This document shows, piece by piece, positions 1 through 46,387 of a stretch of DNA of 46,387 bases. Below the pieces are notes generated by a model. The model was not told the origin of the DNA, did no database searches, and saw only the letters and a program-made list of their open reading frames with translations. The number at the start of each line of letters is the position of its first letter. Positions within the stretch are counted from its first letter, which is position 1. The stretch lies in contig CAMMKE010000003.1 in assembly GCA_946497375.1 (NCBI GenBank), forward strand, positions 1-46,387, written 5' to 3'. This stretch comes from an uncultured Mycoplasmatota bacterium (GTDB lineage Bacteria; Bacillota_I; Bacilli_A; RF39; UBA660). A program made the position numbers and the translations under genes.

Positions 1-1
1 T

Positions 2-346
2 TGCAATATATTTTTTGATAGAACTAAAGACTTTTCGTCAGAAATTTGGTACAATGAATTATCTAATTATGAAACTATTGCTAGAGAAATAGATTTGATC
101 TTAAATAATTTTATATTAGTTTTGCTAACCATGTTATTTTGCAGTCAGTTGCTTACTTTTATTACTTTTGATTTTAAAAATAATTTATTAATAAAATTAC
201 AAAATATGTCTTATATATATTTATTTAGGATTTATAGGTATAAATTATGTTATTGGCAATGTGTTATTATTAGTTTTAGTAACTACTATTATTCGTTTTA
301 TTGTTTCTTTAATTATAGAGATGTTATGACAAAAATATTTAAATAA
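2..346 (+). pseudogene. 3' part of a membrane protein gene, probably frameshifted
   Basis: The gene enters from beyond the left edge. Frame 2 is open from the edge and encodes a polar stretch and then a hydrophobic segment (NNFILVLLTMLFCSQLLTF). From about position 200 that frame becomes Tyr/Phe/Cys-rich and looks out of register. The +1 frame encodes a convincing transmembrane segment (NVLLLVLVTTIIRFIVSLII) ending at TGA 327-329. The simplest reading is a single-base frameshift between about 192 and 228 in a multi-pass membrane protein. The family cannot be named from this fragment, and a short genuine C-terminus ending at TAA 344-346 is not excluded. Confidence 0.45.
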
Positions 347-355
347 ATTTATAAT

Positions 356-384
356 AGCAAACTTTGCTAAGAAAACTTGCAAGT
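356..384. promoter_or_regulatory. Two adjacent short palindromes upstream of ABC operon
   Basis: AGCAAACTTTGCT (356-368) and ACTTGCAAGT (375-384) are perfect short palindromes in the 117-bp gap before the ABC transporter genes. They could be operator half-sites or chance AT-rich palindromes. No regulator gene lies next to them. Confidence 0.25.
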
Positions 385-463
385 AGTATTAGAATTATTT
401 TAAAAAATTAGGTCTTCATATTAGATGGTAATAATGTTATTATATTGTATGGGAGGAATAATT

Positions 464-1360
464 ATGCTTGAAGTTAAACATATTACAAAATATTATGGTA
501 AAAATAGGGCAGTTGATAATCTGTCCTTTACTGTCAATGATGGAGAAATATTTGGATTACTTGGTGAAAATGGTGCAGGGAAGACTACTACATTTAGAAT
601 TATTATGGGCTTAATTGATGCTAGTAGTGGAGAAGTTTTACTTGATGGTAAGAAAATTGATTATAACTTAACTGATGAAATTGGTTTTGTTACAGAAGAG
701 AGAAGTTTACTTACTAAACTTACTGTTTTAGAACAACTTACATTTTATGGGGTATTAAAAGGTCTTGATGAGAGGACTATAGAAAAAGATATAGATAAAT
801 GGTTAGAAAGATTTGAAATTTCTAGTTATAAGAATAGAAAGATTAAAGAATTATCTAAAGGTAATCAACAAAAGATTCAGTTTATTTCTGCTATCATTAA
901 TCACCCTAAACTATTAATATTAGATGAACCTTTTACAGGGCTTGATCCTATTAATGTTAAGATGATGAAAGATGCTATATATGATTTGCAAAAAGAAGGA
1001 ACATCTATTATATTTTCATCACATCAGATGGAATATATAGAGGACTTTTGTGAAAAGTTAGTTATCCTTGTAAAAGGAAAGCCTGTTGTTAGTGGAATGT
1101 TAAAAGATATTAAAGAAGAATTTGGTATTAAAAATATTATGTTAAGAGGAGATGATTTACCTCTTGATAAAATAAAGAAAGTAAAAGGGGTATTAGATGT
1201 TTCTAAAGTAAGAGGAGAAATAGAAGTAAAAATAGAAGATAAAACAGTCGCTCCTAAGATATTCTCTTTAGTTAAAAACTGTAATATCACTAAGTATGAT
1301 GTAGTTGAACCTACACTTAATGAAATATTTATTGCGAAAGTAGGGGGTATCCATGAATAA
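464..1360 (+). CDS. ABC-2 type exporter, ATP-binding subunit (YhaQ/NatA-like)
   Basis: This is the cytoplasmic nucleotide-binding subunit of an ABC exporter; it hydrolyses ATP to drive the permease encoded next. The protein (298 aa) has Walker A GENGAGKTT near residue 35, signature LSKGNQQKIQ, Walker B LLILDEPFTGLDP and H-loop SSHQ. The C-terminal ~80 residues (from about VKGKPVVSG) match the DUF4162-type extension common in YhaQ/NatA-like subunits. An ATG at 425 is in frame, but the start at 464 follows GGGAGG (451-456) with normal spacing and puts the canonical ABC N-terminus at residue 1. It overlaps the permease by 8 bp, so translation is probably coupled. Substrate unknown: Na+, antibiotic or peptide export are all possible. 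Confidence 0.93.
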   Translation: MLEVKHITKYYGKNRAVDNLSFTVNDGEIFGLLGENGAGKTTTFRIIMGLIDASSGEVLLDGKKIDYNLTDEIGFVTEERSLLTKLTVLEQLTFYGVLKGLDERTIEKDIDKWLERFEISSYKNRKIKELSKGNQQKIQFISAIINHPKLLILDEPFTGLDPINVKMMKDAIYDLQKEGTSIIFSSHQMEYIEDFCEKLVILVKGKPVVSGMLKDIKEEFGIKNIMLRGDDLPLDKIKKVKGVLDVSKVRGEIEVKIEDKTVAPKIFSLVKNCNITKYDVVEPTLNEIFIAKVGGIHE

Positions 1361-2669
1361 GAAGTTCCTGTATCTAACTAAAGTTAGTTTAAGAAAAAAA
1401 TTTAAAACTAAATGGTTTGTTATTACTAATATAATACTTGCAGTAGCGATTATTCTTCTTTTAAATATAAATTCTATTGTATCTTTCTTTGGAGGAGATT
1501 TTGATAGTAAGACTAATATAATTGTTATAGATAATAATACTAATAGTTATTCATTATTTGAAAAGAATATAGAAAGTTATTCAAGCACTTTAAATAATGA
1601 TGAAGATGAAGTAAAAGTAACAGTTAAAAAGAGTAATAAGAATGCTAATGAATTAAAAGATAATCTAAAAGATGATGAGATATTAGTGGAGTTAAATAGT
1701 GATAATAAAGAATATTTGAAAGCGAAAGTTACATCTAATGAGAAAATAGATACTATAACTTATCAAGTTATTTCTCAGAGCCTAAACTCTACTAAAACTG
1801 CTATTGGTATGGCTATTAATAATATAGATGCTACTACATTAAATAGTATTTCTAGTCCTGTAACAATAGATAGAGTAGTTCTTAATGAAGATAATAGTGT
1901 TGATGAGAATATGGGACTTATTATGAGTAGTGTATTTCCAACTATTATTCTACCATTCTTTATGTTAACTATGATTTTAATACAAATGGTAGGAGGAGAA
2001 ATATGTGAAGAAAAAACAACTCGTAGTATGGAGATAATTATATCTAATGTTTCTCCTAAACAACATTTAATGTCTAAGATACTTGCTAGTAATATCTTTG
2101 TTATCGTTCAAGGACTACTTTTAGTAGTTTATGCTGTGCTTGGTATTTTGATAAGTACTAATATGTTTAGTAGTGGTATGTCTTTACCTAGTGAAGTTAC
2201 ATCTATCTTAGATAGTCTAGTAGCATCTGGTTTTATTGAGAAGCTAATCTATGTAATACCATTAACTTTAATTTTAATAGTTTTATCATTCTTAGCATAT
2301 TCCATTGTCGCAGGTATTCTTGCCTCTATGACTGTTAATATGGAAGACTTTAGTCAATTACAAACTCCATTAGTATTTCTCTCTTTAGGAGGATATTATT
2401 TAGCGATGATGGCTGGTATGTTTAATGGTTCACTTCTTATTAGAATACTTTCATATGTGCCATTCTTATCATCATTTGTTAGTCCTAGTCTTTATATGAT
2501 GGGAGAGATAGGTTTAATAGATATAGTTATCTCTATTGTAGTACTTATTATCTTTATCTATTTAATATTACATTTTGGTATTAAAGTATATAAAGTAGGA
2601 ATACTTAATTATTCTAATGAAAAAGTATGGAGTAAGTTCTTTAAAGCTTTTAAGAGTAAAGATGTATAA
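1353..2669 (+). CDS. ABC-2 type exporter, permease subunit (YhaP/NatB-like)
   Basis: Membrane partner of the preceding ATPase (438 aa). It has one N-terminal membrane segment (about residues 20-45), a long polar extracytoplasmic domain (about 50-185), then five or six membrane segments in the C-terminal half. The GGEICEEKTTRSMEIIISN motif after the second segment is typical of ABC2_membrane_3/NatB-like permeases. The start overlaps the ATPase stop by 8 bp. No substrate-specific motif was recognised. The following intergenic region holds two hairpins, the second a good terminator. Confidence 0.9.
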   Translation: MNKKFLYLTKVSLRKKFKTKWFVITNIILAVAIILLLNINSIVSFFGGDFDSKTNIIVIDNNTNSYSLFEKNIESYSSTLNNDEDEVKVTVKKSNKNANELKDNLKDDEILVELNSDNKEYLKAKVTSNEKIDTITYQVISQSLNSTKTAIGMAINNIDATTLNSISSPVTIDRVVLNEDNSVDENMGLIMSSVFPTIILPFFMLTMILIQMVGGEICEEKTTRSMEIIISNVSPKQHLMSKILASNIFVIVQGLLLVVYAVLGILISTNMFSSGMSLPSEVTSILDSLVASGFIEKLIYVIPLTLILIVLSFLAYSIVAGILASMTVNMEDFSQLQTPLVFLSLGGYYLAMMAGMFNGSLLIRILSYVPFLSSFVSPSLYMMGEIGLIDIVISIVVLIIFIYLILHFGIKVYKVGILNYSNEKVWSKFFKAFKSKDV

Positions 2670-2680
2670 CTGCTTAAAAA

Positions 2681-2708
2681 AAGTTATTTCGTTAAAGCGA
2701 AATAACTT
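2681..2708. other. Perfect 11-bp stem hairpin, terminator-like on the minus strand
   Basis: AAGTTATTTCG (2681-2691) pairs perfectly with CGAAATAACTT (2698-2708) across a 6-nt loop. The tract next to it is an A-run on the left side, so it reads as stem plus T-run only on the minus strand. No minus-strand gene ends here. It may block antisense transcription or stabilise the 3' end of the ABC mRNA. Confidence 0.5.
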
Positions 2709-2729
2709 GATATAGAAACAGTTAAAGAG

Positions 2730-2760
2730 AAGACGAGGTAAATACATTCGTCTTTTTCTT
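2730..2760 (+). terminator. Rho-independent terminator after ABC exporter operon
   Basis: AAGACGA (2730-2736) pairs with TCGTCTT (2748-2754), followed by TTTCTT. It lies between the permease and the dehydrogenase gene and separates the two transcription units. Confidence 0.6.
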
Positions 2761-2809
2761 TATAATTATTTAATTCTGTGATAGACTAATTATAGAAGGA
2801 TTGATGAAG

Positions 2810-3724
2810 ATGAAGAGTATTGTTATTATAGGTTGTGGTAATGTAGGACTTGCGTACTTAAAAAAGTTATGTATGACTGATATAAATGTTGATATAAGTT
2901 TAATTGATGAAGATGAAGAGAGGCTTGAAGGTGAAATACTTGATTTAGAACAATCTTTAGTCTATAGAAATAGCAATATCAGTTTAAAACTTGGTGATTA
3001 TAGTGATTGTGATGATGCCGATATAGTTGTAATAACTGCAGGTGTTCCCCAGTCTACAAAAGATAGAATGAGTGATTTAGAGAAAGCGAATGAGATAGTA
3101 GTTGATATTACTAATAAATTAAGAGATACATCCTTTAAAGGTATTGTCTTAGTCGCTTGTAATCCCTTAGATGTTATAACAGAGTTAATCGCTCATTATA
3201 CGGATTATCCTTATAATAAAGTAATAGGTACTGGAACAATGTTAGATACAGCAAGATTAAAGTCATTAATCAGTAAAAAAATTAAAGTTAAATCTAATGA
3301 TATAAATGTTTATGTTTTAGGAGAACATGGTAATAGTCAGTTTGTCGCTTGGAGTAATGCTAATATAGGTTTAGAAAACTTAAATAGATTTTTATCTCTT
3401 GATGAAAAAGAAGAACTTGAGTATGAAACACGGCATATGGGTGGAACAATTACTAAACATAAAGGTTATACTAATGATGGAGTAGCATCATGTCTTTTAG
3501 AACTTACTTTATGTATTCTAAATGACTTAAAGAAAGTATATCCAGTATCAAATTATAATACAACTTATGATGTATACCTTTCAACACCATGTATTATAGG
3601 TAAAAATGGAATAGAGAAAGTTATTAATATAAAATTAACTAGTGATGAAGAAGAAAAATTAGAAGAGTCAAGTGGAGTAATTAGTGAAGCACTTGATAAA
3701 ATATTACCAAAAGAGTTGTATTAG
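2810..3724 (+). CDS. ldh: L-lactate dehydrogenase-type NAD-dependent 2-hydroxyacid dehydrogenase
   Basis: It probably reduces pyruvate, or a related 2-oxo acid, with NADH in the cytoplasm, regenerating NAD+ in fermentation. The protein is 304 aa, a typical LDH length. Visible motifs are the Rossmann loop GCGNVG (residues 8-13), substrate loop GVPQSTKDR with Gln rather than the Arg of malate dehydrogenases, VACNPLDVIT, GTGTMLDTARL (Asp/Arg of the active site) and catalytic His173 in LGEHGNS. TTG 2801 and ATG 2804 are in frame, but ATG 2810 has the right spacing from AGAAGGA (2794-2800). Sequence between motifs is rather divergent, so an L-2-hydroxyisocaproate-type enzyme is possible. Confidence 0.82.
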   Translation: MKSIVIIGCGNVGLAYLKKLCMTDINVDISLIDEDEERLEGEILDLEQSLVYRNSNISLKLGDYSDCDDADIVVITAGVPQSTKDRMSDLEKANEIVVDITNKLRDTSFKGIVLVACNPLDVITELIAHYTDYPYNKVIGTGTMLDTARLKSLISKKIKVKSNDINVYVLGEHGNSQFVAWSNANIGLENLNRFLSLDEKEELEYETRHMGGTITKHKGYTNDGVASCLLELTLCILNDLKKVYPVSNYNTTYDVYLSTPCIIGKNGIEKVINIKLTSDEEEKLEESSGVISEALDKILPKELY

Positions 3725-3736
3725 GAGGTATTAGTT

Positions 3737-4078
3737 ATGGGTAATTATTTATTTTTAGTAGTTATATTCTTATTTATGGCTATTGAAGTAGTTTGTGCAT
3801 ATAAGTTTTTTAGACTAAAAAAAATTAAGTTAGGAATATTTTCTACAATCTATTTTCTTATTACATTAATACTCACTTTAGTTTATTTTGAAGGTCGTAA
3901 TGCAGTAACAGAAAATGAAGTAGAAAGTCTTATTAATGGACTTACTAACTTTAATCTCTTTGCAATCTTAATTCTTATTCTTAATATTAGTATGATAATA
4001 ATTAGTACTATTAGTTATGTTAAAGTAATGGGATGGAGTAGAGAGTTAAATACAAAAAAGAATGTTAAAAAACTTTAA
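3737..4078 (+). CDS. Small three-helix membrane protein, unknown function
   Basis: The 113-aa protein has hydrophobic segments at about residues 3-22, 32-51 and 73-97, and a short basic C-terminus. I recognise no family. A strong TTAGGAGG site overlaps the dehydrogenase stop, so it is probably co-transcribed with it. It ends at a bidirectional terminator shared with the convergent ATPase gene. Confidence 0.7.
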   Translation: MGNYLFLVVIFLFMAIEVVCAYKFFRLKKIKLGIFSTIYFLITLILTLVYFEGRNAVTENEVESLINGLTNFNLFAILILILNISMIIISTISYVKVMGWSRELNTKKNVKKL

Positions 4079-4081
4079 TGG

Positions 4082-4119
4082 AAAAAGAGAAAGAAGTTAT
4101 AAGACTTCTTCCTCTTTTT
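4082..4119. terminator. Bidirectional terminator between convergent genes
   Basis: The A-rich left arm (AAAAAGAG...AAGAAGT) pairs with ACTTCTT...CTCTTTTT across a 6-nt loop (4098-4103). It has a T-run on both strands. It terminates the small membrane protein gene and overlaps the last codons of the minus-strand ATPase gene. Confidence 0.65.
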
Positions 4120-5449
4120 GTTTCTCTTCTATTGTTATGATGTTAGGTGTTGTTGCATTATTTTTATCTTCCTTAATATCTGTATCATGTAATAATTGTT
4201 GATTATTTATATTATTTTCCTTATATTCTATACCTCTAATTTTGCTGTAAACGTCTAAATCATCATCAACATCAATAATCCTATATATTTCATCAAATGA
4301 TGTTGAACCATTTAATACTTTTAATAATCCATCTTGAAGCATTGTAATAACATCAGATGTATATACTAGTTTATTTAAATCATCTTTTTCTAATCCTTCT
4401 TCATTTAAAGCATTTCTAATTTCATCATTAATCATTAATACTTCTTGAATAGCGATACGCCCGTGGTAACCTTTGTTACACTTATCGCATCCTTCTGGAT
4501 TAGCATTATAGATTTCTTCTATATCCATATTTAAAGCCATTTTAAATACTTTTTTTTGATAAGGAGTAGTTTTCTCTTTTATTCTACAATGGGGACATAT
4601 CATTTTGGCAAGCTTTTGAGAAATTATACCTGATAGGGCACTAGATAATAAATATCTTTCTACATTCATATCAAGCAATCTTTCAATAGTACTTAAAGAG
4701 TTATTAGTATGGATTGTAGATAGTACTAAGTGACCAGTTATAGATGCTCTAACTGCTATTTTTGCTGTTTCACTATCACGAATTTCTCCTATTAGAATAA
4801 CATTAGGATCTTGTCTTAAAATAGATCTTAAAACAGTGGCAAAATCTAGTCCTATTTCACTATTTACTTGAACTTGATTTAATCCCTCAATATTCATTTC
4901 TATTGGATCTTCTACTGTTATAATATTAGTTTCTTTTTTGTTTAAAACTTGTAAAATAGAGTATACAGTTGTACTTTTACCACTACCGGTAGCACCTGTT
5001 ATTAAAATAATGCCATTGGGTTCGGCTATCATTTTTTGTAATTTATTAAAATTGTCTTCATTAAAACCAAGAGATTCTATTCCTTCTAAGCTTCTTGAAT
5101 AATCAAGAATACGAATAACACACTTTTCTCCTTCATTAGTAGGGAGGGTAGATACACGAGTCTCTAAATTAATTCCTTTAATAGTACCCTTAATAGATCC
5201 ATCCTGTGGTAATCTACTTTCAGTTATATTCATATTGGCTATAAGTTTAATTCTTGTTATTAAATTTCTTTCATATATTTTAGGTATTTTTGTGTAGTCT
5301 TGCAAATCACCATCGATTCTAATTCTAACCATTAAATAATCTTCTCTTGGATCAAAATGAATATCACTAGCTCCTACGCTAGCAGCATGAGCTATAATAT
5401 CATCAACGACATTAACTATTGGTGTTTTAGTCATATCATAAGTTACCAA
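4097..5449 (-). CDS. GspE/PilB/ComGA-type secretion ATPase
   Basis: Cytoplasmic hexameric ATPase that powers assembly of type IV pilus-like or competence pseudopilus filaments. The 450-aa protein starts almost directly in the N2 domain (ASDIHFDPRED) and lacks the ~100-residue MshEN domain of PilB, so it is ComGA-like in layout. Walker A ITGATGSGKSTT, Walker B ILIGEIRDSETA and the C-terminal CPHC...CDKC zinc tetracysteine are present. A ~60-residue polar tail follows. The start is TTG (reverse strand, 5449), preceded by AAAGGGG at good spacing. Two prepilin-like genes lie divergently next door, but no GspF/ComGB platform protein or prepilin peptidase is in the window. Confidence 0.9.
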   Translation of the reverse strand: MVTYDMTKTPIVNVVDDIIAHAASVGASDIHFDPREDYLMVRIRIDGDLQDYTKIPKIYERNLITRIKLIANMNITESRLPQDGSIKGTIKGINLETRVSTLPTNEGEKCVIRILDYSRSLEGIESLGFNEDNFNKLQKMIAEPNGIILITGATGSGKSTTVYSILQVLNKKETNIITVEDPIEMNIEGLNQVQVNSEIGLDFATVLRSILRQDPNVILIGEIRDSETAKIAVRASITGHLVLSTIHTNNSLSTIERLLDMNVERYLLSSALSGIISQKLAKMICPHCRIKEKTTPYQKKVFKMALNMDIEEIYNANPEGCDKCNKGYHGRIAIQEVLMINDEIRNALNEEGLEKDDLNKLVYTSDVITMLQDGLLKVLNGSTSFDEIYRIIDVDDDLDVYSKIRGIEYKENNINNQQLLHDTDIKEDKNNATTPNIITIEEKQKEEEVL

Positions 5450-5536
5450 AGTATCAACCCCTTTACTTTATCCTTTTATTTTACTATAATAATTATATAT
5501 TAAGAATAACTTAATTACAAGAGGGAGCTTAATAAA

Positions 5537-6082
5537 ATGAATAAGAAAAAAATATTAAATAAAAAAGGATTTATTTTAGTTGAGACATTAATTGTAGGTG
5601 TTTTTATTATGGGAATTTTCTCTTTACTTTACACTAATATTTTTCCTCTTATTGGTGAGTATGAACGATATAGAGATTATGATACAGTAGAGTCTATATA
5701 TATCGCTCATTGGGCTCGAATGATAGCTTTAAAAGGTTTAGAAGATTCTAGTTATGTAACTGCTAGTACTACAGGTTATCTTGATATTAGTAATTGCTCT
5801 TTATATACTATCTCTGATGGAGTTAATTCTTGTTTAGCTTTTAAAACAATTAATAATGTTTCTAAAATTTATTTAACACCTTATTCTACTTTGATTTTTA
5901 AAAATTATGTAAAGCAAGATAATGCTCCTTTTACAAGAAACTTTAAAGAGTATATTTCTTATTTACCAACTTATAGTAAGAATACTAGTAAAACACCTGC
6001 TACTGGATATTATAGGGTAATAGTTGAATATGTTTCTAATAATACTTATAAATATGGAACTATTGAAGTATTTAAAGGATAG
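5537..6082 (+). CDS. Type IV prepilin-like protein (pseudopilin)
   Basis: Predicted filament subunit or minor pseudopilin processed by a prepilin peptidase. The N-terminus shows the class III signal KKG|FILVETLIVG, with Glu at mature position 5, followed by a ~20-residue hydrophobic helix. The rest (181 aa in total) is a Ser/Thr/Tyr-rich soluble domain with two Cys (NCSLYT and SCLAF) that could form a disulfide. GAGGGAG lies 5-10 nt before the ATG. It is the first gene of a two-gene unit and divergent from the secretion ATPase, suggesting a DNA-uptake or adhesion pilus. Confidence 0.82.
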   Translation: MNKKKILNKKGFILVETLIVGVFIMGIFSLLYTNIFPLIGEYERYRDYDTVESIYIAHWARMIALKGLEDSSYVTASTTGYLDISNCSLYTISDGVNSCLAFKTINNVSKIYLTPYSTLIFKNYVKQDNAPFTRNFKEYISYLPTYSKNTSKTPATGYYRVIVEYVSNNTYKYGTIEVFKG

Positions 6083-6092
6083 GTGATTATTT

Positions 6093-6590
6093 ATGAATCT
6101 TAATAAAAAAGGTATAACTTCTGTAGAGTTGTTGGTTTGTTTTATAATTATATCAACAATAGTTGTTAGTATGTATAATTTAATATTAAATTATCGAAAT
6201 AGAGAACAAATAGAAGAGATAAATAATGAAGTAATAGCTTTTAGTAATAATTTACAACAAGTTATTCAATCTGATTTTGTAATGGGACATTTAGTTAATG
6301 TTAGTAATGTAAGTAATGATGGATATAGTGCTACTTTTACTTTTGATAGTTATACAACTACTTTGAAGATAGATCCAGATAGAGGAGTTATTAGTTATGG
6401 TAGAAGTGGAGAAGTAATAGATTATGAGATTCCTGGAATTGTTGATTTAATGCTTTCACCTGATTCTAAAATTGAGTATTTTCCTGCTACTAATGGATAT
6501 TTAAAGATAACAATAATTTTAACTCATCCAAACTTTAAAGATGAGACATATTCTTTTATGATAAATGCTCCTGTTAATTATATATATTAA
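6093..6590 (+). CDS. Second type IV prepilin-like protein
   Basis: The N-terminus NKKG|ITSVELLVCF has a prepilin peptidase site with Glu at +5 and a hydrophobic helix to about residue 28, so it is another (pseudo)pilin (165 aa). The C-terminal domain is beta-rich and unassigned. It starts 10 nt after the first pilin gene. Its last bases overlap the end of the convergent ylbJ-like gene by 4 bp. Confidence 0.8.
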   Translation: MNLNKKGITSVELLVCFIIISTIVVSMYNLILNYRNREQIEEINNEVIAFSNNLQQVIQSDFVMGHLVNVSNVSNDGYSATFTFDSYTTTLKIDPDRGVISYGRSGEVIDYEIPGIVDLMLSPDSKIEYFPATNGYLKITIILTHPNFKDETYSFMINAPVNYIY

Positions 6591-7501
6591 AAAGTAATAT
6601 ATAAAGTAAGTGCTATAGAAGTTTGTAAGATTCTACCTAGAAGAAAGTATTTATATTCAATATTTTCTTCTTTTATGTTATTTATTACTTGTAAATGAAC
6701 CGAAAAACTTCCAAAAGTTATAAAGGTTAAGACAATTAGCCCTCTTATATAGTTATTAGTATTAATAATTGGCACTAAACTAATACCACTTGTCATATCT
6801 AAAATGCCTGTTATTATTGTTTCAAAGAAAGGATTTAGTGATAAAGATGATGTTATTAATTTACTAAAGAACATAAAGAAAGTAATACTTCCTAGCATAA
6901 ATAAAAGAATTTTAATTGCATCGTTTATCGCTTTAGGTAGGACTTCTAAGAAGGATTTATTATTGTAGTTAGTAGATATATTTTTTGAAGTGATTATCTC
7001 TTTAGGTCTTAGAATAATTCCAAGAATTAGGTTAGCAATAATTTGGATAATTAAGATTTTATAAGCAAGGGATATACTATTTAAAATAGTGCCACATGTT
7101 CCTAATATAAATAGAGGATTAGCGAAATGGGTAAATGTTAAAAGATAGTTAGCAGTATCTTTATTAATAGTTTTGTTTTTAAGACTTTCTTTTATATATT
7201 TAGAACCACTAGGAAAGCCTGAGATAATACTAATTAAGATAATAAAAGAACTATTACCTTCAACATGGAATAATCTTTTAAAAAGAGAATTTACTTTATT
7301 ACTTATTTTAGAAGCAATACCTAATTCTAAAAGAAGAGATGCTAAGACAAAGAAAGGAAATATTGAAGGGAATAGTTTAGTTTTAAAGATATTAATACTA
7401 GTAATACCACTTTTTATAATTAGAGAAGGGTTAATAAAAATACCTAAGTAGAGAAATAATATAATAAGTACTGCTAGTAATTCTTGATATTTTCTTTTCA
7501 T
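6587..7501 (-). CDS. ylbJ: YlbJ-like integral membrane protein (Gate domain)
   Basis: The 304-aa protein is strongly hydrophobic (about eight membrane segments). It shows the YlbJ landmarks LFPSIFPFFVL near residue 43, SGFPSGSKYI near 94 and LLTFTHFANPLFILGT near 122. In Bacillus, YlbJ is a sporulation membrane protein of the nucleoside-recognition (Gate) superfamily needed for spore heat resistance; its transported substrate is not known to me. It is adjacent to ylbL here, as in Bacillus, but divergently oriented. AAGAAGG precedes ATG 7501. No other sporulation gene is in the window, so a sporulation role here is only inference. Confidence 0.8.
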   Translation of the reverse strand: MKRKYQELLAVLIILFLYLGIFINPSLIIKSGITSINIFKTKLFPSIFPFFVLASLLLELGIASKISNKVNSLFKRLFHVEGNSSFIILISIISGFPSGSKYIKESLKNKTINKDTANYLLTFTHFANPLFILGTCGTILNSISLAYKILIIQIIANLILGIILRPKEIITSKNISTNYNNKSFLEVLPKAINDAIKILLFMLGSITFFMFFSKLITSSLSLNPFFETIITGILDMTSGISLVPIINTNNYIRGLIVLTFITFGSFSVHLQVINNIKEENIEYKYFLLGRILQTSIALTLYITF

Positions 7502-7515
7502 AATATTACCTTCTT

Positions 7516-7524
7516 TGATATAAT
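7516..7524 (+). promoter_or_regulatory. Extended -10 promoter for ylbL
   Basis: TGATATAAT is a perfect extended -10 (TG-N-TATAAT) 22 bp before the ylbL start. No convincing -35 is present, as is common for extended -10 promoters. Confidence 0.55.
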
Positions 7525-7546
7525 TTAATAGTAAAGGACTGATGAT

Positions 7547-8557
7547 ATGCTTAATAAAGTTTATTTAAGATTAAAAAAAATTATGAAAGATTATTATAAA
7601 AGTATTATTTTCTTAATAATATGTTACTTTGTTTTTACATTTCCCTTACCTTATTACATATATGCAGGAGGAGGTACTATTAATATTGATGATAGAGTAG
7701 AAGTAGAGGGTAGTGAATCTAGTTCAGGGTCACTAAACTTCGCTTATGTTAGAGAACTTGAAGGAAATGTAGCATCTTTTATCTTAGGTAATATTATTCC
7801 CGGCTATGATATCGAAAAACAAGAAGATGTAGAGTTAAATGAAGATGAGACTAGTGAAGATATTATGTATAGAAATAGAATATATTTAGAGAATGCTAAT
7901 CAAACTGCTATCATGCTAGCATATCAGAAAGCAGGAAAAGAGGTTAGTATTAAGAATAAGCATTTTTATATTATTTATGTTGAAGAAAAAGATGATGATG
8001 GTCTAAGATTAGGGGATGAACTTCTAAAAGTAAATGGTAAGGAAATAGAGAATGTAGAAGATTACACTACTGAGATACAGAATCATGAAGTAGGAGAGAA
8101 GATTAAGGTAACAGTTAAAAGAGATGATAAAGAAAAAGATGTAATGGCTACAGTTAAAGAGGGGGAAGGCTATAAAGTAACAGGTGTTTCTGTTAGTACA
8201 ATTTATGAATATGATACTAATCCTAAAGTAGAACTTAACTTTAAAGAAAGTGAAGGTGGTCCTAGTGGAGGCTTGATGTTAACTCTTGCAATATATGATA
8301 AATTAACTAAAGGAGACTTAACTAATGGTTTAAAGATAGTTGGAACTGGTACTATTAGTAGTGATGGTACTGTGGGAGAGATTGGTGGTGTTAAGTATAA
8401 GTTAAATGGAGCGGTAAAAGCCAAGGCTGACTTGTTTTTGGTGCCTAAAGGTGATAATTATAAAGAAGCTTTAAAAGAAAAAGAAGAGCATGATTATGAT
8501 ATTGAAATTAAGGCGATAGGAACTTTTGATGAAGCGGTGGAGTATTTAGAAAGTTAA
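7547..8557 (+). CDS. ylbL: YlbL/SepM-type membrane-anchored PDZ-Lon protease
   Basis: Serine protease on the outer face of the membrane. The 336-aa protein has one N-terminal membrane segment (about 18-37), a PDZ domain (about 145-210, with GLRLGDELLKVNG) and a C-terminal Lon-type proteolytic domain. The catalytic Ser lies in GGPSGGLM (about residues 240-247) and the Lys in the GGVKYKLNGAVKAKAD segment, giving the Ser-Lys dyad. In Bacillus YlbL acts in DNA-damage recovery by clearing the cell-division inhibitor YneA; in streptococci SepM trims competence peptide. The next ~45 bp are duplicated 2.2 kb downstream (see repeats). Confidence 0.9.
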   Translation: MLNKVYLRLKKIMKDYYKSIIFLIICYFVFTFPLPYYIYAGGGTINIDDRVEVEGSESSSGSLNFAYVRELEGNVASFILGNIIPGYDIEKQEDVELNEDETSEDIMYRNRIYLENANQTAIMLAYQKAGKEVSIKNKHFYIIYVEEKDDDGLRLGDELLKVNGKEIENVEDYTTEIQNHEVGEKIKVTVKRDDKEKDVMATVKEGEGYKVTGVSVSTIYEYDTNPKVELNFKESEGGPSGGLMLTLAIYDKLTKGDLTNGLKIVGTGTISSDGTVGEIGGVKYKLNGAVKAKADLFLVPKGDNYKEALKEKEEHDYDIEIKAIGTFDEAVEYLES

Positions 8558-8582
8558 AAAAATAAAAGGTCACCGAATGAAA
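8540..8582 (+). repeat. Left direct repeat: 3' end of ylbL plus TCACCGAATGAAA
   Basis: This 43-bp stretch covers the last ylbL codons and stop, an A-rich spacer and TCACCGAATGAAA. It recurs at 10707-10750 with one inserted T and one G/A change. The two copies bracket the HD-hydrolase/ATPase cassette. Confidence 0.85.
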
Positions 8583-8625
8583 ACGCAAAATCTCACCGAA
8601 TGAAATCGCAAAATCTCACCGAATG
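8570..8625 (+). repeat. 23-bp tandem repeat, about 2.4 copies
   Basis: Units start at 8570, 8593 and 8616. Each begins TCACCGAATG; the first two continue AAAACGCAAAATC and AAATCGCAAAATC, and the third is truncated. TCACCGAATG is otherwise found only once more, in the right direct repeat at 10738-10747. GC is higher than in the surrounding spacer. Function unknown. Confidence 0.85.
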
Positions 8626-8684
8626 CAATTGATTTAATTAACTAATTAATGTATAATTATACTTATATAAGGAGAAACTTAACT

Positions 8685-9314
8685 ATGAATAAGAAAATTG
8701 AGACAGCAATTAAATATTATAAGTTATGTACTAAATTAAAGGATACTATTAGAACTGGTCCTATTGTTTGGAATGCTAAAAGAGAAAGAATTGAAAGTGT
8801 AGCTGAACATATATATGGAACTCAAATGTTAGCATTATCTATTTATTATCAATTAGGCTATAAATTAGATATTATGAAAGTTATTTTTATGTTGGCAATT
8901 CATGAGTTAGAAGAAATTGAAATTGGTGATTTAGCATTTTATGAAATCACTAAAGAAGAAAAATTAATTAAAGGTAAAAAAGCAACGGATTATATATTAA
9001 AAGATTTTCTTGGAAAAGATGAAGTATCAGCTTTATTAGATGAATACAATGAAAGAAAAACAGATGAGGCAATATTTGCTTATCACTGTGATAAATTAGA
9101 ATGTGATATTCAAATGAAGTTATATGATCAAGAAGGTTGTTTTGATTTGAATAATCAACCAAATAATCCAATTCTTAATAATCCTAGTGTCAAAAAAGTA
9201 TTAGATAGTGAAAAAAGTATATCTAATGCTTGGATTGAATTTGATAGAAGTAAGTATGAGGATGATAAAAACTTTATTGAAATAATTGATTATTTGAAAG
9301 AAAATGAAATTTAA
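8685..9314 (+). CDS. HD-domain phosphohydrolase (YfbR/HD_3-like)
   Basis: Predicted metal-dependent phosphohydrolase acting on nucleotides, 209 aa. The pattern fits YfbR-type 5'-nucleotidases: His42 in AEHIYG, His73-Glu74 in HELEEIEIGD, Asp82, and Asp136 in HCDKLE. The usual HD pair is His-Glu here, which is unusual for the second metal ligand. An earlier ATG at 8649 is in frame, but AAGGAG just before ATG 8685 and the HD N-terminus favour 8685. The ATPase gene follows 13 nt later, so they form one unit. Nucleotide depletion (defence) or housekeeping 5'-nucleotidase roles are both possible. Confidence 0.8.
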   Translation: MNKKIETAIKYYKLCTKLKDTIRTGPIVWNAKRERIESVAEHIYGTQMLALSIYYQLGYKLDIMKVIFMLAIHELEEIEIGDLAFYEITKEEKLIKGKKATDYILKDFLGKDEVSALLDEYNERKTDEAIFAYHCDKLECDIQMKLYDQEGCFDLNNQPNNPILNNPSVKKVLDSEKSISNAWIEFDRSKYEDDKNFIEIIDYLKENEI

Positions 9315-9327
9315 TTTGGAGGATGCA

Positions 9328-10605
9328 ATGGAAATAAAAAATTATAAAAAAAGGATAGTTGATGAAAAAATAGAAAGGTATTTAAAATTATTTGGGGCTA
9401 TATGTATTGAAGGTCCAAAATATTGTGGTAAGACTTGGTCTGGTAGATATCATGCTGAAAGCGAAACTTTGCTTTATACTAAAACTGGTGAAAAATCTAA
9501 TGAAGTAGAACTTGCAAAAACATCTCCTGAAATAATCTTAGAAGGAGAAAAACCAAAACTTATTGATGAATGGCAAGAAGCAACAAACTTATGGGATGAA
9601 ATAAGATATGATGTTGATAGAACAGGTTTAAAGGGGCAATATATATTAACTGGTTCATCTACTCCCAGGAGAGATGGTATATCTCATAGTGGAGCGGGAA
9701 GGTTTGGTAAAATTCATTTAAGAACAATGTCTTTATATGAAACAGGTGATTCAACAGGCGATATATCATTAAAAGATATATGTGATGGTAAAAAAATATC
9801 TAAAAATACTGGAAAAGTTAGTTTAAGGAAACTTGCTAATTTAATTATAAGAGGTGGGTGGCCTGGTAATATAAATTATTCTAGTGATGATGCAAGAAAA
9901 TCAGTAAATGAGTATATTAATTTAATAATAGATGATGATTTATCTAGATTAGAGGGCATTAATAGAGATAAACATAAAGTGAAATTATTATTAAAATCTC
10001 TTGCTAGAAATGAAAGTACAACTGTTACTAATACTACCTTAAAGAAAGATATAAAAGAAGTTGACAATGAAGATATTGATACAGATACAGTAGCATCTTA
10101 TTTAAATGCTTTAGATAAATTATTTTTGTTAGACAATGATGAGCCTTTTTCAGTTAATATTAGATCAAGTATAAGAGTTAAACAAGCAGAAAAAAGACAT
10201 TTTGCTGATCCTTCTATAGCCTGTGCACTTTTGAATTTAACAGAAGAAAAGCTTATTAATGACTTGGAAACCTTTGGTTTTTTATTTGAAGCATTGGTAG
10301 AGCATGATTTAAAAATATATGCTGATTCTTTTGATGCTAAATGTTATCACTATCAAGATTATTTAAATAGAGAGATAGATTCAGTAATAGAATTAGAAGA
10401 TGGTAATTGGTGTGCTTTTGAAATAAAACTTGGCGTAAATGCCATAGATGCTGCAGCAAAAAATTTAATTAACATAAGAGATTCAATAAAAAAGGAAAAT
10501 GGTAAAGCTCCTTCAGTTTTATGTGTTATATGTGGTATGAGTAATGCTGCTTATAAAAGGCCTGATGGAGTATATGTTGTTCCTATTACAGCTTTAAAAA
10601 ATTAA
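9328..10605 (+). CDS. AAA_14/DUF4143 ATPase with PD-(D/E)XK-like C-terminus
   Basis: The 425-aa protein has an N-terminal AAA_14 ATPase domain (Walker A EGPKYCGKTWS near residue 29; Walker-B-like LIDEWQEA; sensor-like YILTGSSTP). The C-terminal DUF4143 domain contains NREIDSVIE and CAFEIKLG (about Asp351, Glu365, Lys367), resembling a PD-(D/E)XK nuclease core. Such proteins are widespread, often horizontally transferred, and their role is not established. ATG 9304 is in frame, but GGAGG (9318-9322) points to ATG 9328. It is the second gene of the repeat-flanked cassette and ends at its own terminator. Confidence 0.85.
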   Translation: MEIKNYKKRIVDEKIERYLKLFGAICIEGPKYCGKTWSGRYHAESETLLYTKTGEKSNEVELAKTSPEIILEGEKPKLIDEWQEATNLWDEIRYDVDRTGLKGQYILTGSSTPRRDGISHSGAGRFGKIHLRTMSLYETGDSTGDISLKDICDGKKISKNTGKVSLRKLANLIIRGGWPGNINYSSDDARKSVNEYINLIIDDDLSRLEGINRDKHKVKLLLKSLARNESTTVTNTTLKKDIKEVDNEDIDTDTVASYLNALDKLFLLDNDEPFSVNIRSSIRVKQAEKRHFADPSIACALLNLTEEKLINDLETFGFLFEALVEHDLKIYADSFDAKCYHYQDYLNREIDSVIELEDGNWCAFEIKLGVNAIDAAAKNLINIRDSIKKENGKAPSVLCVICGMSNAAYKRPDGVYVVPITALKN

Positions 10606-10631
10606 ATTGATGATATCTAGTAAATAATATT

Positions 10632-10660
10632 GAATCATGATAAAATTCATGATTCTTTCT
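10632..10660 (+). terminator. Terminator of the HD/ATPase cassette
   Basis: GAATCATGA (10632-10640) pairs perfectly with TCATGATTC (10647-10655), followed by TTTCT. It lies 27 bp after the ATPase stop and inside the direct repeats. Confidence 0.75.
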
Positions 10661-10706
10661 ATTAAATAAATAAGAAATTTTAAAAGTGAAGATTATATGA
10701 ATAGTA

Positions 10707-10750
10707 GAGTATTTAGAAAGTTTAAAAAAATAAAAAGTCACCGAATGAAA
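10707..10750 (+). repeat. Right direct repeat (copy of ylbL 3' end)
   Basis: This 44-bp stretch matches 8540-8582 except for one extra T and one A/G difference. Here it is non-coding: the ylbL codons are duplicated without the gene. It carries a single TCACCGAATG rather than the tandem array. Confidence 0.85.
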
Positions 10751-10787
10751 TTCTTAAAAAGTGTTCATTTGTATTTATAGATATAAG

Positions 10788-10819
10788 AAAAGAGATAAGT
10801 TATTTTGCTTATCTCTTTT
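10788..10819. terminator. Bidirectional terminator, 3' of LCP gene
   Basis: AAAAGAGATAAG (10788-10799) pairs perfectly with CTTATCTCTTTT (10808-10819) across an 8-nt loop, with T-runs on both strands. It overlaps the stop codon of the minus-strand LCP gene. Confidence 0.75.
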
Positions 10820-12893
10820 AAGTTTCTGTAGAAGAATTTGGAACTCCCGGAATTGTTTCTGTAATATCTCCATCTGTTCCTCCGTTACCACCAGAACCTT
10901 CAGAACCACTGCTACCTCCAGCACTACCACCTTGTTGACTTTCATCAGTATTACCATCAGAGGAATTACCAGGTTGAGTAGTATCTACAGTATTATCACC
11001 TGTATCATCTATTTCTTCTTCCTCTTCATTATCGTTATCAGTAGGTGGAGTATAACTAGGCTCTTTATAACTACTACCAGATAATGTTAACACAACACTA
11101 CCACTTATTAAATCTATTCTTTTATTAGCAGGATAACTTTGTGCTACTACATAGCCACCAGTTCCTTTAAATGTAACATTTATACCATGAGCATTGGCAT
11201 AACTTCTTGCCGCACTTTCACTATCTCCTGTAAAATCAGGTAATAAATCATAAGTAAACGCTGTTTTGTAAGGACCAGTTCCTGTTACAGTTTTCTCATA
11301 ATCTTCATCATTGATAGAGAAGGAGAACTCTTTAATCATATCAGGCTCTTTCTCACCAAGATTTATTTTCATTGCATTTATAATATCATCACGACTCTTA
11401 GTATTAGGAACATAATCCCATAAAACCATTCTACTTCTCTCATCGTAAATCATTTGACCAGTACCATCTAAATATAGTTGTTCAATGTTAATAAGGTCAG
11501 CATCATCTTTTTGTAAGGCATTATTCATAATATCTTTAGCAATGTCATAGAAAGATAAAATTTGTTGTTCTGTAAAGTTAGTATCAAGATTATTAGTAAT
11601 AGTATTTAAAACATCCATAACTTGATTAATACTTTTCATATCTTTAACTTTATTTAATATACCTTGAATTACTAATTGTTGATTTAATCCTCTGTCTAAG
11701 TCTCCTGCAGCAAGTTGTTTTCTATTTCTTGCAAGTACTAAGGCTTGTTCACCATTTAATGTTTGAACGCCTTTATTTATACAAACTTGTCCTTCACGGT
11801 TAGAGTTATCTGTACATAAGTCTTGAGGAACATCAACAGTAATACCTCCTAGAGTATCAACTAAACTAACTAAACCTTTAAAATTAATCTTAGCATAATA
11901 ATCGATCGTAACATCAAAGTAATTTTCAATCGTATCCATCATACAATCAGTACCATATGCTGCCGCATGAGTTATTTTATTTTCAGGTGTACCACTCCAA
12001 CAAGCGATTGGTACATAACTGTCTCTTGGAATACTTAACATAGTGGCATTTAAAGTATTAGGATTAAATGTAACTAGTATTAAACTATCACCATTGGCAA
12101 CAGTATTTTTTGATAAACCTTCTTCAGCAGAGTCAACTCCCATTAGAAGAATTGTAAATGGTTCTGTTACAGATTTACCTTTAGATGAACTTCTATTACT
12201 AGTACTTGCTTTTTTCATTTCTTTCTCTTTGGTTAAGATAATTTTTGTATCGCTTTCAATATTTTGATATGTTTCCATACTTACAAACATAGATGGATAA
12301 TCTGTTGGAACGAAGATTGAATCAACTTCACCATCATATAAATCAGCCATAGCTGTAAAGTAATCGTCATATTCTACTATTTCATTATCATCTTTTAATT
12401 TATTTTCTTTAATGATTTCGTTAGGAATAATATTTCCTTCTGGTGATGTTTCATCAGATAGTATTCCAATAGTGTTATCTTTTAAGTCTTTTACATCTTC
12501 TATTTCACTACTACTTGCAACTATTAGGCTACTAGAATAAGTAACTGTCTCTCTATTAATACTAGATAAAGTTCCATAAGCATACATTATTAAGCCACTA
12601 ATCGCACAGTTTATAAGTAAATAGAGTATTAAAAAGAAGGTAAGAAGCCTTGCTCTTTTTTCTTTGTGTCTTCTTTTAGACCTAACTTTAAAAATTATAA
12701 CTAAGTCTAAGACAACAAATACTCCTATAATAATATATCTAATTACTTCTTCAACTGGTCCTAATAATAGGATGTTATAAATAGCGAATATATTAGTCAG
12801 TATTACAAGGATACTAAGTATCGCTAGCCATAATCTACATTTTTTCTTTTTCTTATCTTTTTTTTCTTCAGTTTTCTCTTTATTCTTTCTCAT
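10818..12893 (-). CDS. LytR-CpsA-Psr (LCP) family protein with PASTA domain
   Basis: It probably transfers lipid-linked wall glycopolymers to peptidoglycan outside the membrane. In the 691-aa protein, three membrane segments (about 21-45, 52-69, 82-107) are followed by a region resembling a periplasmic solute-binding fold (about 118-222). The LCP domain runs from about 244 to 475, with LSIPRDSYV and the LARNRK...GDLDRGLNQQ arginines. A PASTA-like repeat follows (LPDFTGDSESAARSYA to VVLTLS), then an acidic and Gly/Ser-rich tail. A bare LCP protein is about 300-400 aa, so this is an extended architecture. It is divergent from the dockerin/cohesin operon. Confidence 0.88.
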   Translation of the reverse strand: MRKNKEKTEEKKDKKKKKCRLWLAILSILVILTNIFAIYNILLLGPVEEVIRYIIIGVFVVLDLVIIFKVRSKRRHKEKRARLLTFFLILYLLINCAISGLIMYAYGTLSSINRETVTYSSSLIVASSSEIEDVKDLKDNTIGILSDETSPEGNIIPNEIIKENKLKDDNEIVEYDDYFTAMADLYDGEVDSIFVPTDYPSMFVSMETYQNIESDTKIILTKEKEMKKASTSNRSSSKGKSVTEPFTILLMGVDSAEEGLSKNTVANGDSLILVTFNPNTLNATMLSIPRDSYVPIACWSGTPENKITHAAAYGTDCMMDTIENYFDVTIDYYAKINFKGLVSLVDTLGGITVDVPQDLCTDNSNREGQVCINKGVQTLNGEQALVLARNRKQLAAGDLDRGLNQQLVIQGILNKVKDMKSINQVMDVLNTITNNLDTNFTEQQILSFYDIAKDIMNNALQKDDADLINIEQLYLDGTGQMIYDERSRMVLWDYVPNTKSRDDIINAMKINLGEKEPDMIKEFSFSINDEDYEKTVTGTGPYKTAFTYDLLPDFTGDSESAARSYANAHGINVTFKGTGGYVVAQSYPANKRIDLISGSVVLTLSGSSYKEPSYTPPTDNDNEEEEEIDDTGDNTVDTTQPGNSSDGNTDESQQGGSAGGSSGSEGSGGNGGTDGDITETIPGVPNSSTET

Positions 12894-12932
12894 CGAATGA
12901 CCTCCACGTTAAACATAAAACTATACCTTATC

Positions 12933-12961
12933 ATTATAGACTATTATTTATTATCTTTCAA
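12933..12961 (-). promoter_or_regulatory. Sigma-A promoter for the LCP gene
   Basis: On the minus strand, TTGAAA (12961-12956) and TATAAT (12938-12933) are separated by exactly 17 bp, about 40 bp before the LCP start. Confidence 0.75.
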
Positions 12962-13034
12962 CCACTGTACTTTTGTTTGTATTGTAAAGTTGACGGTTAT
13001 TTATAGCATTTTAAGAGAAATTTGTCTAATATTC

Positions 13035-13043
13035 TGTTATAAT
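13035..13043 (+). promoter_or_regulatory. Extended -10 promoter for the surface operon
   Basis: TGTTATAAT is a perfect TG-N-TATAAT extended -10, 29 bp before the glucosaminidase start. No strong -35 was seen. AGGATAGGAG precedes the start codon. Confidence 0.6.
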
Positions 13044-13072
13044 GTAATAAGAAGGATAGGAGTTGGTAGTAT

Positions 13073-14893
13073 ATGAAGAAACTTTTTTGTATTTCATTAA
13101 TCTTTATTATGCTTTTTACTTTTATTCCTAATGTTAATGCAAGTAGTTATATAGTACTAAATACTAATAAATATTTTAGAGTAGTACCAGGAGGAGATTT
13201 TGTAGATGGTATTACGGATGGAGTTTTACTTGCAGGTACGAAAGTAGATTTAATTAGTAAAGATGGTGGCAGTGGTCATGGATGTAAAAATCCTTGGTAT
13301 AAAGTTAAGTATGATGAGAAAGTTGGCTATATTTGTTCAAGTGACCAAGTAGTTATAGATGTCGCTGATATTGACCTTAATGGGGACTTTGAAAAAGAAA
13401 TGCTTAGTAAGGGTTTTACAGAGAGTTATTTACCTTATTTAAAGGCTTTACATGAGAAACATTCCAATTGGAATTTTAAGGCTGTTAAAACTAATATTGA
13501 TTTTGATACTGCTGTTACTAATGAGAGTTATGGTGAGATTAGTTTAGTAGATGGAACTGATGAGAGCTTGAGAAGTAAAGAATGGCCATATTATCAAAAT
13601 GGAGTTTATCAAGAGATAGAACCAGGTTGGTATGTGGCTAGTAGAGATACTGTATCATATTATTTGGACCCTAGAAACTTTTTATCTGAAGAATATATCT
13701 TTATGTTTGAAGATATTAAATATAATGCTTCTATTCATACAGAAGATGCGGTTAGAGGAGTTACTAAGGGAACATTTTTAAATACTAATGAATACTTAGA
13801 TATTTTAATGAAAACGGCAAGAACATATAATATTAGTCCTGTTTATATTGCTAGTAGAATTAGACAAGAAAAAGGCTCAAGTGATAGTATTTCTACTACA
13901 GGAGAAGCTTTTACTTATGAAGTTGATAATAATTGTTTAAATAATTTAGGTTATACTAGTAATCCTAATAGTTGGAATGCACTTAACTCTTGTGGTAGTG
14001 GTAGAGTTTACAGTGGCATTTATAATTACTTTAATATTGGAGCCTATGGTTCTTATAAGTCTCCCCAGATTAGAGGCTTGATTTGGGCGAATGGTGGTTT
14101 TGATGCTTCTGTTAATACTTATAATAGGCCTTGGAATAGTAAAGAAAAAGCGATTATGGGTGGTGTTAACTATATTGTAGGTGCTTATGTAAATAATGGT
14201 CAAAACACTTTATATTATCAGAAGTTTAATGTCGCACCTGATGCAGTCTATCCTACTTATACTCATCAGTATATGACTAATATAAGAGCAGCTTCAAGTG
14301 AAGCTTATAGTACTTATAAGAGTTATAGAGATAATGACTTGTTAGGAAATAGTTATGAGTTTTTAATACCGGTTTATAATAATATGCCTAATGATAATGA
14401 AGTAATACTTCCAGATGATGAAGATAAGGAAGAAGAAATCGTTACAACTCCAGAGATTGATATTAATACAGGTGTGGTTGGAGCAGGCTTTAAGATAGAT
14501 GGTGATGTTATTTCTAATATTTCCTTTAATACTAATGTTGATGTAATTAATAGTAAGTTAAGTAGTGTTAATGCTAATTTGAAAGTTACTAGTTATTTAG
14601 ATAGATATGGAAATAAAGCTAGTGGTAATGTTGGTACAGGGGATACTTTAGTAATTACTAATGGTTCTACTACGAAGTCTTATAAAGTAGTTATCTATGG
14701 TGATAATAATGGTGATGGTAAAGTTAGTATTCTTGATTTACTTAGAGTACAAAAAGATATTTTAGGAAGTAGTAGTCTATCTACTTATGATAAAAAAGCT
14801 AGTGATACTAATAGAGATGGTAAGATTGATGTCGTTGACTTATTAAGAGTTCAAAAACAATTACTAGGAAATAATGTTATAGAACAGGGATGA
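13073..14893 (+). CDS. Secreted N-acetylglucosaminidase (GH73-like) with C-terminal dockerin
   Basis: Predicted peptidoglycan hydrolase, 606 aa. It has a signal peptide (cleavage near VNA|SS, residue ~24), an SH3-like region (about 28-97) and a GH73-type glucosaminidase domain (about 120-410, including PVYIASRIRQEKGSS and a YNYFNIGAYGS stretch). An acidic linker and a beta-rich domain lead to a type I dockerin (543-600). Both Ca2+ loops are intact: DNNGDGKVSILD and DTNRDGKIDVVD, each followed by LLRVQK. Dockerins bind cohesins, and the next gene encodes a cohesin-like membrane protein, so this enzyme may be docked at the cell surface. First gene of a four-gene operon. Confidence 0.88.
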   Translation: MKKLFCISLIFIMLFTFIPNVNASSYIVLNTNKYFRVVPGGDFVDGITDGVLLAGTKVDLISKDGGSGHGCKNPWYKVKYDEKVGYICSSDQVVIDVADIDLNGDFEKEMLSKGFTESYLPYLKALHEKHSNWNFKAVKTNIDFDTAVTNESYGEISLVDGTDESLRSKEWPYYQNGVYQEIEPGWYVASRDTVSYYLDPRNFLSEEYIFMFEDIKYNASIHTEDAVRGVTKGTFLNTNEYLDILMKTARTYNISPVYIASRIRQEKGSSDSISTTGEAFTYEVDNNCLNNLGYTSNPNSWNALNSCGSGRVYSGIYNYFNIGAYGSYKSPQIRGLIWANGGFDASVNTYNRPWNSKEKAIMGGVNYIVGAYVNNGQNTLYYQKFNVAPDAVYPTYTHQYMTNIRAASSEAYSTYKSYRDNDLLGNSYEFLIPVYNNMPNDNEVILPDDEDKEEEIVTTPEIDINTGVVGAGFKIDGDVISNISFNTNVDVINSKLSSVNANLKVTSYLDRYGNKASGNVGTGDTLVITNGSTTKSYKVVIYGDNNGDGKVSILDLLRVQKDILGSSSLSTYDKKASDTNRDGKIDVVDLLRVQKQLLGNNVIEQG

Positions 14894-14899
14894 TGCTTT

Positions 14900-16225
14900 A
14901 TGAAGAAAATATTATTTATATTAGGACTTAGCTTCCTTTTCTTTTGCCCTCATGTAGTAGATGCTGCTTCAATCTCAGTAGCAGGGACAACATCAACGGG
15001 GACAGTTGGAGGTAATATTACAGTAGGAGTTACTATAAGTGAAGCGAGTGGACTAGGCAGTTGGGAATATAGTCTAGATTATGATAGTAGTAAACTACAA
15101 CTTTTAAGTGGTAATACTCATGTCGTTGGTTATGTAGATAGAGAAGGACAAACTAGTCAAAGTTATACTTATACTTTTAGAGTTAAAGGTACTGGTTCTA
15201 CTACTATATCTGTTGTTAATACGGCTATCGCTTCTTGGGATGAAGTAGTTACTAGTCCAACTGATAGTACAACTATTAATTTGATTAGTCGTGGGGAAGT
15301 AGAGAAAAACTATAGTAGTGACAATAACCTTGCTAGTTTAGAAGTAGAAGGTTATTCCCTAAGCCCAGAGTTTAATAAAAATACTACCAATTATAAAGTA
15401 GAAGTAGATAGTGATACTACTAGTGTTAATGTTAAAGCAACGGCAAATGATAGTAAGGCAAGGATTAGTGGTATTGGTGATATAGAAGTAGGAGAAGGTG
15501 CTAATACTATAAATGTGGTGGTGGAAGCTGAAAATGGTTCTACTAAGACTTATACAATAGTTGTTAATGTTAAAGAAAAAGACCCTATTAATGTAAAAGT
15601 AGATAAAGAAGATTTAAGTGTAGTTAGAAAAAGTGATGAGTTAAAAGACTTAGTTAAAGATTATTATGTAGAGACTACTGTTAAAATAAATGATGAAGAA
15701 GTTCCTGCTTATAAAATAGAAGCCTTAGACCTTACTTTAGTCGCTTTAAAAGATGATAAAGGTAATATTAAGTTTTATACTTATGATGATGGAAAATATT
15801 CTTTATACCAAGAGTTAAGTGGTGGAAACCTTATAATTCATTTTTTAGATAAAGGAAAATATCCTGCCAATTATAAGAAATATACAGTTACTATAGATGG
15901 AGAAAAATATACTGTCTATAAATTAAATAAAAAATCTAAATATTATTTAGTCTATGGCGAGAATGTTGAAACAGGTAAGAAAGGTTTATACTTATATGAT
16001 AGTGTTGATAAGAGTGTCCAAAGATATTATACTGAAGAAGTAGAGAGCCTAAATGATGAGTTAAAAATTAATTCATATATAATAGTTGGTCTTACTTGTT
16101 TAATAGTTTTATTATTAATAATTTTCTTAATCGTATTACATACTAAGAATAGTAGTAAAAGAAAGACTAAAAGAGAAATAAAGAAAAGATTAAAACAAGA
16201 GAAGAATGATTTCTTAAAAGATTAG
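14900..16225 (+). CDS. Membrane-anchored cohesin-like plus cadherin-like domain protein
   Basis: Surface protein (441 aa) with a signal peptide (cleavage near VDA|AS, residue ~23). A cohesin-like beta-sandwich follows (about 24-130: VGGNITVGVTISEASGLGSW, LDYDSSKLQL, YTFRVKGTGSTTIS). Next come a cadherin-like beta-sandwich domain (about 143-227), a further beta-rich domain, one C-terminal membrane helix (about 391-413) and a basic cytoplasmic tail. There is no LPxTG motif. It sits 6 bp after the dockerin-bearing hydrolase, so the natural inference is that it is the docking receptor. The cohesin assignment is by pattern and needs a profile or structure check. Confidence 0.78.
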   Translation: MKKILFILGLSFLFFCPHVVDAASISVAGTTSTGTVGGNITVGVTISEASGLGSWEYSLDYDSSKLQLLSGNTHVVGYVDREGQTSQSYTYTFRVKGTGSTTISVVNTAIASWDEVVTSPTDSTTINLISRGEVEKNYSSDNNLASLEVEGYSLSPEFNKNTTNYKVEVDSDTTSVNVKATANDSKARISGIGDIEVGEGANTINVVVEAENGSTKTYTIVVNVKEKDPINVKVDKEDLSVVRKSDELKDLVKDYYVETTVKINDEEVPAYKIEALDLTLVALKDDKGNIKFYTYDDGKYSLYQELSGGNLIIHFLDKGKYPANYKKYTVTIDGEKYTVYKLNKKSKYYLVYGENVETGKKGLYLYDSVDKSVQRYYTEEVESLNDELKINSYIIVGLTCLIVLLLIIFLIVLHTKNSSKRKTKREIKKRLKQEKNDFLKD

Positions 16226-16237
16226 GAGTGTAGTTTT

Positions 16238-16876
16238 ATGGAAGCGAAAAGTCATAATAAACATCTAGGTATTTTAATATTTATTGGTTTTTTATTAATT
16301 ATTATTGGAATTGTTTCTTATATAGTTATTAATTATAATAGTGACCAAGCTGAAGTTAAAAGACGAATGGATGAAGTAAGAGAGTCTTATAAGACTTTTA
16401 AAACTGATATAGAGAGCTTTAATAGTATTAGAGAAGATATCTATACTAATGTTATTACTGATAATATGTATTATCAAACTTTAAAAGATAATGATGCTAG
16501 TTATAAAGAGATATTTAATAATTATAAGGATAGTTTAGAGAAAATTGATAAAGATTATAATGGAGTAAAAGATAAATGTATTAATGTTTTACATCCTGAA
16601 GCGGATGTTAATAATAAGTGTGAAGCGATTATTTCTTCTTATGAAGAGGTAGTTAATACTTATGTAAGTGATGTTAATAGTTATAATAATTTAATTACTT
16701 CTTATAACAAATGGTTAACTGATACTAATGGTAGTGATACTAAATTGGAAAAGATAAAGTCAGATAGAGATTATATAGATATAAATGGTGATAGAGAGTA
16801 TAATGGTAAAAAAGAAGTAGAAAAAGAAATAAGTGATGAAGAAGAGGATAATACAGGAGTGGTACCAGATGAATAG
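16238..16876 (+). CDS. Single-pass membrane protein with coiled-coil ectodomain
   Basis: The 212-aa protein has a membrane helix at about residues 10-32 and then a long polar, probably helical/coiled-coil region (about 36-175) rich in Asp, Glu, Lys and Asn. It contains two Cys (DKCINV, NKCEAI) close enough to pair. No catalytic motif was recognised. It lies 12 bp after the cohesin gene and overlaps the glycosidase gene by 8 bp, so it is probably a structural partner in the same envelope system. Confidence 0.72.
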   Translation: MEAKSHNKHLGILIFIGFLLIIIGIVSYIVINYNSDQAEVKRRMDEVRESYKTFKTDIESFNSIREDIYTNVITDNMYYQTLKDNDASYKEIFNNYKDSLEKIDKDYNGVKDKCINVLHPEADVNNKCEAIISSYEEVVNTYVSDVNSYNNLITSYNKWLTDTNGSDTKLEKIKSDRDYIDINGDREYNGKKEVEKEISDEEEDNTGVVPDE

Positions 16877-17954
16877 AAATGACTTAGATAAGACAATTTT
16901 AATGCCTAGTATTGCTAGTGAAATAAAAAAAGAAAAAAGAAAAGAGAAGAGGTTGGTTACTAAGGTAATAATCGCTTTGTTTATAATAGGAAGTTCTCTT
17001 TCTTTATTTCTTTTTTATGGACCGATAAGTGGCTTTCGTAACTTTTGGATAACTTCAGCGATGACTTCTATGTCTCATCAATATCTTGCTACTTGGTTTT
17101 ATAATGATGATGTTATTAATGAAGTGTTATCTAATAATCATATAATTGAAGTAGATGAAAATACTAATCCGGATTTAATTAATTTTAAAGATTATGATAC
17201 TAATGCTAAGATTTATAAAAATGAATATGAAAAACAAATTTTAACAAAAGACCCAGGAAATGATTTATATAAAGTTATTGAAGTTAGTGGTAGTGGCTAT
17301 CAAGGTTATTTAGTAGCGATATATGACCCGTCCCGTGTTTCTATTGCGACAACGGCTTATCTTGGTAAAAGAGGAGAAGCGATTACTACAGTTGCAAAAA
17401 GAGAAAATGCTATAATTGCCATTAACGCAGGTGGCTTTTATGACCCTGATTGGAATAGTAATGGTGCCCTACCTCATGGAACTGTCATTAAAGATGGAAA
17501 GATTGTAAGTGATTATGAAGATGCTAGAATGGGAGGAGGCTTTGTTGGCTTTACTAAAGATAATAAATTAGTACTTGGTAAGATGACTAAGGAAGAAGCA
17601 CTTGATATGGGGATGAGGGATGCCATTGAGTTTGGACCTTTCTTAATCGTAAATGGTAAGAGTAGTTTTGTTAAAGGTAATGGTGGTTGGGGTATTGCAC
17701 CTAGAACTGCTATTGGTCAAAGAGAAGATGGTATAGTCTTATTCTTAGTAATTAATGGACGTCTTGCCACATCTATTGGTGCTGATATGGGAGACTTAAC
17801 TGAGATAATGGAAAACTATGGTGCTGTTAATGCTGCTAATATGGATGGTGGAAGTTCTAGTGCTTTAGTTATAAATAATGAAATTATTAATACACCAGTT
17901 GCAGGTGGTGATAATGGTCTTAGAGATATACCAACATTTTGGATAGTTAAGTAA
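16869..17954 (+). CDS. Membrane-anchored phosphodiester glycosidase (NAGPA family)
   Basis: The 361-aa protein has a short cytoplasmic segment, one membrane helix (about 33-55) and an extracytoplasmic NAGPA domain. Family signatures are AIIAINAGGFYDP, HGTVIKDGKIVSD, APRTAIGQ and AANMDGGSSSALV. Family members cleave sugar phosphodiesters (GlcNAc-1-phosphodiester alpha-GlcNAcase); in Gram-positives a cell-wall glycopolymer is a plausible substrate. ATG 16833 is in frame, but ATG 16869 follows AGGAG (16854-16858) and gives the typical N-terminus. It ends in a terminator and is the last gene of the dockerin/cohesin operon. Confidence 0.88.
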   Translation: MNRNDLDKTILMPSIASEIKKEKRKEKRLVTKVIIALFIIGSSLSLFLFYGPISGFRNFWITSAMTSMSHQYLATWFYNDDVINEVLSNNHIIEVDENTNPDLINFKDYDTNAKIYKNEYEKQILTKDPGNDLYKVIEVSGSGYQGYLVAIYDPSRVSIATTAYLGKRGEAITTVAKRENAIIAINAGGFYDPDWNSNGALPHGTVIKDGKIVSDYEDARMGGGFVGFTKDNKLVLGKMTKEEALDMGMRDAIEFGPFLIVNGKSSFVKGNGGWGIAPRTAIGQREDGIVLFLVINGRLATSIGADMGDLTEIMENYGAVNAANMDGGSSSALVINNEIINTPVAGGDNGLRDIPTFWIVK

Positions 17955-17970
17955 ATTAACTATCCTTTAT
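17941..17970 (+). terminator. Terminator of the surface operon
   Basis: GGATAGTTAA (17941-17950) pairs perfectly with TTAACTATCC (17956-17965), followed by TTTAT. It overlaps the glycosidase stop and directly abuts the tRNA. Confidence 0.75.
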
Positions 17971-18057
17971 GCAGGAATGGTGGAATAGGTAGACACACTA
18001 TCTTGAGGGGGTAGTGATTAATTAATCGTGCGAGTTCAAATCTCGTTTCCTGCACCA
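17971..18057 (+). tRNA. tRNA-Leu (anticodon GAG)
   Basis: The acceptor stem GCAGGAA pairs with TTCCTGC and CCA is encoded. The anticodon stem CTATC/GGTAG encloses loop TTGAGGG, giving anticodon GAG (18005-18007) with U33 present. The long variable arm is the class II form expected of tRNA-Leu, and GAGTTCAAATC forms the T arm. It reads CUU/CUC codons. An accessory-looking stretch follows, but no copy of the tRNA 3' end was found downstream. Confidence 0.95.
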
Positions 18058-18098
18058 AATTTATAATATATAATAATCTTTAGAGGGTGGTAGTTTAT

Positions 18099-18818
18099 AT
18101 GACTGAAAAAATATCAGAAAGATATCAAAAAGCTTTAGTAACAGTAGCTATGGGCTTTAGGACTGAAGATGATATTAGGAAGAATGGTTTGCATAGGTTT
18201 ACAAAAGATGAACAAAGCTCTTTATTAGAATATGTTACTTCACTTTTTAATGAAAAAGGAAATGTACTTGTATTAAGAGTAAAGCAAAGTGGTTATCGTT
18301 CAGAACATATGAGTATTTCATCTAAAACGGATTTAGATAATTTTGTTAAAAATATTGTAAATATTTACGATAAGGATAATGAAGTTTGGGTAGTTTCAAG
18401 TTCATCTATAGAGTGCTGGAGAGGTAGGATTTATCTTTCTAATAATAATTTTAATGATACAATTGAAATGGCTTATAGTTGTGATGATCATATATTAGAT
18501 CACATAGATTCTTCATTAAAAGCACCATATGTGTGTTATAAAAAAGAAGGAAATAACTTTAAAGTTTCAAATACAAATTTAGATAATAACACTCTTCAAA
18601 TTACAGATGCTACCTTAAAAGATATTTTATATAGATATTCAGATAAATTTTGTGAAATAAAAGAAGATTTAGGCTTTATAGGTATAGATGGTATATCTTT
18701 AGATGTAAGAGTAAATAATGGTTATGATTTTCATGATTTTGATGTTTCATATGAAAATATAAAAAAAGTAATAGATTATTATTTACCTCAATTAGATAGT
18801 GTAAAAAAATACAAATAA
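18099..18818 (+). CDS. Unknown cytoplasmic protein, 239 aa
   Basis: I recognise no family. The protein is soluble, acidic and Asn/Asp/Ser-rich, with no membrane segment or signal peptide. A GTG at 18087 is in frame, but ATG 18099 follows AGAGGGTGG with normal spacing. It stands alone downstream of tRNA-Leu with a 317-bp gap after it, and is probably part of the accessory zone. Confidence 0.65.
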   Translation: MTEKISERYQKALVTVAMGFRTEDDIRKNGLHRFTKDEQSSLLEYVTSLFNEKGNVLVLRVKQSGYRSEHMSISSKTDLDNFVKNIVNIYDKDNEVWVVSSSSIECWRGRIYLSNNNFNDTIEMAYSCDDHILDHIDSSLKAPYVCYKKEGNNFKVSNTNLDNNTLQITDATLKDILYRYSDKFCEIKEDLGFIGIDGISLDVRVNNGYDFHDFDVSYENIKKVIDYYLPQLDSVKKYK

Positions 18819-18992
18819 CTACGATATTATATTTAAAAACTTGTCATACATAATTAATGTTATTATTTTTATTTCGCAAAATCAAAAAAAGTATTTTTGG
18901 AAAATAATGTATTATAAAATTATTATATGATTTTACTAACTATGATATATTATAAGATAATAGCGGTGGTGTATCTTTGGATTCCATCTGAG

Positions 18993-19027
18993 CAAGTTGG
19001 ATGCATCCAGCTTGTTTATTTTATTTT
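18993..19027 (+). terminator. Terminator-like hairpin
   Basis: CAAGTTGG (18993-19000) pairs with CCAGCTTG (19007-19014, one G-U) around ATGCAT, followed by TTTATTTTATTTT. It lies about 110 bp upstream of the AlbA_2-type gene, so it ends an upstream transcript or acts as a leader attenuator. Confidence 0.5.
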
Positions 19028-19055
19028 AGGTTTTATGACAAAAGTTGCTGAAAAA

Positions 19056-19087
19056 TGGTCGAAAAGTGGTCGAAAAGTGGTCGAAAG
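19056..19087 (+). repeat. 11-bp tandem repeat, three near-exact copies
   Basis: TGGTCGAAAAG occurs at 19056 and 19067, and almost completely at 19078. An 11-bp period shifts the reading frame each time, so it does not make a simple peptide repeat. Confidence 0.7.
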
Positions 19088-19135
19088 AGTTGATAATGTT
19101 TTAAACTTTGTATATAATAATGTTAGGTGATGATA

Positions 19136-20440
19136 ATGTATAATGAAGATCAAAAAACAGAATTAAAAGTTGAGCTTACAAAAGATATAAAGAAAGAAAT
19201 TGTTGCCTTTGCCAATACAAATGATGGTACTATTTATATTGGTATTGATGATGATGGAAGGATTGTAGGGTTAACAGATGCTGAAAAAGATTTAGAGGCT
19301 TTAAGCGGTATGATAAGAGAAGGAATCAAATCTGATTTAACGCTTTATACTAAAATTTATATTGAAAAAATTAATAATAAAGATATAATTGTAGTTAAAG
19401 TTAGTGAGGCACCTAATAAACCTTATTATTTATCTGATAAAGGATTAAAATCTTCAGGTGTTTATTTAAGACATGGAAATGTATCTGTACAAGCAAGTGA
19501 GGAAGTTATTAAAAAAATGCTAGTAGAAAGCAATAGTAATTCTTTTGAAAGCAATATTTCAAAAGAACAAAATCTTCATTTTGATTATTTAAAAGGCCTT
19601 TTTAAACAACATAATTTAGAAATTAATGATAATAAATTTAAAGCATTAAATATTATTGATTTAAATAATAGATATACTAATTTAGGATTGCTTTTATCAG
19701 ATGAATGTCCATATTCAATAAAATGTGCAATTTTTAATGGTAAAAATAAGCTTGAATTTAAAGATAGAAAAGAATTTACTGGCTCAGTTTTAAAGCAAGC
19801 CAATGAAGCTTTTGAATATTTAAATCTATTTAATAGAATTAAAGGAAAAATTGTAGGACTTGAGAGGGTTGATACAAGAGACTATCCAGAATATGCACTT
19901 AGAGAAGCATTATTGAATGCTATTATACATAGAGATTATAATTTTACAGGCAGTATATTAATATCATTATTTGATGACCGCTTTGAAATTACTTCTTTAG
20001 GTGGATTAGTTAAGGGGTTAAATATGGCGGACTTATATTGCGGTGTATCTGAGTCTCGTAATCCAAATTTAGCTAATGTTTTTTATAGATTAAAATATGT
20101 TGAAAGCTTTGGTACAGGAATAGAAAGGATATTTGAATCGTATGAAAATTATGATAAGAAACCATTATTATTAAATACTGAAAATACATTTAAGGTAGTT
20201 TTATATAATGTTAATTATATAGATGATAATAGTGAAAAAAAGTTACCTTCAAATTTAACACAAGAAGAACAAATTATTGAATATTTAAAGAAAAATGAAA
20301 AAGTTAATCGTAAAATTGTGGAAGCTTTACTAAATATATCTAAAACGAGAGCTAATAATATTTTGAATAAGATGGTGGATGACGAAATTTTGGTTAGAAT
20401 TAATAGTGGTAGAAATGTATCATATATATTAAAGAAATAA
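19136..20440 (+). CDS. AlbA_2 domain/HATPase_c_4 putative transcriptional regulator
   Basis: The ~434-aa protein starts with an AlbA_2-type (schlafen-like) domain, including IVAFANTNDGTIYIGIDDDG near residue 28. A central ATP-binding GHKL-like HATPase_c_4 region follows (EALLNAIIHRDYN, then FEITSLGG and FGTGIERI). A C-terminal winged helix-turn-helix (EEQIIEYLKKNEKVNRKIVE to the end) completes it. Such RecG-related putative regulators are common in gut Firmicutes and usually lack a known target. GTG 19127, ATG 19130 and ATG 19136 are in frame; I favour 19136, though the exact start is uncertain. A second such gene lies at 29777. Confidence 0.82.
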   Translation: MYNEDQKTELKVELTKDIKKEIVAFANTNDGTIYIGIDDDGRIVGLTDAEKDLEALSGMIREGIKSDLTLYTKIYIEKINNKDIIVVKVSEAPNKPYYLSDKGLKSSGVYLRHGNVSVQASEEVIKKMLVESNSNSFESNISKEQNLHFDYLKGLFKQHNLEINDNKFKALNIIDLNNRYTNLGLLLSDECPYSIKCAIFNGKNKLEFKDRKEFTGSVLKQANEAFEYLNLFNRIKGKIVGLERVDTRDYPEYALREALLNAIIHRDYNFTGSILISLFDDRFEITSLGGLVKGLNMADLYCGVSESRNPNLANVFYRLKYVESFGTGIERIFESYENYDKKPLLLNTENTFKVVLYNVNYIDDNSEKKLPSNLTQEEQIIEYLKKNEKVNRKIVEALLNISKTRANNILNKMVDDEILVRINSGRNVSYILKK

Positions 20441-20503
20441 TATAACTATTTTCAAAGCCTTGCAATTTTATGATAGATAATGTATATTATATGTCGAGAC
20501 GTG

Positions 20504-20535
20504 CCTAGGAAACTTTAGAAGCCCTAGGTCTTTTT
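20504..20535 (+). terminator. Probable terminator
   Basis: CCTAGG (20504-20509) and CCTAGG (20523-20528) form the core of a stem, with TCTTTTTC immediately after. It lies between the AlbA_2-type gene and the polymerase promoter. Confidence 0.5.
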
Positions 20536-20587
20536 CAATTTAAAGATATTTTGTTAATTTTTTCCATTTAACTAAAACCGCTTTTCA

Positions 20588-20601
20588 CGAATAAATGTTC
20601 G
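20588..20601 (+). promoter_or_regulatory. LexA/DinR-like SOS box in polymerase promoter
   Basis: CGAATAAATGTTCG matches the Gram-positive SOS box CGAACRNRYGTTYG at 13 of 14 positions and is embedded in the palindrome CACGAA...TTCGTG. An extended -10 (TGATAAAAT, 20602-20610) follows immediately, so a bound repressor would cover the promoter. The gene downstream is a translesion polymerase, a classic SOS target. Confidence 0.8.
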
Positions 20602-20626
20602 TGATAAAATAATATTGGTGAGTTAA

Positions 20627-22114
20627 ATGGAAAAGATATATTGCTGTATTGATTTAAAGAGTTTTTATGCATCGGTAGAATGTGTTGAAAGAGGACTTAA
20701 TCCTTTGAAAACTAATCTTGTTGTTGCCGATAAATCTAGGACAGAAAAGACGATATGTTTAGCGGTAAGTCCAGCGTTGAAGCAGTATGGTATAGGAGGA
20801 AGAGCAAGACTTTTTGAAGTTTTAAGTAAAGTGAAAGAGATTAATAAAATGAGAAGAAAATCTAATGACTATAAAAAGTTTAGTGGTAAAGCAGTTAATG
20901 ATGATATCTTAAAGAAAGATAAGACTAAAGAACTTGATTTAATTATCGCTCCTCCTAGAATGGCTCATTATATTGATTATTCTGCTAATATTTATAATAT
21001 CTATTTAAAGTACATTGCTAAAGAAGATATATTTGTCTATTCCATTGATGAAGTTTTTATGGATATAACTAATTACTTAAAATACTATAAACTATCTCCT
21101 AAAGCCTTAATTACAAAAATAATTAAAGATGTTTATGATACAACAGGTATTACAGCGACTGCTGGAATTGGTACTAACTTATTTCTTGCTAAAGTTGCTA
21201 TGGATGTAGTAGCAAAACATACTGAAGCTAATATTTTTGGAGTAAGAATTGCCGAACTTAATGAAATGTCTTATAGAAAAATGTTATGGAATCATTTACC
21301 TATTACAGATATTTGGCGAGTAGGTAAGGGTATTTCTAAAAAATTGGAGAAGTATGGTATGTATACAATGGGTGATGTTGCAAGATGTTCTATTAACAAT
21401 GAAGACTTACTATATAAATTATTTGGAGTAAATGCTGAACTTTTAATAGACCATGCTTGGGGTTATGAGCCTTGTACAATAGAGTCTATTAAAAACTATA
21501 AGCCACTTGCTAAAAGTATCAGTAGCGGACAAGTTTTACAAAGCCCATATTCATATGATAAAGCTAAGTTAATAGTAAGAGAAATGGCAGAGTTGCTTGC
21601 ATTAGACCTTGTCTCTAAAAAATTAGTAGCAGAACAGTTAGTATTAACTATTGGTTATGATATAGAAAATGTTACTGATGATTATAATGGGAGTGTTACA
21701 ATAGATTATTATGGACGTGCTATACCCAAACACGCTCATGGTACTATTAATTTAGATTATAAAACATCATCATCTAAAATAATTACGGAAGCGATGATTA
21801 AACTATATGATAGGATTATAAATCCTAAACTATCTGTTAGAAGAGTTACTATGGCTGCTACAAAGCTAGCAAGTGAAGAGGAAGAAAAAGGTAAAGTTAG
21901 ATATAGACAGTTAGATTTGTTTTCTAGTCTAGATGATGAAAATAATAAGTTAGATTATGATAGAGAAGTCTTAAAGGAAGAAAATAATCTTCAAAATGCT
22001 ATGTTAAAGATAAAAGAAAAGTATGGGAAAAATGCTATTTTAAAAGGTATGGATTTAGAAGATGGGGCAACAACAAGGGATAGAAATAGGCAGATAGGGG
22101 GCCATCATGAATAA
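20627..22114 (+). CDS. Y-family DNA polymerase (UvrX/UmuC-like)
   Basis: Error-prone translesion polymerase, 495 aa, rather longer than DinB. Motifs are CIDLKSFYASVEC at residue ~7 (first catalytic Asp), YSIDEVFMDIT near 139 (Asp-Glu) and ATAGIGTNLFLAK (fingers/palm). A thumb and little-finger domain follow, and QLDLF near the C-terminus is a beta-clamp binding motif. The form and the YolD-like gene overlapping its 3' end by 8 bp fit the UvrX branch found on phages, plasmids and chromosomal islands of Bacilli. GGTGAG precedes ATG 20627. An SOS box sits in its promoter. Confidence 0.93.
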   Translation: MEKIYCCIDLKSFYASVECVERGLNPLKTNLVVADKSRTEKTICLAVSPALKQYGIGGRARLFEVLSKVKEINKMRRKSNDYKKFSGKAVNDDILKKDKTKELDLIIAPPRMAHYIDYSANIYNIYLKYIAKEDIFVYSIDEVFMDITNYLKYYKLSPKALITKIIKDVYDTTGITATAGIGTNLFLAKVAMDVVAKHTEANIFGVRIAELNEMSYRKMLWNHLPITDIWRVGKGISKKLEKYGMYTMGDVARCSINNEDLLYKLFGVNAELLIDHAWGYEPCTIESIKNYKPLAKSISSGQVLQSPYSYDKAKLIVREMAELLALDLVSKKLVAEQLVLTIGYDIENVTDDYNGSVTIDYYGRAIPKHAHGTINLDYKTSSSKIITEAMIKLYDRIINPKLSVRRVTMAATKLASEEEEKGKVRYRQLDLFSSLDDENNKLDYDREVLKEENNLQNAMLKIKEKYGKNAILKGMDLEDGATTRDRNRQIGGHHE

Positions 22115-22505
22115 GTATGATGATATTATTAATATGCCTCACCACGTATCTAAAATAAGAAAGCCTATGTCTTTACAAAATAGGTCAGCCCAGTTCGCAC
22201 CTTTTTCAGCTTTAACAGGGTATGATGAAAAGATTAAAGAAATTGCAAGAGAAACCTCTAGAAAAATAGAACTAGATGAGGGGATAAAATTAATGCTAAA
22301 CGAGAGGTTGCGTCTTATAAAAAATGATATTAAACTAAGACCTAAAGTAACAATTACTTACTTTGTTAGAGATAATAAGAAAAGAGGAGGACATTATAAG
22401 ACTATAACTTTAAATGTTAAAGTAGTTGATGAAGTGTATAAAAGAATAATTTTAATAGATAATACTATAATATCTTTTGATAATATAATAGATATTAAGC
22501 TTTAA
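22107..22505 (+). CDS. YolD-like protein
   Basis: The 132-aa protein carries the YolD signature SLQNRSAQFAPFSALTGYDE near residue 22. YolD-like proteins are encoded next to UvrX-type polymerases and are thought to act with them in SOS mutagenesis, perhaps as a UmuD-like accessory; the mechanism is not settled. The 8-bp overlap with the polymerase stop indicates translational coupling. Confidence 0.87.
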   Translation: MNKYDDIINMPHHVSKIRKPMSLQNRSAQFAPFSALTGYDEKIKEIARETSRKIELDEGIKLMLNERLRLIKNDIKLRPKVTITYFVRDNKKRGGHYKTITLNVKVVDEVYKRIILIDNTIISFDNIIDIKL

Positions 22506-22511
22506 TTATGT

Positions 22512-22540
22512 TTGACAAACGTATGGTAAAGTGTTAATAT
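22512..22540 (+). promoter_or_regulatory. Sigma-A promoter
   Basis: TTGACA (22512-22517), a 17-bp spacer and TAATAT (22535-22540) make a strong promoter for the gene at 22591. The spacer contains a weak LexA-like sequence (CAAACGTATGGTAA, about 10 of 14), which I would not rely on. Confidence 0.72.
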
Positions 22541-22590
22541 AAAGCCCATTAAGAAACAATATAGATAGTTAGAGAGGAATGATAATTAAT

Positions 22591-23379
22591 ATGGAGATTT
22601 TAGTTATATGGTTAGGAACTGTAATAGCAAGTTTTGGTATGGAAATATCACATACATTAAGAATTTTTAAAGATATTGCCGATGCAGGATATAAGTGTGA
22701 TTTAAAGAGAGTAAATGAATTATCTGAACATTTTAGTCCTGATTCTTCAAAGAAAACTCTTATTTCACTGTTAGTTATAGGATATAATATTTTCTATGTA
22801 TTTGATGAAGTAAATAAGTATAATAATGCTAGACCAATGTTTTTAAGTCAATTAGATGTAGCTGGTGTTTTAGAAGAAATGACTGATGAAGAGAAAAAAG
22901 AGTATTTAAAAGAGCCTACTGGTCTTAATGCTATCAAAATTCAAATTAAATCAGAGAGTAAAAAGAAAGATGTTCATACTTTTGTGATAAAAAATAAGAA
23001 TGAAAAAGGAAAGATTTTTTATAAATTTAATGATACTTATGATGATGTTACTGTATTAAAGGCGACAGGTACATTATCTAGATTAACTGAAGAAGAGCAA
23101 AAAAAGATAGTAATGGATTCTTGGAAGGAATTTGTAACTAGTGGTGTAGAACAATATGGTGGTGAAGAAGAGTTTATAAAAGCTTTAAAGAGTGACAGTA
23201 ATTTACATATAGAGAAAAAAGAAGAAAGTAAGCCTTCATCTTTATCAGAATTAGATATTAGTGAGCAGAAGCAAGCTTTAGAGGAATTTAAAAAAGAACT
23301 ATTAACTGGGCAAGAAGTAACGGAAGCTTCTTATGAAGAAAAAGAACCAACTTTGATAAAAAGAAAAAAGAATAATTAG
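22591..23379 (+). CDS. Unknown protein with two N-terminal hydrophobic segments
   Basis: The 262-aa protein has hydrophobic stretches at about 2-20 and 57-75, then a long charged cytoplasmic-type region ending in a Lys/Glu-rich tail. No family recognised. The start at ATG 22591 fits AGAGGA better than ATG 22579, which touches that site. It has its own promoter and terminator, and lies between the SOS polymerase pair and the toxin-antitoxin system. Confidence 0.68.
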   Translation: MEILVIWLGTVIASFGMEISHTLRIFKDIADAGYKCDLKRVNELSEHFSPDSSKKTLISLLVIGYNIFYVFDEVNKYNNARPMFLSQLDVAGVLEEMTDEEKKEYLKEPTGLNAIKIQIKSESKKKDVHTFVIKNKNEKGKIFYKFNDTYDDVTVLKATGTLSRLTEEEQKKIVMDSWKEFVTSGVEQYGGEEEFIKALKSDSNLHIEKKEESKPSSLSELDISEQKQALEEFKKELLTGQEVTEASYEEKEPTLIKRKKNN

Positions 23380-23398
23380 AGTTTTTTTGAACTATAAG

Positions 23399-23432
23399 CT
23401 TCATCATTTATGGTGAAGTTTTTATTATATTT
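23399..23432 (+). terminator. Terminator, near-twin of the antitoxin terminator
   Basis: CTTCATCA (23399-23406) pairs with TGGTGAAG (23411-23418, one G-U), followed by TTTTT and a second T-run. The same hairpin with a slightly different loop recurs at 23637, on the other side of the antitoxin RNA. Confidence 0.75.
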
Positions 23433-23467
23433 TTTTAAGATATGTATATACTATTATTGTATACTAG

Positions 23468-23496
23468 TTGACATTTTTAGAAAAAGATAGTATATT
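23468..23496 (+). promoter_or_regulatory. Promoter of the type III antitoxin RNA
   Basis: TTGACA (23468-23473) and TATATT (23491-23496) are separated by exactly 17 bp. Strength is expected to be high, as needed for an RNA that must exceed its toxin. Transcription should begin near 23503. Confidence 0.82.
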
Positions 23497-23502
23497 TATA
23501 TC

Positions 23503-23635
23503 ACAGATGAGATTGCTCATCATGGAAATGTTTTTCGCTTCTGGATGGTGCGATTAATAAATGATTCCAGTCGACAATGTTTTTCGCTTCCAGGTGGTGC
23601 GACTAATAAATGATCCTGGTTGAAAATGTTAAAAG
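23503..23635 (+). ncRNA. cptI: Type III antitoxin RNA (CptI-like), two 49-nt pseudoknot repeats
   Basis: Two tandem 49-nt units (23527-23575 and 23576-23624) share AATGTTTTTCGCTTC and GTGCGA(T/C)TAATAAATGAT. Each can fold as an H-type pseudoknot. Stem 1 is TCGC with GCGA (23535-23538/23550-23553; 23584-23587/23599-23602). Stem 2 is CTGGA with TCCAG (23541-23545/23566-23570) in unit 1 and CCAGG with CCTGG (23590-23594/23615-23619) in unit 2. Three of five stem-2 pairs change on both sides, so pairing is conserved while sequence is not. A 5' hairpin GATGAG/CTCATC precedes unit 1. Promoter, repeats, terminator, toxin is the standard type III TA order; the RNA would bind and neutralise the toxin. 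Confidence 0.87.
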
Positions 23636-23636
23636 A

Positions 23637-23666
23637 CTTCATCATTTTTGGTGAAGTTTTTGTTTT
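23637..23666 (+). terminator. Attenuating terminator between antitoxin RNA and toxin gene
   Basis: CTTCATCA...GGTGAAG hairpin followed by TTTTTGTTTTATAT. Type III TA loci keep a leaky terminator here so that antitoxin RNA greatly exceeds toxin mRNA. Confidence 0.78.
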
Positions 23667-23691
23667 ATATATAAAAAAACAAATTTATATA

Positions 23692-23721
23692 TTGACGAAC
23701 ATAAGTATAATTTAGTATATT
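23692..23721 (+). promoter_or_regulatory. Possible second promoter directly before toxin gene
   Basis: TTGACG (23692-23697), an 18-bp spacer and TATATT (23716-23721). If active, it would give the toxin transcription independent of readthrough. It overlaps CGAACATAAGTATA, a partial (about 11 of 14) SOS-box match. Confidence 0.4.
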
Positions 23722-23762
23722 TAAATTACATATCATATTTGTTGTTTGGGGGTGCTTGTAAA

Positions 23763-24230
23763 ATGAAAGTTAAAACAGGATATTTATATCATATTAAAGA
23801 TGTATACTTTGATGTTGTAAATGATGATAATTTGATGCAAAATCATGAAAGAGGAAAGAAACGACCAACATATTTTACAATTAAAGATAAAAATATACTA
23901 TGGTTTATTCCTATAAGTTCTAAAGTGGAAAAGTATCAAAAAATAATTGATAAGAAAATAAAAAAATATGGTTTTTGTAATACGATAATAATTAGAAAAA
24001 TTGCTGGTAGAGATTCTGCTATTTTATTGCAAAATGCTTTTCCTACTATAGAAAAATATATTGACCATGTACATACTGTTGATGGAGTACCTTTAAAGGT
24101 TTCTACTGATTTACAAACAGAAATCAAAAGTATGTTTAAAAATATGTTAGGTTTGAAAAAGAGAGGAACTAATTTATTCTTTGCTAATATAGATAGTTTA
24201 GTGGAAAAAATGTTAAAAGAAAGTAAATAG
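23763..24230 (+). CDS. cptN: Type III toxin-antitoxin endoribonuclease toxin (CptN-like)
   Basis: Predicted RNase that cuts its own repeat RNA into antitoxin units and cellular mRNA when free, 155 aa, the usual size. The opening VKTGYLYHIKDVYFD, then RPTYFTIKDKN, ILWFIPISSKVEKY and KYIDHVHTVDGVP, fits the CptN branch of ToxN/CptN/TenpN toxins as I know it. ATG 23763 follows GGGGG (23748-23752); in-frame upstream TTG codons give an unlikely leader peptide. The adjacent pseudoknot repeat RNA independently supports the assignment. Expected roles are phage abortive infection or stabilising the region. Confidence 0.87.
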   Translation: MKVKTGYLYHIKDVYFDVVNDDNLMQNHERGKKRPTYFTIKDKNILWFIPISSKVEKYQKIIDKKIKKYGFCNTIIIRKIAGRDSAILLQNAFPTIEKYIDHVHTVDGVPLKVSTDLQTEIKSMFKNMLGLKKRGTNLFFANIDSLVEKMLKESK

Positions 24231-24306
24231 ATATTATAAGTTTTATATTATTAATAATTTTGGTTAGTATTTTATTAGTTAAGATATTATAGAGAGGAGA
24301 TATTTT

Positions 24307-24657
24307 ATGTTTGATTTTGAATATAAAGTTTATGATGAAGTACTTGAGGCAATGAATAATAAAACTAAAAATATAGAAGTAAGATTATACAACGAAAAAT
24401 CTAGTAAAATTAGAATAGGCGATATAATAAAATTTAAGTCAGTGAATAATGAGAATAAATATGTATTAGTAAAAGTAAAAAACTTAATAATGTATGAGAA
24501 TGTTAATGATTTTTTAGAAAAGTTTGATTTAAAAATGGCTACAAAAGTACATAATAAAGAAAATGCTCTTGATACTTTATATAATATATTTGGAAAAGAA
24601 GAAGTAGATACTCATAAACTAATAGGTATTTGTTTTGAGCTAATTAATGATAAGTAA
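24307..24657 (+). CDS. ASCH domain protein
   Basis: The 116-aa single-domain protein has the ASCH layout: an N-terminal helix, IEVRLYNEKSSKIRIGDIIK (about 23-42), then beta strands (KYVLVKVKNLIMYEN). ASCH domains have a PUA-like fold and probably bind RNA; some hydrolyse N4-acetylcytidine. AGAGGAGA precedes the start. It lies 76 bp after the toxin gene and 20 bp before the HD gene. Confidence 0.82.
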   Translation: MFDFEYKVYDEVLEAMNNKTKNIEVRLYNEKSSKIRIGDIIKFKSVNNENKYVLVKVKNLIMYENVNDFLEKFDLKMATKVHNKENALDTLYNIFGKEEVDTHKLIGICFELINDK

Positions 24658-24677
24658 ATGAAAGTAAAGGTGAAGTT

Positions 24678-25223
24678 ATGTATACAAAAGAGGAAGAAGT
24701 AATACACTTTGTGTTTTTGGCATTTAAAGGAATGAAAAGGATAAAAGAAGATATTGATTTATCTTTTCATAGTATTATGGTTGGGAATATGCTAAAAAAT
24801 ATAGGTTGTGATGAAGATACTATATGTATTGGTTATCTTCACGATGTAATTGAGGATACTAAATATGATTATAATGATATATTAGAACGTTTTGATAAAA
24901 AAATAGCTGATGGAGTCTTATCTTTAAGTGAAGATAAAAGTATAGATGATTATATAAAAAGAAAAACTAAATTTATTAATAACTTGAAGAACGTTGATGA
25001 TAATATTCTTACAGTAGAACTAGCTGATAAATTACAAAACTTAATATCAGATTATGATATGTATTTAAAGTTAGGTAAAGAGTTTTTAATTACAGAGTGT
25101 GATAATTATGAACAATTAAAATGGTATTATACAGAACTTAAAGATTTATTTAATTCTAGAAAATTAAATAATAAATTATTAGATAGATATAATAAAATAT
25201 ATGAAGAATATTTTATTAGTTAA
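24678..25223 (+). CDS. Small RelA/SpoT-type HD hydrolase
   Basis: The 181-aa protein is essentially one HD domain of the RSH/(p)ppGpp hydrolase type: FHSIMVGNMLKNIGCDEDT (metal His) and IGYLHDVIEDTKYDYNDI (HD pair plus ED). A later VELADKLQNLISDYD supplies the distal Asp. There is no synthetase, TGS or ACT domain, so it resembles stand-alone small alarmone or nucleotide hydrolases. Substrate unproven. Probably co-transcribed with the ASCH gene. Confidence 0.83.
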   Translation: MYTKEEEVIHFVFLAFKGMKRIKEDIDLSFHSIMVGNMLKNIGCDEDTICIGYLHDVIEDTKYDYNDILERFDKKIADGVLSLSEDKSIDDYIKRKTKFINNLKNVDDNILTVELADKLQNLISDYDMYLKLGKEFLITECDNYEQLKWYYTELKDLFNSRKLNNKLLDRYNKIYEEYFIS

Positions 25224-25239
25224 GTTATTTATAAATGAA

Positions 25240-25281
25240 AAAAGATACATTAAGTATAAAGTTTAAATGTATCTTTTATTT
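25240..25281. terminator. Bidirectional terminator between convergent genes
   Basis: AAAAGATACATT (25240-25251) pairs perfectly with AATGTATCTTTT (25266-25277) across a 14-nt loop, with T-runs on both strands. Confidence 0.75.
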
Positions 25282-25284
25282 TGT

Positions 25285-25914
25285 TTAAAAATATAAAAAT
25301 TTAAATCCTAATTCTTTATAAACTTCTGATGCTCTAGGTAGATTTAAAAGATTTGCAAATATTAAATTATAAAGTTCATCGAATAAGAAAATGCCACAGA
25401 TTGTATAACTGAATATTAAAAATGTTTTTCTAGGCATCTTTTTGGCTAGATAAAAACAAAATGGTACTATTATATACATTAATAGTAAAGCAGAGATTCC
25501 AAAGACTAAAACACTTCTTATGCAGACATAACCATTAATACTACCAAAACTTAATATTTCAGTATTATAGTCCCAACACTTTATCTGCATTATATGCTCC
25601 ATAAAAAATCCTCCAATATATTCAAGTATTCCAGTAGAGATTATACTTACTATAAATACAAATAAAGGATTTTTTCTTTTCTTATAAGTTAAGACATATA
25701 TTAAAATAGCACCCATAGCATAAATATTTATCCAAGGTAAGAAATTACCTCCACGCCAATATATTTCAGTCATTCCACTATTAAAATAATAAAATACTAC
25801 TTCATAGAGCCATCCAAACATTCCTGATATTACTATTATTAAACAAAATATTCCTAACATAGTTTTTTTATCAAAATTATGATCCTTATTTAAATAATCT
25901 TTATACTTCTTCAT
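25285..25914 (-). CDS. CmpB-like membrane protein (putative ABC transporter permease family)
   Basis: The 209-aa protein has about five membrane segments and the PF06541-type pattern: GWLYEVVFYY near residue 34, RGGNFLPWINIYAMGA, then ILEYIGGFFMEHIMQIKCWDY and NGYVCIRS. The family is labelled a putative ABC transporter permease, but no ATPase is adjacent and its function is not established. AAGGAG precedes ATG 25914. Transcribed alone on the minus strand. Confidence 0.8.
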   Translation of the reverse strand: MKKYKDYLNKDHNFDKKTMLGIFCLIIVISGMFGWLYEVVFYYFNSGMTEIYWRGGNFLPWINIYAMGAILIYVLTYKKRKNPLFVFIVSIISTGILEYIGGFFMEHIMQIKCWDYNTEILSFGSINGYVCIRSVLVFGISALLLMYIIVPFCFYLAKKMPRKTFLIFSYTICGIFLFDELYNLIFANLLNLPRASEVYKELGFKFLYF

Positions 25915-25981
25915 GACTCTTAACTCCTTTAATAATATTCTATCAAAAAAAGTTATATATTTAAATTGCTTTAGGTTAAAT

Positions 25982-26009
25982 TTGACTTTTTAAGACAAAA
26001 TGTTATAAT
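25982..26009 (+). promoter_or_regulatory. Sigma-A promoter
   Basis: TTGACT (25982-25987), a 16-bp spacer and TATAAT (26004-26009) with an extended TG, 31 bp before the gene at 26040. Confidence 0.72.
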
Positions 26010-26039
26010 AAAGAACAATTATTGAAGGGGATGTTTATA

Positions 26040-26876
26040 ATGAAATTTAATGAAAAGCAAGAACAAGCGGTTAATGAATTTATAATGAAGTATAATAGTG
26101 ATGAAGAATTTAGAAATGAAGTTCAAGATTTATATGATAATGAAATAGGACGTTTATCTATTCTACAGATATATGCTTTAGAAGAACTTTTAAGATATGG
26201 TAATAATGGGATGTTTAAGAGATTCCTTGAAAGTAAAGGTGAAAGTACTGAAGAAGCAGCAGTAGAGTTAGTTGATGGATTTAGAAAATTATTAGATGAA
26301 GATCCTAGTTTTAAACAATATAAAATGGAACAATTAAAGAAGTATCCTGATACATTATCAGACTTAGAGATGTTTGCTTTCACTTTAATTAGTAGAAGTC
26401 AAAGTGAAAAAGTAAAGATGTATAAAGAACTTACTGATGAATTAAAGTATGATCCTATTAACCCTATATTATTTTCTACTGATTATGAGATAAGAGAAAC
26501 ACTAGAAAATTTACTTATTGGTGAGTTTATTCATAAACTATTAGAATTACCTGCTATGAAACCTGCTAAAGTTAGACAGAAAGAAGATGGTATGATAGCA
26601 AGTGTAGATAAAAAAGATATAATTGAACAGGTAAGATCTGTTGTTTGTACACCTAATTCTATGTGTCAATTCAAAAGCGTTATAGATAATAGATATGTAG
26701 AAGTAAAATTTGCTCTTTTAGCAGGTAAAGGAGCTTCAGCTTTTGATCAATATATAAAATTTAATACCAATATAAGTATAAATGAGGTTTTTGAAATAGA
26801 AAAAGATGATACGGCAGACAAGATGTATGAGTTTATAAAAAATATGGTTAATAAGAGAAAAGGTCCAAGACAATAG
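26040..26876 (+). CDS. Unknown cytoplasmic protein, 278 aa
   Basis: No family recognised. The N-terminal ~150 residues are highly charged and helical (several Lys/Glu heptad-like stretches). The C-terminal part contains a Cys-x5-Cys (CTPNSMC) and beta-rich sequence. No signal peptide or membrane segment. TTG 26022 and ATG 26031 are in frame, but GAAGGGG suits ATG 26040. It has its own promoter and terminator. Confidence 0.68.
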   Translation: MKFNEKQEQAVNEFIMKYNSDEEFRNEVQDLYDNEIGRLSILQIYALEELLRYGNNGMFKRFLESKGESTEEAAVELVDGFRKLLDEDPSFKQYKMEQLKKYPDTLSDLEMFAFTLISRSQSEKVKMYKELTDELKYDPINPILFSTDYEIRETLENLLIGEFIHKLLELPAMKPAKVRQKEDGMIASVDKKDIIEQVRSVVCTPNSMCQFKSVIDNRYVEVKFALLAGKGASAFDQYIKFNTNISINEVFEIEKDDTADKMYEFIKNMVNKRKGPRQ

Positions 26877-26890
26877 TAAAAATAATAGAG

Positions 26891-26924
26891 ACTCGAGTTT
26901 TAATAGCTCGAGTTTTAACTTTTA
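26891..26924 (+). terminator. Rho-independent terminator
   Basis: ACTCGAG (26891-26897) pairs with CTCGAGT (26907-26913) across a 9-nt loop, followed by TTTAACTTTT. Confidence 0.7.
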
Positions 26925-26962
26925 GATATTTGTTACATAAACTATTATGGGAGTTGAGTTTT

Positions 26963-27571
26963 ATGTATAAATTACCTGTATTACCTTATTTGTTTCAAGA
27001 TTTAGAGCCCTATATTGATACTCATACAATGGGACTTCATTATCATAAACATGAACAGAATTATTTAAATAAATTAAATCTTTTGTTATTAAAAAATAAT
27101 TTTGATTATCGTTATGATATAGATGAGTTATTCTATCATATTGATAAATTTAATGAAAGTGATAGAGTAGATATTCTATATAATTTAGGTGGTGTCTTAA
27201 ATCATAACTTATACTGGAAGAGTATGAGTCCTAATAGAGTTTTACCAAGTGGAAAGTTAAAAGAAGATATAGATAAAAAGTATGGAAGTATAGATAACTT
27301 CTTTTTAGAGTTTAAGAATAAAGCCATGAGTTTAAAAGGATATGGTTATACCTTTTTAGTAGTGAAAGATAATGGTGATTTAGATATTATAAATCTATCT
27401 AATCAAGAACTACCTCAGTCTTTTGGGTTTATTCCATTATTTAATATGGATATGTGGGAACATGCTTATTATTTAAACTATAAGAATGAAAAAGGTAACT
27501 ACATAGATAACTTTTTGATGATAGCAGATTTTACTAATGCTAATAATTTATATAATAGTTTAATGAAATGA
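26963..27571 (+). CDS. sodA: Superoxide dismutase (Fe/Mn family, Mn-like)
   Basis: It dismutates superoxide in the cytoplasm. The 202-aa protein has the family's metal ligands: His26 in GLHYHKHEQNYL (with His30 and Tyr34 retained), His in LNHNLYW, and Asp/His in MDMWEHAYYL. The NQELP stretch before the last motif supplies the Gln typical of Mn-type enzymes. Unusual residues are GVLNH for the normal GHANH and PLFNMDMW before the final ligand. An in-frame ATG at 26930 lacks a site; GGGAG precedes ATG 26963. With desulfoferrodoxin (39341) the cell has two superoxide defences. Confidence 0.9.
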   Translation: MYKLPVLPYLFQDLEPYIDTHTMGLHYHKHEQNYLNKLNLLLLKNNFDYRYDIDELFYHIDKFNESDRVDILYNLGGVLNHNLYWKSMSPNRVLPSGKLKEDIDKKYGSIDNFFLEFKNKAMSLKGYGYTFLVVKDNGDLDIINLSNQELPQSFGFIPLFNMDMWEHAYYLNYKNEKGNYIDNFLMIADFTNANNLYNSLMK

Positions 27572-27599
27572 TAGTATTATTTACTTTATGTTATTTATA

Positions 27600-27608
27600 T
27601 GATATAAT
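27600..27608 (+). promoter_or_regulatory. Extended -10 promoter
   Basis: TGATATAAT, a perfect TG-N-TATAAT, lies 25 bp before the lipase-like gene. Confidence 0.55.
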
Positions 27609-27633
27609 ATGTAGCTAAGAAAGAGGGGAAGTT

Positions 27634-28656
27634 ATGGGAGCAATAGATATTTTTGCTAAATGGGATTTAGAAAAGAATGAATGGGTTCAAAGTAGTGATT
27701 TAAAAGATAGGGGAAGAAGCTTTGCAATTGCTAGTTATAAAAGAATAATTAATGATAATGGTAAAATTAACTATATTATAATTGATCAAGGATCTAGAGT
27801 AGAGGACCATTCCAAAGATTTTTCTACAATTAAGGAAACAGAAGTTAGAATAGATAATGTTATTAGTCATTATGAAAGATGTAATGGTAACTATGATATT
27901 AAATTATTCTTGATGGATGCAGATGCACCTATTATTGAAGATGCTAAATTGTTTGCAAATTATGTTGATTACTTAGCGTCTCTTCCTGATACTAATTCAG
28001 TTAATATAGTTGGCTTATCTAAATGTAGTGTTATGAACTTTTATGTTCCTAGATTCTTTAAAAATAGTGAAACTTTTAAAAAGACTAATGTTTATAATAT
28101 AGCATCCCCTTATGAAGGAACTAAGTTTGCTTCTCCTAAAATATTTTATCCAGAAATTAAAAGAGTTTTTAAAAGTGATATTGTTTGCAATATTTTAGTT
28201 AAAAATGTATATGAGAAAAAAAGTAGTAATTCTCATATGGATTATGATATCGCTATACCTGGAGGTATTCCTGATGAAAAAATACATCTTTATGATGAGA
28301 ATTTTATTAAAAATGTATTTTGTACTGATAATGTGGAAGCGGTTAAAAGATTAAATAGTTTTAAAAATATACTAACAAGTATTGATATTAGTGTTAAAAA
28401 AGAAACGATTATGACTGGTAATAAACAAGGGATTTTGATGTGTATTTTTAATGAAATGTTTTTTGAAGGTAAATCAGATGGTATGGTTCTTACTTCTTCC
28501 CAAAGAAAAGTAGAAGATGTATTAGATATTAAGAGCTACAGTATTAAATCTCATCACGATGTAAATAGTAATATAAGAGCCTTTAATAAAGTCTTAGGAA
28601 TAGTTGATGATACTATAGATGAATTTGATGATAAGAATAAAATATTAACTAGATAG
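27634..28656 (+). CDS. Putative alpha/beta-hydrolase (lipase-like)
   Basis: The 340-aa soluble protein has a central NIVGLSKCSVMNFYV stretch (about 124-138) resembling a nucleophile elbow (G-x-S-x-C in place of G-x-S-x-G). Beta strands around it (NYIIIDQGSR, IKLFLMDADAP) and a late SDGMVLTSSQR...SIKSHHDV region supply candidate acid and histidine residues, as in class 3-like lipases. There is no signal peptide, so it would act inside the cell. AGAGGGGAAG precedes the ATG. The fold call is moderate and the substrate unknown. Confidence 0.6.
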   Translation: MGAIDIFAKWDLEKNEWVQSSDLKDRGRSFAIASYKRIINDNGKINYIIIDQGSRVEDHSKDFSTIKETEVRIDNVISHYERCNGNYDIKLFLMDADAPIIEDAKLFANYVDYLASLPDTNSVNIVGLSKCSVMNFYVPRFFKNSETFKKTNVYNIASPYEGTKFASPKIFYPEIKRVFKSDIVCNILVKNVYEKKSSNSHMDYDIAIPGGIPDEKIHLYDENFIKNVFCTDNVEAVKRLNSFKNILTSIDISVKKETIMTGNKQGILMCIFNEMFFEGKSDGMVLTSSQRKVEDVLDIKSYSIKSHHDVNSNIRAFNKVLGIVDDTIDEFDDKNKILTR

Positions 28657-28685
28657 GGTAGTGTATTAAAACATTACTCTTTTTT
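28656..28685 (+). terminator. Rho-independent terminator
   Basis: GGGTAGTG (28656-28663) pairs with CATTACTC (28672-28679, two G-U pairs), followed by six Ts. Confidence 0.7.
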
Positions 28686-28738
28686 AGTAAATAACTTTTT
28701 TCTGTTAATAATATTAGTGTAAAGTTAATCTCTTTTGT

Positions 28739-28767
28739 TTGTAAGATGTATTAAAATAATTTATACT
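28739..28767 (+). promoter_or_regulatory. Sigma-A promoter for antiporter gene
   Basis: TTGTAA (28739-28744), a 17-bp spacer and TATACT (28762-28767), 29 bp before the start codon. Confidence 0.6.
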
Positions 28768-28795
28768 ATTATTAGGGGTAGAAAGAAGTGATGAT

Positions 28796-29752
28796 ATGCT
28801 TTTAGATATAGTTATTTTATTAATAGGCTTTGTAATAATCATTAAATCATCAGATGTTTTAGTAGATGCTGCTTCATCTTTAGCTTTAAAGTTAAGAGTT
28901 CCTAAGATGTTAATTGCTCTTACAATTGTTTCCTTTGGTACTTGTGCTCCTGAAGTTGCTATATCTTTTAGAAGTGTTGCAAATGGTGATGGAGTTATGG
29001 CTTTTGCAAATGTTGTAGGTAGCTCGATTGTAAATGTTTTCTTAATTATAGGACTTGCTAGTTTCTTAAGGCCTATTAAAGTAAGACATGCTACTGTTAA
29101 AAAAGAATTACCTTTACTTTTTATTGTTACAACAGCTTTTTCTTTCTTAATGCTTGATGCAGTATTTAATCCAATAACTTCAAATACTTTTTCAAGAAAT
29201 GATAGTTTTATTTTAATATTATTATTTTGTATGTTTGTTCTTTATTTAGTAGGAATGTTATTTAAAAAGAATAAAAAAGATGAGGAACAAGTGATAAGTA
29301 AGTATTCTGCTATTATGTCTTGTCTACTTTTAGTTGTTACAATTATCTTAATAGTTTATAGTAGTGATATGATTGTAGACTCTGCTAAAGCGATTGCTAG
29401 TGCTTTAAATATAAGTGAGAAGGCAATTACAATGACTGCTATTGTAATAGGTACAAGCTTACCTGAGATGATTATGACTGTAACAAGTGCTAGAAAAGGT
29501 GAGTTTGATATGGCTATTGGAAATATTATTGGTACTAATATCTTTAATATTTGTATAGTTTTAGGGCTTCCTATTCTTATATATGGTGATATTGTCTTAA
29601 AAGGTTTTAGTTTTATTGATATACTTGTTGTATTCCTATCTTCATTTCTTTTGTTTATCTTTGCAAGAAGTGAAAGAGAAGTTAGTAAAAAAGAAGGAAC
29701 TATTATGTTAATAGTATTTGTCCTTTATTATGTATATATGTTATTCTTTTAG
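28796..29752 (+). CDS. Calcium/sodium antiporter (CaCA family, YrbG-like)
   Basis: Membrane cation:Ca2+ exchanger. The 318-aa protein has about ten membrane segments in two inverted halves. Each half has a conserved alpha-repeat: VSFGTCAPEVAISFRS with NVVGSSIVNVFLIIG (about 43-90), and IGTSLPEMIMTVTSA with NIIGTNIFNICIVLG (about 220-265). A charged loop (KKNKKDEEQ) joins the halves. The first repeat has Cys where GTSxPE is usual. GAAGTGAT precedes the ATG. It stands alone and is probably involved in Ca2+ efflux. Confidence 0.92.
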   Translation: MLLDIVILLIGFVIIIKSSDVLVDAASSLALKLRVPKMLIALTIVSFGTCAPEVAISFRSVANGDGVMAFANVVGSSIVNVFLIIGLASFLRPIKVRHATVKKELPLLFIVTTAFSFLMLDAVFNPITSNTFSRNDSFILILLFCMFVLYLVGMLFKKNKKDEEQVISKYSAIMSCLLLVVTIILIVYSSDMIVDSAKAIASALNISEKAITMTAIVIGTSLPEMIMTVTSARKGEFDMAIGNIIGTNIFNICIVLGLPILIYGDIVLKGFSFIDILVVFLSSFLLFIFARSEREVSKKEGTIMLIVFVLYYVYMLFF

Positions 29753-29776
29753 TATATTAAATGGAGGTGCTACAGA

Positions 29777-31360
29777 ATGGAAAAAAATGAAGTAATAGAT
29801 GCAATAAAAATTTTAAGAAAATATAATACAGAGACTAATAGAATAGAAGCTAAGAGTGCTTTATTAGGTTTTCCTAAAAAGTGTTATGATACAATATCTA
29901 GTTTTTCTAATAAATATGGTGGCATTATTATTTTTGGCTTAAATGAAGATGATAATTTTAAAACAGAAGGTGTTTATGATATTAATGATTTACAGAAACA
30001 AATAACTTCTTTATGTAGTGATGATATGGTTCCTAGAGTTAGAACGGATATACTACCACTTGAGTTTGAAGGTAAGAATATTCTTGCAGTAAAAATTGAA
30101 GAATTAAGACAAAATAAAAAGCCTTGTTATTATAAACCTAAAGGATTAAAAGCAGGTTCTTATACAAGAGAAGGTGATAGAGATGAGTTATTGACTGATT
30201 ATGAGATTTATGCTTTTGAAAGTTATAATGATCATATTTTTGAAGATACAAGACCAACTAAAAAATCTAGTATTGAAGATTTAAATAAAGAAAGTTTAAA
30301 AGAATATCTTAATAAAATAAAAGAGTTAAAACCAAACTTTTCTAAAAACAGTTATGAAAAAAATTTAAAACTATGTGGTATAGTTGATAGCGATAACAAT
30401 AAAATATATCCAACACTTGCAGGAACACTTATTTTTGGTGATTATCCTCAAAGTTTTTATCCACAATTATTTGTCGCTTGTTCTGTCATACCAGGAACAA
30501 AATTAGGTGATGTTGGCTCTTTAGGAGAAAGATTTATTGATAATCAAAGAGTAGAGGGAACTATAGAAGAGATGCTTGATGGTACTATGAGATTTTTAAG
30601 AAGAAATATGAAGACTAGAGTAATAATAGATTCTAATGGTAAAAGAGAAAATAGAACTGAATATCCTTTAGAAGCATTAAGAGAGGCTGTTGCCAACGCT
30701 TTAATCCACAGGGATTATAGTAAAGAAACAGAAAGCGCCTTTATTTCTGTTTATATGTATGAAGATAGAGTAGAGATTTTAAATCCTGGAGCATTATATG
30801 GTGCTAATAAACTAGAAAAACTTGGGACTGATACTATGATGGAGTCAAGGAACCCTACAATAGTTAGGATACTAGAAGAAAAGGGTTCTGTTATAGAAAA
30901 CAGGCATACAGGTATTCCTACTATGAAAAGAGAAATGGCAAAGTATGAACTGCCTGAACCAGAATTTTATGAAGAAAGAGGAAGTTTTAAGGTTGTATTT
31001 AGAAATAGTATGAAATTTGAACATGATAGTATTAGTGAACAAGTTAGTGGACAACAAAATACCATATATAATGGGAAAAGTGATGCAGTTAGTGATACAC
31101 AAAGTGGACAAGCAAGTGAACAAGTCGGTGAACAAGTAAGTGAACAAGTATTAGAATTATATAATAAAGTTTTAGATTTTTGTAGGGAACCTAAATCTGC
31201 TAAGGAAATTAAAGAATATTTGAATATTAAATCTAGAAGTTATATAAGTAGAAAAATAGTTAATCCATTGATTTTAAAGGGCAAGCTAGAATATGAGAAT
31301 AAAAAACATATTAAAGCTAGCAATCAAAGATATGTAACTGTTAGAGATAATAAAAAATAG
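29777..31360 (+). CDS. AlbA_2 domain/HATPase_c_4 putative regulator with S/EQVS repeats
   Basis: Second RecG-related regulator of the window, 527 aa. It has an AlbA_2 (schlafen-like) N-terminal domain (ISSFSNKYGGIIIFGLNED near 40), a GHKL-like ATP-binding centre (EALREAVANALIHRDYS near 300, then RVEILNPGALYG and NRHTGIPTM) and a C-terminal winged helix. A linker (about 415-455) has repeated SEQVSGQ / SGQASEQVGEQVSEQV units. Target unknown; such genes are frequent in gut Firmicutes accessory DNA. GGAGGTG precedes the ATG. It is followed closely by the gene at 31377. Confidence 0.83.
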   Translation: MEKNEVIDAIKILRKYNTETNRIEAKSALLGFPKKCYDTISSFSNKYGGIIIFGLNEDDNFKTEGVYDINDLQKQITSLCSDDMVPRVRTDILPLEFEGKNILAVKIEELRQNKKPCYYKPKGLKAGSYTREGDRDELLTDYEIYAFESYNDHIFEDTRPTKKSSIEDLNKESLKEYLNKIKELKPNFSKNSYEKNLKLCGIVDSDNNKIYPTLAGTLIFGDYPQSFYPQLFVACSVIPGTKLGDVGSLGERFIDNQRVEGTIEEMLDGTMRFLRRNMKTRVIIDSNGKRENRTEYPLEALREAVANALIHRDYSKETESAFISVYMYEDRVEILNPGALYGANKLEKLGTDTMMESRNPTIVRILEEKGSVIENRHTGIPTMKREMAKYELPEPEFYEERGSFKVVFRNSMKFEHDSISEQVSGQQNTIYNGKSDAVSDTQSGQASEQVGEQVSEQVLELYNKVLDFCREPKSAKEIKEYLNIKSRSYISRKIVNPLILKGKLEYENKKHIKASNQRYVTVRDNKK

Positions 31361-31376
31361 GAAGTGTAATAATTAT

Positions 31377-31949
31377 ATGAGTGCAAAGTATTTAAAAGTT
31401 ATGTTTGATGATATTAGTGGTGCTAATGATAATTTAAAATATAAACTTGATGAAGTAAATATTGACAAAAACTTTAATCCTAATGCTAATAATCCTAAAG
31501 AAATGGGTGGATTTAATTTTTCGACTGAAGATAAGATATTTAGATGGTTAGTTAGAGGAGATACTTTATATGATGTAATAATACCAGAGGATGCAGAGAT
31601 TATTAATGTTTCAAGTAACTCTGCTCCTAATGGTGTATTTAGGACTAATAAAATAATTTTAACTAATAAAAGAAAAATGACGGATGAAATGGCAATGTAT
31701 TTCTATAAGAAATCTAACTTGCCAGAAAAATCATATTATAAAGCTTTAGCAGGTATTATGGTAAGAGGTTATAAAAATACTTGTTTACAATTGATTAGGG
31801 ATAAAGTTAATAAGGATAATATAGATTTAGTATTAAAAGAAATCAATGATTTTGTAGGACCTAATATGAGTAAAGAAAAAGATAATAGTCATAAAGTCTT
31901 TTATGAAGTTATGGATGTTTTAAATAAAATAAAAGTGTCAAATGAGTGA
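31377..31949 (+). CDS. Conserved protein of unknown function, 190 aa
   Basis: Soluble protein with a central stretch FRWLVRGDTLYDVIIPEDAE and GVFRTNKIILTNKRKMTDEMAM (about 55-105), then KSYYKALAGIMVRGYKNTC. I have the impression that this segment recurs in many gut Firmicutes and phages, but I cannot name a function. It lies 16 bp after the AlbA_2-type regulator and is probably co-transcribed with it. Confidence 0.65.
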   Translation: MSAKYLKVMFDDISGANDNLKYKLDEVNIDKNFNPNANNPKEMGGFNFSTEDKIFRWLVRGDTLYDVIIPEDAEIINVSSNSAPNGVFRTNKIILTNKRKMTDEMAMYFYKKSNLPEKSYYKALAGIMVRGYKNTCLQLIRDKVNKDNIDLVLKEINDFVGPNMSKEKDNSHKVFYEVMDVLNKIKVSNE

Positions 31950-31976
31950 CAATCTCTTTAAATTATTCTTTAGTTT

Positions 31977-31985
31977 TGTTATACT
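31977..31985 (+). promoter_or_regulatory. Extended -10 promoter for ftsK
   Basis: TGTTATACT (TG-N-TATACT) lies 34 bp before the ftsK start codon. A -35 is not obvious. Confidence 0.45.
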
Positions 31986-32018
31986 TGAGTAGTAATGATA
32001 CGAAAGAGAGTGATTGTT

Positions 32019-34280
32019 ATGGCAAAAAGAAAGAAAAAGAAAGAAACTAAAAAAGGTTTTGCTCATGCTACAGAATTATATGGTGTATTACTTGTTTTAG
32101 CAGCAATACTTGGTATTGGTAGATATGGTCCTGTTGGTAATATGATTGCATCTTTTGCAATATTTCTTGTAGGAGTATTTTATAATGTGCTATTAGTTGT
32201 TTTGTTAGTACTAGGTGCATATTTAATTATAAATAGAGAGTGGCCTAATTTATTTACAACTAAAATGTTAGGTATTTATTTATTAGTTATAGGTCTACTT
32301 GTTTTAATGCATGAAAACTTTATATTACAAAATGATAGTAATGCAATAAAAGTATTTAGTGAAACTACTAATCAGTTAATAGAGTCTTTTTCAGACGTTA
32401 TGAAAGGTGCAAGGCCTAATGCAATTGGTGGGGGTATTATTGGGTGTACCTTTGGAGTTTTATTTATGATGTTATTCTCATATAGAGGAATGCAGATAAT
32501 TGCTTGGACTTTAATTATTATAGGATTTTCATTATTTACTGGCTTTTCTATTGTTGATTTTGTTAAAGATAAGGCAAGTAAGGCTAAAGAGAAGTTCCCT
32601 AAAAGAGATAAGAATAAGGAAGAAGAACCTGATAGTAAGAAACCTATTATTACAGGTAATGTTGAACCGGCTATGGGTGAGATAAAAGATGATGATAAGA
32701 AAATTGTTATATCTAGTATAGACGAGTTAACTAAAGCTAAGGTAAATGAAGAAGCTACTGAGAATAATGATGTTAGTGATGAAGATAAAGAGTCTACTAA
32801 TAAAACTACTGTTAAACATAACTATATTTTACCATCAATTAATCTATTAGATGCTCCTAAGAAAAAGAAAAATAGTGTTAATCAAAGTTTAATTGAAAAG
32901 AATATAGAAATACTTGAGAAAGTATTAAAAGACTTTAATATTATTGGTAAAGTAGTAGAAGTACATATTGGTCCTACTGTTACTCAGTATGAGTTAGAAC
33001 TTCATTCTGGTACTAAGGTTAGTAAACTTTTATCTATTCATAGAGAAATAGCTTTAGCGATTGCTACTAAAGATGTTAGAATACAAGCACCTATACCTGG
33101 AAAGAATACTGTAGGTATAGAAATTGCTAATAAAGAGACTGCTTCTGTATCATTTAGAGAAGTGTTAGAGAAAGTACCTAAGTCACTTGATGGTTCTAAA
33201 CTTCTATGTCCTTTAGGTAAAAATATTATGGGTAATGTTATATGGTGTGAAATTAATAAAACACCTCACCTTTTAGTAGCAGGTTCTACTGGTTCAGGTA
33301 AATCTGTATGTATTAATGGTATTATTTGTTCTATTTTAATGAGAGCGAAACCTGATGAAGTAAAACTTGTCATGGTTGACCCTAAAAAAGTTGAACTTTC
33401 TGGTTATAATGGTGTTCCTCATTTAATGAGACCAGTTGTAACTGACCCTAAAGAAGCATCTGTTGCCCTTGCTAAAATTGTATCTGAGATGGAAAGACGT
33501 TATGATATGTTTAGTGAGACTAAAACTAAGAATATTGCAACTTATAATGATTATGTAGAAAAGATGAATAAGACTCTACCAGCAGATGAACAAATGAAGA
33601 AGATGCCATTTATCGTGGTAATAATAGATGAGTTAGCAGACCTTATGTTAGTTGCAAGTAAAGATGTAGAAGCTTCTATTATGAGAATTACACAGATGGC
33701 TCGTGCAGCGGGTATTCACTTAATTATTGCTACCCAAAGACCATCAACAGATGTAATTACTGGTGTTGTTAAAGCAAATATTCCAAGTCGTATTTCCTTT
33801 GCTGTTTCTAGTAGTATAGATTCTCGTACTATTCTTGATATGACAGGAGCAGAAAAACTACTTGGTAAAGGTGATATGTTATTCTTACCAATGGGTGAAG
33901 CAGATCCAGAACGTATTCAAGGAGCATTTATTTCTGATGATGAGATTAAAAGAATAATAGATTATACTATTGAACAACAAAAAGCAGAGTATGATCAAGC
34001 CTTTATGGATTTAAAAGGTGATAGTGAAAAGAGTGCCTCACAAAAAGAAGATATGAGACAAGAGGAAGAATATGATGATCCTTTATATAATGAAATAGTA
34101 GAGTTTGTTATAGAGACTCAAAAAGCCAGTGCCTCACTATTACAAAGAAGATTTAAACTTGGTTATAATAGAGCAGCACGTATTATTGATTTACTAGAAG
34201 AAAGAGGTATTATTGGACCACCTAATGGCTCTAAACCTAGAGAAGTACTTGTTAAGTTAGATGAACCAACGGAAGAATAA
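32019..34280 (+). CDS. ftsK: DNA translocase FtsK/SpoIIIE
   Basis: Septal DNA pump that clears chromosome DNA during division. The 753-aa protein has four N-terminal membrane segments (about 18-185) and a charged linker. The alpha/beta motor domain has Walker A VAGSTGSGKS near 421 and Walker B VVIIDELADLM. The C-terminal gamma winged-helix domain (from about DPLYNEIVEFV, with RRFKLGYNRAARIIDLLEERG) recognises polar DNA motifs. Length is normal for SpoIIIE-type proteins. ATG 32019 is favoured over TTG/ATG codons further up by its GAGAGTGA site and by the promoter position. Confidence 0.95.
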   Translation: MAKRKKKKETKKGFAHATELYGVLLVLAAILGIGRYGPVGNMIASFAIFLVGVFYNVLLVVLLVLGAYLIINREWPNLFTTKMLGIYLLVIGLLVLMHENFILQNDSNAIKVFSETTNQLIESFSDVMKGARPNAIGGGIIGCTFGVLFMMLFSYRGMQIIAWTLIIIGFSLFTGFSIVDFVKDKASKAKEKFPKRDKNKEEEPDSKKPIITGNVEPAMGEIKDDDKKIVISSIDELTKAKVNEEATENNDVSDEDKESTNKTTVKHNYILPSINLLDAPKKKKNSVNQSLIEKNIEILEKVLKDFNIIGKVVEVHIGPTVTQYELELHSGTKVSKLLSIHREIALAIATKDVRIQAPIPGKNTVGIEIANKETASVSFREVLEKVPKSLDGSKLLCPLGKNIMGNVIWCEINKTPHLLVAGSTGSGKSVCINGIICSILMRAKPDEVKLVMVDPKKVELSGYNGVPHLMRPVVTDPKEASVALAKIVSEMERRYDMFSETKTKNIATYNDYVEKMNKTLPADEQMKKMPFIVVIIDELADLMLVASKDVEASIMRITQMARAAGIHLIIATQRPSTDVITGVVKANIPSRISFAVSSSIDSRTILDMTGAEKLLGKGDMLFLPMGEADPERIQGAFISDDEIKRIIDYTIEQQKAEYDQAFMDLKGDSEKSASQKEDMRQEEEYDDPLYNEIVEFVIETQKASASLLQRRFKLGYNRAARIIDLLEERGIIGPPNGSKPREVLVKLDEPTEE

Positions 34281-34281
34281 T

Positions 34282-34315
34282 AAAGAGATTTCTTGATGAT
34301 GTCTCTTTTTCTTTA
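34282..34315 (+). terminator. Terminator of ftsK
   Basis: AAAGAGA (34282-34288) pairs with TCTCTTT (34302-34308), followed by TTCTTTA. Confidence 0.68.
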
Positions 34316-34325
34316 TAATTATTTA

Positions 34326-34334
34326 TGCTAAAAT
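34326..34334 (+). promoter_or_regulatory. Extended -10 promoter for the U32 operon
   Basis: TGCTAAAAT (TG-N-TAAAAT) lies 23 bp before ATG 34358. It sits inside the longer in-frame reading (ATG 34325), which argues for the shorter protein. Confidence 0.5.
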
Positions 34335-34357
34335 ATGTTGTGAAAAGGACTGATGTT

Positions 34358-35191
34358 ATGAAACTTTTAGGTGTAATAAGAGATTCTAATTATTTAGAAT
34401 ACTTAGATAATGGTTTAGATGGACTTATCTTACCATTAGAAAATTTTTCTGTTGATTATTTTAAATATTATAATATTTCTGACATAAAAGAATATAAGAA
34501 AAATACTGATAAGCTATGTTTTGTTGTTATAAATAAAATGATATTTAATAATGAGTTAGATAATTTACTTAAGGTATTAAAAGAACTAGAAAATATAAAA
34601 GTAGATGGAGTGTTCTTTTATGATTTAGCAGTTCTTAATCTAGTCAAAGAAAATAAAATAAACATTAACTTAATCTACAATGGTACTCATATGGTTACTA
34701 ATAGTGATACTATTAATTTGTATTATGATTTAGGAGTTAAAAGAGCCTATCTCTCTAATGAAATAACTAAAGATGAAGTACTTAATATAAGAAGTAATAC
34801 TAAAAGTGATTTATTTATTCTTTTGCTTGGTAACCCTGTAGTTGCCATGTCTAGAAGAAGTTTACTTACTAGTTATTTTGCAAATAAAAATAAAAGTAAA
34901 AGTGATTTAATTACTATTAAAGAGCCTAAAAGTGGTCAAGAGTTCTTAGTGAAAGAAGATAGTAATGGGACAACTTTCTTTTATAATAAATGTCTTAATT
35001 TGAGTAATGTTTATAAGGAGTTAGTTGACAATAACATAAATTATGGAATTATAGAACAAGGAGAATTTAGTAGTGATGAGTACAAAGAATTAATTAAAGC
35101 TTTTGTTAATTTTGATAAGCTAACAATAGACGAATTAGCAGGACATAATAGAGGATTTTTATATAGAGAAACTATTTATAAAGTGAAGTAG
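34358..35191 (+). CDS. U32-type protein, small partner (YrrN/TrhP1-like)
   Basis: The 277-aa protein resembles the shorter member of the paired U32 proteins (Bacillus YrrN). It has a TIM-barrel-like beta/alpha alternation (GLDGLILPL, VDGVFFYDLAVL, INLIYNGTHMVTN, GVKRAYLSNEIT), lacks the U32 Cys signature, and ends with an FLVKEDSNGTTFFYN segment. Paired YrrN/YrrO proteins (TrhP) hydroxylate U34 of tRNAs to ho5U. The usual larger partner lies downstream at 35819, but a decayed gene intervenes. AAAAGGA precedes ATG 34358. Confidence 0.75.
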   Translation: MKLLGVIRDSNYLEYLDNGLDGLILPLENFSVDYFKYYNISDIKEYKKNTDKLCFVVINKMIFNNELDNLLKVLKELENIKVDGVFFYDLAVLNLVKENKININLIYNGTHMVTNSDTINLYYDLGVKRAYLSNEITKDEVLNIRSNTKSDLFILLLGNPVVAMSRRSLLTSYFANKNKSKSDLITIKEPKSGQEFLVKEDSNGTTFFYNKCLNLSNVYKELVDNNINYGIIEQGEFSSDEYKELIKAFVNFDKLTIDELAGHNRGFLYRETIYKVK

Positions 35192-35203
35192 GAGGGAGTA
35201 TTT

Positions 35204-35805
35204 ATGAAACAAATTATATTTGCAACAACAAACCAATCTAAATCAAAAAGATTTAGTAAAGGATTAAAAGAATTAGGAATAGAAGTATTATCTTTAAAAG
35301 ATATAGATCTTAAATAAGATGCAAAAGAAGATGGAACTACTGCTATTGAAAATGCTTTAATAAAGGCAAGAGAGTGTTTTAAGAAGACTAATATGCCATG
35401 TATGGGAATGGATGATACTTTGTATTTAGAAGGTGTTCCTGATGATTTACAACCAGGCTTATTTGTTAGACGTGTTAATGGTAAGAGCCTAACTGATGAA
35501 GAGCCCTTTTATATTATACTAATTTAGTAAAAGAATATGGAAAAGATGGGAAAATTAATTGTAAATGGGTATATGGTTTAGCAGTTATTAATGAAAAAGG
35601 AGAGGAAGCTACATATAGTTGGTCTAAAGATGATTTTTATATGGTAAGTACCAGGGGTGATAAGATTAATCCAGGATATCCATTAAATTCTATATCCAAA
35701 TATAAAAAACTAGATAAATATTTTACGGATGTTACAGATGAAGATATGAAGTTACTAGAAGTAAATGAAGATGAGGTTGTAGACTTTATTGCAAGTCATA
35801 TATAA
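35204..35805 (+). pseudogene. Decayed RdgB/HAM1 non-canonical purine NTP pyrophosphatase
   Basis: The reading frame from ATG 35204 (good GGAGGGAG site) encodes IIFATTNQSKSKRFSK, a standard HAM1 N-terminus. It is cut by an in-frame TAA at 35315-35317. Downstream, TAIENALIKAR, CMGMDDTLYLEG and PGLFVRRVNG keep family motifs. The frame then shifts near 35503, where one missing base would restore EEALLYYTNLVKEYG. The remainder (WVYGLAVINEKGE, TRGDKINPGYPLNS) runs to TAA 35803-35805. Two separate lesions make a single sequencing error unlikely. The intact enzyme would hydrolyse ITP/XTP. It lies between the two U32 genes. Confidence 0.85.
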
Positions 35806-35818
35806 AGTAGGTGATTAG

Positions 35819-37003
35819 ATGAAAAAAATAGAGTTACTAGCACCAGCAGGGGATTTAGAAAGACTTAAAGTAGTCTTATTATACGGTGCTGATGCAGTTT
35901 ATGTAGGAGGAGAAAAACTAAGTTTAAGGGCGAATGCTACTAATTTTAGTTTAGATGAATTAAAAGAAGGATGTACTTTCGCTCATAATTTAGGTAAAAA
36001 AGTATATCTAACCGCTAATATTGTTTTTCATGATAAAGATAGATTAGGTATGGAAGAATACATTAAAGAAGTTATAGACTGTGGTATTAATGCTTTTATC
36101 GTCAGTGATTTATATCTTGCCAAATATATTATAGATAACTATAAAACAGTAGAGGTTCATATATCTACACAAGACTCTATTACTAATAAAGATGCTGCAA
36201 TGTTTTATAGGGACTTAGGAGCAAGTAGAGTTGTTCTTGCAAGAGAACTATCTCGTGATGAGATAAAAGAAATATCAAGTATACCTAATCTAGAAACAGA
36301 AGTCTTTATTCATGGAGCCATGTGTACTTGTTTTAGTGGTAGATGTGCTTTATCTAATTATGTTACTAATCGTGATGCAAACCGTGGAGGATGTGCGCAA
36401 GTATGTCGTTTTGCCTTTGATTATAAAGATAATGATAAATTTACTCTTGCTACTAAAGACTTAAATATGGCAAGCTATATTAAAGATTTAATAGATATTG
36501 GTGTTAGTTCCCTAAAAGTAGAAGGAAGAATGCGAAGCCTTTATTATCTTGCTACTGTTATTGGTAGTTATAGATTTTTAATTGATAGTATTTATAATGG
36601 CACTTTAACTGATGAGAAATTACTTGAGTATGAGAAACGTCTTGACTCTGTCGCTAATCGTGATACAACTAGTCAATACTTTAATCATCTAGCAGATGTA
36701 ACTGACCAATATTATACAGGTAGACAAGAAGTATCTAATCAAGAGTATTTAGGACTTATAATAGGTTATGATGAAAAGATGAAATCTATTGTCTTAAAAG
36801 AACGTAACTACTTTAAAGTCGGTGATGAAGTAGAAATATTTACACCAACAGGAGAGATTTATCCTTATAAAATAGAGGTTATCTATAATGAAGATAATGA
36901 GAAAATAGATGTTGCAAGACATCCTGAAGAAGTATTAAAATTACCATTTGATACAAGACTTATTCCTTATTCTATGATAAGATTAATTAGAAAGGCTAAA
37001 TAA
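35819..37003 (+). CDS. U32-family tRNA hydroxylation protein (YrrO/TrhP2-like)
   Basis: The 394-aa protein begins KIELLAPAGDLERLK, typical of U32. It carries the family signature EVFIHGAMCTCFSGRCALS (about 161-179) and further Cys in GGCAQVCRF, consistent with an iron-sulfur site. Originally called peptidases, these proteins (TrhP/RlhA) act in RNA hydroxylation, here most likely 5-hydroxyuridine at tRNA position 34 using prephenate. AGTAGGTGATT precedes the ATG. Its short partner is at 34358. Confidence 0.9.
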   Translation: MKKIELLAPAGDLERLKVVLLYGADAVYVGGEKLSLRANATNFSLDELKEGCTFAHNLGKKVYLTANIVFHDKDRLGMEEYIKEVIDCGINAFIVSDLYLAKYIIDNYKTVEVHISTQDSITNKDAAMFYRDLGASRVVLARELSRDEIKEISSIPNLETEVFIHGAMCTCFSGRCALSNYVTNRDANRGGCAQVCRFAFDYKDNDKFTLATKDLNMASYIKDLIDIGVSSLKVEGRMRSLYYLATVIGSYRFLIDSIYNGTLTDEKLLEYEKRLDSVANRDTTSQYFNHLADVTDQYYTGRQEVSNQEYLGLIIGYDEKMKSIVLKERNYFKVGDEVEIFTPTGEIYPYKIEVIYNEDNEKIDVARHPEEVLKLPFDTRLIPYSMIRLIRKAK

Positions 37004-37036
37004 TCTTTCAATATAAATTAATAAGGAGAAGTAGTT

Positions 37037-37405
37037 ATGGATAGTAAAGAATATTATTATGTTCCAGTTTATGTGATGCTTGCCGAAGATTTTGTTTGTG
37101 GAGATGTTGATTTTATGTTTTTAGATAAGATAATAGTATCTAAAACTAAAACAGGTTATGAAGAGTTAGATGGCTTTAATAACTTTGTTATCTTAAAGTC
37201 AGAAAGAGATGAAAGTAAGAAATTAAATATTGTTAATTATGATGAGTGTCTATATTTAAATGAAGATGATATTACCGAAGAGAATAGAGTAGTGATTAAG
37301 CATATCTTTAATAGAGATAATTATGTTAAAGATAATTTTGATAATTTTGTTAAGATGAAAAGGGGAAATGTGAAAACTAAAAAGTATTATACAGGGAAGA
37401 AGTGA
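37037..37405 (+). CDS. Unknown small protein, 122 aa
   Basis: No family recognised. Soluble, with an acidic first two-thirds and a basic C-terminus (KMKRGNVKTKKYYTGKK), which might contact nucleic acid. AAGGAGAAG precedes the ATG. It lies between the U32 gene and the dNTPase gene (4-bp gap), apparently in the same operon. Confidence 0.68.
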   Translation: MDSKEYYYVPVYVMLAEDFVCGDVDFMFLDKIIVSKTKTGYEELDGFNNFVILKSERDESKKLNIVNYDECLYLNEDDITEENRVVIKHIFNRDNYVKDNFDNFVKMKRGNVKTKKYYTGKK

Positions 37406-37409
37406 TTTA

Positions 37410-38534
37410 ATGGGAAGTTTTGAGAAAGCAAAGAAGAACTTTTTAAGGAAAGAAAAAGATTTAAGTCCTTATGCTACTAAAAGTAGTGATGCTGTTAGGT
37501 TTAAAGAAGAAAAGGAAGATATTAGGCCTCCATTTTTTCATGATATAGATAGAATAATACATTCTTTGTCTTATACAAGATACTTAAATAAGACTCAAGT
37601 TTATACACTAAACTCTAATGACCATGTCAGTAGAAGAATTACTCATGTTCAGTTAGTTAGTAAAATTGCTAGAACTATTGGTAGGGCTTTAAACTTAAAT
37701 GAAGACTTAATAGAAGCGATTGCCTTAGGTCATGATATTGGTCACACTCCTTTAGGACATGCAGGAGAAGCGATATTAAATAGATTATCTTTAAAAGAAC
37801 TAGGAGAGTATTTTGCTCATAATATTCAAGGTGTTAGATATTATATGGAAGTGGCTAAAGATGGAGAAGGGCTTAATTTAACACTACAAACATTGGATGG
37901 TATTATGACTCATAATGGGGAGATGTTAAGTCCTATCTATGAACCTATGAAGAAGGATAAGAATGAGTTTTTAAGAGAATATAATGAAAGTTATAAAGAC
38001 TTAGAGAAATCTAAAAAGTATCGTCCTATGACCTTAGAAGGTTGTGTAGTTAGAATTAGTGATATTATAGGGTATATTGGTAGAGACATAGAAGATGCTA
38101 TTATGATAGATAGATTTAAAAGAAGTGATATACCAGAAAGTATAAGAGATGTATTAGGTGATAATAATAGAGATATTGTTAATACTATTGTCTTAGATAT
38201 TATTAATGAAAGTATAGATAAACCTTATATTAAGATGAGTGATAAAGTCTATAAAGCTCTATTCGCTTTAAAGAAATTTAACAATGAAAATATTTATAAG
38301 TATTCTATGACTAAAGAAGAATTAGATTATTATGAAGCTGGTATCAATAAACTATATAATATCTATTTAGATGATATAAAGACAAGTAATAAAGAAAGTG
38401 ATATCTATAAAATATTTTTAAATCATCAAGATAAAAGATATTTAGAATCTACTAATATTAAAAGATGGGTGATAGATTATATCGCTGGTATGACTGATGA
38501 CTTTTTGATAAGAGAGATTAAAAATCATGAGTAG
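37410..38534 (+). CDS. dGTPase-like deoxynucleoside triphosphate triphosphohydrolase
   Basis: HD-domain enzyme removing triphosphate from dNTPs, 374 aa. Motifs are the N-terminal RIIHSLSYTRYLNKTQVY (Arg-rich nucleotide contacts, about 49-66), RRITHVQLVSKIART (first metal His), ALGHDIGHTPLGHAGE (HD pair near 109) and ISDIIGYIGRDIEDA (distal Asp). This is the Dgt-type pattern of Gram-positive dNTPases. It overlaps the FolD gene by 8 bp, linking nucleotide and one-carbon genes. Confidence 0.9.
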   Translation: MGSFEKAKKNFLRKEKDLSPYATKSSDAVRFKEEKEDIRPPFFHDIDRIIHSLSYTRYLNKTQVYTLNSNDHVSRRITHVQLVSKIARTIGRALNLNEDLIEAIALGHDIGHTPLGHAGEAILNRLSLKELGEYFAHNIQGVRYYMEVAKDGEGLNLTLQTLDGIMTHNGEMLSPIYEPMKKDKNEFLREYNESYKDLEKSKKYRPMTLEGCVVRISDIIGYIGRDIEDAIMIDRFKRSDIPESIRDVLGDNNRDIVNTIVLDIINESIDKPYIKMSDKVYKALFALKKFNNENIYKYSMTKEELDYYEAGINKLYNIYLDDIKTSNKESDIYKIFLNHQDKRYLESTNIKRWVIDYIAGMTDDFLIREIKNHE

Positions 38535-39306
38535 AGTGTTAGAGTGTAGTGCTTTAGTTAGTGTTATACTTACTAAAGTAAAAAAAGATCTTAAGAAATA
38601 CACCACTTTTCTTGCTATCATTAGTTTCAATAACTCTACATATTGTAAATTATTAATAGATAAATGTCTTGAACTTGATATCCATTTTAAACATTATAAG
38701 TTAGATAATCCTAGTACAAAGGGTGTTATTTCTTTAATAGACGAACTTAATAAAGATAATGAAATAACCGGTATTTTATTAGTAGAACCTCTTCCTAAAA
38801 ATATAGATAAATATGCTTGTTATGATGCGATAAATATAAATAAAGATATAGATGGTGTTAATCCCATTAATCAGTATTATTTATCTATAAATAGACCTAA
38901 TATAGTTAATTCTACTGTTCTTGCCGTTATAAAGATATTAGAGTCTTATAATATCTCTTTAAGTGGTAAAAATGTCACTATCATTGGAAGAAGTTATAAT
39001 ATTTCTAGACCTCTTGCAAGTTACTTAATAAATAGTGATGCAACAGTTAGTATGTGTCACTCTAAGACTAGAGATTTAGTTAGTTTGTTAAAAAACAGTG
39101 ATATTGTGATAAGTGTAACAGGTGTTAACAATCTTTTTAGAAGTAGTGATTTAAAAGATGGCTGTGTTGTTATAGATGTAGGTTTAGGTGATGTCTTAAT
39201 AGATAGTGATAATATTAGTTATACACCTAAAACTAAGGGCGTAGGTCCTTTATCTATTGTCTTTCTATTAGAAAACTTAGTTACATCTTGTAAAAAGTTA
39301 AAATAG
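38527..39306 (+). CDS. folD: Divergent FolD (methylene-THF dehydrogenase/cyclohydrolase family)
   Basis: The 259-aa protein has the FolD two-domain plan. The NAD(P) domain is clear: GKNVTIIGRSYNISRPLASYL, ATVSMCHSKT, SDIVISVTGVNNLF, VVIDVGLGD. The catalytic domain is unusual. Tyr39 is kept, but the Y-x3-K lysine is Leu43, the Gln of VQLPLP is Val86 (LLVEPLP) and the PVPGGVGPMT loop reads PKTKGVGPLS. Asp109 in KDIDG is kept. Lys and Gln are needed for cyclohydrolase activity, so it may be a dehydrogenase only or serve another role. The start overlaps the dNTPase end. Confidence 0.83.
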   Translation: MSRVLECSALVSVILTKVKKDLKKYTTFLAIISFNNSTYCKLLIDKCLELDIHFKHYKLDNPSTKGVISLIDELNKDNEITGILLVEPLPKNIDKYACYDAININKDIDGVNPINQYYLSINRPNIVNSTVLAVIKILESYNISLSGKNVTIIGRSYNISRPLASYLINSDATVSMCHSKTRDLVSLLKNSDIVISVTGVNNLFRSSDLKDGCVVIDVGLGDVLIDSDNISYTPKTKGVGPLSIVFLLENLVTSCKKLK

Positions 39307-39340
39307 AAATTATAATAAATATGGAAAGAAGGTATGATTA

Positions 39341-39712
39341 ATGAAAATTTATGTATGTAAAAAATGTGGAAATGTTATATTAAAGTTAGAAGATAAAAGT
39401 GAGGCTTTAGTATGTTGCGGTGAAAAGATGACATTAGTTGAAGCGAATACAACTGAAGCTGCTACTGAAAAACATTTACCAGTATATGAGATTAAAGATG
39501 GAATGATTAATATCAAAGTAGGAGAAGTAGAACATCCAATGACAGATGAACATTATATTTCCTTTATAATTCTTGCAAGTGATGATAATTATATGATTAA
39601 GAAGTTAACAGCAGGAGATAAACCAGAAGCAAGTTTTCCTTATGATAAATCATATAATAAAATCTATGCTTATTGTAATTTACATAGTCTTTGGCTTACT
39701 GAAATTAAATAA
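39341..39712 (+). CDS. Desulfoferrodoxin (2Fe superoxide reductase)
   Basis: It reduces superoxide to hydrogen peroxide without making oxygen, typical of anaerobes. The 123-aa protein has an N-terminal desulforedoxin FeS4 site (Cys6-x2-Cys9 and Cys25-Cys26 in VCCGEKM). The SOR domain has the EKHLPV lysine loop, EVEHPMTDEHYI histidines and YCNLHSLW, which supplies the axial Cys and last His. AGAAGG precedes the ATG. It is monocistronic or coupled with the next gene (14-bp gap). Confidence 0.93.
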   Translation: MKIYVCKKCGNVILKLEDKSEALVCCGEKMTLVEANTTEAATEKHLPVYEIKDGMINIKVGEVEHPMTDEHYISFIILASDDNYMIKKLTAGDKPEASFPYDKSYNKIYAYCNLHSLWLTEIK

Positions 39713-39726
39713 AGGGATAATAATAT

Positions 39727-40842
39727 ATGAAAGATTTAGTTTGGGTTGGCATAAGAGAGTCAGAGATAAAATACTGTAATTTTATAGATGATAGTATTGT
39801 TTTGTTCGGCAGTAATCCTCATTCTTTTAGAATACAATTTAAGAAAAACGTTGACCATAATAATAAAGAAAATTTTTCATTATTAGATAGATTTTATGAT
39901 AATATAGTTCTTAAGGCGGTAAAAGATAATCCTAACGTGAAGTTTATGTATTATAGCCAAATTTACAGTTATGAAAGTATGAAAAAATTAGGATTATTAG
40001 ATTCCGTTCTTTGTTTAAATAATCAAGACTTAATTAAATTTATTAATGACAAATTTAAAATAAAAGAATTTTTAAAAATACATGTGCCTATACTTGATTA
40101 TGTTCTTTTTAAAGGCAAAGACATAAAATTTACTAACTTAAAAGAATCATATAATCATGATAGCTTTGTTATTCAGTCAAAAGAAGGATCTGGTGGCAGC
40201 GGTACTATTATTTTAGATGAAGAAAATCATAAAAGTCTTAAGTTTAATAATGATGAAATTTATATGGTTACAAAATATTGTAAAAATAATATTCCTATAA
40301 ACATTCATCTATTAATTAGTGAAAATGACATTACTTTACTTCCTATATCAATTCAAATAATAGAGAAGATTAATAATAAATTAGCATATAAGGGATGCGA
40401 TTTTATAGCATGTAAAAAAAATGTAGATAACCCTTTATTAACTAAAATAAATAATTATGCTTTAAAAATAGGAAAATTAATGCAAAAAAAAGGCTATAGA
40501 GGAATTATGGGAATAGATAGCATTTGTTATAATAAAGAAGTCTATTTCATGGAAATTAACCCAAGATTTCAGAATTCATCTATAGTATTAAATAAAGCAT
40601 TATTTGAACAAAACTTACCATCATTACAAGAGTTGCATTATAATTGCTTTTATAATAAGACTATTTCTTTAAGGACTTTTGAGGTAAATTATAGTAGTTA
40701 TATTTATAGCGAAGGAGATTGCAATAATACTTTTGAAAATGCAATTTGTACTTTAGATAGTTTTGATGAAAAAATAGAGTGTGAGAAAGGAAGTTATTTA
40801 TATACTGAGATATATGATAAAGCTATAGTTAAGATATTATGA
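39727..40842 (+). CDS. ATP-grasp ligase of unknown specificity
   Basis: The 371-aa protein has an ATP-grasp fold: a phosphate-binding loop SKEGSGGSGTIILDE near 152-166, a middle beta-domain, and GYRGIMGIDSICYNKEVYFMEINPRFQ (split across about 257-283) with the metal-binding Glu/Asn. These enzymes couple a carboxylate to an amine or thiol via acyl-phosphate. The N-terminal ~100 residues are not a standard pre-grasp domain that I recognise. The radical SAM gene starts within its stop codon (ATGA), so they are translated together. A peptide- or amino-acid-modifying pathway is a reasonable inference. Confidence 0.82.
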   Translation: MKDLVWVGIRESEIKYCNFIDDSIVLFGSNPHSFRIQFKKNVDHNNKENFSLLDRFYDNIVLKAVKDNPNVKFMYYSQIYSYESMKKLGLLDSVLCLNNQDLIKFINDKFKIKEFLKIHVPILDYVLFKGKDIKFTNLKESYNHDSFVIQSKEGSGGSGTIILDEENHKSLKFNNDEIYMVTKYCKNNIPINIHLLISENDITLLPISIQIIEKINNKLAYKGCDFIACKKNVDNPLLTKINNYALKIGKLMQKKGYRGIMGIDSICYNKEVYFMEINPRFQNSSIVLNKALFEQNLPSLQELHYNCFYNKTISLRTFEVNYSSYIYSEGDCNNTFENAICTLDSFDEKIECEKGSYLYTEIYDKAIVKIL

Positions 40843-41795
40843 TTAACAAAGGACTAATTCAAGAACATATTGCATTAAAAAATAAAAGAGGCTTTACTTA
40901 TAAGAAATATGATACTTTCTTTGATGGTAAAGTCTTGCAAATATGTTTTTATAGTAAAGGTTGTAGATTTAGTAAAAATGGTAGTTGTATAATGTGTGAT
41001 TATGGAAAGCCTCGAAAAAATAATTTAAGTTCTAATGATATTAAAGAAATTATGACTAAAGTACTAAATAAAAAGTCTCCTAAAGTTCTACTTATCAATA
41101 GTCTTGGAAGTATTTTTGATTATTTAGAAATGCCAAAAGAAAATATTATAACCTTGTTAGATTGTATTTCTAAAACTAATATAAAAGTTATTGTTTTTGA
41201 AAGTCATTATACTAGTATAAATAAAGACCTACTTAATTTAATAAAGGAAAAGTTAAAAGATAAAGAAATAGAAATAGAGCTCGGTTTTGAAAGTTATAAT
41301 GATATTTATAGAAGAAAATGCTTAAATAAAATGATAGATAATGAAAAATTTAAAGAAACTATTTCTTTGATAAAAAGCTATGGTTTTAAAGTGGAAGCAA
41401 ACTGTCTTTTTGGTGGGCCTTTTATATCTTTAGAAAAACAATTTGAAGATACAATAGAGAGTATAAAATGGTTAGTAAACAATGGTGTTTCTTTAGTCAA
41501 TTTATTTCCTATGAATATAAAGCCTTATACACTATTATATAAATTATATAAAGAAGGTGTATATAAACCAGTTAAACATAAAGATTTTATTACTTTACTT
41601 AAAAAAATTCCTAAAGAATATATTGATAAAATATATTTATGTTGGTATGGTAATAGAACTTTGGATTATTCTAAAGATGAAACTGTTTTACCTATAATAG
41701 ATGGTTATGATTATGAAAAATTAATGAAGTTTTATCAAACTTTTAACATTCATAAAGACAAAAATTATAGACTTAATTTATTAAAAAGTATTTAA
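40839..41795 (+). CDS. Radical SAM enzyme with RaSEA/Elp3-like Cys motif
   Basis: The 318-aa protein has Cys42-x7-Cys50-x2-Cys53 (GCRFSKNGSC followed by IMCDYG), the spacing seen in RaSEA-type radical SAM proteins (archaeosine pathway, relatives of Elp3 and the TIGR01210 group) rather than the canonical CxxxCxxC. The rest follows a radical SAM barrel: LLINSLGSIFDY, VFESHYTS, IEIELGFESYNDIYRRKCLNK, VEANCLFGGP. It overlaps the ATP-grasp gene by 4 bp. No archaeosine substrate is expected in a bacterium, so the target (tRNA, peptide or metabolite) is open. Confidence 0.82.
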   Translation: MINKGLIQEHIALKNKRGFTYKKYDTFFDGKVLQICFYSKGCRFSKNGSCIMCDYGKPRKNNLSSNDIKEIMTKVLNKKSPKVLLINSLGSIFDYLEMPKENIITLLDCISKTNIKVIVFESHYTSINKDLLNLIKEKLKDKEIEIELGFESYNDIYRRKCLNKMIDNEKFKETISLIKSYGFKVEANCLFGGPFISLEKQFEDTIESIKWLVNNGVSLVNLFPMNIKPYTLLYKLYKEGVYKPVKHKDFITLLKKIPKEYIDKIYLCWYGNRTLDYSKDETVLPIIDGYDYEKLMKFYQTFNIHKDKNYRLNLLKSI

Positions 41796-41816
41796 GTCAT
41801 TATATGGGGGATGGTT

Positions 41817-42611
41817 ATGAATATATATCATGAATTAAATAAAGTAATAGATTATATAGAAGATAATTTAGAAAGCGATATATACTATGAAAAAATTGCT
41901 AGGATTTTAGGAGTTAATGTCTATACTGCTAAAAAACTCTTTAGTCTTCTATGTAATAATACAATAACAGAATATGTTAGAAAAAGAAGACTAACTTTAT
42001 CTTTTTATGATTTAACTGTAAAAAATGAGAAAATAATAGATGTTGCGCTTAAATATCATTATGATAATCCAACATCTTTTTCTCGTGCATTTTATAAGTT
42101 TTATGGCATTAAACCTAGTAAGGCAAAAGACTTAAAGAAAGGTATTAAGACTTTTCCTAAAATTGTTTTTAAAGAAGAAATAACTGATAGTAGTGAGTTA
42201 ACCTATAATATTATATCTTTAGATGAATTTACTCTATATGGAGTAGGAACTAAGACTACAAGTTATACTATTAAAGGTGATGCTCCAAGATTTTTTGATG
42301 AATGTATCAATAAGTTTAATAAGCATCCTCTATATGGTATGGTTACTTATGAAGATAGATATAATAGTGATAACTTTGAATATTGGTGTTTATATAAAGA
42401 AAAATTGTCTGGATTATCTAAATATGTTATTCCTAAGAGTAAATGGATTGTTTTTATGATAAATTCCCAGAAAGCGAAAGATATTAGAAGAATGAGTCTA
42501 AAGTTTTACAAGACGATGTTTTTAAACTTGCAATATAATATTAGACCCTTACCAGAACTTGAGTACTATCATGATGGTATAACAGAGTTTTTAATACCGA
42601 TAGAAGATTGA
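41817..42611 (+). CDS. AraC-family regulator with GyrI-like effector domain
   Basis: DNA-binding regulator, 264 aa. Two helix-turn-helix motifs lie in the first ~105 residues (YEKIARILGVNVYTAKKLF; IIDVALKYHYDNPTSFSRAF, with the typical YGIKPSKAK end). A C-terminal GyrI-like ligand-binding domain follows (about 125-264: FTLYGVGTKTTSY, then YWCLYKE). The layout resembles Rob/BmrR-type multidrug or small-molecule sensors. ATG 41811 is in frame, but GGGGG (41806-41810) fits ATG 41817. It sits 21 bp after the radical SAM gene and may regulate that unit. Confidence 0.87.
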   Translation: MNIYHELNKVIDYIEDNLESDIYYEKIARILGVNVYTAKKLFSLLCNNTITEYVRKRRLTLSFYDLTVKNEKIIDVALKYHYDNPTSFSRAFYKFYGIKPSKAKDLKKGIKTFPKIVFKEEITDSSELTYNIISLDEFTLYGVGTKTTSYTIKGDAPRFFDECINKFNKHPLYGMVTYEDRYNSDNFEYWCLYKEKLSGLSKYVIPKSKWIVFMINSQKAKDIRRMSLKFYKTMFLNLQYNIRPLPELEYYHDGITEFLIPIED

Positions 42612-42655
42612 AATTTATTATTATTTATGTTATCCTTTTATTTAGGAGGATGTGT

Positions 42656-43213
42656 ATGGAAAATTATACTAAAGTTGATGTTTTAACATATGTAAAAAAT
42701 GGATTAGAAAGTGGTACATTAGTACCAATAGAAGCATATAAGTTTGCTAGAATAATGGCAAGACCAGGTATTGTTGGTGAAGAGGTTATATCATGGAGTG
42801 TAGATTCTCTTGGGAATGAGGTAAAAGAAAAGGTTGATACTGTCAGTTTAGATGAAGAAACAAATAATCCTGGATGGGTTGTTACTAAAACTGATGAAGA
42901 CGGTAATATAATATTAGATAACAATGGTCATAGCAATGACTGGATTATTTCTGATTCAACCTTTAAGAAGAAATATGAAATTGATGAAAATAATCCAACT
43001 TTATTTAAACCTAAAGGAGGAGTACAGACTTTTGTTCAAATTCCCGATAATATAACTTTAAATCAATGGGGTTCCGACATGAATATCGCTGCTGGAGGCT
43101 ATATTAATATAACGAATCCTGATGATATGTATGGTATTTCTGAGAGGGATTTTGAAGATACATATAAAGTTGTTGATACTTTAGAATTGGAAAAAGGTGG
43201 ACCTACCTTATAG
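42656..43213 (+). CDS. Conserved unknown protein (possibly PGDYG-like)
   Basis: The 185-aa soluble acidic protein has a conserved-looking core: IEAYKFARIMARPGIVGEEV (about 22-41), NPGWVVTKTDEDG, then KPKGGVQTFVQIPDNITLNQW. The ARPG...GEEV and GGVQTFVQ parts remind me of the PGDYG family, whose function is unknown to me. An upstream in-frame ATG (42608) encodes a spurious hydrophobic leader; AGGAGG (42644-42649) fixes ATG 42656. A strong terminator follows. Confidence 0.68.
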   Translation: MENYTKVDVLTYVKNGLESGTLVPIEAYKFARIMARPGIVGEEVISWSVDSLGNEVKEKVDTVSLDEETNNPGWVVTKTDEDGNIILDNNGHSNDWIISDSTFKKKYEIDENNPTLFKPKGGVQTFVQIPDNITLNQWGSDMNIAAGGYINITNPDDMYGISERDFEDTYKVVDTLELEKGGPTL

Positions 43214-43221
43214 GTTTAAGA

Positions 43222-43260
43222 AAAACTGACAAAAGATAAAACATAAATGTCAGTTTTTTT
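43222..43260 (+). terminator. Strong rho-independent terminator
   Basis: AAAACTGACA (43222-43231) pairs perfectly with TGTCAGTTTT (43249-43258), continuing into a run of Ts. Confidence 0.8.
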
Positions 43261-43301
43261 CTTTGGCTTTATGTTAAACTTCACTAAAGGGGAGTTTTGA
43301 T

Positions 43302-45140
43302 ATGGTAGTACAATCTATTTACTTAAATAAAGATAATGTTTCCAAGGACTCTTGGCAGGAATTGATAGATTATATATGTAAATACAATGGTTATTTTAGA
43401 AAATTTAAAATAGTTATAGAAATATTTAATAATAAATTAAAATATTATTTAGTTACGAAATATAGAGTTCCACCTACAATTAATTCTATAGATGATTTTT
43501 TAATAAAAGAAGAAGATGTAAATATAGAAATAGATTATATAAAAAATAAACCTATTATTTTAGATGTAGATAAAAATGCTGTAGAGCTTTTTGATATTAG
43601 TAAATTAAAACATGATAGAGAACTTAAATATATTATTATAAATATAAGAGGAATAGGTAATAAGAGATTATTTAAGACTTATTTATTCTTTAATAATAGT
43701 AATAATTATATTAGAAGAAGATTTATTCTAGCAAGACCTACTTACATACTTAGTGTTGATTTTAGTAATAATAAAAGATTTTCTTATGAGAAGAAAAATA
43801 AATATTTAAACTTAGAAAAAATATTACCTCTTTTAACTAGTAATAATACTGGTGTTTTTAGTGTTGATGCTTTTCCATATCTAAATAGTGATTTATATCT
43901 TGATTATAAAGATTATGACTTTTTTAAACATTCCCTAATAGTTGGTAGTAGTGGAAGTGGTAAATCTAAATTAATTAGTCTTTTAATTAAGAATATAATG
44001 TTAAATAGTGATGATTATAAAGTAGTAGTAATAGACCCTCATGCTTCAATAGAAAAAGATATTGGAGGATTAGATAGGACTAAAGTAATAGATTTTTTTA
44101 ATGAAAGTTGTGATTTGTTTTTATCTAGTAATAGTGATATCATTATTAAAAATGAACTGTTATTATCAGTGTTTAAAAATTTAATGAAAGATGGATATAA
44201 TTTAAAATTAGAAAGAGTCTTAAGATATACAATTAATTTATTGCTCGTAAAAGAAGATTTCTCATTTCTAAATATTAGAAAAGTCTTATTAGATTTAGAA
44301 TATCGTAATAAACTAGTAAAAGAGTTAACTCCTAAATTAAATGATACAGTTGTTTCCTTCTTTTTTACAGAATTTAATGACTTAAAAAATAATTATTATA
44401 ATGAGAGTATTTCTCCTATAATTAGTTTTATTGATGAGATGTTAGTATTTTCTACTTTTGAGAAGAAAAAAATAGGTATAAGTGATGTTATAAAAGATAA
44501 TGACTTAACTATATTTTCTTTAGATAGAAGTATTTTAGGTGATAATATAGTTAAGATTATATCTTCTTTAGTAATGGAAGAAATACTTGAAACTGCTATT
44601 GAAAATAGAATAAATAAAAAACTAATTTTAGTTGTCGATGAAGTATCATTACTTGAAAATCCTATTATGGAGAGAATTTTATCAGAAGCAAGGAAATTTG
44701 ATATCGCTCTTATTCTAACAGAACAGTATTTTGGACAGATTAGTAAGAAACTACAAGATGCTATATTTGCAAATGTTATTAATTATTATGTTTTTAGAAC
44801 TTCAAGAAGTGATGCAGTTATATTAAAAGATGTTTTGAATATTAAATTTGCAAGAAGTGTAACTGATGATGATAAGATTAATTTACTAACCGGTTTAAAT
44901 AATAGAGAAGTGGTAGTAAGAATAAGTAAGAATGGTAAAATTCTTCCTGTCGTTAAAGCGAAAACAACTGATTTTGTGGCAGTTCCATTAATTAGAGATA
45001 AGAGAAACAAAGAAAATATTGTTAAGAATATATCAACTAGTATTAAGACGAGCTTTTCTAATTTTACAACAAGAAGACTAAAAGATATTTTAATTACTTT
45101 ATCCAATAGCAGAAAAAAAGGAAGTAATAAGTATGAGTAG
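43302..45140 (+). CDS. HerA/VirB4-type P-loop ATPase
   Basis: The 612-aa protein has an N-terminal ~185-residue domain of unknown type and a C-terminal HerA/FtsK-superfamily ATPase. Walker A is VGSSGSGKSKL near residue 217, VVVIDPHAS follows, Walker B is KLILVVDEVSLL near 447, and a sensor-like ILTEQYFGQ comes after. This is the VirB4/TraG/DUF87 pattern of DNA-translocating or secretion ATPases. There is no membrane segment and no other conjugation gene nearby, so it is not part of a visible type IV secretion system. GGGGAG precedes the ATG. It overlaps the Cys-rich gene by 8 bp. Confidence 0.83.
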   Translation: MVVQSIYLNKDNVSKDSWQELIDYICKYNGYFRKFKIVIEIFNNKLKYYLVTKYRVPPTINSIDDFLIKEEDVNIEIDYIKNKPIILDVDKNAVELFDISKLKHDRELKYIIINIRGIGNKRLFKTYLFFNNSNNYIRRRFILARPTYILSVDFSNNKRFSYEKKNKYLNLEKILPLLTSNNTGVFSVDAFPYLNSDLYLDYKDYDFFKHSLIVGSSGSGKSKLISLLIKNIMLNSDDYKVVVIDPHASIEKDIGGLDRTKVIDFFNESCDLFLSSNSDIIIKNELLLSVFKNLMKDGYNLKLERVLRYTINLLLVKEDFSFLNIRKVLLDLEYRNKLVKELTPKLNDTVVSFFFTEFNDLKNNYYNESISPIISFIDEMLVFSTFEKKKIGISDVIKDNDLTIFSLDRSILGDNIVKIISSLVMEEILETAIENRINKKLILVVDEVSLLENPIMERILSEARKFDIALILTEQYFGQISKKLQDAIFANVINYYVFRTSRSDAVILKDVLNIKFARSVTDDDKINLLTGLNNREVVVRISKNGKILPVVKAKTTDFVAVPLIRDKRNKENIVKNISTSIKTSFSNFTTRRLKDILITLSNSRKKGSNKYE

Positions 45141-45831
45141 AGAAGATGCTTTAGTGATTATAAATAAGATATTTAAAGCTGTTTTTTTAGTTGAGAATAA
45201 AGATTCATTAGATGATATTTATAAAAAATATGCTTTTGATATTAAACTGCCACGGAAAGTATATGATAGTATAACTCATGAAGAGACATATACTGATTTT
45301 GATAATGCTACTAAATTTATTACTAAAGATAATATGGAAAATTTAGATAGTAGTAAGGGCTTTATGATGGAAAAAAGAGATTTTAATTCATTAGAAGAAT
45401 TAATTAATATCTGGGAAGAGATTAATACTATTACCACAGAGCGTTGTTATAATTCTACATATGTTAGTAAAAGCGATACTATATATGATTCTAGTTATGT
45501 CTATAATTCTACTAACTGTTCTAACTGTAAAAACATTATATTTTGTGATGGATGTGGTAGAAGTGAATTCTTATTAGCTTCTCAACGTAGTGGAAATTGT
45601 ACTTTTTCTATTAGAATAGATGACTCTAATAATTGTAGTAACTCCTATAGTGTTATTTGTTCTAATAAAATAAGTAACTCTTTATTTATTCAAGACTGTT
45701 TTAACCTTGATGAGTGTATGTTCTGCTCTCATATTGCTAATAAAAAGTATTGTATTTGTAATATGCAGTATGAAAAAGAGACATATTTTTCTCTCAAAAA
45801 AATAATTATTGAATGGATTGTTAATTCTTAG
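45133..45831 (+). CDS. Cysteine-rich repeat protein, ATPase partner
   Basis: The 232-aa protein has an ordinary first ~100 residues and a second half with 13 Cys. This half is periodic in Asn/Ser/Cys and hydrophobic residues (YDSSYVYNSTNCSNCKNIIF, CGRSEFLLASQRSGNC, NCSNSYSVICSNKISNS, DECMFCSHIANKKYC), suggesting a right-handed beta-helix with metal- or cluster-binding Cys. I recall similar sequences from CPR bacteria and some Firmicutes, with no function given. The 8-bp overlap with the HerA/VirB4-type ATPase implies joint action. Confidence 0.75.
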   Translation: MSREDALVIINKIFKAVFLVENKDSLDDIYKKYAFDIKLPRKVYDSITHEETYTDFDNATKFITKDNMENLDSSKGFMMEKRDFNSLEELINIWEEINTITTERCYNSTYVSKSDTIYDSSYVYNSTNCSNCKNIIFCDGCGRSEFLLASQRSGNCTFSIRIDDSNNCSNSYSVICSNKISNSLFIQDCFNLDECMFCSHIANKKYCICNMQYEKETYFSLKKIIIEWIVNS

Positions 45832-45885
45832 TATCATTTTAAAGTGTAATGCATAATATACTAAAGAAATTTATGAAAATAATGC

Positions 45886-45914
45886 TTGATATTTTTGTAA
45901 ATTTGTGCTAAAAT
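45886..45914 (+). promoter_or_regulatory. Sigma-A promoter of greA
   Basis: TTGATA (45886-45891), a 17-bp spacer and TAAAAT (45909-45914), about 60 bp before the greA start, leaving a leader of some 50 nt. Confidence 0.75.
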
Positions 45915-45928
45915 TTTAGTCGTATTAT

Positions 45929-45946
45929 GGTTAGGGGGACCTAGCC
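45929..45946 (+). promoter_or_regulatory. GGGA-loop hairpin in greA leader
   Basis: GGTTAGG (45929-45935) and CCTAGCC (45940-45946, one G-U) form a tight hairpin with a GGGA tetraloop, close to the expected transcript 5' end. There is no T-run, so it is not a terminator. It may stabilise the mRNA or affect GreA autoregulation. Confidence 0.5.
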
Positions 45947-45973
45947 TATTATTATAAATTTTGAGGTGATATA

Positions 45974-46387
45974 ATGGGAAACAAAAAAACAGTTTATTTA
46001 ACAGAAGAAGGACTTAATGATTTAAAAAATGAATTAAGTGAATTAATAAATGAGAAAAGACCTGCTAATATACAGGCCATTAAGGAAGCACGTAGTTTAG
46101 GCGATTTATCTGAAAATGCTGACTACGATGCTGCTAAAAATGAACAAGCACAAATTGAAGGTAGAATTAAAACTATAGAGAAGATGCTTGAAAATGTAGA
46201 AATAATTAAAGATATTCCTAAAGATGTTGTAGGACTTGGTAGTACAGTTTCTATTAAGTATGTAGATGATGAAGATGATACTGATGAATACCAAATAGTA
46301 GGAAGTCAAGAAGCTGATCCTTTCGAAGGAAGAATTTCTAATGAAAGTCCTATCGCTAAAGCTCTACTTAATCATAAAGTAGGAGAT
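45974..46387 (+). CDS. greA: Transcription elongation factor GreA (3' end outside window)
   Basis: It rescues backtracked RNA polymerase by stimulating transcript cleavage. The first 138 codons are present: the N-terminal coiled coil with the acidic tip GDLSENADYDAAKNEQ (equivalents of Asp41 and Glu44 kept), then the FKBP-like C-terminal domain (GLGSTVSIKYVDD, DEYQIVGSQEADPFEGRIS, SPIAKALLNHKVGD). About 20 codons are missing. GAGGTGAT precedes the ATG. Confidence 0.95.
   Translation, partial: MGNKKTVYLTEEGLNDLKNELSELINEKRPANIQAIKEARSLGDLSENADYDAAKNEQAQIEGRIKTIEKMLENVEIIKDIPKDVVGLGSTVSIKYVDDEDDTDEYQIVGSQEADPFEGRISNESPIAKALLNHKVGD

Follow-up and report, generated by a model that had tools for sequence, protein, structure and literature searches.

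The window, by which we mean the whole stretch of 46,387 nucleotides analysed, from an uncultured Mycoplasmatota bacterium, carries four consecutive open reading frames on the + strand: a putative secreted glucosaminidase ending in a dockerin, a membrane-anchored cohesin protein, a coiled-coil membrane protein and a membrane-anchored phosphodiester glycosidase (Table 1). The initial annotation had placed these frames correctly, with six bases between the first two; for the last, listed as 16833-17954, the ATG at 16869 is the likelier start (checked), and it overlaps the preceding stop. The adjoining LCP gene described there is present and divergent, and the glycosidase is a strong match to NAGPA. 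The same annotation saw no polysaccharide-degrading genes in the window, which is borne out within the 25 of 42 ORFs of at least 120 aa scanned with Pfam: the sole such label is a weak GH4 match lying under far stronger lactate/malate dehydrogenase matches.

Table 1. Features of the glucosaminidase-cohesin locus, in window coordinates
Feature	Position	Strand	Basis
Secreted SagB/GH73-like glucosaminidase with C-terminal dockerin, 606 aa	13073..14893	+	ORF, NF052642, PDB matches
Signal peptide, residues 1-24	13073..13144	+	hydrophobic N-terminus, boundary by eye
Catalytic region, residues ~95-440	13355..14392	+	invariant Glu266, alignment of 39
Dockerin_1, residues 542-598	14696..14866	+	PF00404 E=1e-13
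Two Ca-binding loops of Dockerin_1	14702-14737 and 14804-14839	+	
Membrane-anchored cohesin protein, 441 aa	14900..16225	+	ORF, AF2 model
Cohesin domain, residues 23-131	14966..15292	+	
Trp55 codon in cohesin domain	15062-15064	+	
Cadherin-like beta-sandwich domain, residues 145-223	15332..15568	+	PF12733 E=1.4e-11
C-terminal transmembrane helix, then basic tail	16079..16135	+	KD19 3.5; translation checked
N-terminal TM + coiled-coil protein, same-genus accessory	16238..16876	+	by eye
Membrane-anchored NAGPA phosphodiester glycosidase, same-genus accessory	16869..17954	+	PF09992 E=1.5e-43
LCP glycopolymer transferase with PASTA domain, divergent	10818..12893	-	PF03816 1.7e-43, PF03793 2.6e-7

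The first protein is a putative secreted glucosaminidase. It resembles the SagB-like family NF052642 of NCBIfam (E=1e-8, 34.7 bits, far short of the 425-bit cut-off) and matches glucosaminidases and autolysins among PDB sequences (6fxo, 1.4e-7; 5wqw, 2.5e-7), whereas the Pfam family Glucosaminidase (PF01832) gives no match at E<=1. Glu266 (codon 13868-13870, checked) is invariant in 39 of 39 aligned sequences and is the presumed catalytic residue; the enzyme probably cuts the bacterial cell wall. TM-like segments beyond residue 60 are seen in one of 172 such enzymes, and not in this one.

Most known cohesin-dockerin joints belong to complexes that degrade polysaccharides. The dockerin here scores 51.7 bits with PF00404 (cut-off 22.9), and both loops, DNNGDGKVSILD and DTNRDGKIDVVD, have a complete set of Ca2+ ligands, as first read; recognition positions 10/11 are likewise Ile-Leu and Val-Val. 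Asp occupies loop positions 1 and 12 of both loops in all 115 dockerin sequences, and the two repeats remain alike at the face positions.

The cohesin is recognized through its relatives and its predicted structure. PF00963 finds nothing in the window protein at E<=1; the ortholog in the nearest genome reaches 24.8 bits (cut-off 24.1), and precomputed PF00963 matches are present in seven of eight homologs (P0100-P0107; 53-55% identity except P0103). Pfam misses some cohesins, the one in the window included. At E<=0.01 the A1 profile matches seven PDB sequences, all cohesins or scaffoldins. By structure comparison the domain in the AF2 model (pLDDT 85.4, pTM 0.45) has the cohesin jelly-roll fold; the closest PDB folds are 2jh2, 2vo8 and 2w1n, all non-cellulosomal cohesins of Clostridium perfringens. 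The initial annotation had staked its cohesin-like domain on a profile or structural match, and both were found, the former in the relatives. The anchoring topology, as read from the sequence, is general: a C-terminal TM-like segment is present in 169 of 170 partner homologs of at least 380 aa.

Beyond the nearest relatives, the four-gene unit originally proposed shrinks to its first two members, which are conserved. A coiled-coil homolog follows the partner in five of the 101 loci where the next gene is visible, all in the same genus; the NAGPA glycosidase is found in those same five only, among 120 loci seen; and the LCP gene lies next door in divergent orientation in 37 of 109, frequently though not universally. 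In contrast, the partner is the next gene in 114/114 glucosaminidase loci, with a gap of -11 to +21 nt. These loci come from 120 sampled down the E-value order of dockerin matches; several were passed over (G329, G295, G103, G311, G190, G036, G350, G330, G377, G183, G158 and G145) through oversight or for open frames unlike glucosaminidase, and G014 is represented by its second match; therefore, 114/120 overstates the glucosaminidase share of all dockerins. The remaining six (L120, L139, L143, L156, L168 and L169) encode other dockerin proteins, and a partner-like gene also follows in L139 and L169. In L206 the partner's frame is broken into two parts, and some loci stop at contig ends. Selection by the partner gives the reciprocal picture: catalytic domain and dockerin lie upstream in 57 of 60 loci, drawn from partner-listed genomes not yet sampled (at least 13 such genomes being left out), and the remaining three are cut by contig ends.

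Presence and absence go together as well. Across 385 genomes (drafts, and mutually non-independent), 286 carry both dockerin and partner, 30 the dockerin only, two the partner only and 67 neither, at an ortholog threshold of E<1e-60 chosen after inspection of the list (Fisher p=2e-48, uncorrected for genome relatedness). Among the matches listed, which extend to about E 3e-11 so that weaker ones may be missing, the catalytic domain occurs in at least two of the 97 genomes without partner. The initial annotation had proposed a genome-wide count of dockerins and cohesins: by Pfam, the nearest genome, a 92% complete draft, has one of each, side by side, and the combination that defines a cellulosome (a multi-cohesin scaffoldin with several dockerin-bearing carbohydrate-active enzymes) is absent from that draft. 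Many relatives do possess further cohesin proteins, a number of them encoded in frames of 2400-4000 aa. On a quite different account, the dockerin would bind a cohesin other than its neighbour's, and the adjacent protein would serve another client. We consider this very improbable in view of the single dockerin and single cohesin of the nearest genome, though Pfam's incomplete detection of cohesins tempers that count; in relatives with extra dockerins and cohesins, pairing need not be exclusive.

The reading we favour, at a probability of roughly 0.77, is a dedicated non-cellulosomal cohesin-dockerin module in which the glucosaminidase docks on a membrane-anchored cohesin for membrane-proximal glycan processing. 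That is, the secreted SagB/GH73-like enzyme would dock via its C-terminal dockerin onto the partner's cohesin; the single C-terminal helix would hold the partner in the cytoplasmic membrane; docking would retain the enzyme at the boundary of membrane and wall, whereas a free autolysin would diffuse off; and there it would shorten or set free nascent glycan strands. Such docking had been suggested in the initial annotation; adjacency, joint presence and absence, covariation and the wall-hydrolase cargo of distant loci (below) support it, all at the level of sequence. We infer physical binding, Ca2+ dependence and a dual binding mode for the pair. The role in glycan processing would follow by analogy with SagB of Staphylococcus aureus, which works with the membrane protein SpdC.

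The pair might instead dock as a weapon or feeding apparatus at the cell surface, used to lyse bacteria nearby and with no part in growth of the cell's own wall. A review, in its accessible part, points to dockerin-bearing wall hydrolases in the Ruminococcus champanellensis cellulosome and proposes such a lytic complex (a ‘lyticome’; PMC6403190). The transmembrane helix of the partner would place the enzyme under the wall, however; 11 of 12 dockerin-positive genomes of the same genus have a single dockerin, which speaks against a multi-enzyme complex; and the LCP neighbour, where present, points to own-wall work. We judge this use unlikely.

Covariation within the pair bears on whether the joint is still functional. 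With columns of mean MI <0.03 removed (an earlier dockerin-catalytic maximum of 0.44 came from near-invariant columns), 70 of 57x107 dockerin-cohesin column pairs exceed 0.25 normalized MI, against 3 of 59x290 for dockerin and catalytic domain and 0 of 63x86 for dockerin and the downstream cadherin-like domain. Cohesin and catalytic domain also give 28 of 106x286; therefore, shared descent contributes some of the signal. The dockerin-cohesin pairs fall mostly at dockerin positions 13, 17, 18 and 21 of each repeat; on the cohesin side they cluster on a few strands. Co-switching is significant on the enzyme tree (Pagel LR 47, p=1.3e-9; quick tree, midpoint root); supported independent switches number six, about four of them the same way and none opposite (sign test p=0.125). 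The dockerin and cohesin segments are contiguous in DNA, so a single recombination could swap both. This contiguity, together with the small number of independent switches, is what one would expect if dockerin and cohesin were non-binding relics of a larger docking system, with adjacency and co-switching the result of inheritance as a block. Yet relics should hardly keep calcium-loop positions 1 and 12 invariant, hold both repeats alike at the face, or concentrate covariation there while the cadherin-like domain shows none; we find the relic account improbable.

The docking module differs in its parts from the systems it recalls. Cellulosomal type I pairs (C. thermocellum, C. cellulolyticum) share the PF00404 dockerin family, the cohesin fold and the duplicated dockerin faces; here, by contrast, the anchor has one cohesin, a TM helix replaces the SLH or sortase anchor, the cargo is a probable peptidoglycan hydrolase, and the recognition positions differ. 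The C. perfringens GH84C/GH33 cohesins likewise act outside a cellulosome; in the accessible part of PMC12997984, cohesins and dockerins there sit on glycoside hydrolases in seemingly pairwise enzyme contacts, whereas in the present pair a membrane anchor bears the cohesin and the client is a wall enzyme. S. aureus SagB, a glucosaminidase, acts at the membrane together with SpdC, itself an integral membrane protein (PMC12272431, accessible part); the likeness lies in a SagB-like enzyme with a membrane partner, but SpdC is of the CAAX protease family and the present joint is cohesin-dockerin, on a single-pass anchor. Ruminococcus wall hydrolases also join a wall-hydrolase-type domain to a dockerin, and one, RflaF_05439 (NlpC/P60), reportedly binds ScaE, a surface cohesin, a result cited as unpublished in the accessible part of PMC3573020; these hydrolases are accessory cargo within a cellulosome, unlike a dedicated two-gene unit without one. 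No description of a dockerin-glucosaminidase/cohesin-anchor module was found among the literature matches listed, which lie outside most subscription journals and all preprints, nor in the accessible parts of PMC9765747, PMC5817068, PMC11557425 and PMC12484212.

A broader proposal, which we hold to be somewhat better than an even bet, extends across Bacilli (GTDB sense; the order and other families, including the cultured Longibaculum muris). A 1:1 dockerin joint independent of any cellulosome would be a standard means of fixing interchangeable peptidoglycan hydrolases, whether glucosaminidase, GH25 muramidase or amidase, to a single-pass membrane anchor. Its specificity would have been rewired repeatedly; in some lineages the cohesin would have shrunk to an ordinary Ig-like domain, or given way to one, and the dockerin face would have changed to match. 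The Tyr/Phe13 class, 29 of 172 pairs, mostly has a short partner domain; one such form, in its predicted structure, resembles a generic Ig-like domain, a point against the favoured docking reading. In about three quarters of the order's sampled genomes (286/385), and in at least one cultured relative amenable to testing, these joints seem to serve the cell's own wall biology. If so, they would explain in general terms how a secreted autolysin stays at the membrane, and their nearly 300 natural pairs, with specificity switched repeatedly, would be material for learning the recognition code; they may also tie wall hydrolysis to the origin of the cellulosome joint. A dockerin and a cohesin in a genome would then not alone prove a cellulosome.

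Outside the order, 20 of 24 listed matches were sampled (G562, G598 and two of G653 were left out). Two short partners without the N-terminal domain, L333 and L334, have no dockerin gene nearby. Our own cohesin profile, built from the 115 partners with short forms included, matches only 12 of 18 out-of-order partners, which also weighs against docking. The cargo is of wall-hydrolase type in 17 of 18 cases; the remaining one is a metallo-beta-lactamase-fold protein.

The two genes at issue in the window encode a dockerin-bearing hydrolase (the enzyme) and a membrane-anchored cohesin protein (the partner). The initial annotation had the hydrolase ending in a dockerin, with the partner gene 6 bases on, and both the domain match and the spacing bear this out. 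Its assignment of the enzyme as a glucosaminidase fared less evenly: the Pfam Glucosaminidase model (PF01832) gives no match to it at E<=1, but a SagB model does (1e-8), as do two glucosaminidases in PDB (1.4e-7 and 2.5e-7); the enzyme is therefore called SagB/GH73-like. The coiled-coil membrane protein, NAGPA glycosidase and LCP gene said to lie nearby are all present. Records 98-99% identical to the partner are MAGs, one of them named Candidatus Onthousia excrementipullorum (class Bacilli); the order to which the window belongs is probably RF39. A further homolog, the database protein P0103 (370 aa), matches the partner over part of its length at 94% identity yet carries an SBP_bac_3 domain (PF00497), and is perhaps a chimeric assembly.

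Features of the window and of loci fetched from other genomes
Feature	Location	Strand	Description
Window, gene (i), enzyme	13073-14893	+	606 aa; N-terminal hydrophobic signal, SagB/GH73-like catalytic region, C-terminal Dockerin_1 (E=1e-13)
Window, gene (ii), partner	14900-16225	+	441 aa; signal peptide, N-terminal beta domain, cadherin-like beta sandwich (PF12733, 1.4e-11), C-terminal TM helix
Window, TM and coiled-coil protein	3' of the pair		TM segment and coiled coil, read by eye
Window, NAGPA phosphodiester glycosidase	3' of the pair, after the coiled-coil gene		membrane-anchored; PF09992
Window, LCP-PASTA gene	10818-12893	-	divergent, upstream of the pair; phosphonate-binding-like segment at residues 117-205 (28.5 bits, cut-off 27)
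Window, sodium/calcium exchanger	28796-29752		PF01699; 11 kb off; any connection with Ca2+-dependent docking is purely speculative
Locus L322	2736-3953		metallo-beta-lactamase-fold protein with dockerin, adjoining a partner
Locus L132	3257-4567		short partner form
Locus L139 (relative G170)	1054-14199		cluster of cohesin and dockerin proteins
Locus L045	1-1956	-	long frame, cohesin at start
Locus L040	1420-3348		long frame, cohesin at start

Of the order's 385 genomes, 316 have a Pfam dockerin match and 212 a Pfam cohesin match, and a whole-partner profile is matched in 331 at E<=1e-15. With orthologs of the partner defined at E<1e-60, a threshold chosen afterwards, 288 are counted: dockerin and partner occur together in 286 genomes, dockerin alone in 30, partner alone in 2 and neither in 67 (Fisher p=2e-48, relatedness of the genomes not corrected for). 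Because of these joint counts, and because the glucosaminidase catalytic domain is scarce where the partner is missing (at least 2 of 97 genomes among the matches listed, one a fragment), enzyme, dockerin and partner are seen to be gained or lost largely as a single unit. The dockerin gene is a window-type enzyme at 114 of 120 fetched loci, a biased selection that overstates this enzyme's share of all dockerins; every one of the 114 is directly followed by the partner gene, at a gap of -11 to +21 nt. Searching from the partner instead, a catalytic-plus-dockerin gene lies upstream in 57 of 60 loci, the other three being cut off by contig ends. Among partners 380 aa or longer, 169 of 170 have a C-terminal TM-like segment; 167 of 172 enzymes have a hydrophobic N-terminus, and only one a TM-like segment past residue 60.

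Covariation was scored over 172 pairs, effectively 110 at 70% identity, as normalised mutual information, with a threshold of 0.25. Dockerin and cohesin share 70 column pairs above it (of 57x107), as against none between dockerin and cadherin-like domain (63x86), none between dockerin and the rest of the partner (59x153), 3 between dockerin and catalytic region (59x290) and 28 between cohesin and catalytic region (106x286). The top cohesin columns are 61, 62, 55, 44, 52, 68, 75 and 76; the top dockerin columns, 556/590, 561/595, 564/598 and 560/594, are positions 13, 18, 21 and 17 in both repeats. The classical specificity positions, 10 and 11 (PMC8063739), have fewer strong covarying pairs in the present set. 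The two repeats are alike at 10, 11, 13, 14, 17, 18 and 21, with an identity of 0.87-0.99 against means of 0.32-0.67 after shuffling, as would be expected if either face can bind; likeness above shuffles extends to some other positions (3, 9, 15, 20). In the window the repeats have the same residues at 13-18 and 21, and differ at 10/11, where the Ile-Leu and Val-Val first read there are indeed found.

Predicted specificity falls into classes. Dockerins with Leu13-Gln17-Lys18 pair with a long cohesin carrying Trp55, those with Tyr13-Lys17-Asn18 with a shorter domain that has Phe in its place, and the rarer LRQ, MKK and FKK classes each with their own partner forms; among pairs with Leu, Met or Ile at 13, 132 of 143 carry Trp55, versus 1 of 29 with Tyr or Phe there. 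On a catalytic-domain tree of 115 pairs, dockerin class changes 9 times and partner class 8, and correlated switching is favored over independent switching (LR 47, p=1.3e-9); a more stringent test on independent pairs draws on only 6 supported ones, of which about 4 switch in the same direction and none in the opposite (p=0.125). As the dockerin and cohesin segments adjoin in the DNA, block exchange could yield such co-switching without contact; the dockerin's lack of covariation with the neighboring cadherin-like domain argues against this as the whole story. In the one short form modelled (L132, pLDDT 86.6), generic Ig-like folds outscore cohesin; the model suggests no clear cohesin, and in Tyr13-class partners the domain may have been replaced or reduced. 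At this and other Tyr13-class loci it spans about 95 residues.

The arrangement is not confined to the order. Of 395 genomes sampled across the class, 62 have the partner (E<=1e-30), 20 of them outside the window's family and order; by our own profile, a dockerin gene lies directly upstream at 18 of the 20 loci fetched there. Fifteen of these 18 dockerins pass the Pfam cut-off, and 12 partners match our cohesin profile in their N-terminal domain. Pfam assigns PF01832 to 14 cargoes (one under cut-off), and GH25, Amidase_2 and a metallo-beta-lactamase fold to one each; the one remaining cargo, that of L315, matches the catalytic profile of the window's order at 6e-100. By these matches, 17 of 18 cargoes are of predicted wall-hydrolase types, of three chemistries; that of L322 is the sole exception. 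One partner (L321) is 100% identical to a protein of Longibaculum muris (Coprobacillaceae, Erysipelotrichales in NCBI taxonomy), which offers a cultured organism in which to test the pair; named relatives of the protein belong to Massilimicrobiota, Stoquefichus and Coprobacillus, and most bear the annotation 'cadherin-like beta sandwich domain-containing protein'.

Dockerin-bearing wall hydrolases have been reported inside Ruminococcus cellulosomes, and a 'lyticome' proposed (PMC6403190, PMC3573020); a survey of 289,232 gut genomes found both modules in 4,333, with follow-up on mucin enzymes (PMC12997984). What was known, then, is dockerins on wall hydrolases in cellulosomes; what seems new is a dedicated membrane-anchored pair for them, since the literature matches listed hold no account of one. 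In the likeliest mechanism the enzyme would be exported; its dockerin would fold on Ca2+ and bind the cohesin of the membrane anchor; the docked glucosaminidase would stay beside the membrane, the site of new glycan synthesis, with a presumed role in the wall. The closest functional parallel is SagB of S. aureus, which acts together with the membrane protein SpdC to cleave nascent glycan off the anchor that holds it in the membrane (PMC12272431).

Other cohesin and dockerin proteins occur in relatives. At L139, two proteins that each join a cohesin to a cadherin-like domain stand side by side with dockerin proteins in the same cluster, one of which combines a papain-type cysteine peptidase with lectin-like domains; from its domains, the cluster appears to be a second system of cohesins and dockerins, one whose cargo is a peptidase. 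Several cohesin-first long frames are found among Pfam cohesin matches in the order's genomes; those at L045 and L040 are about 2400 aa, and the former has a dockerin match farther along (26.9 bits).
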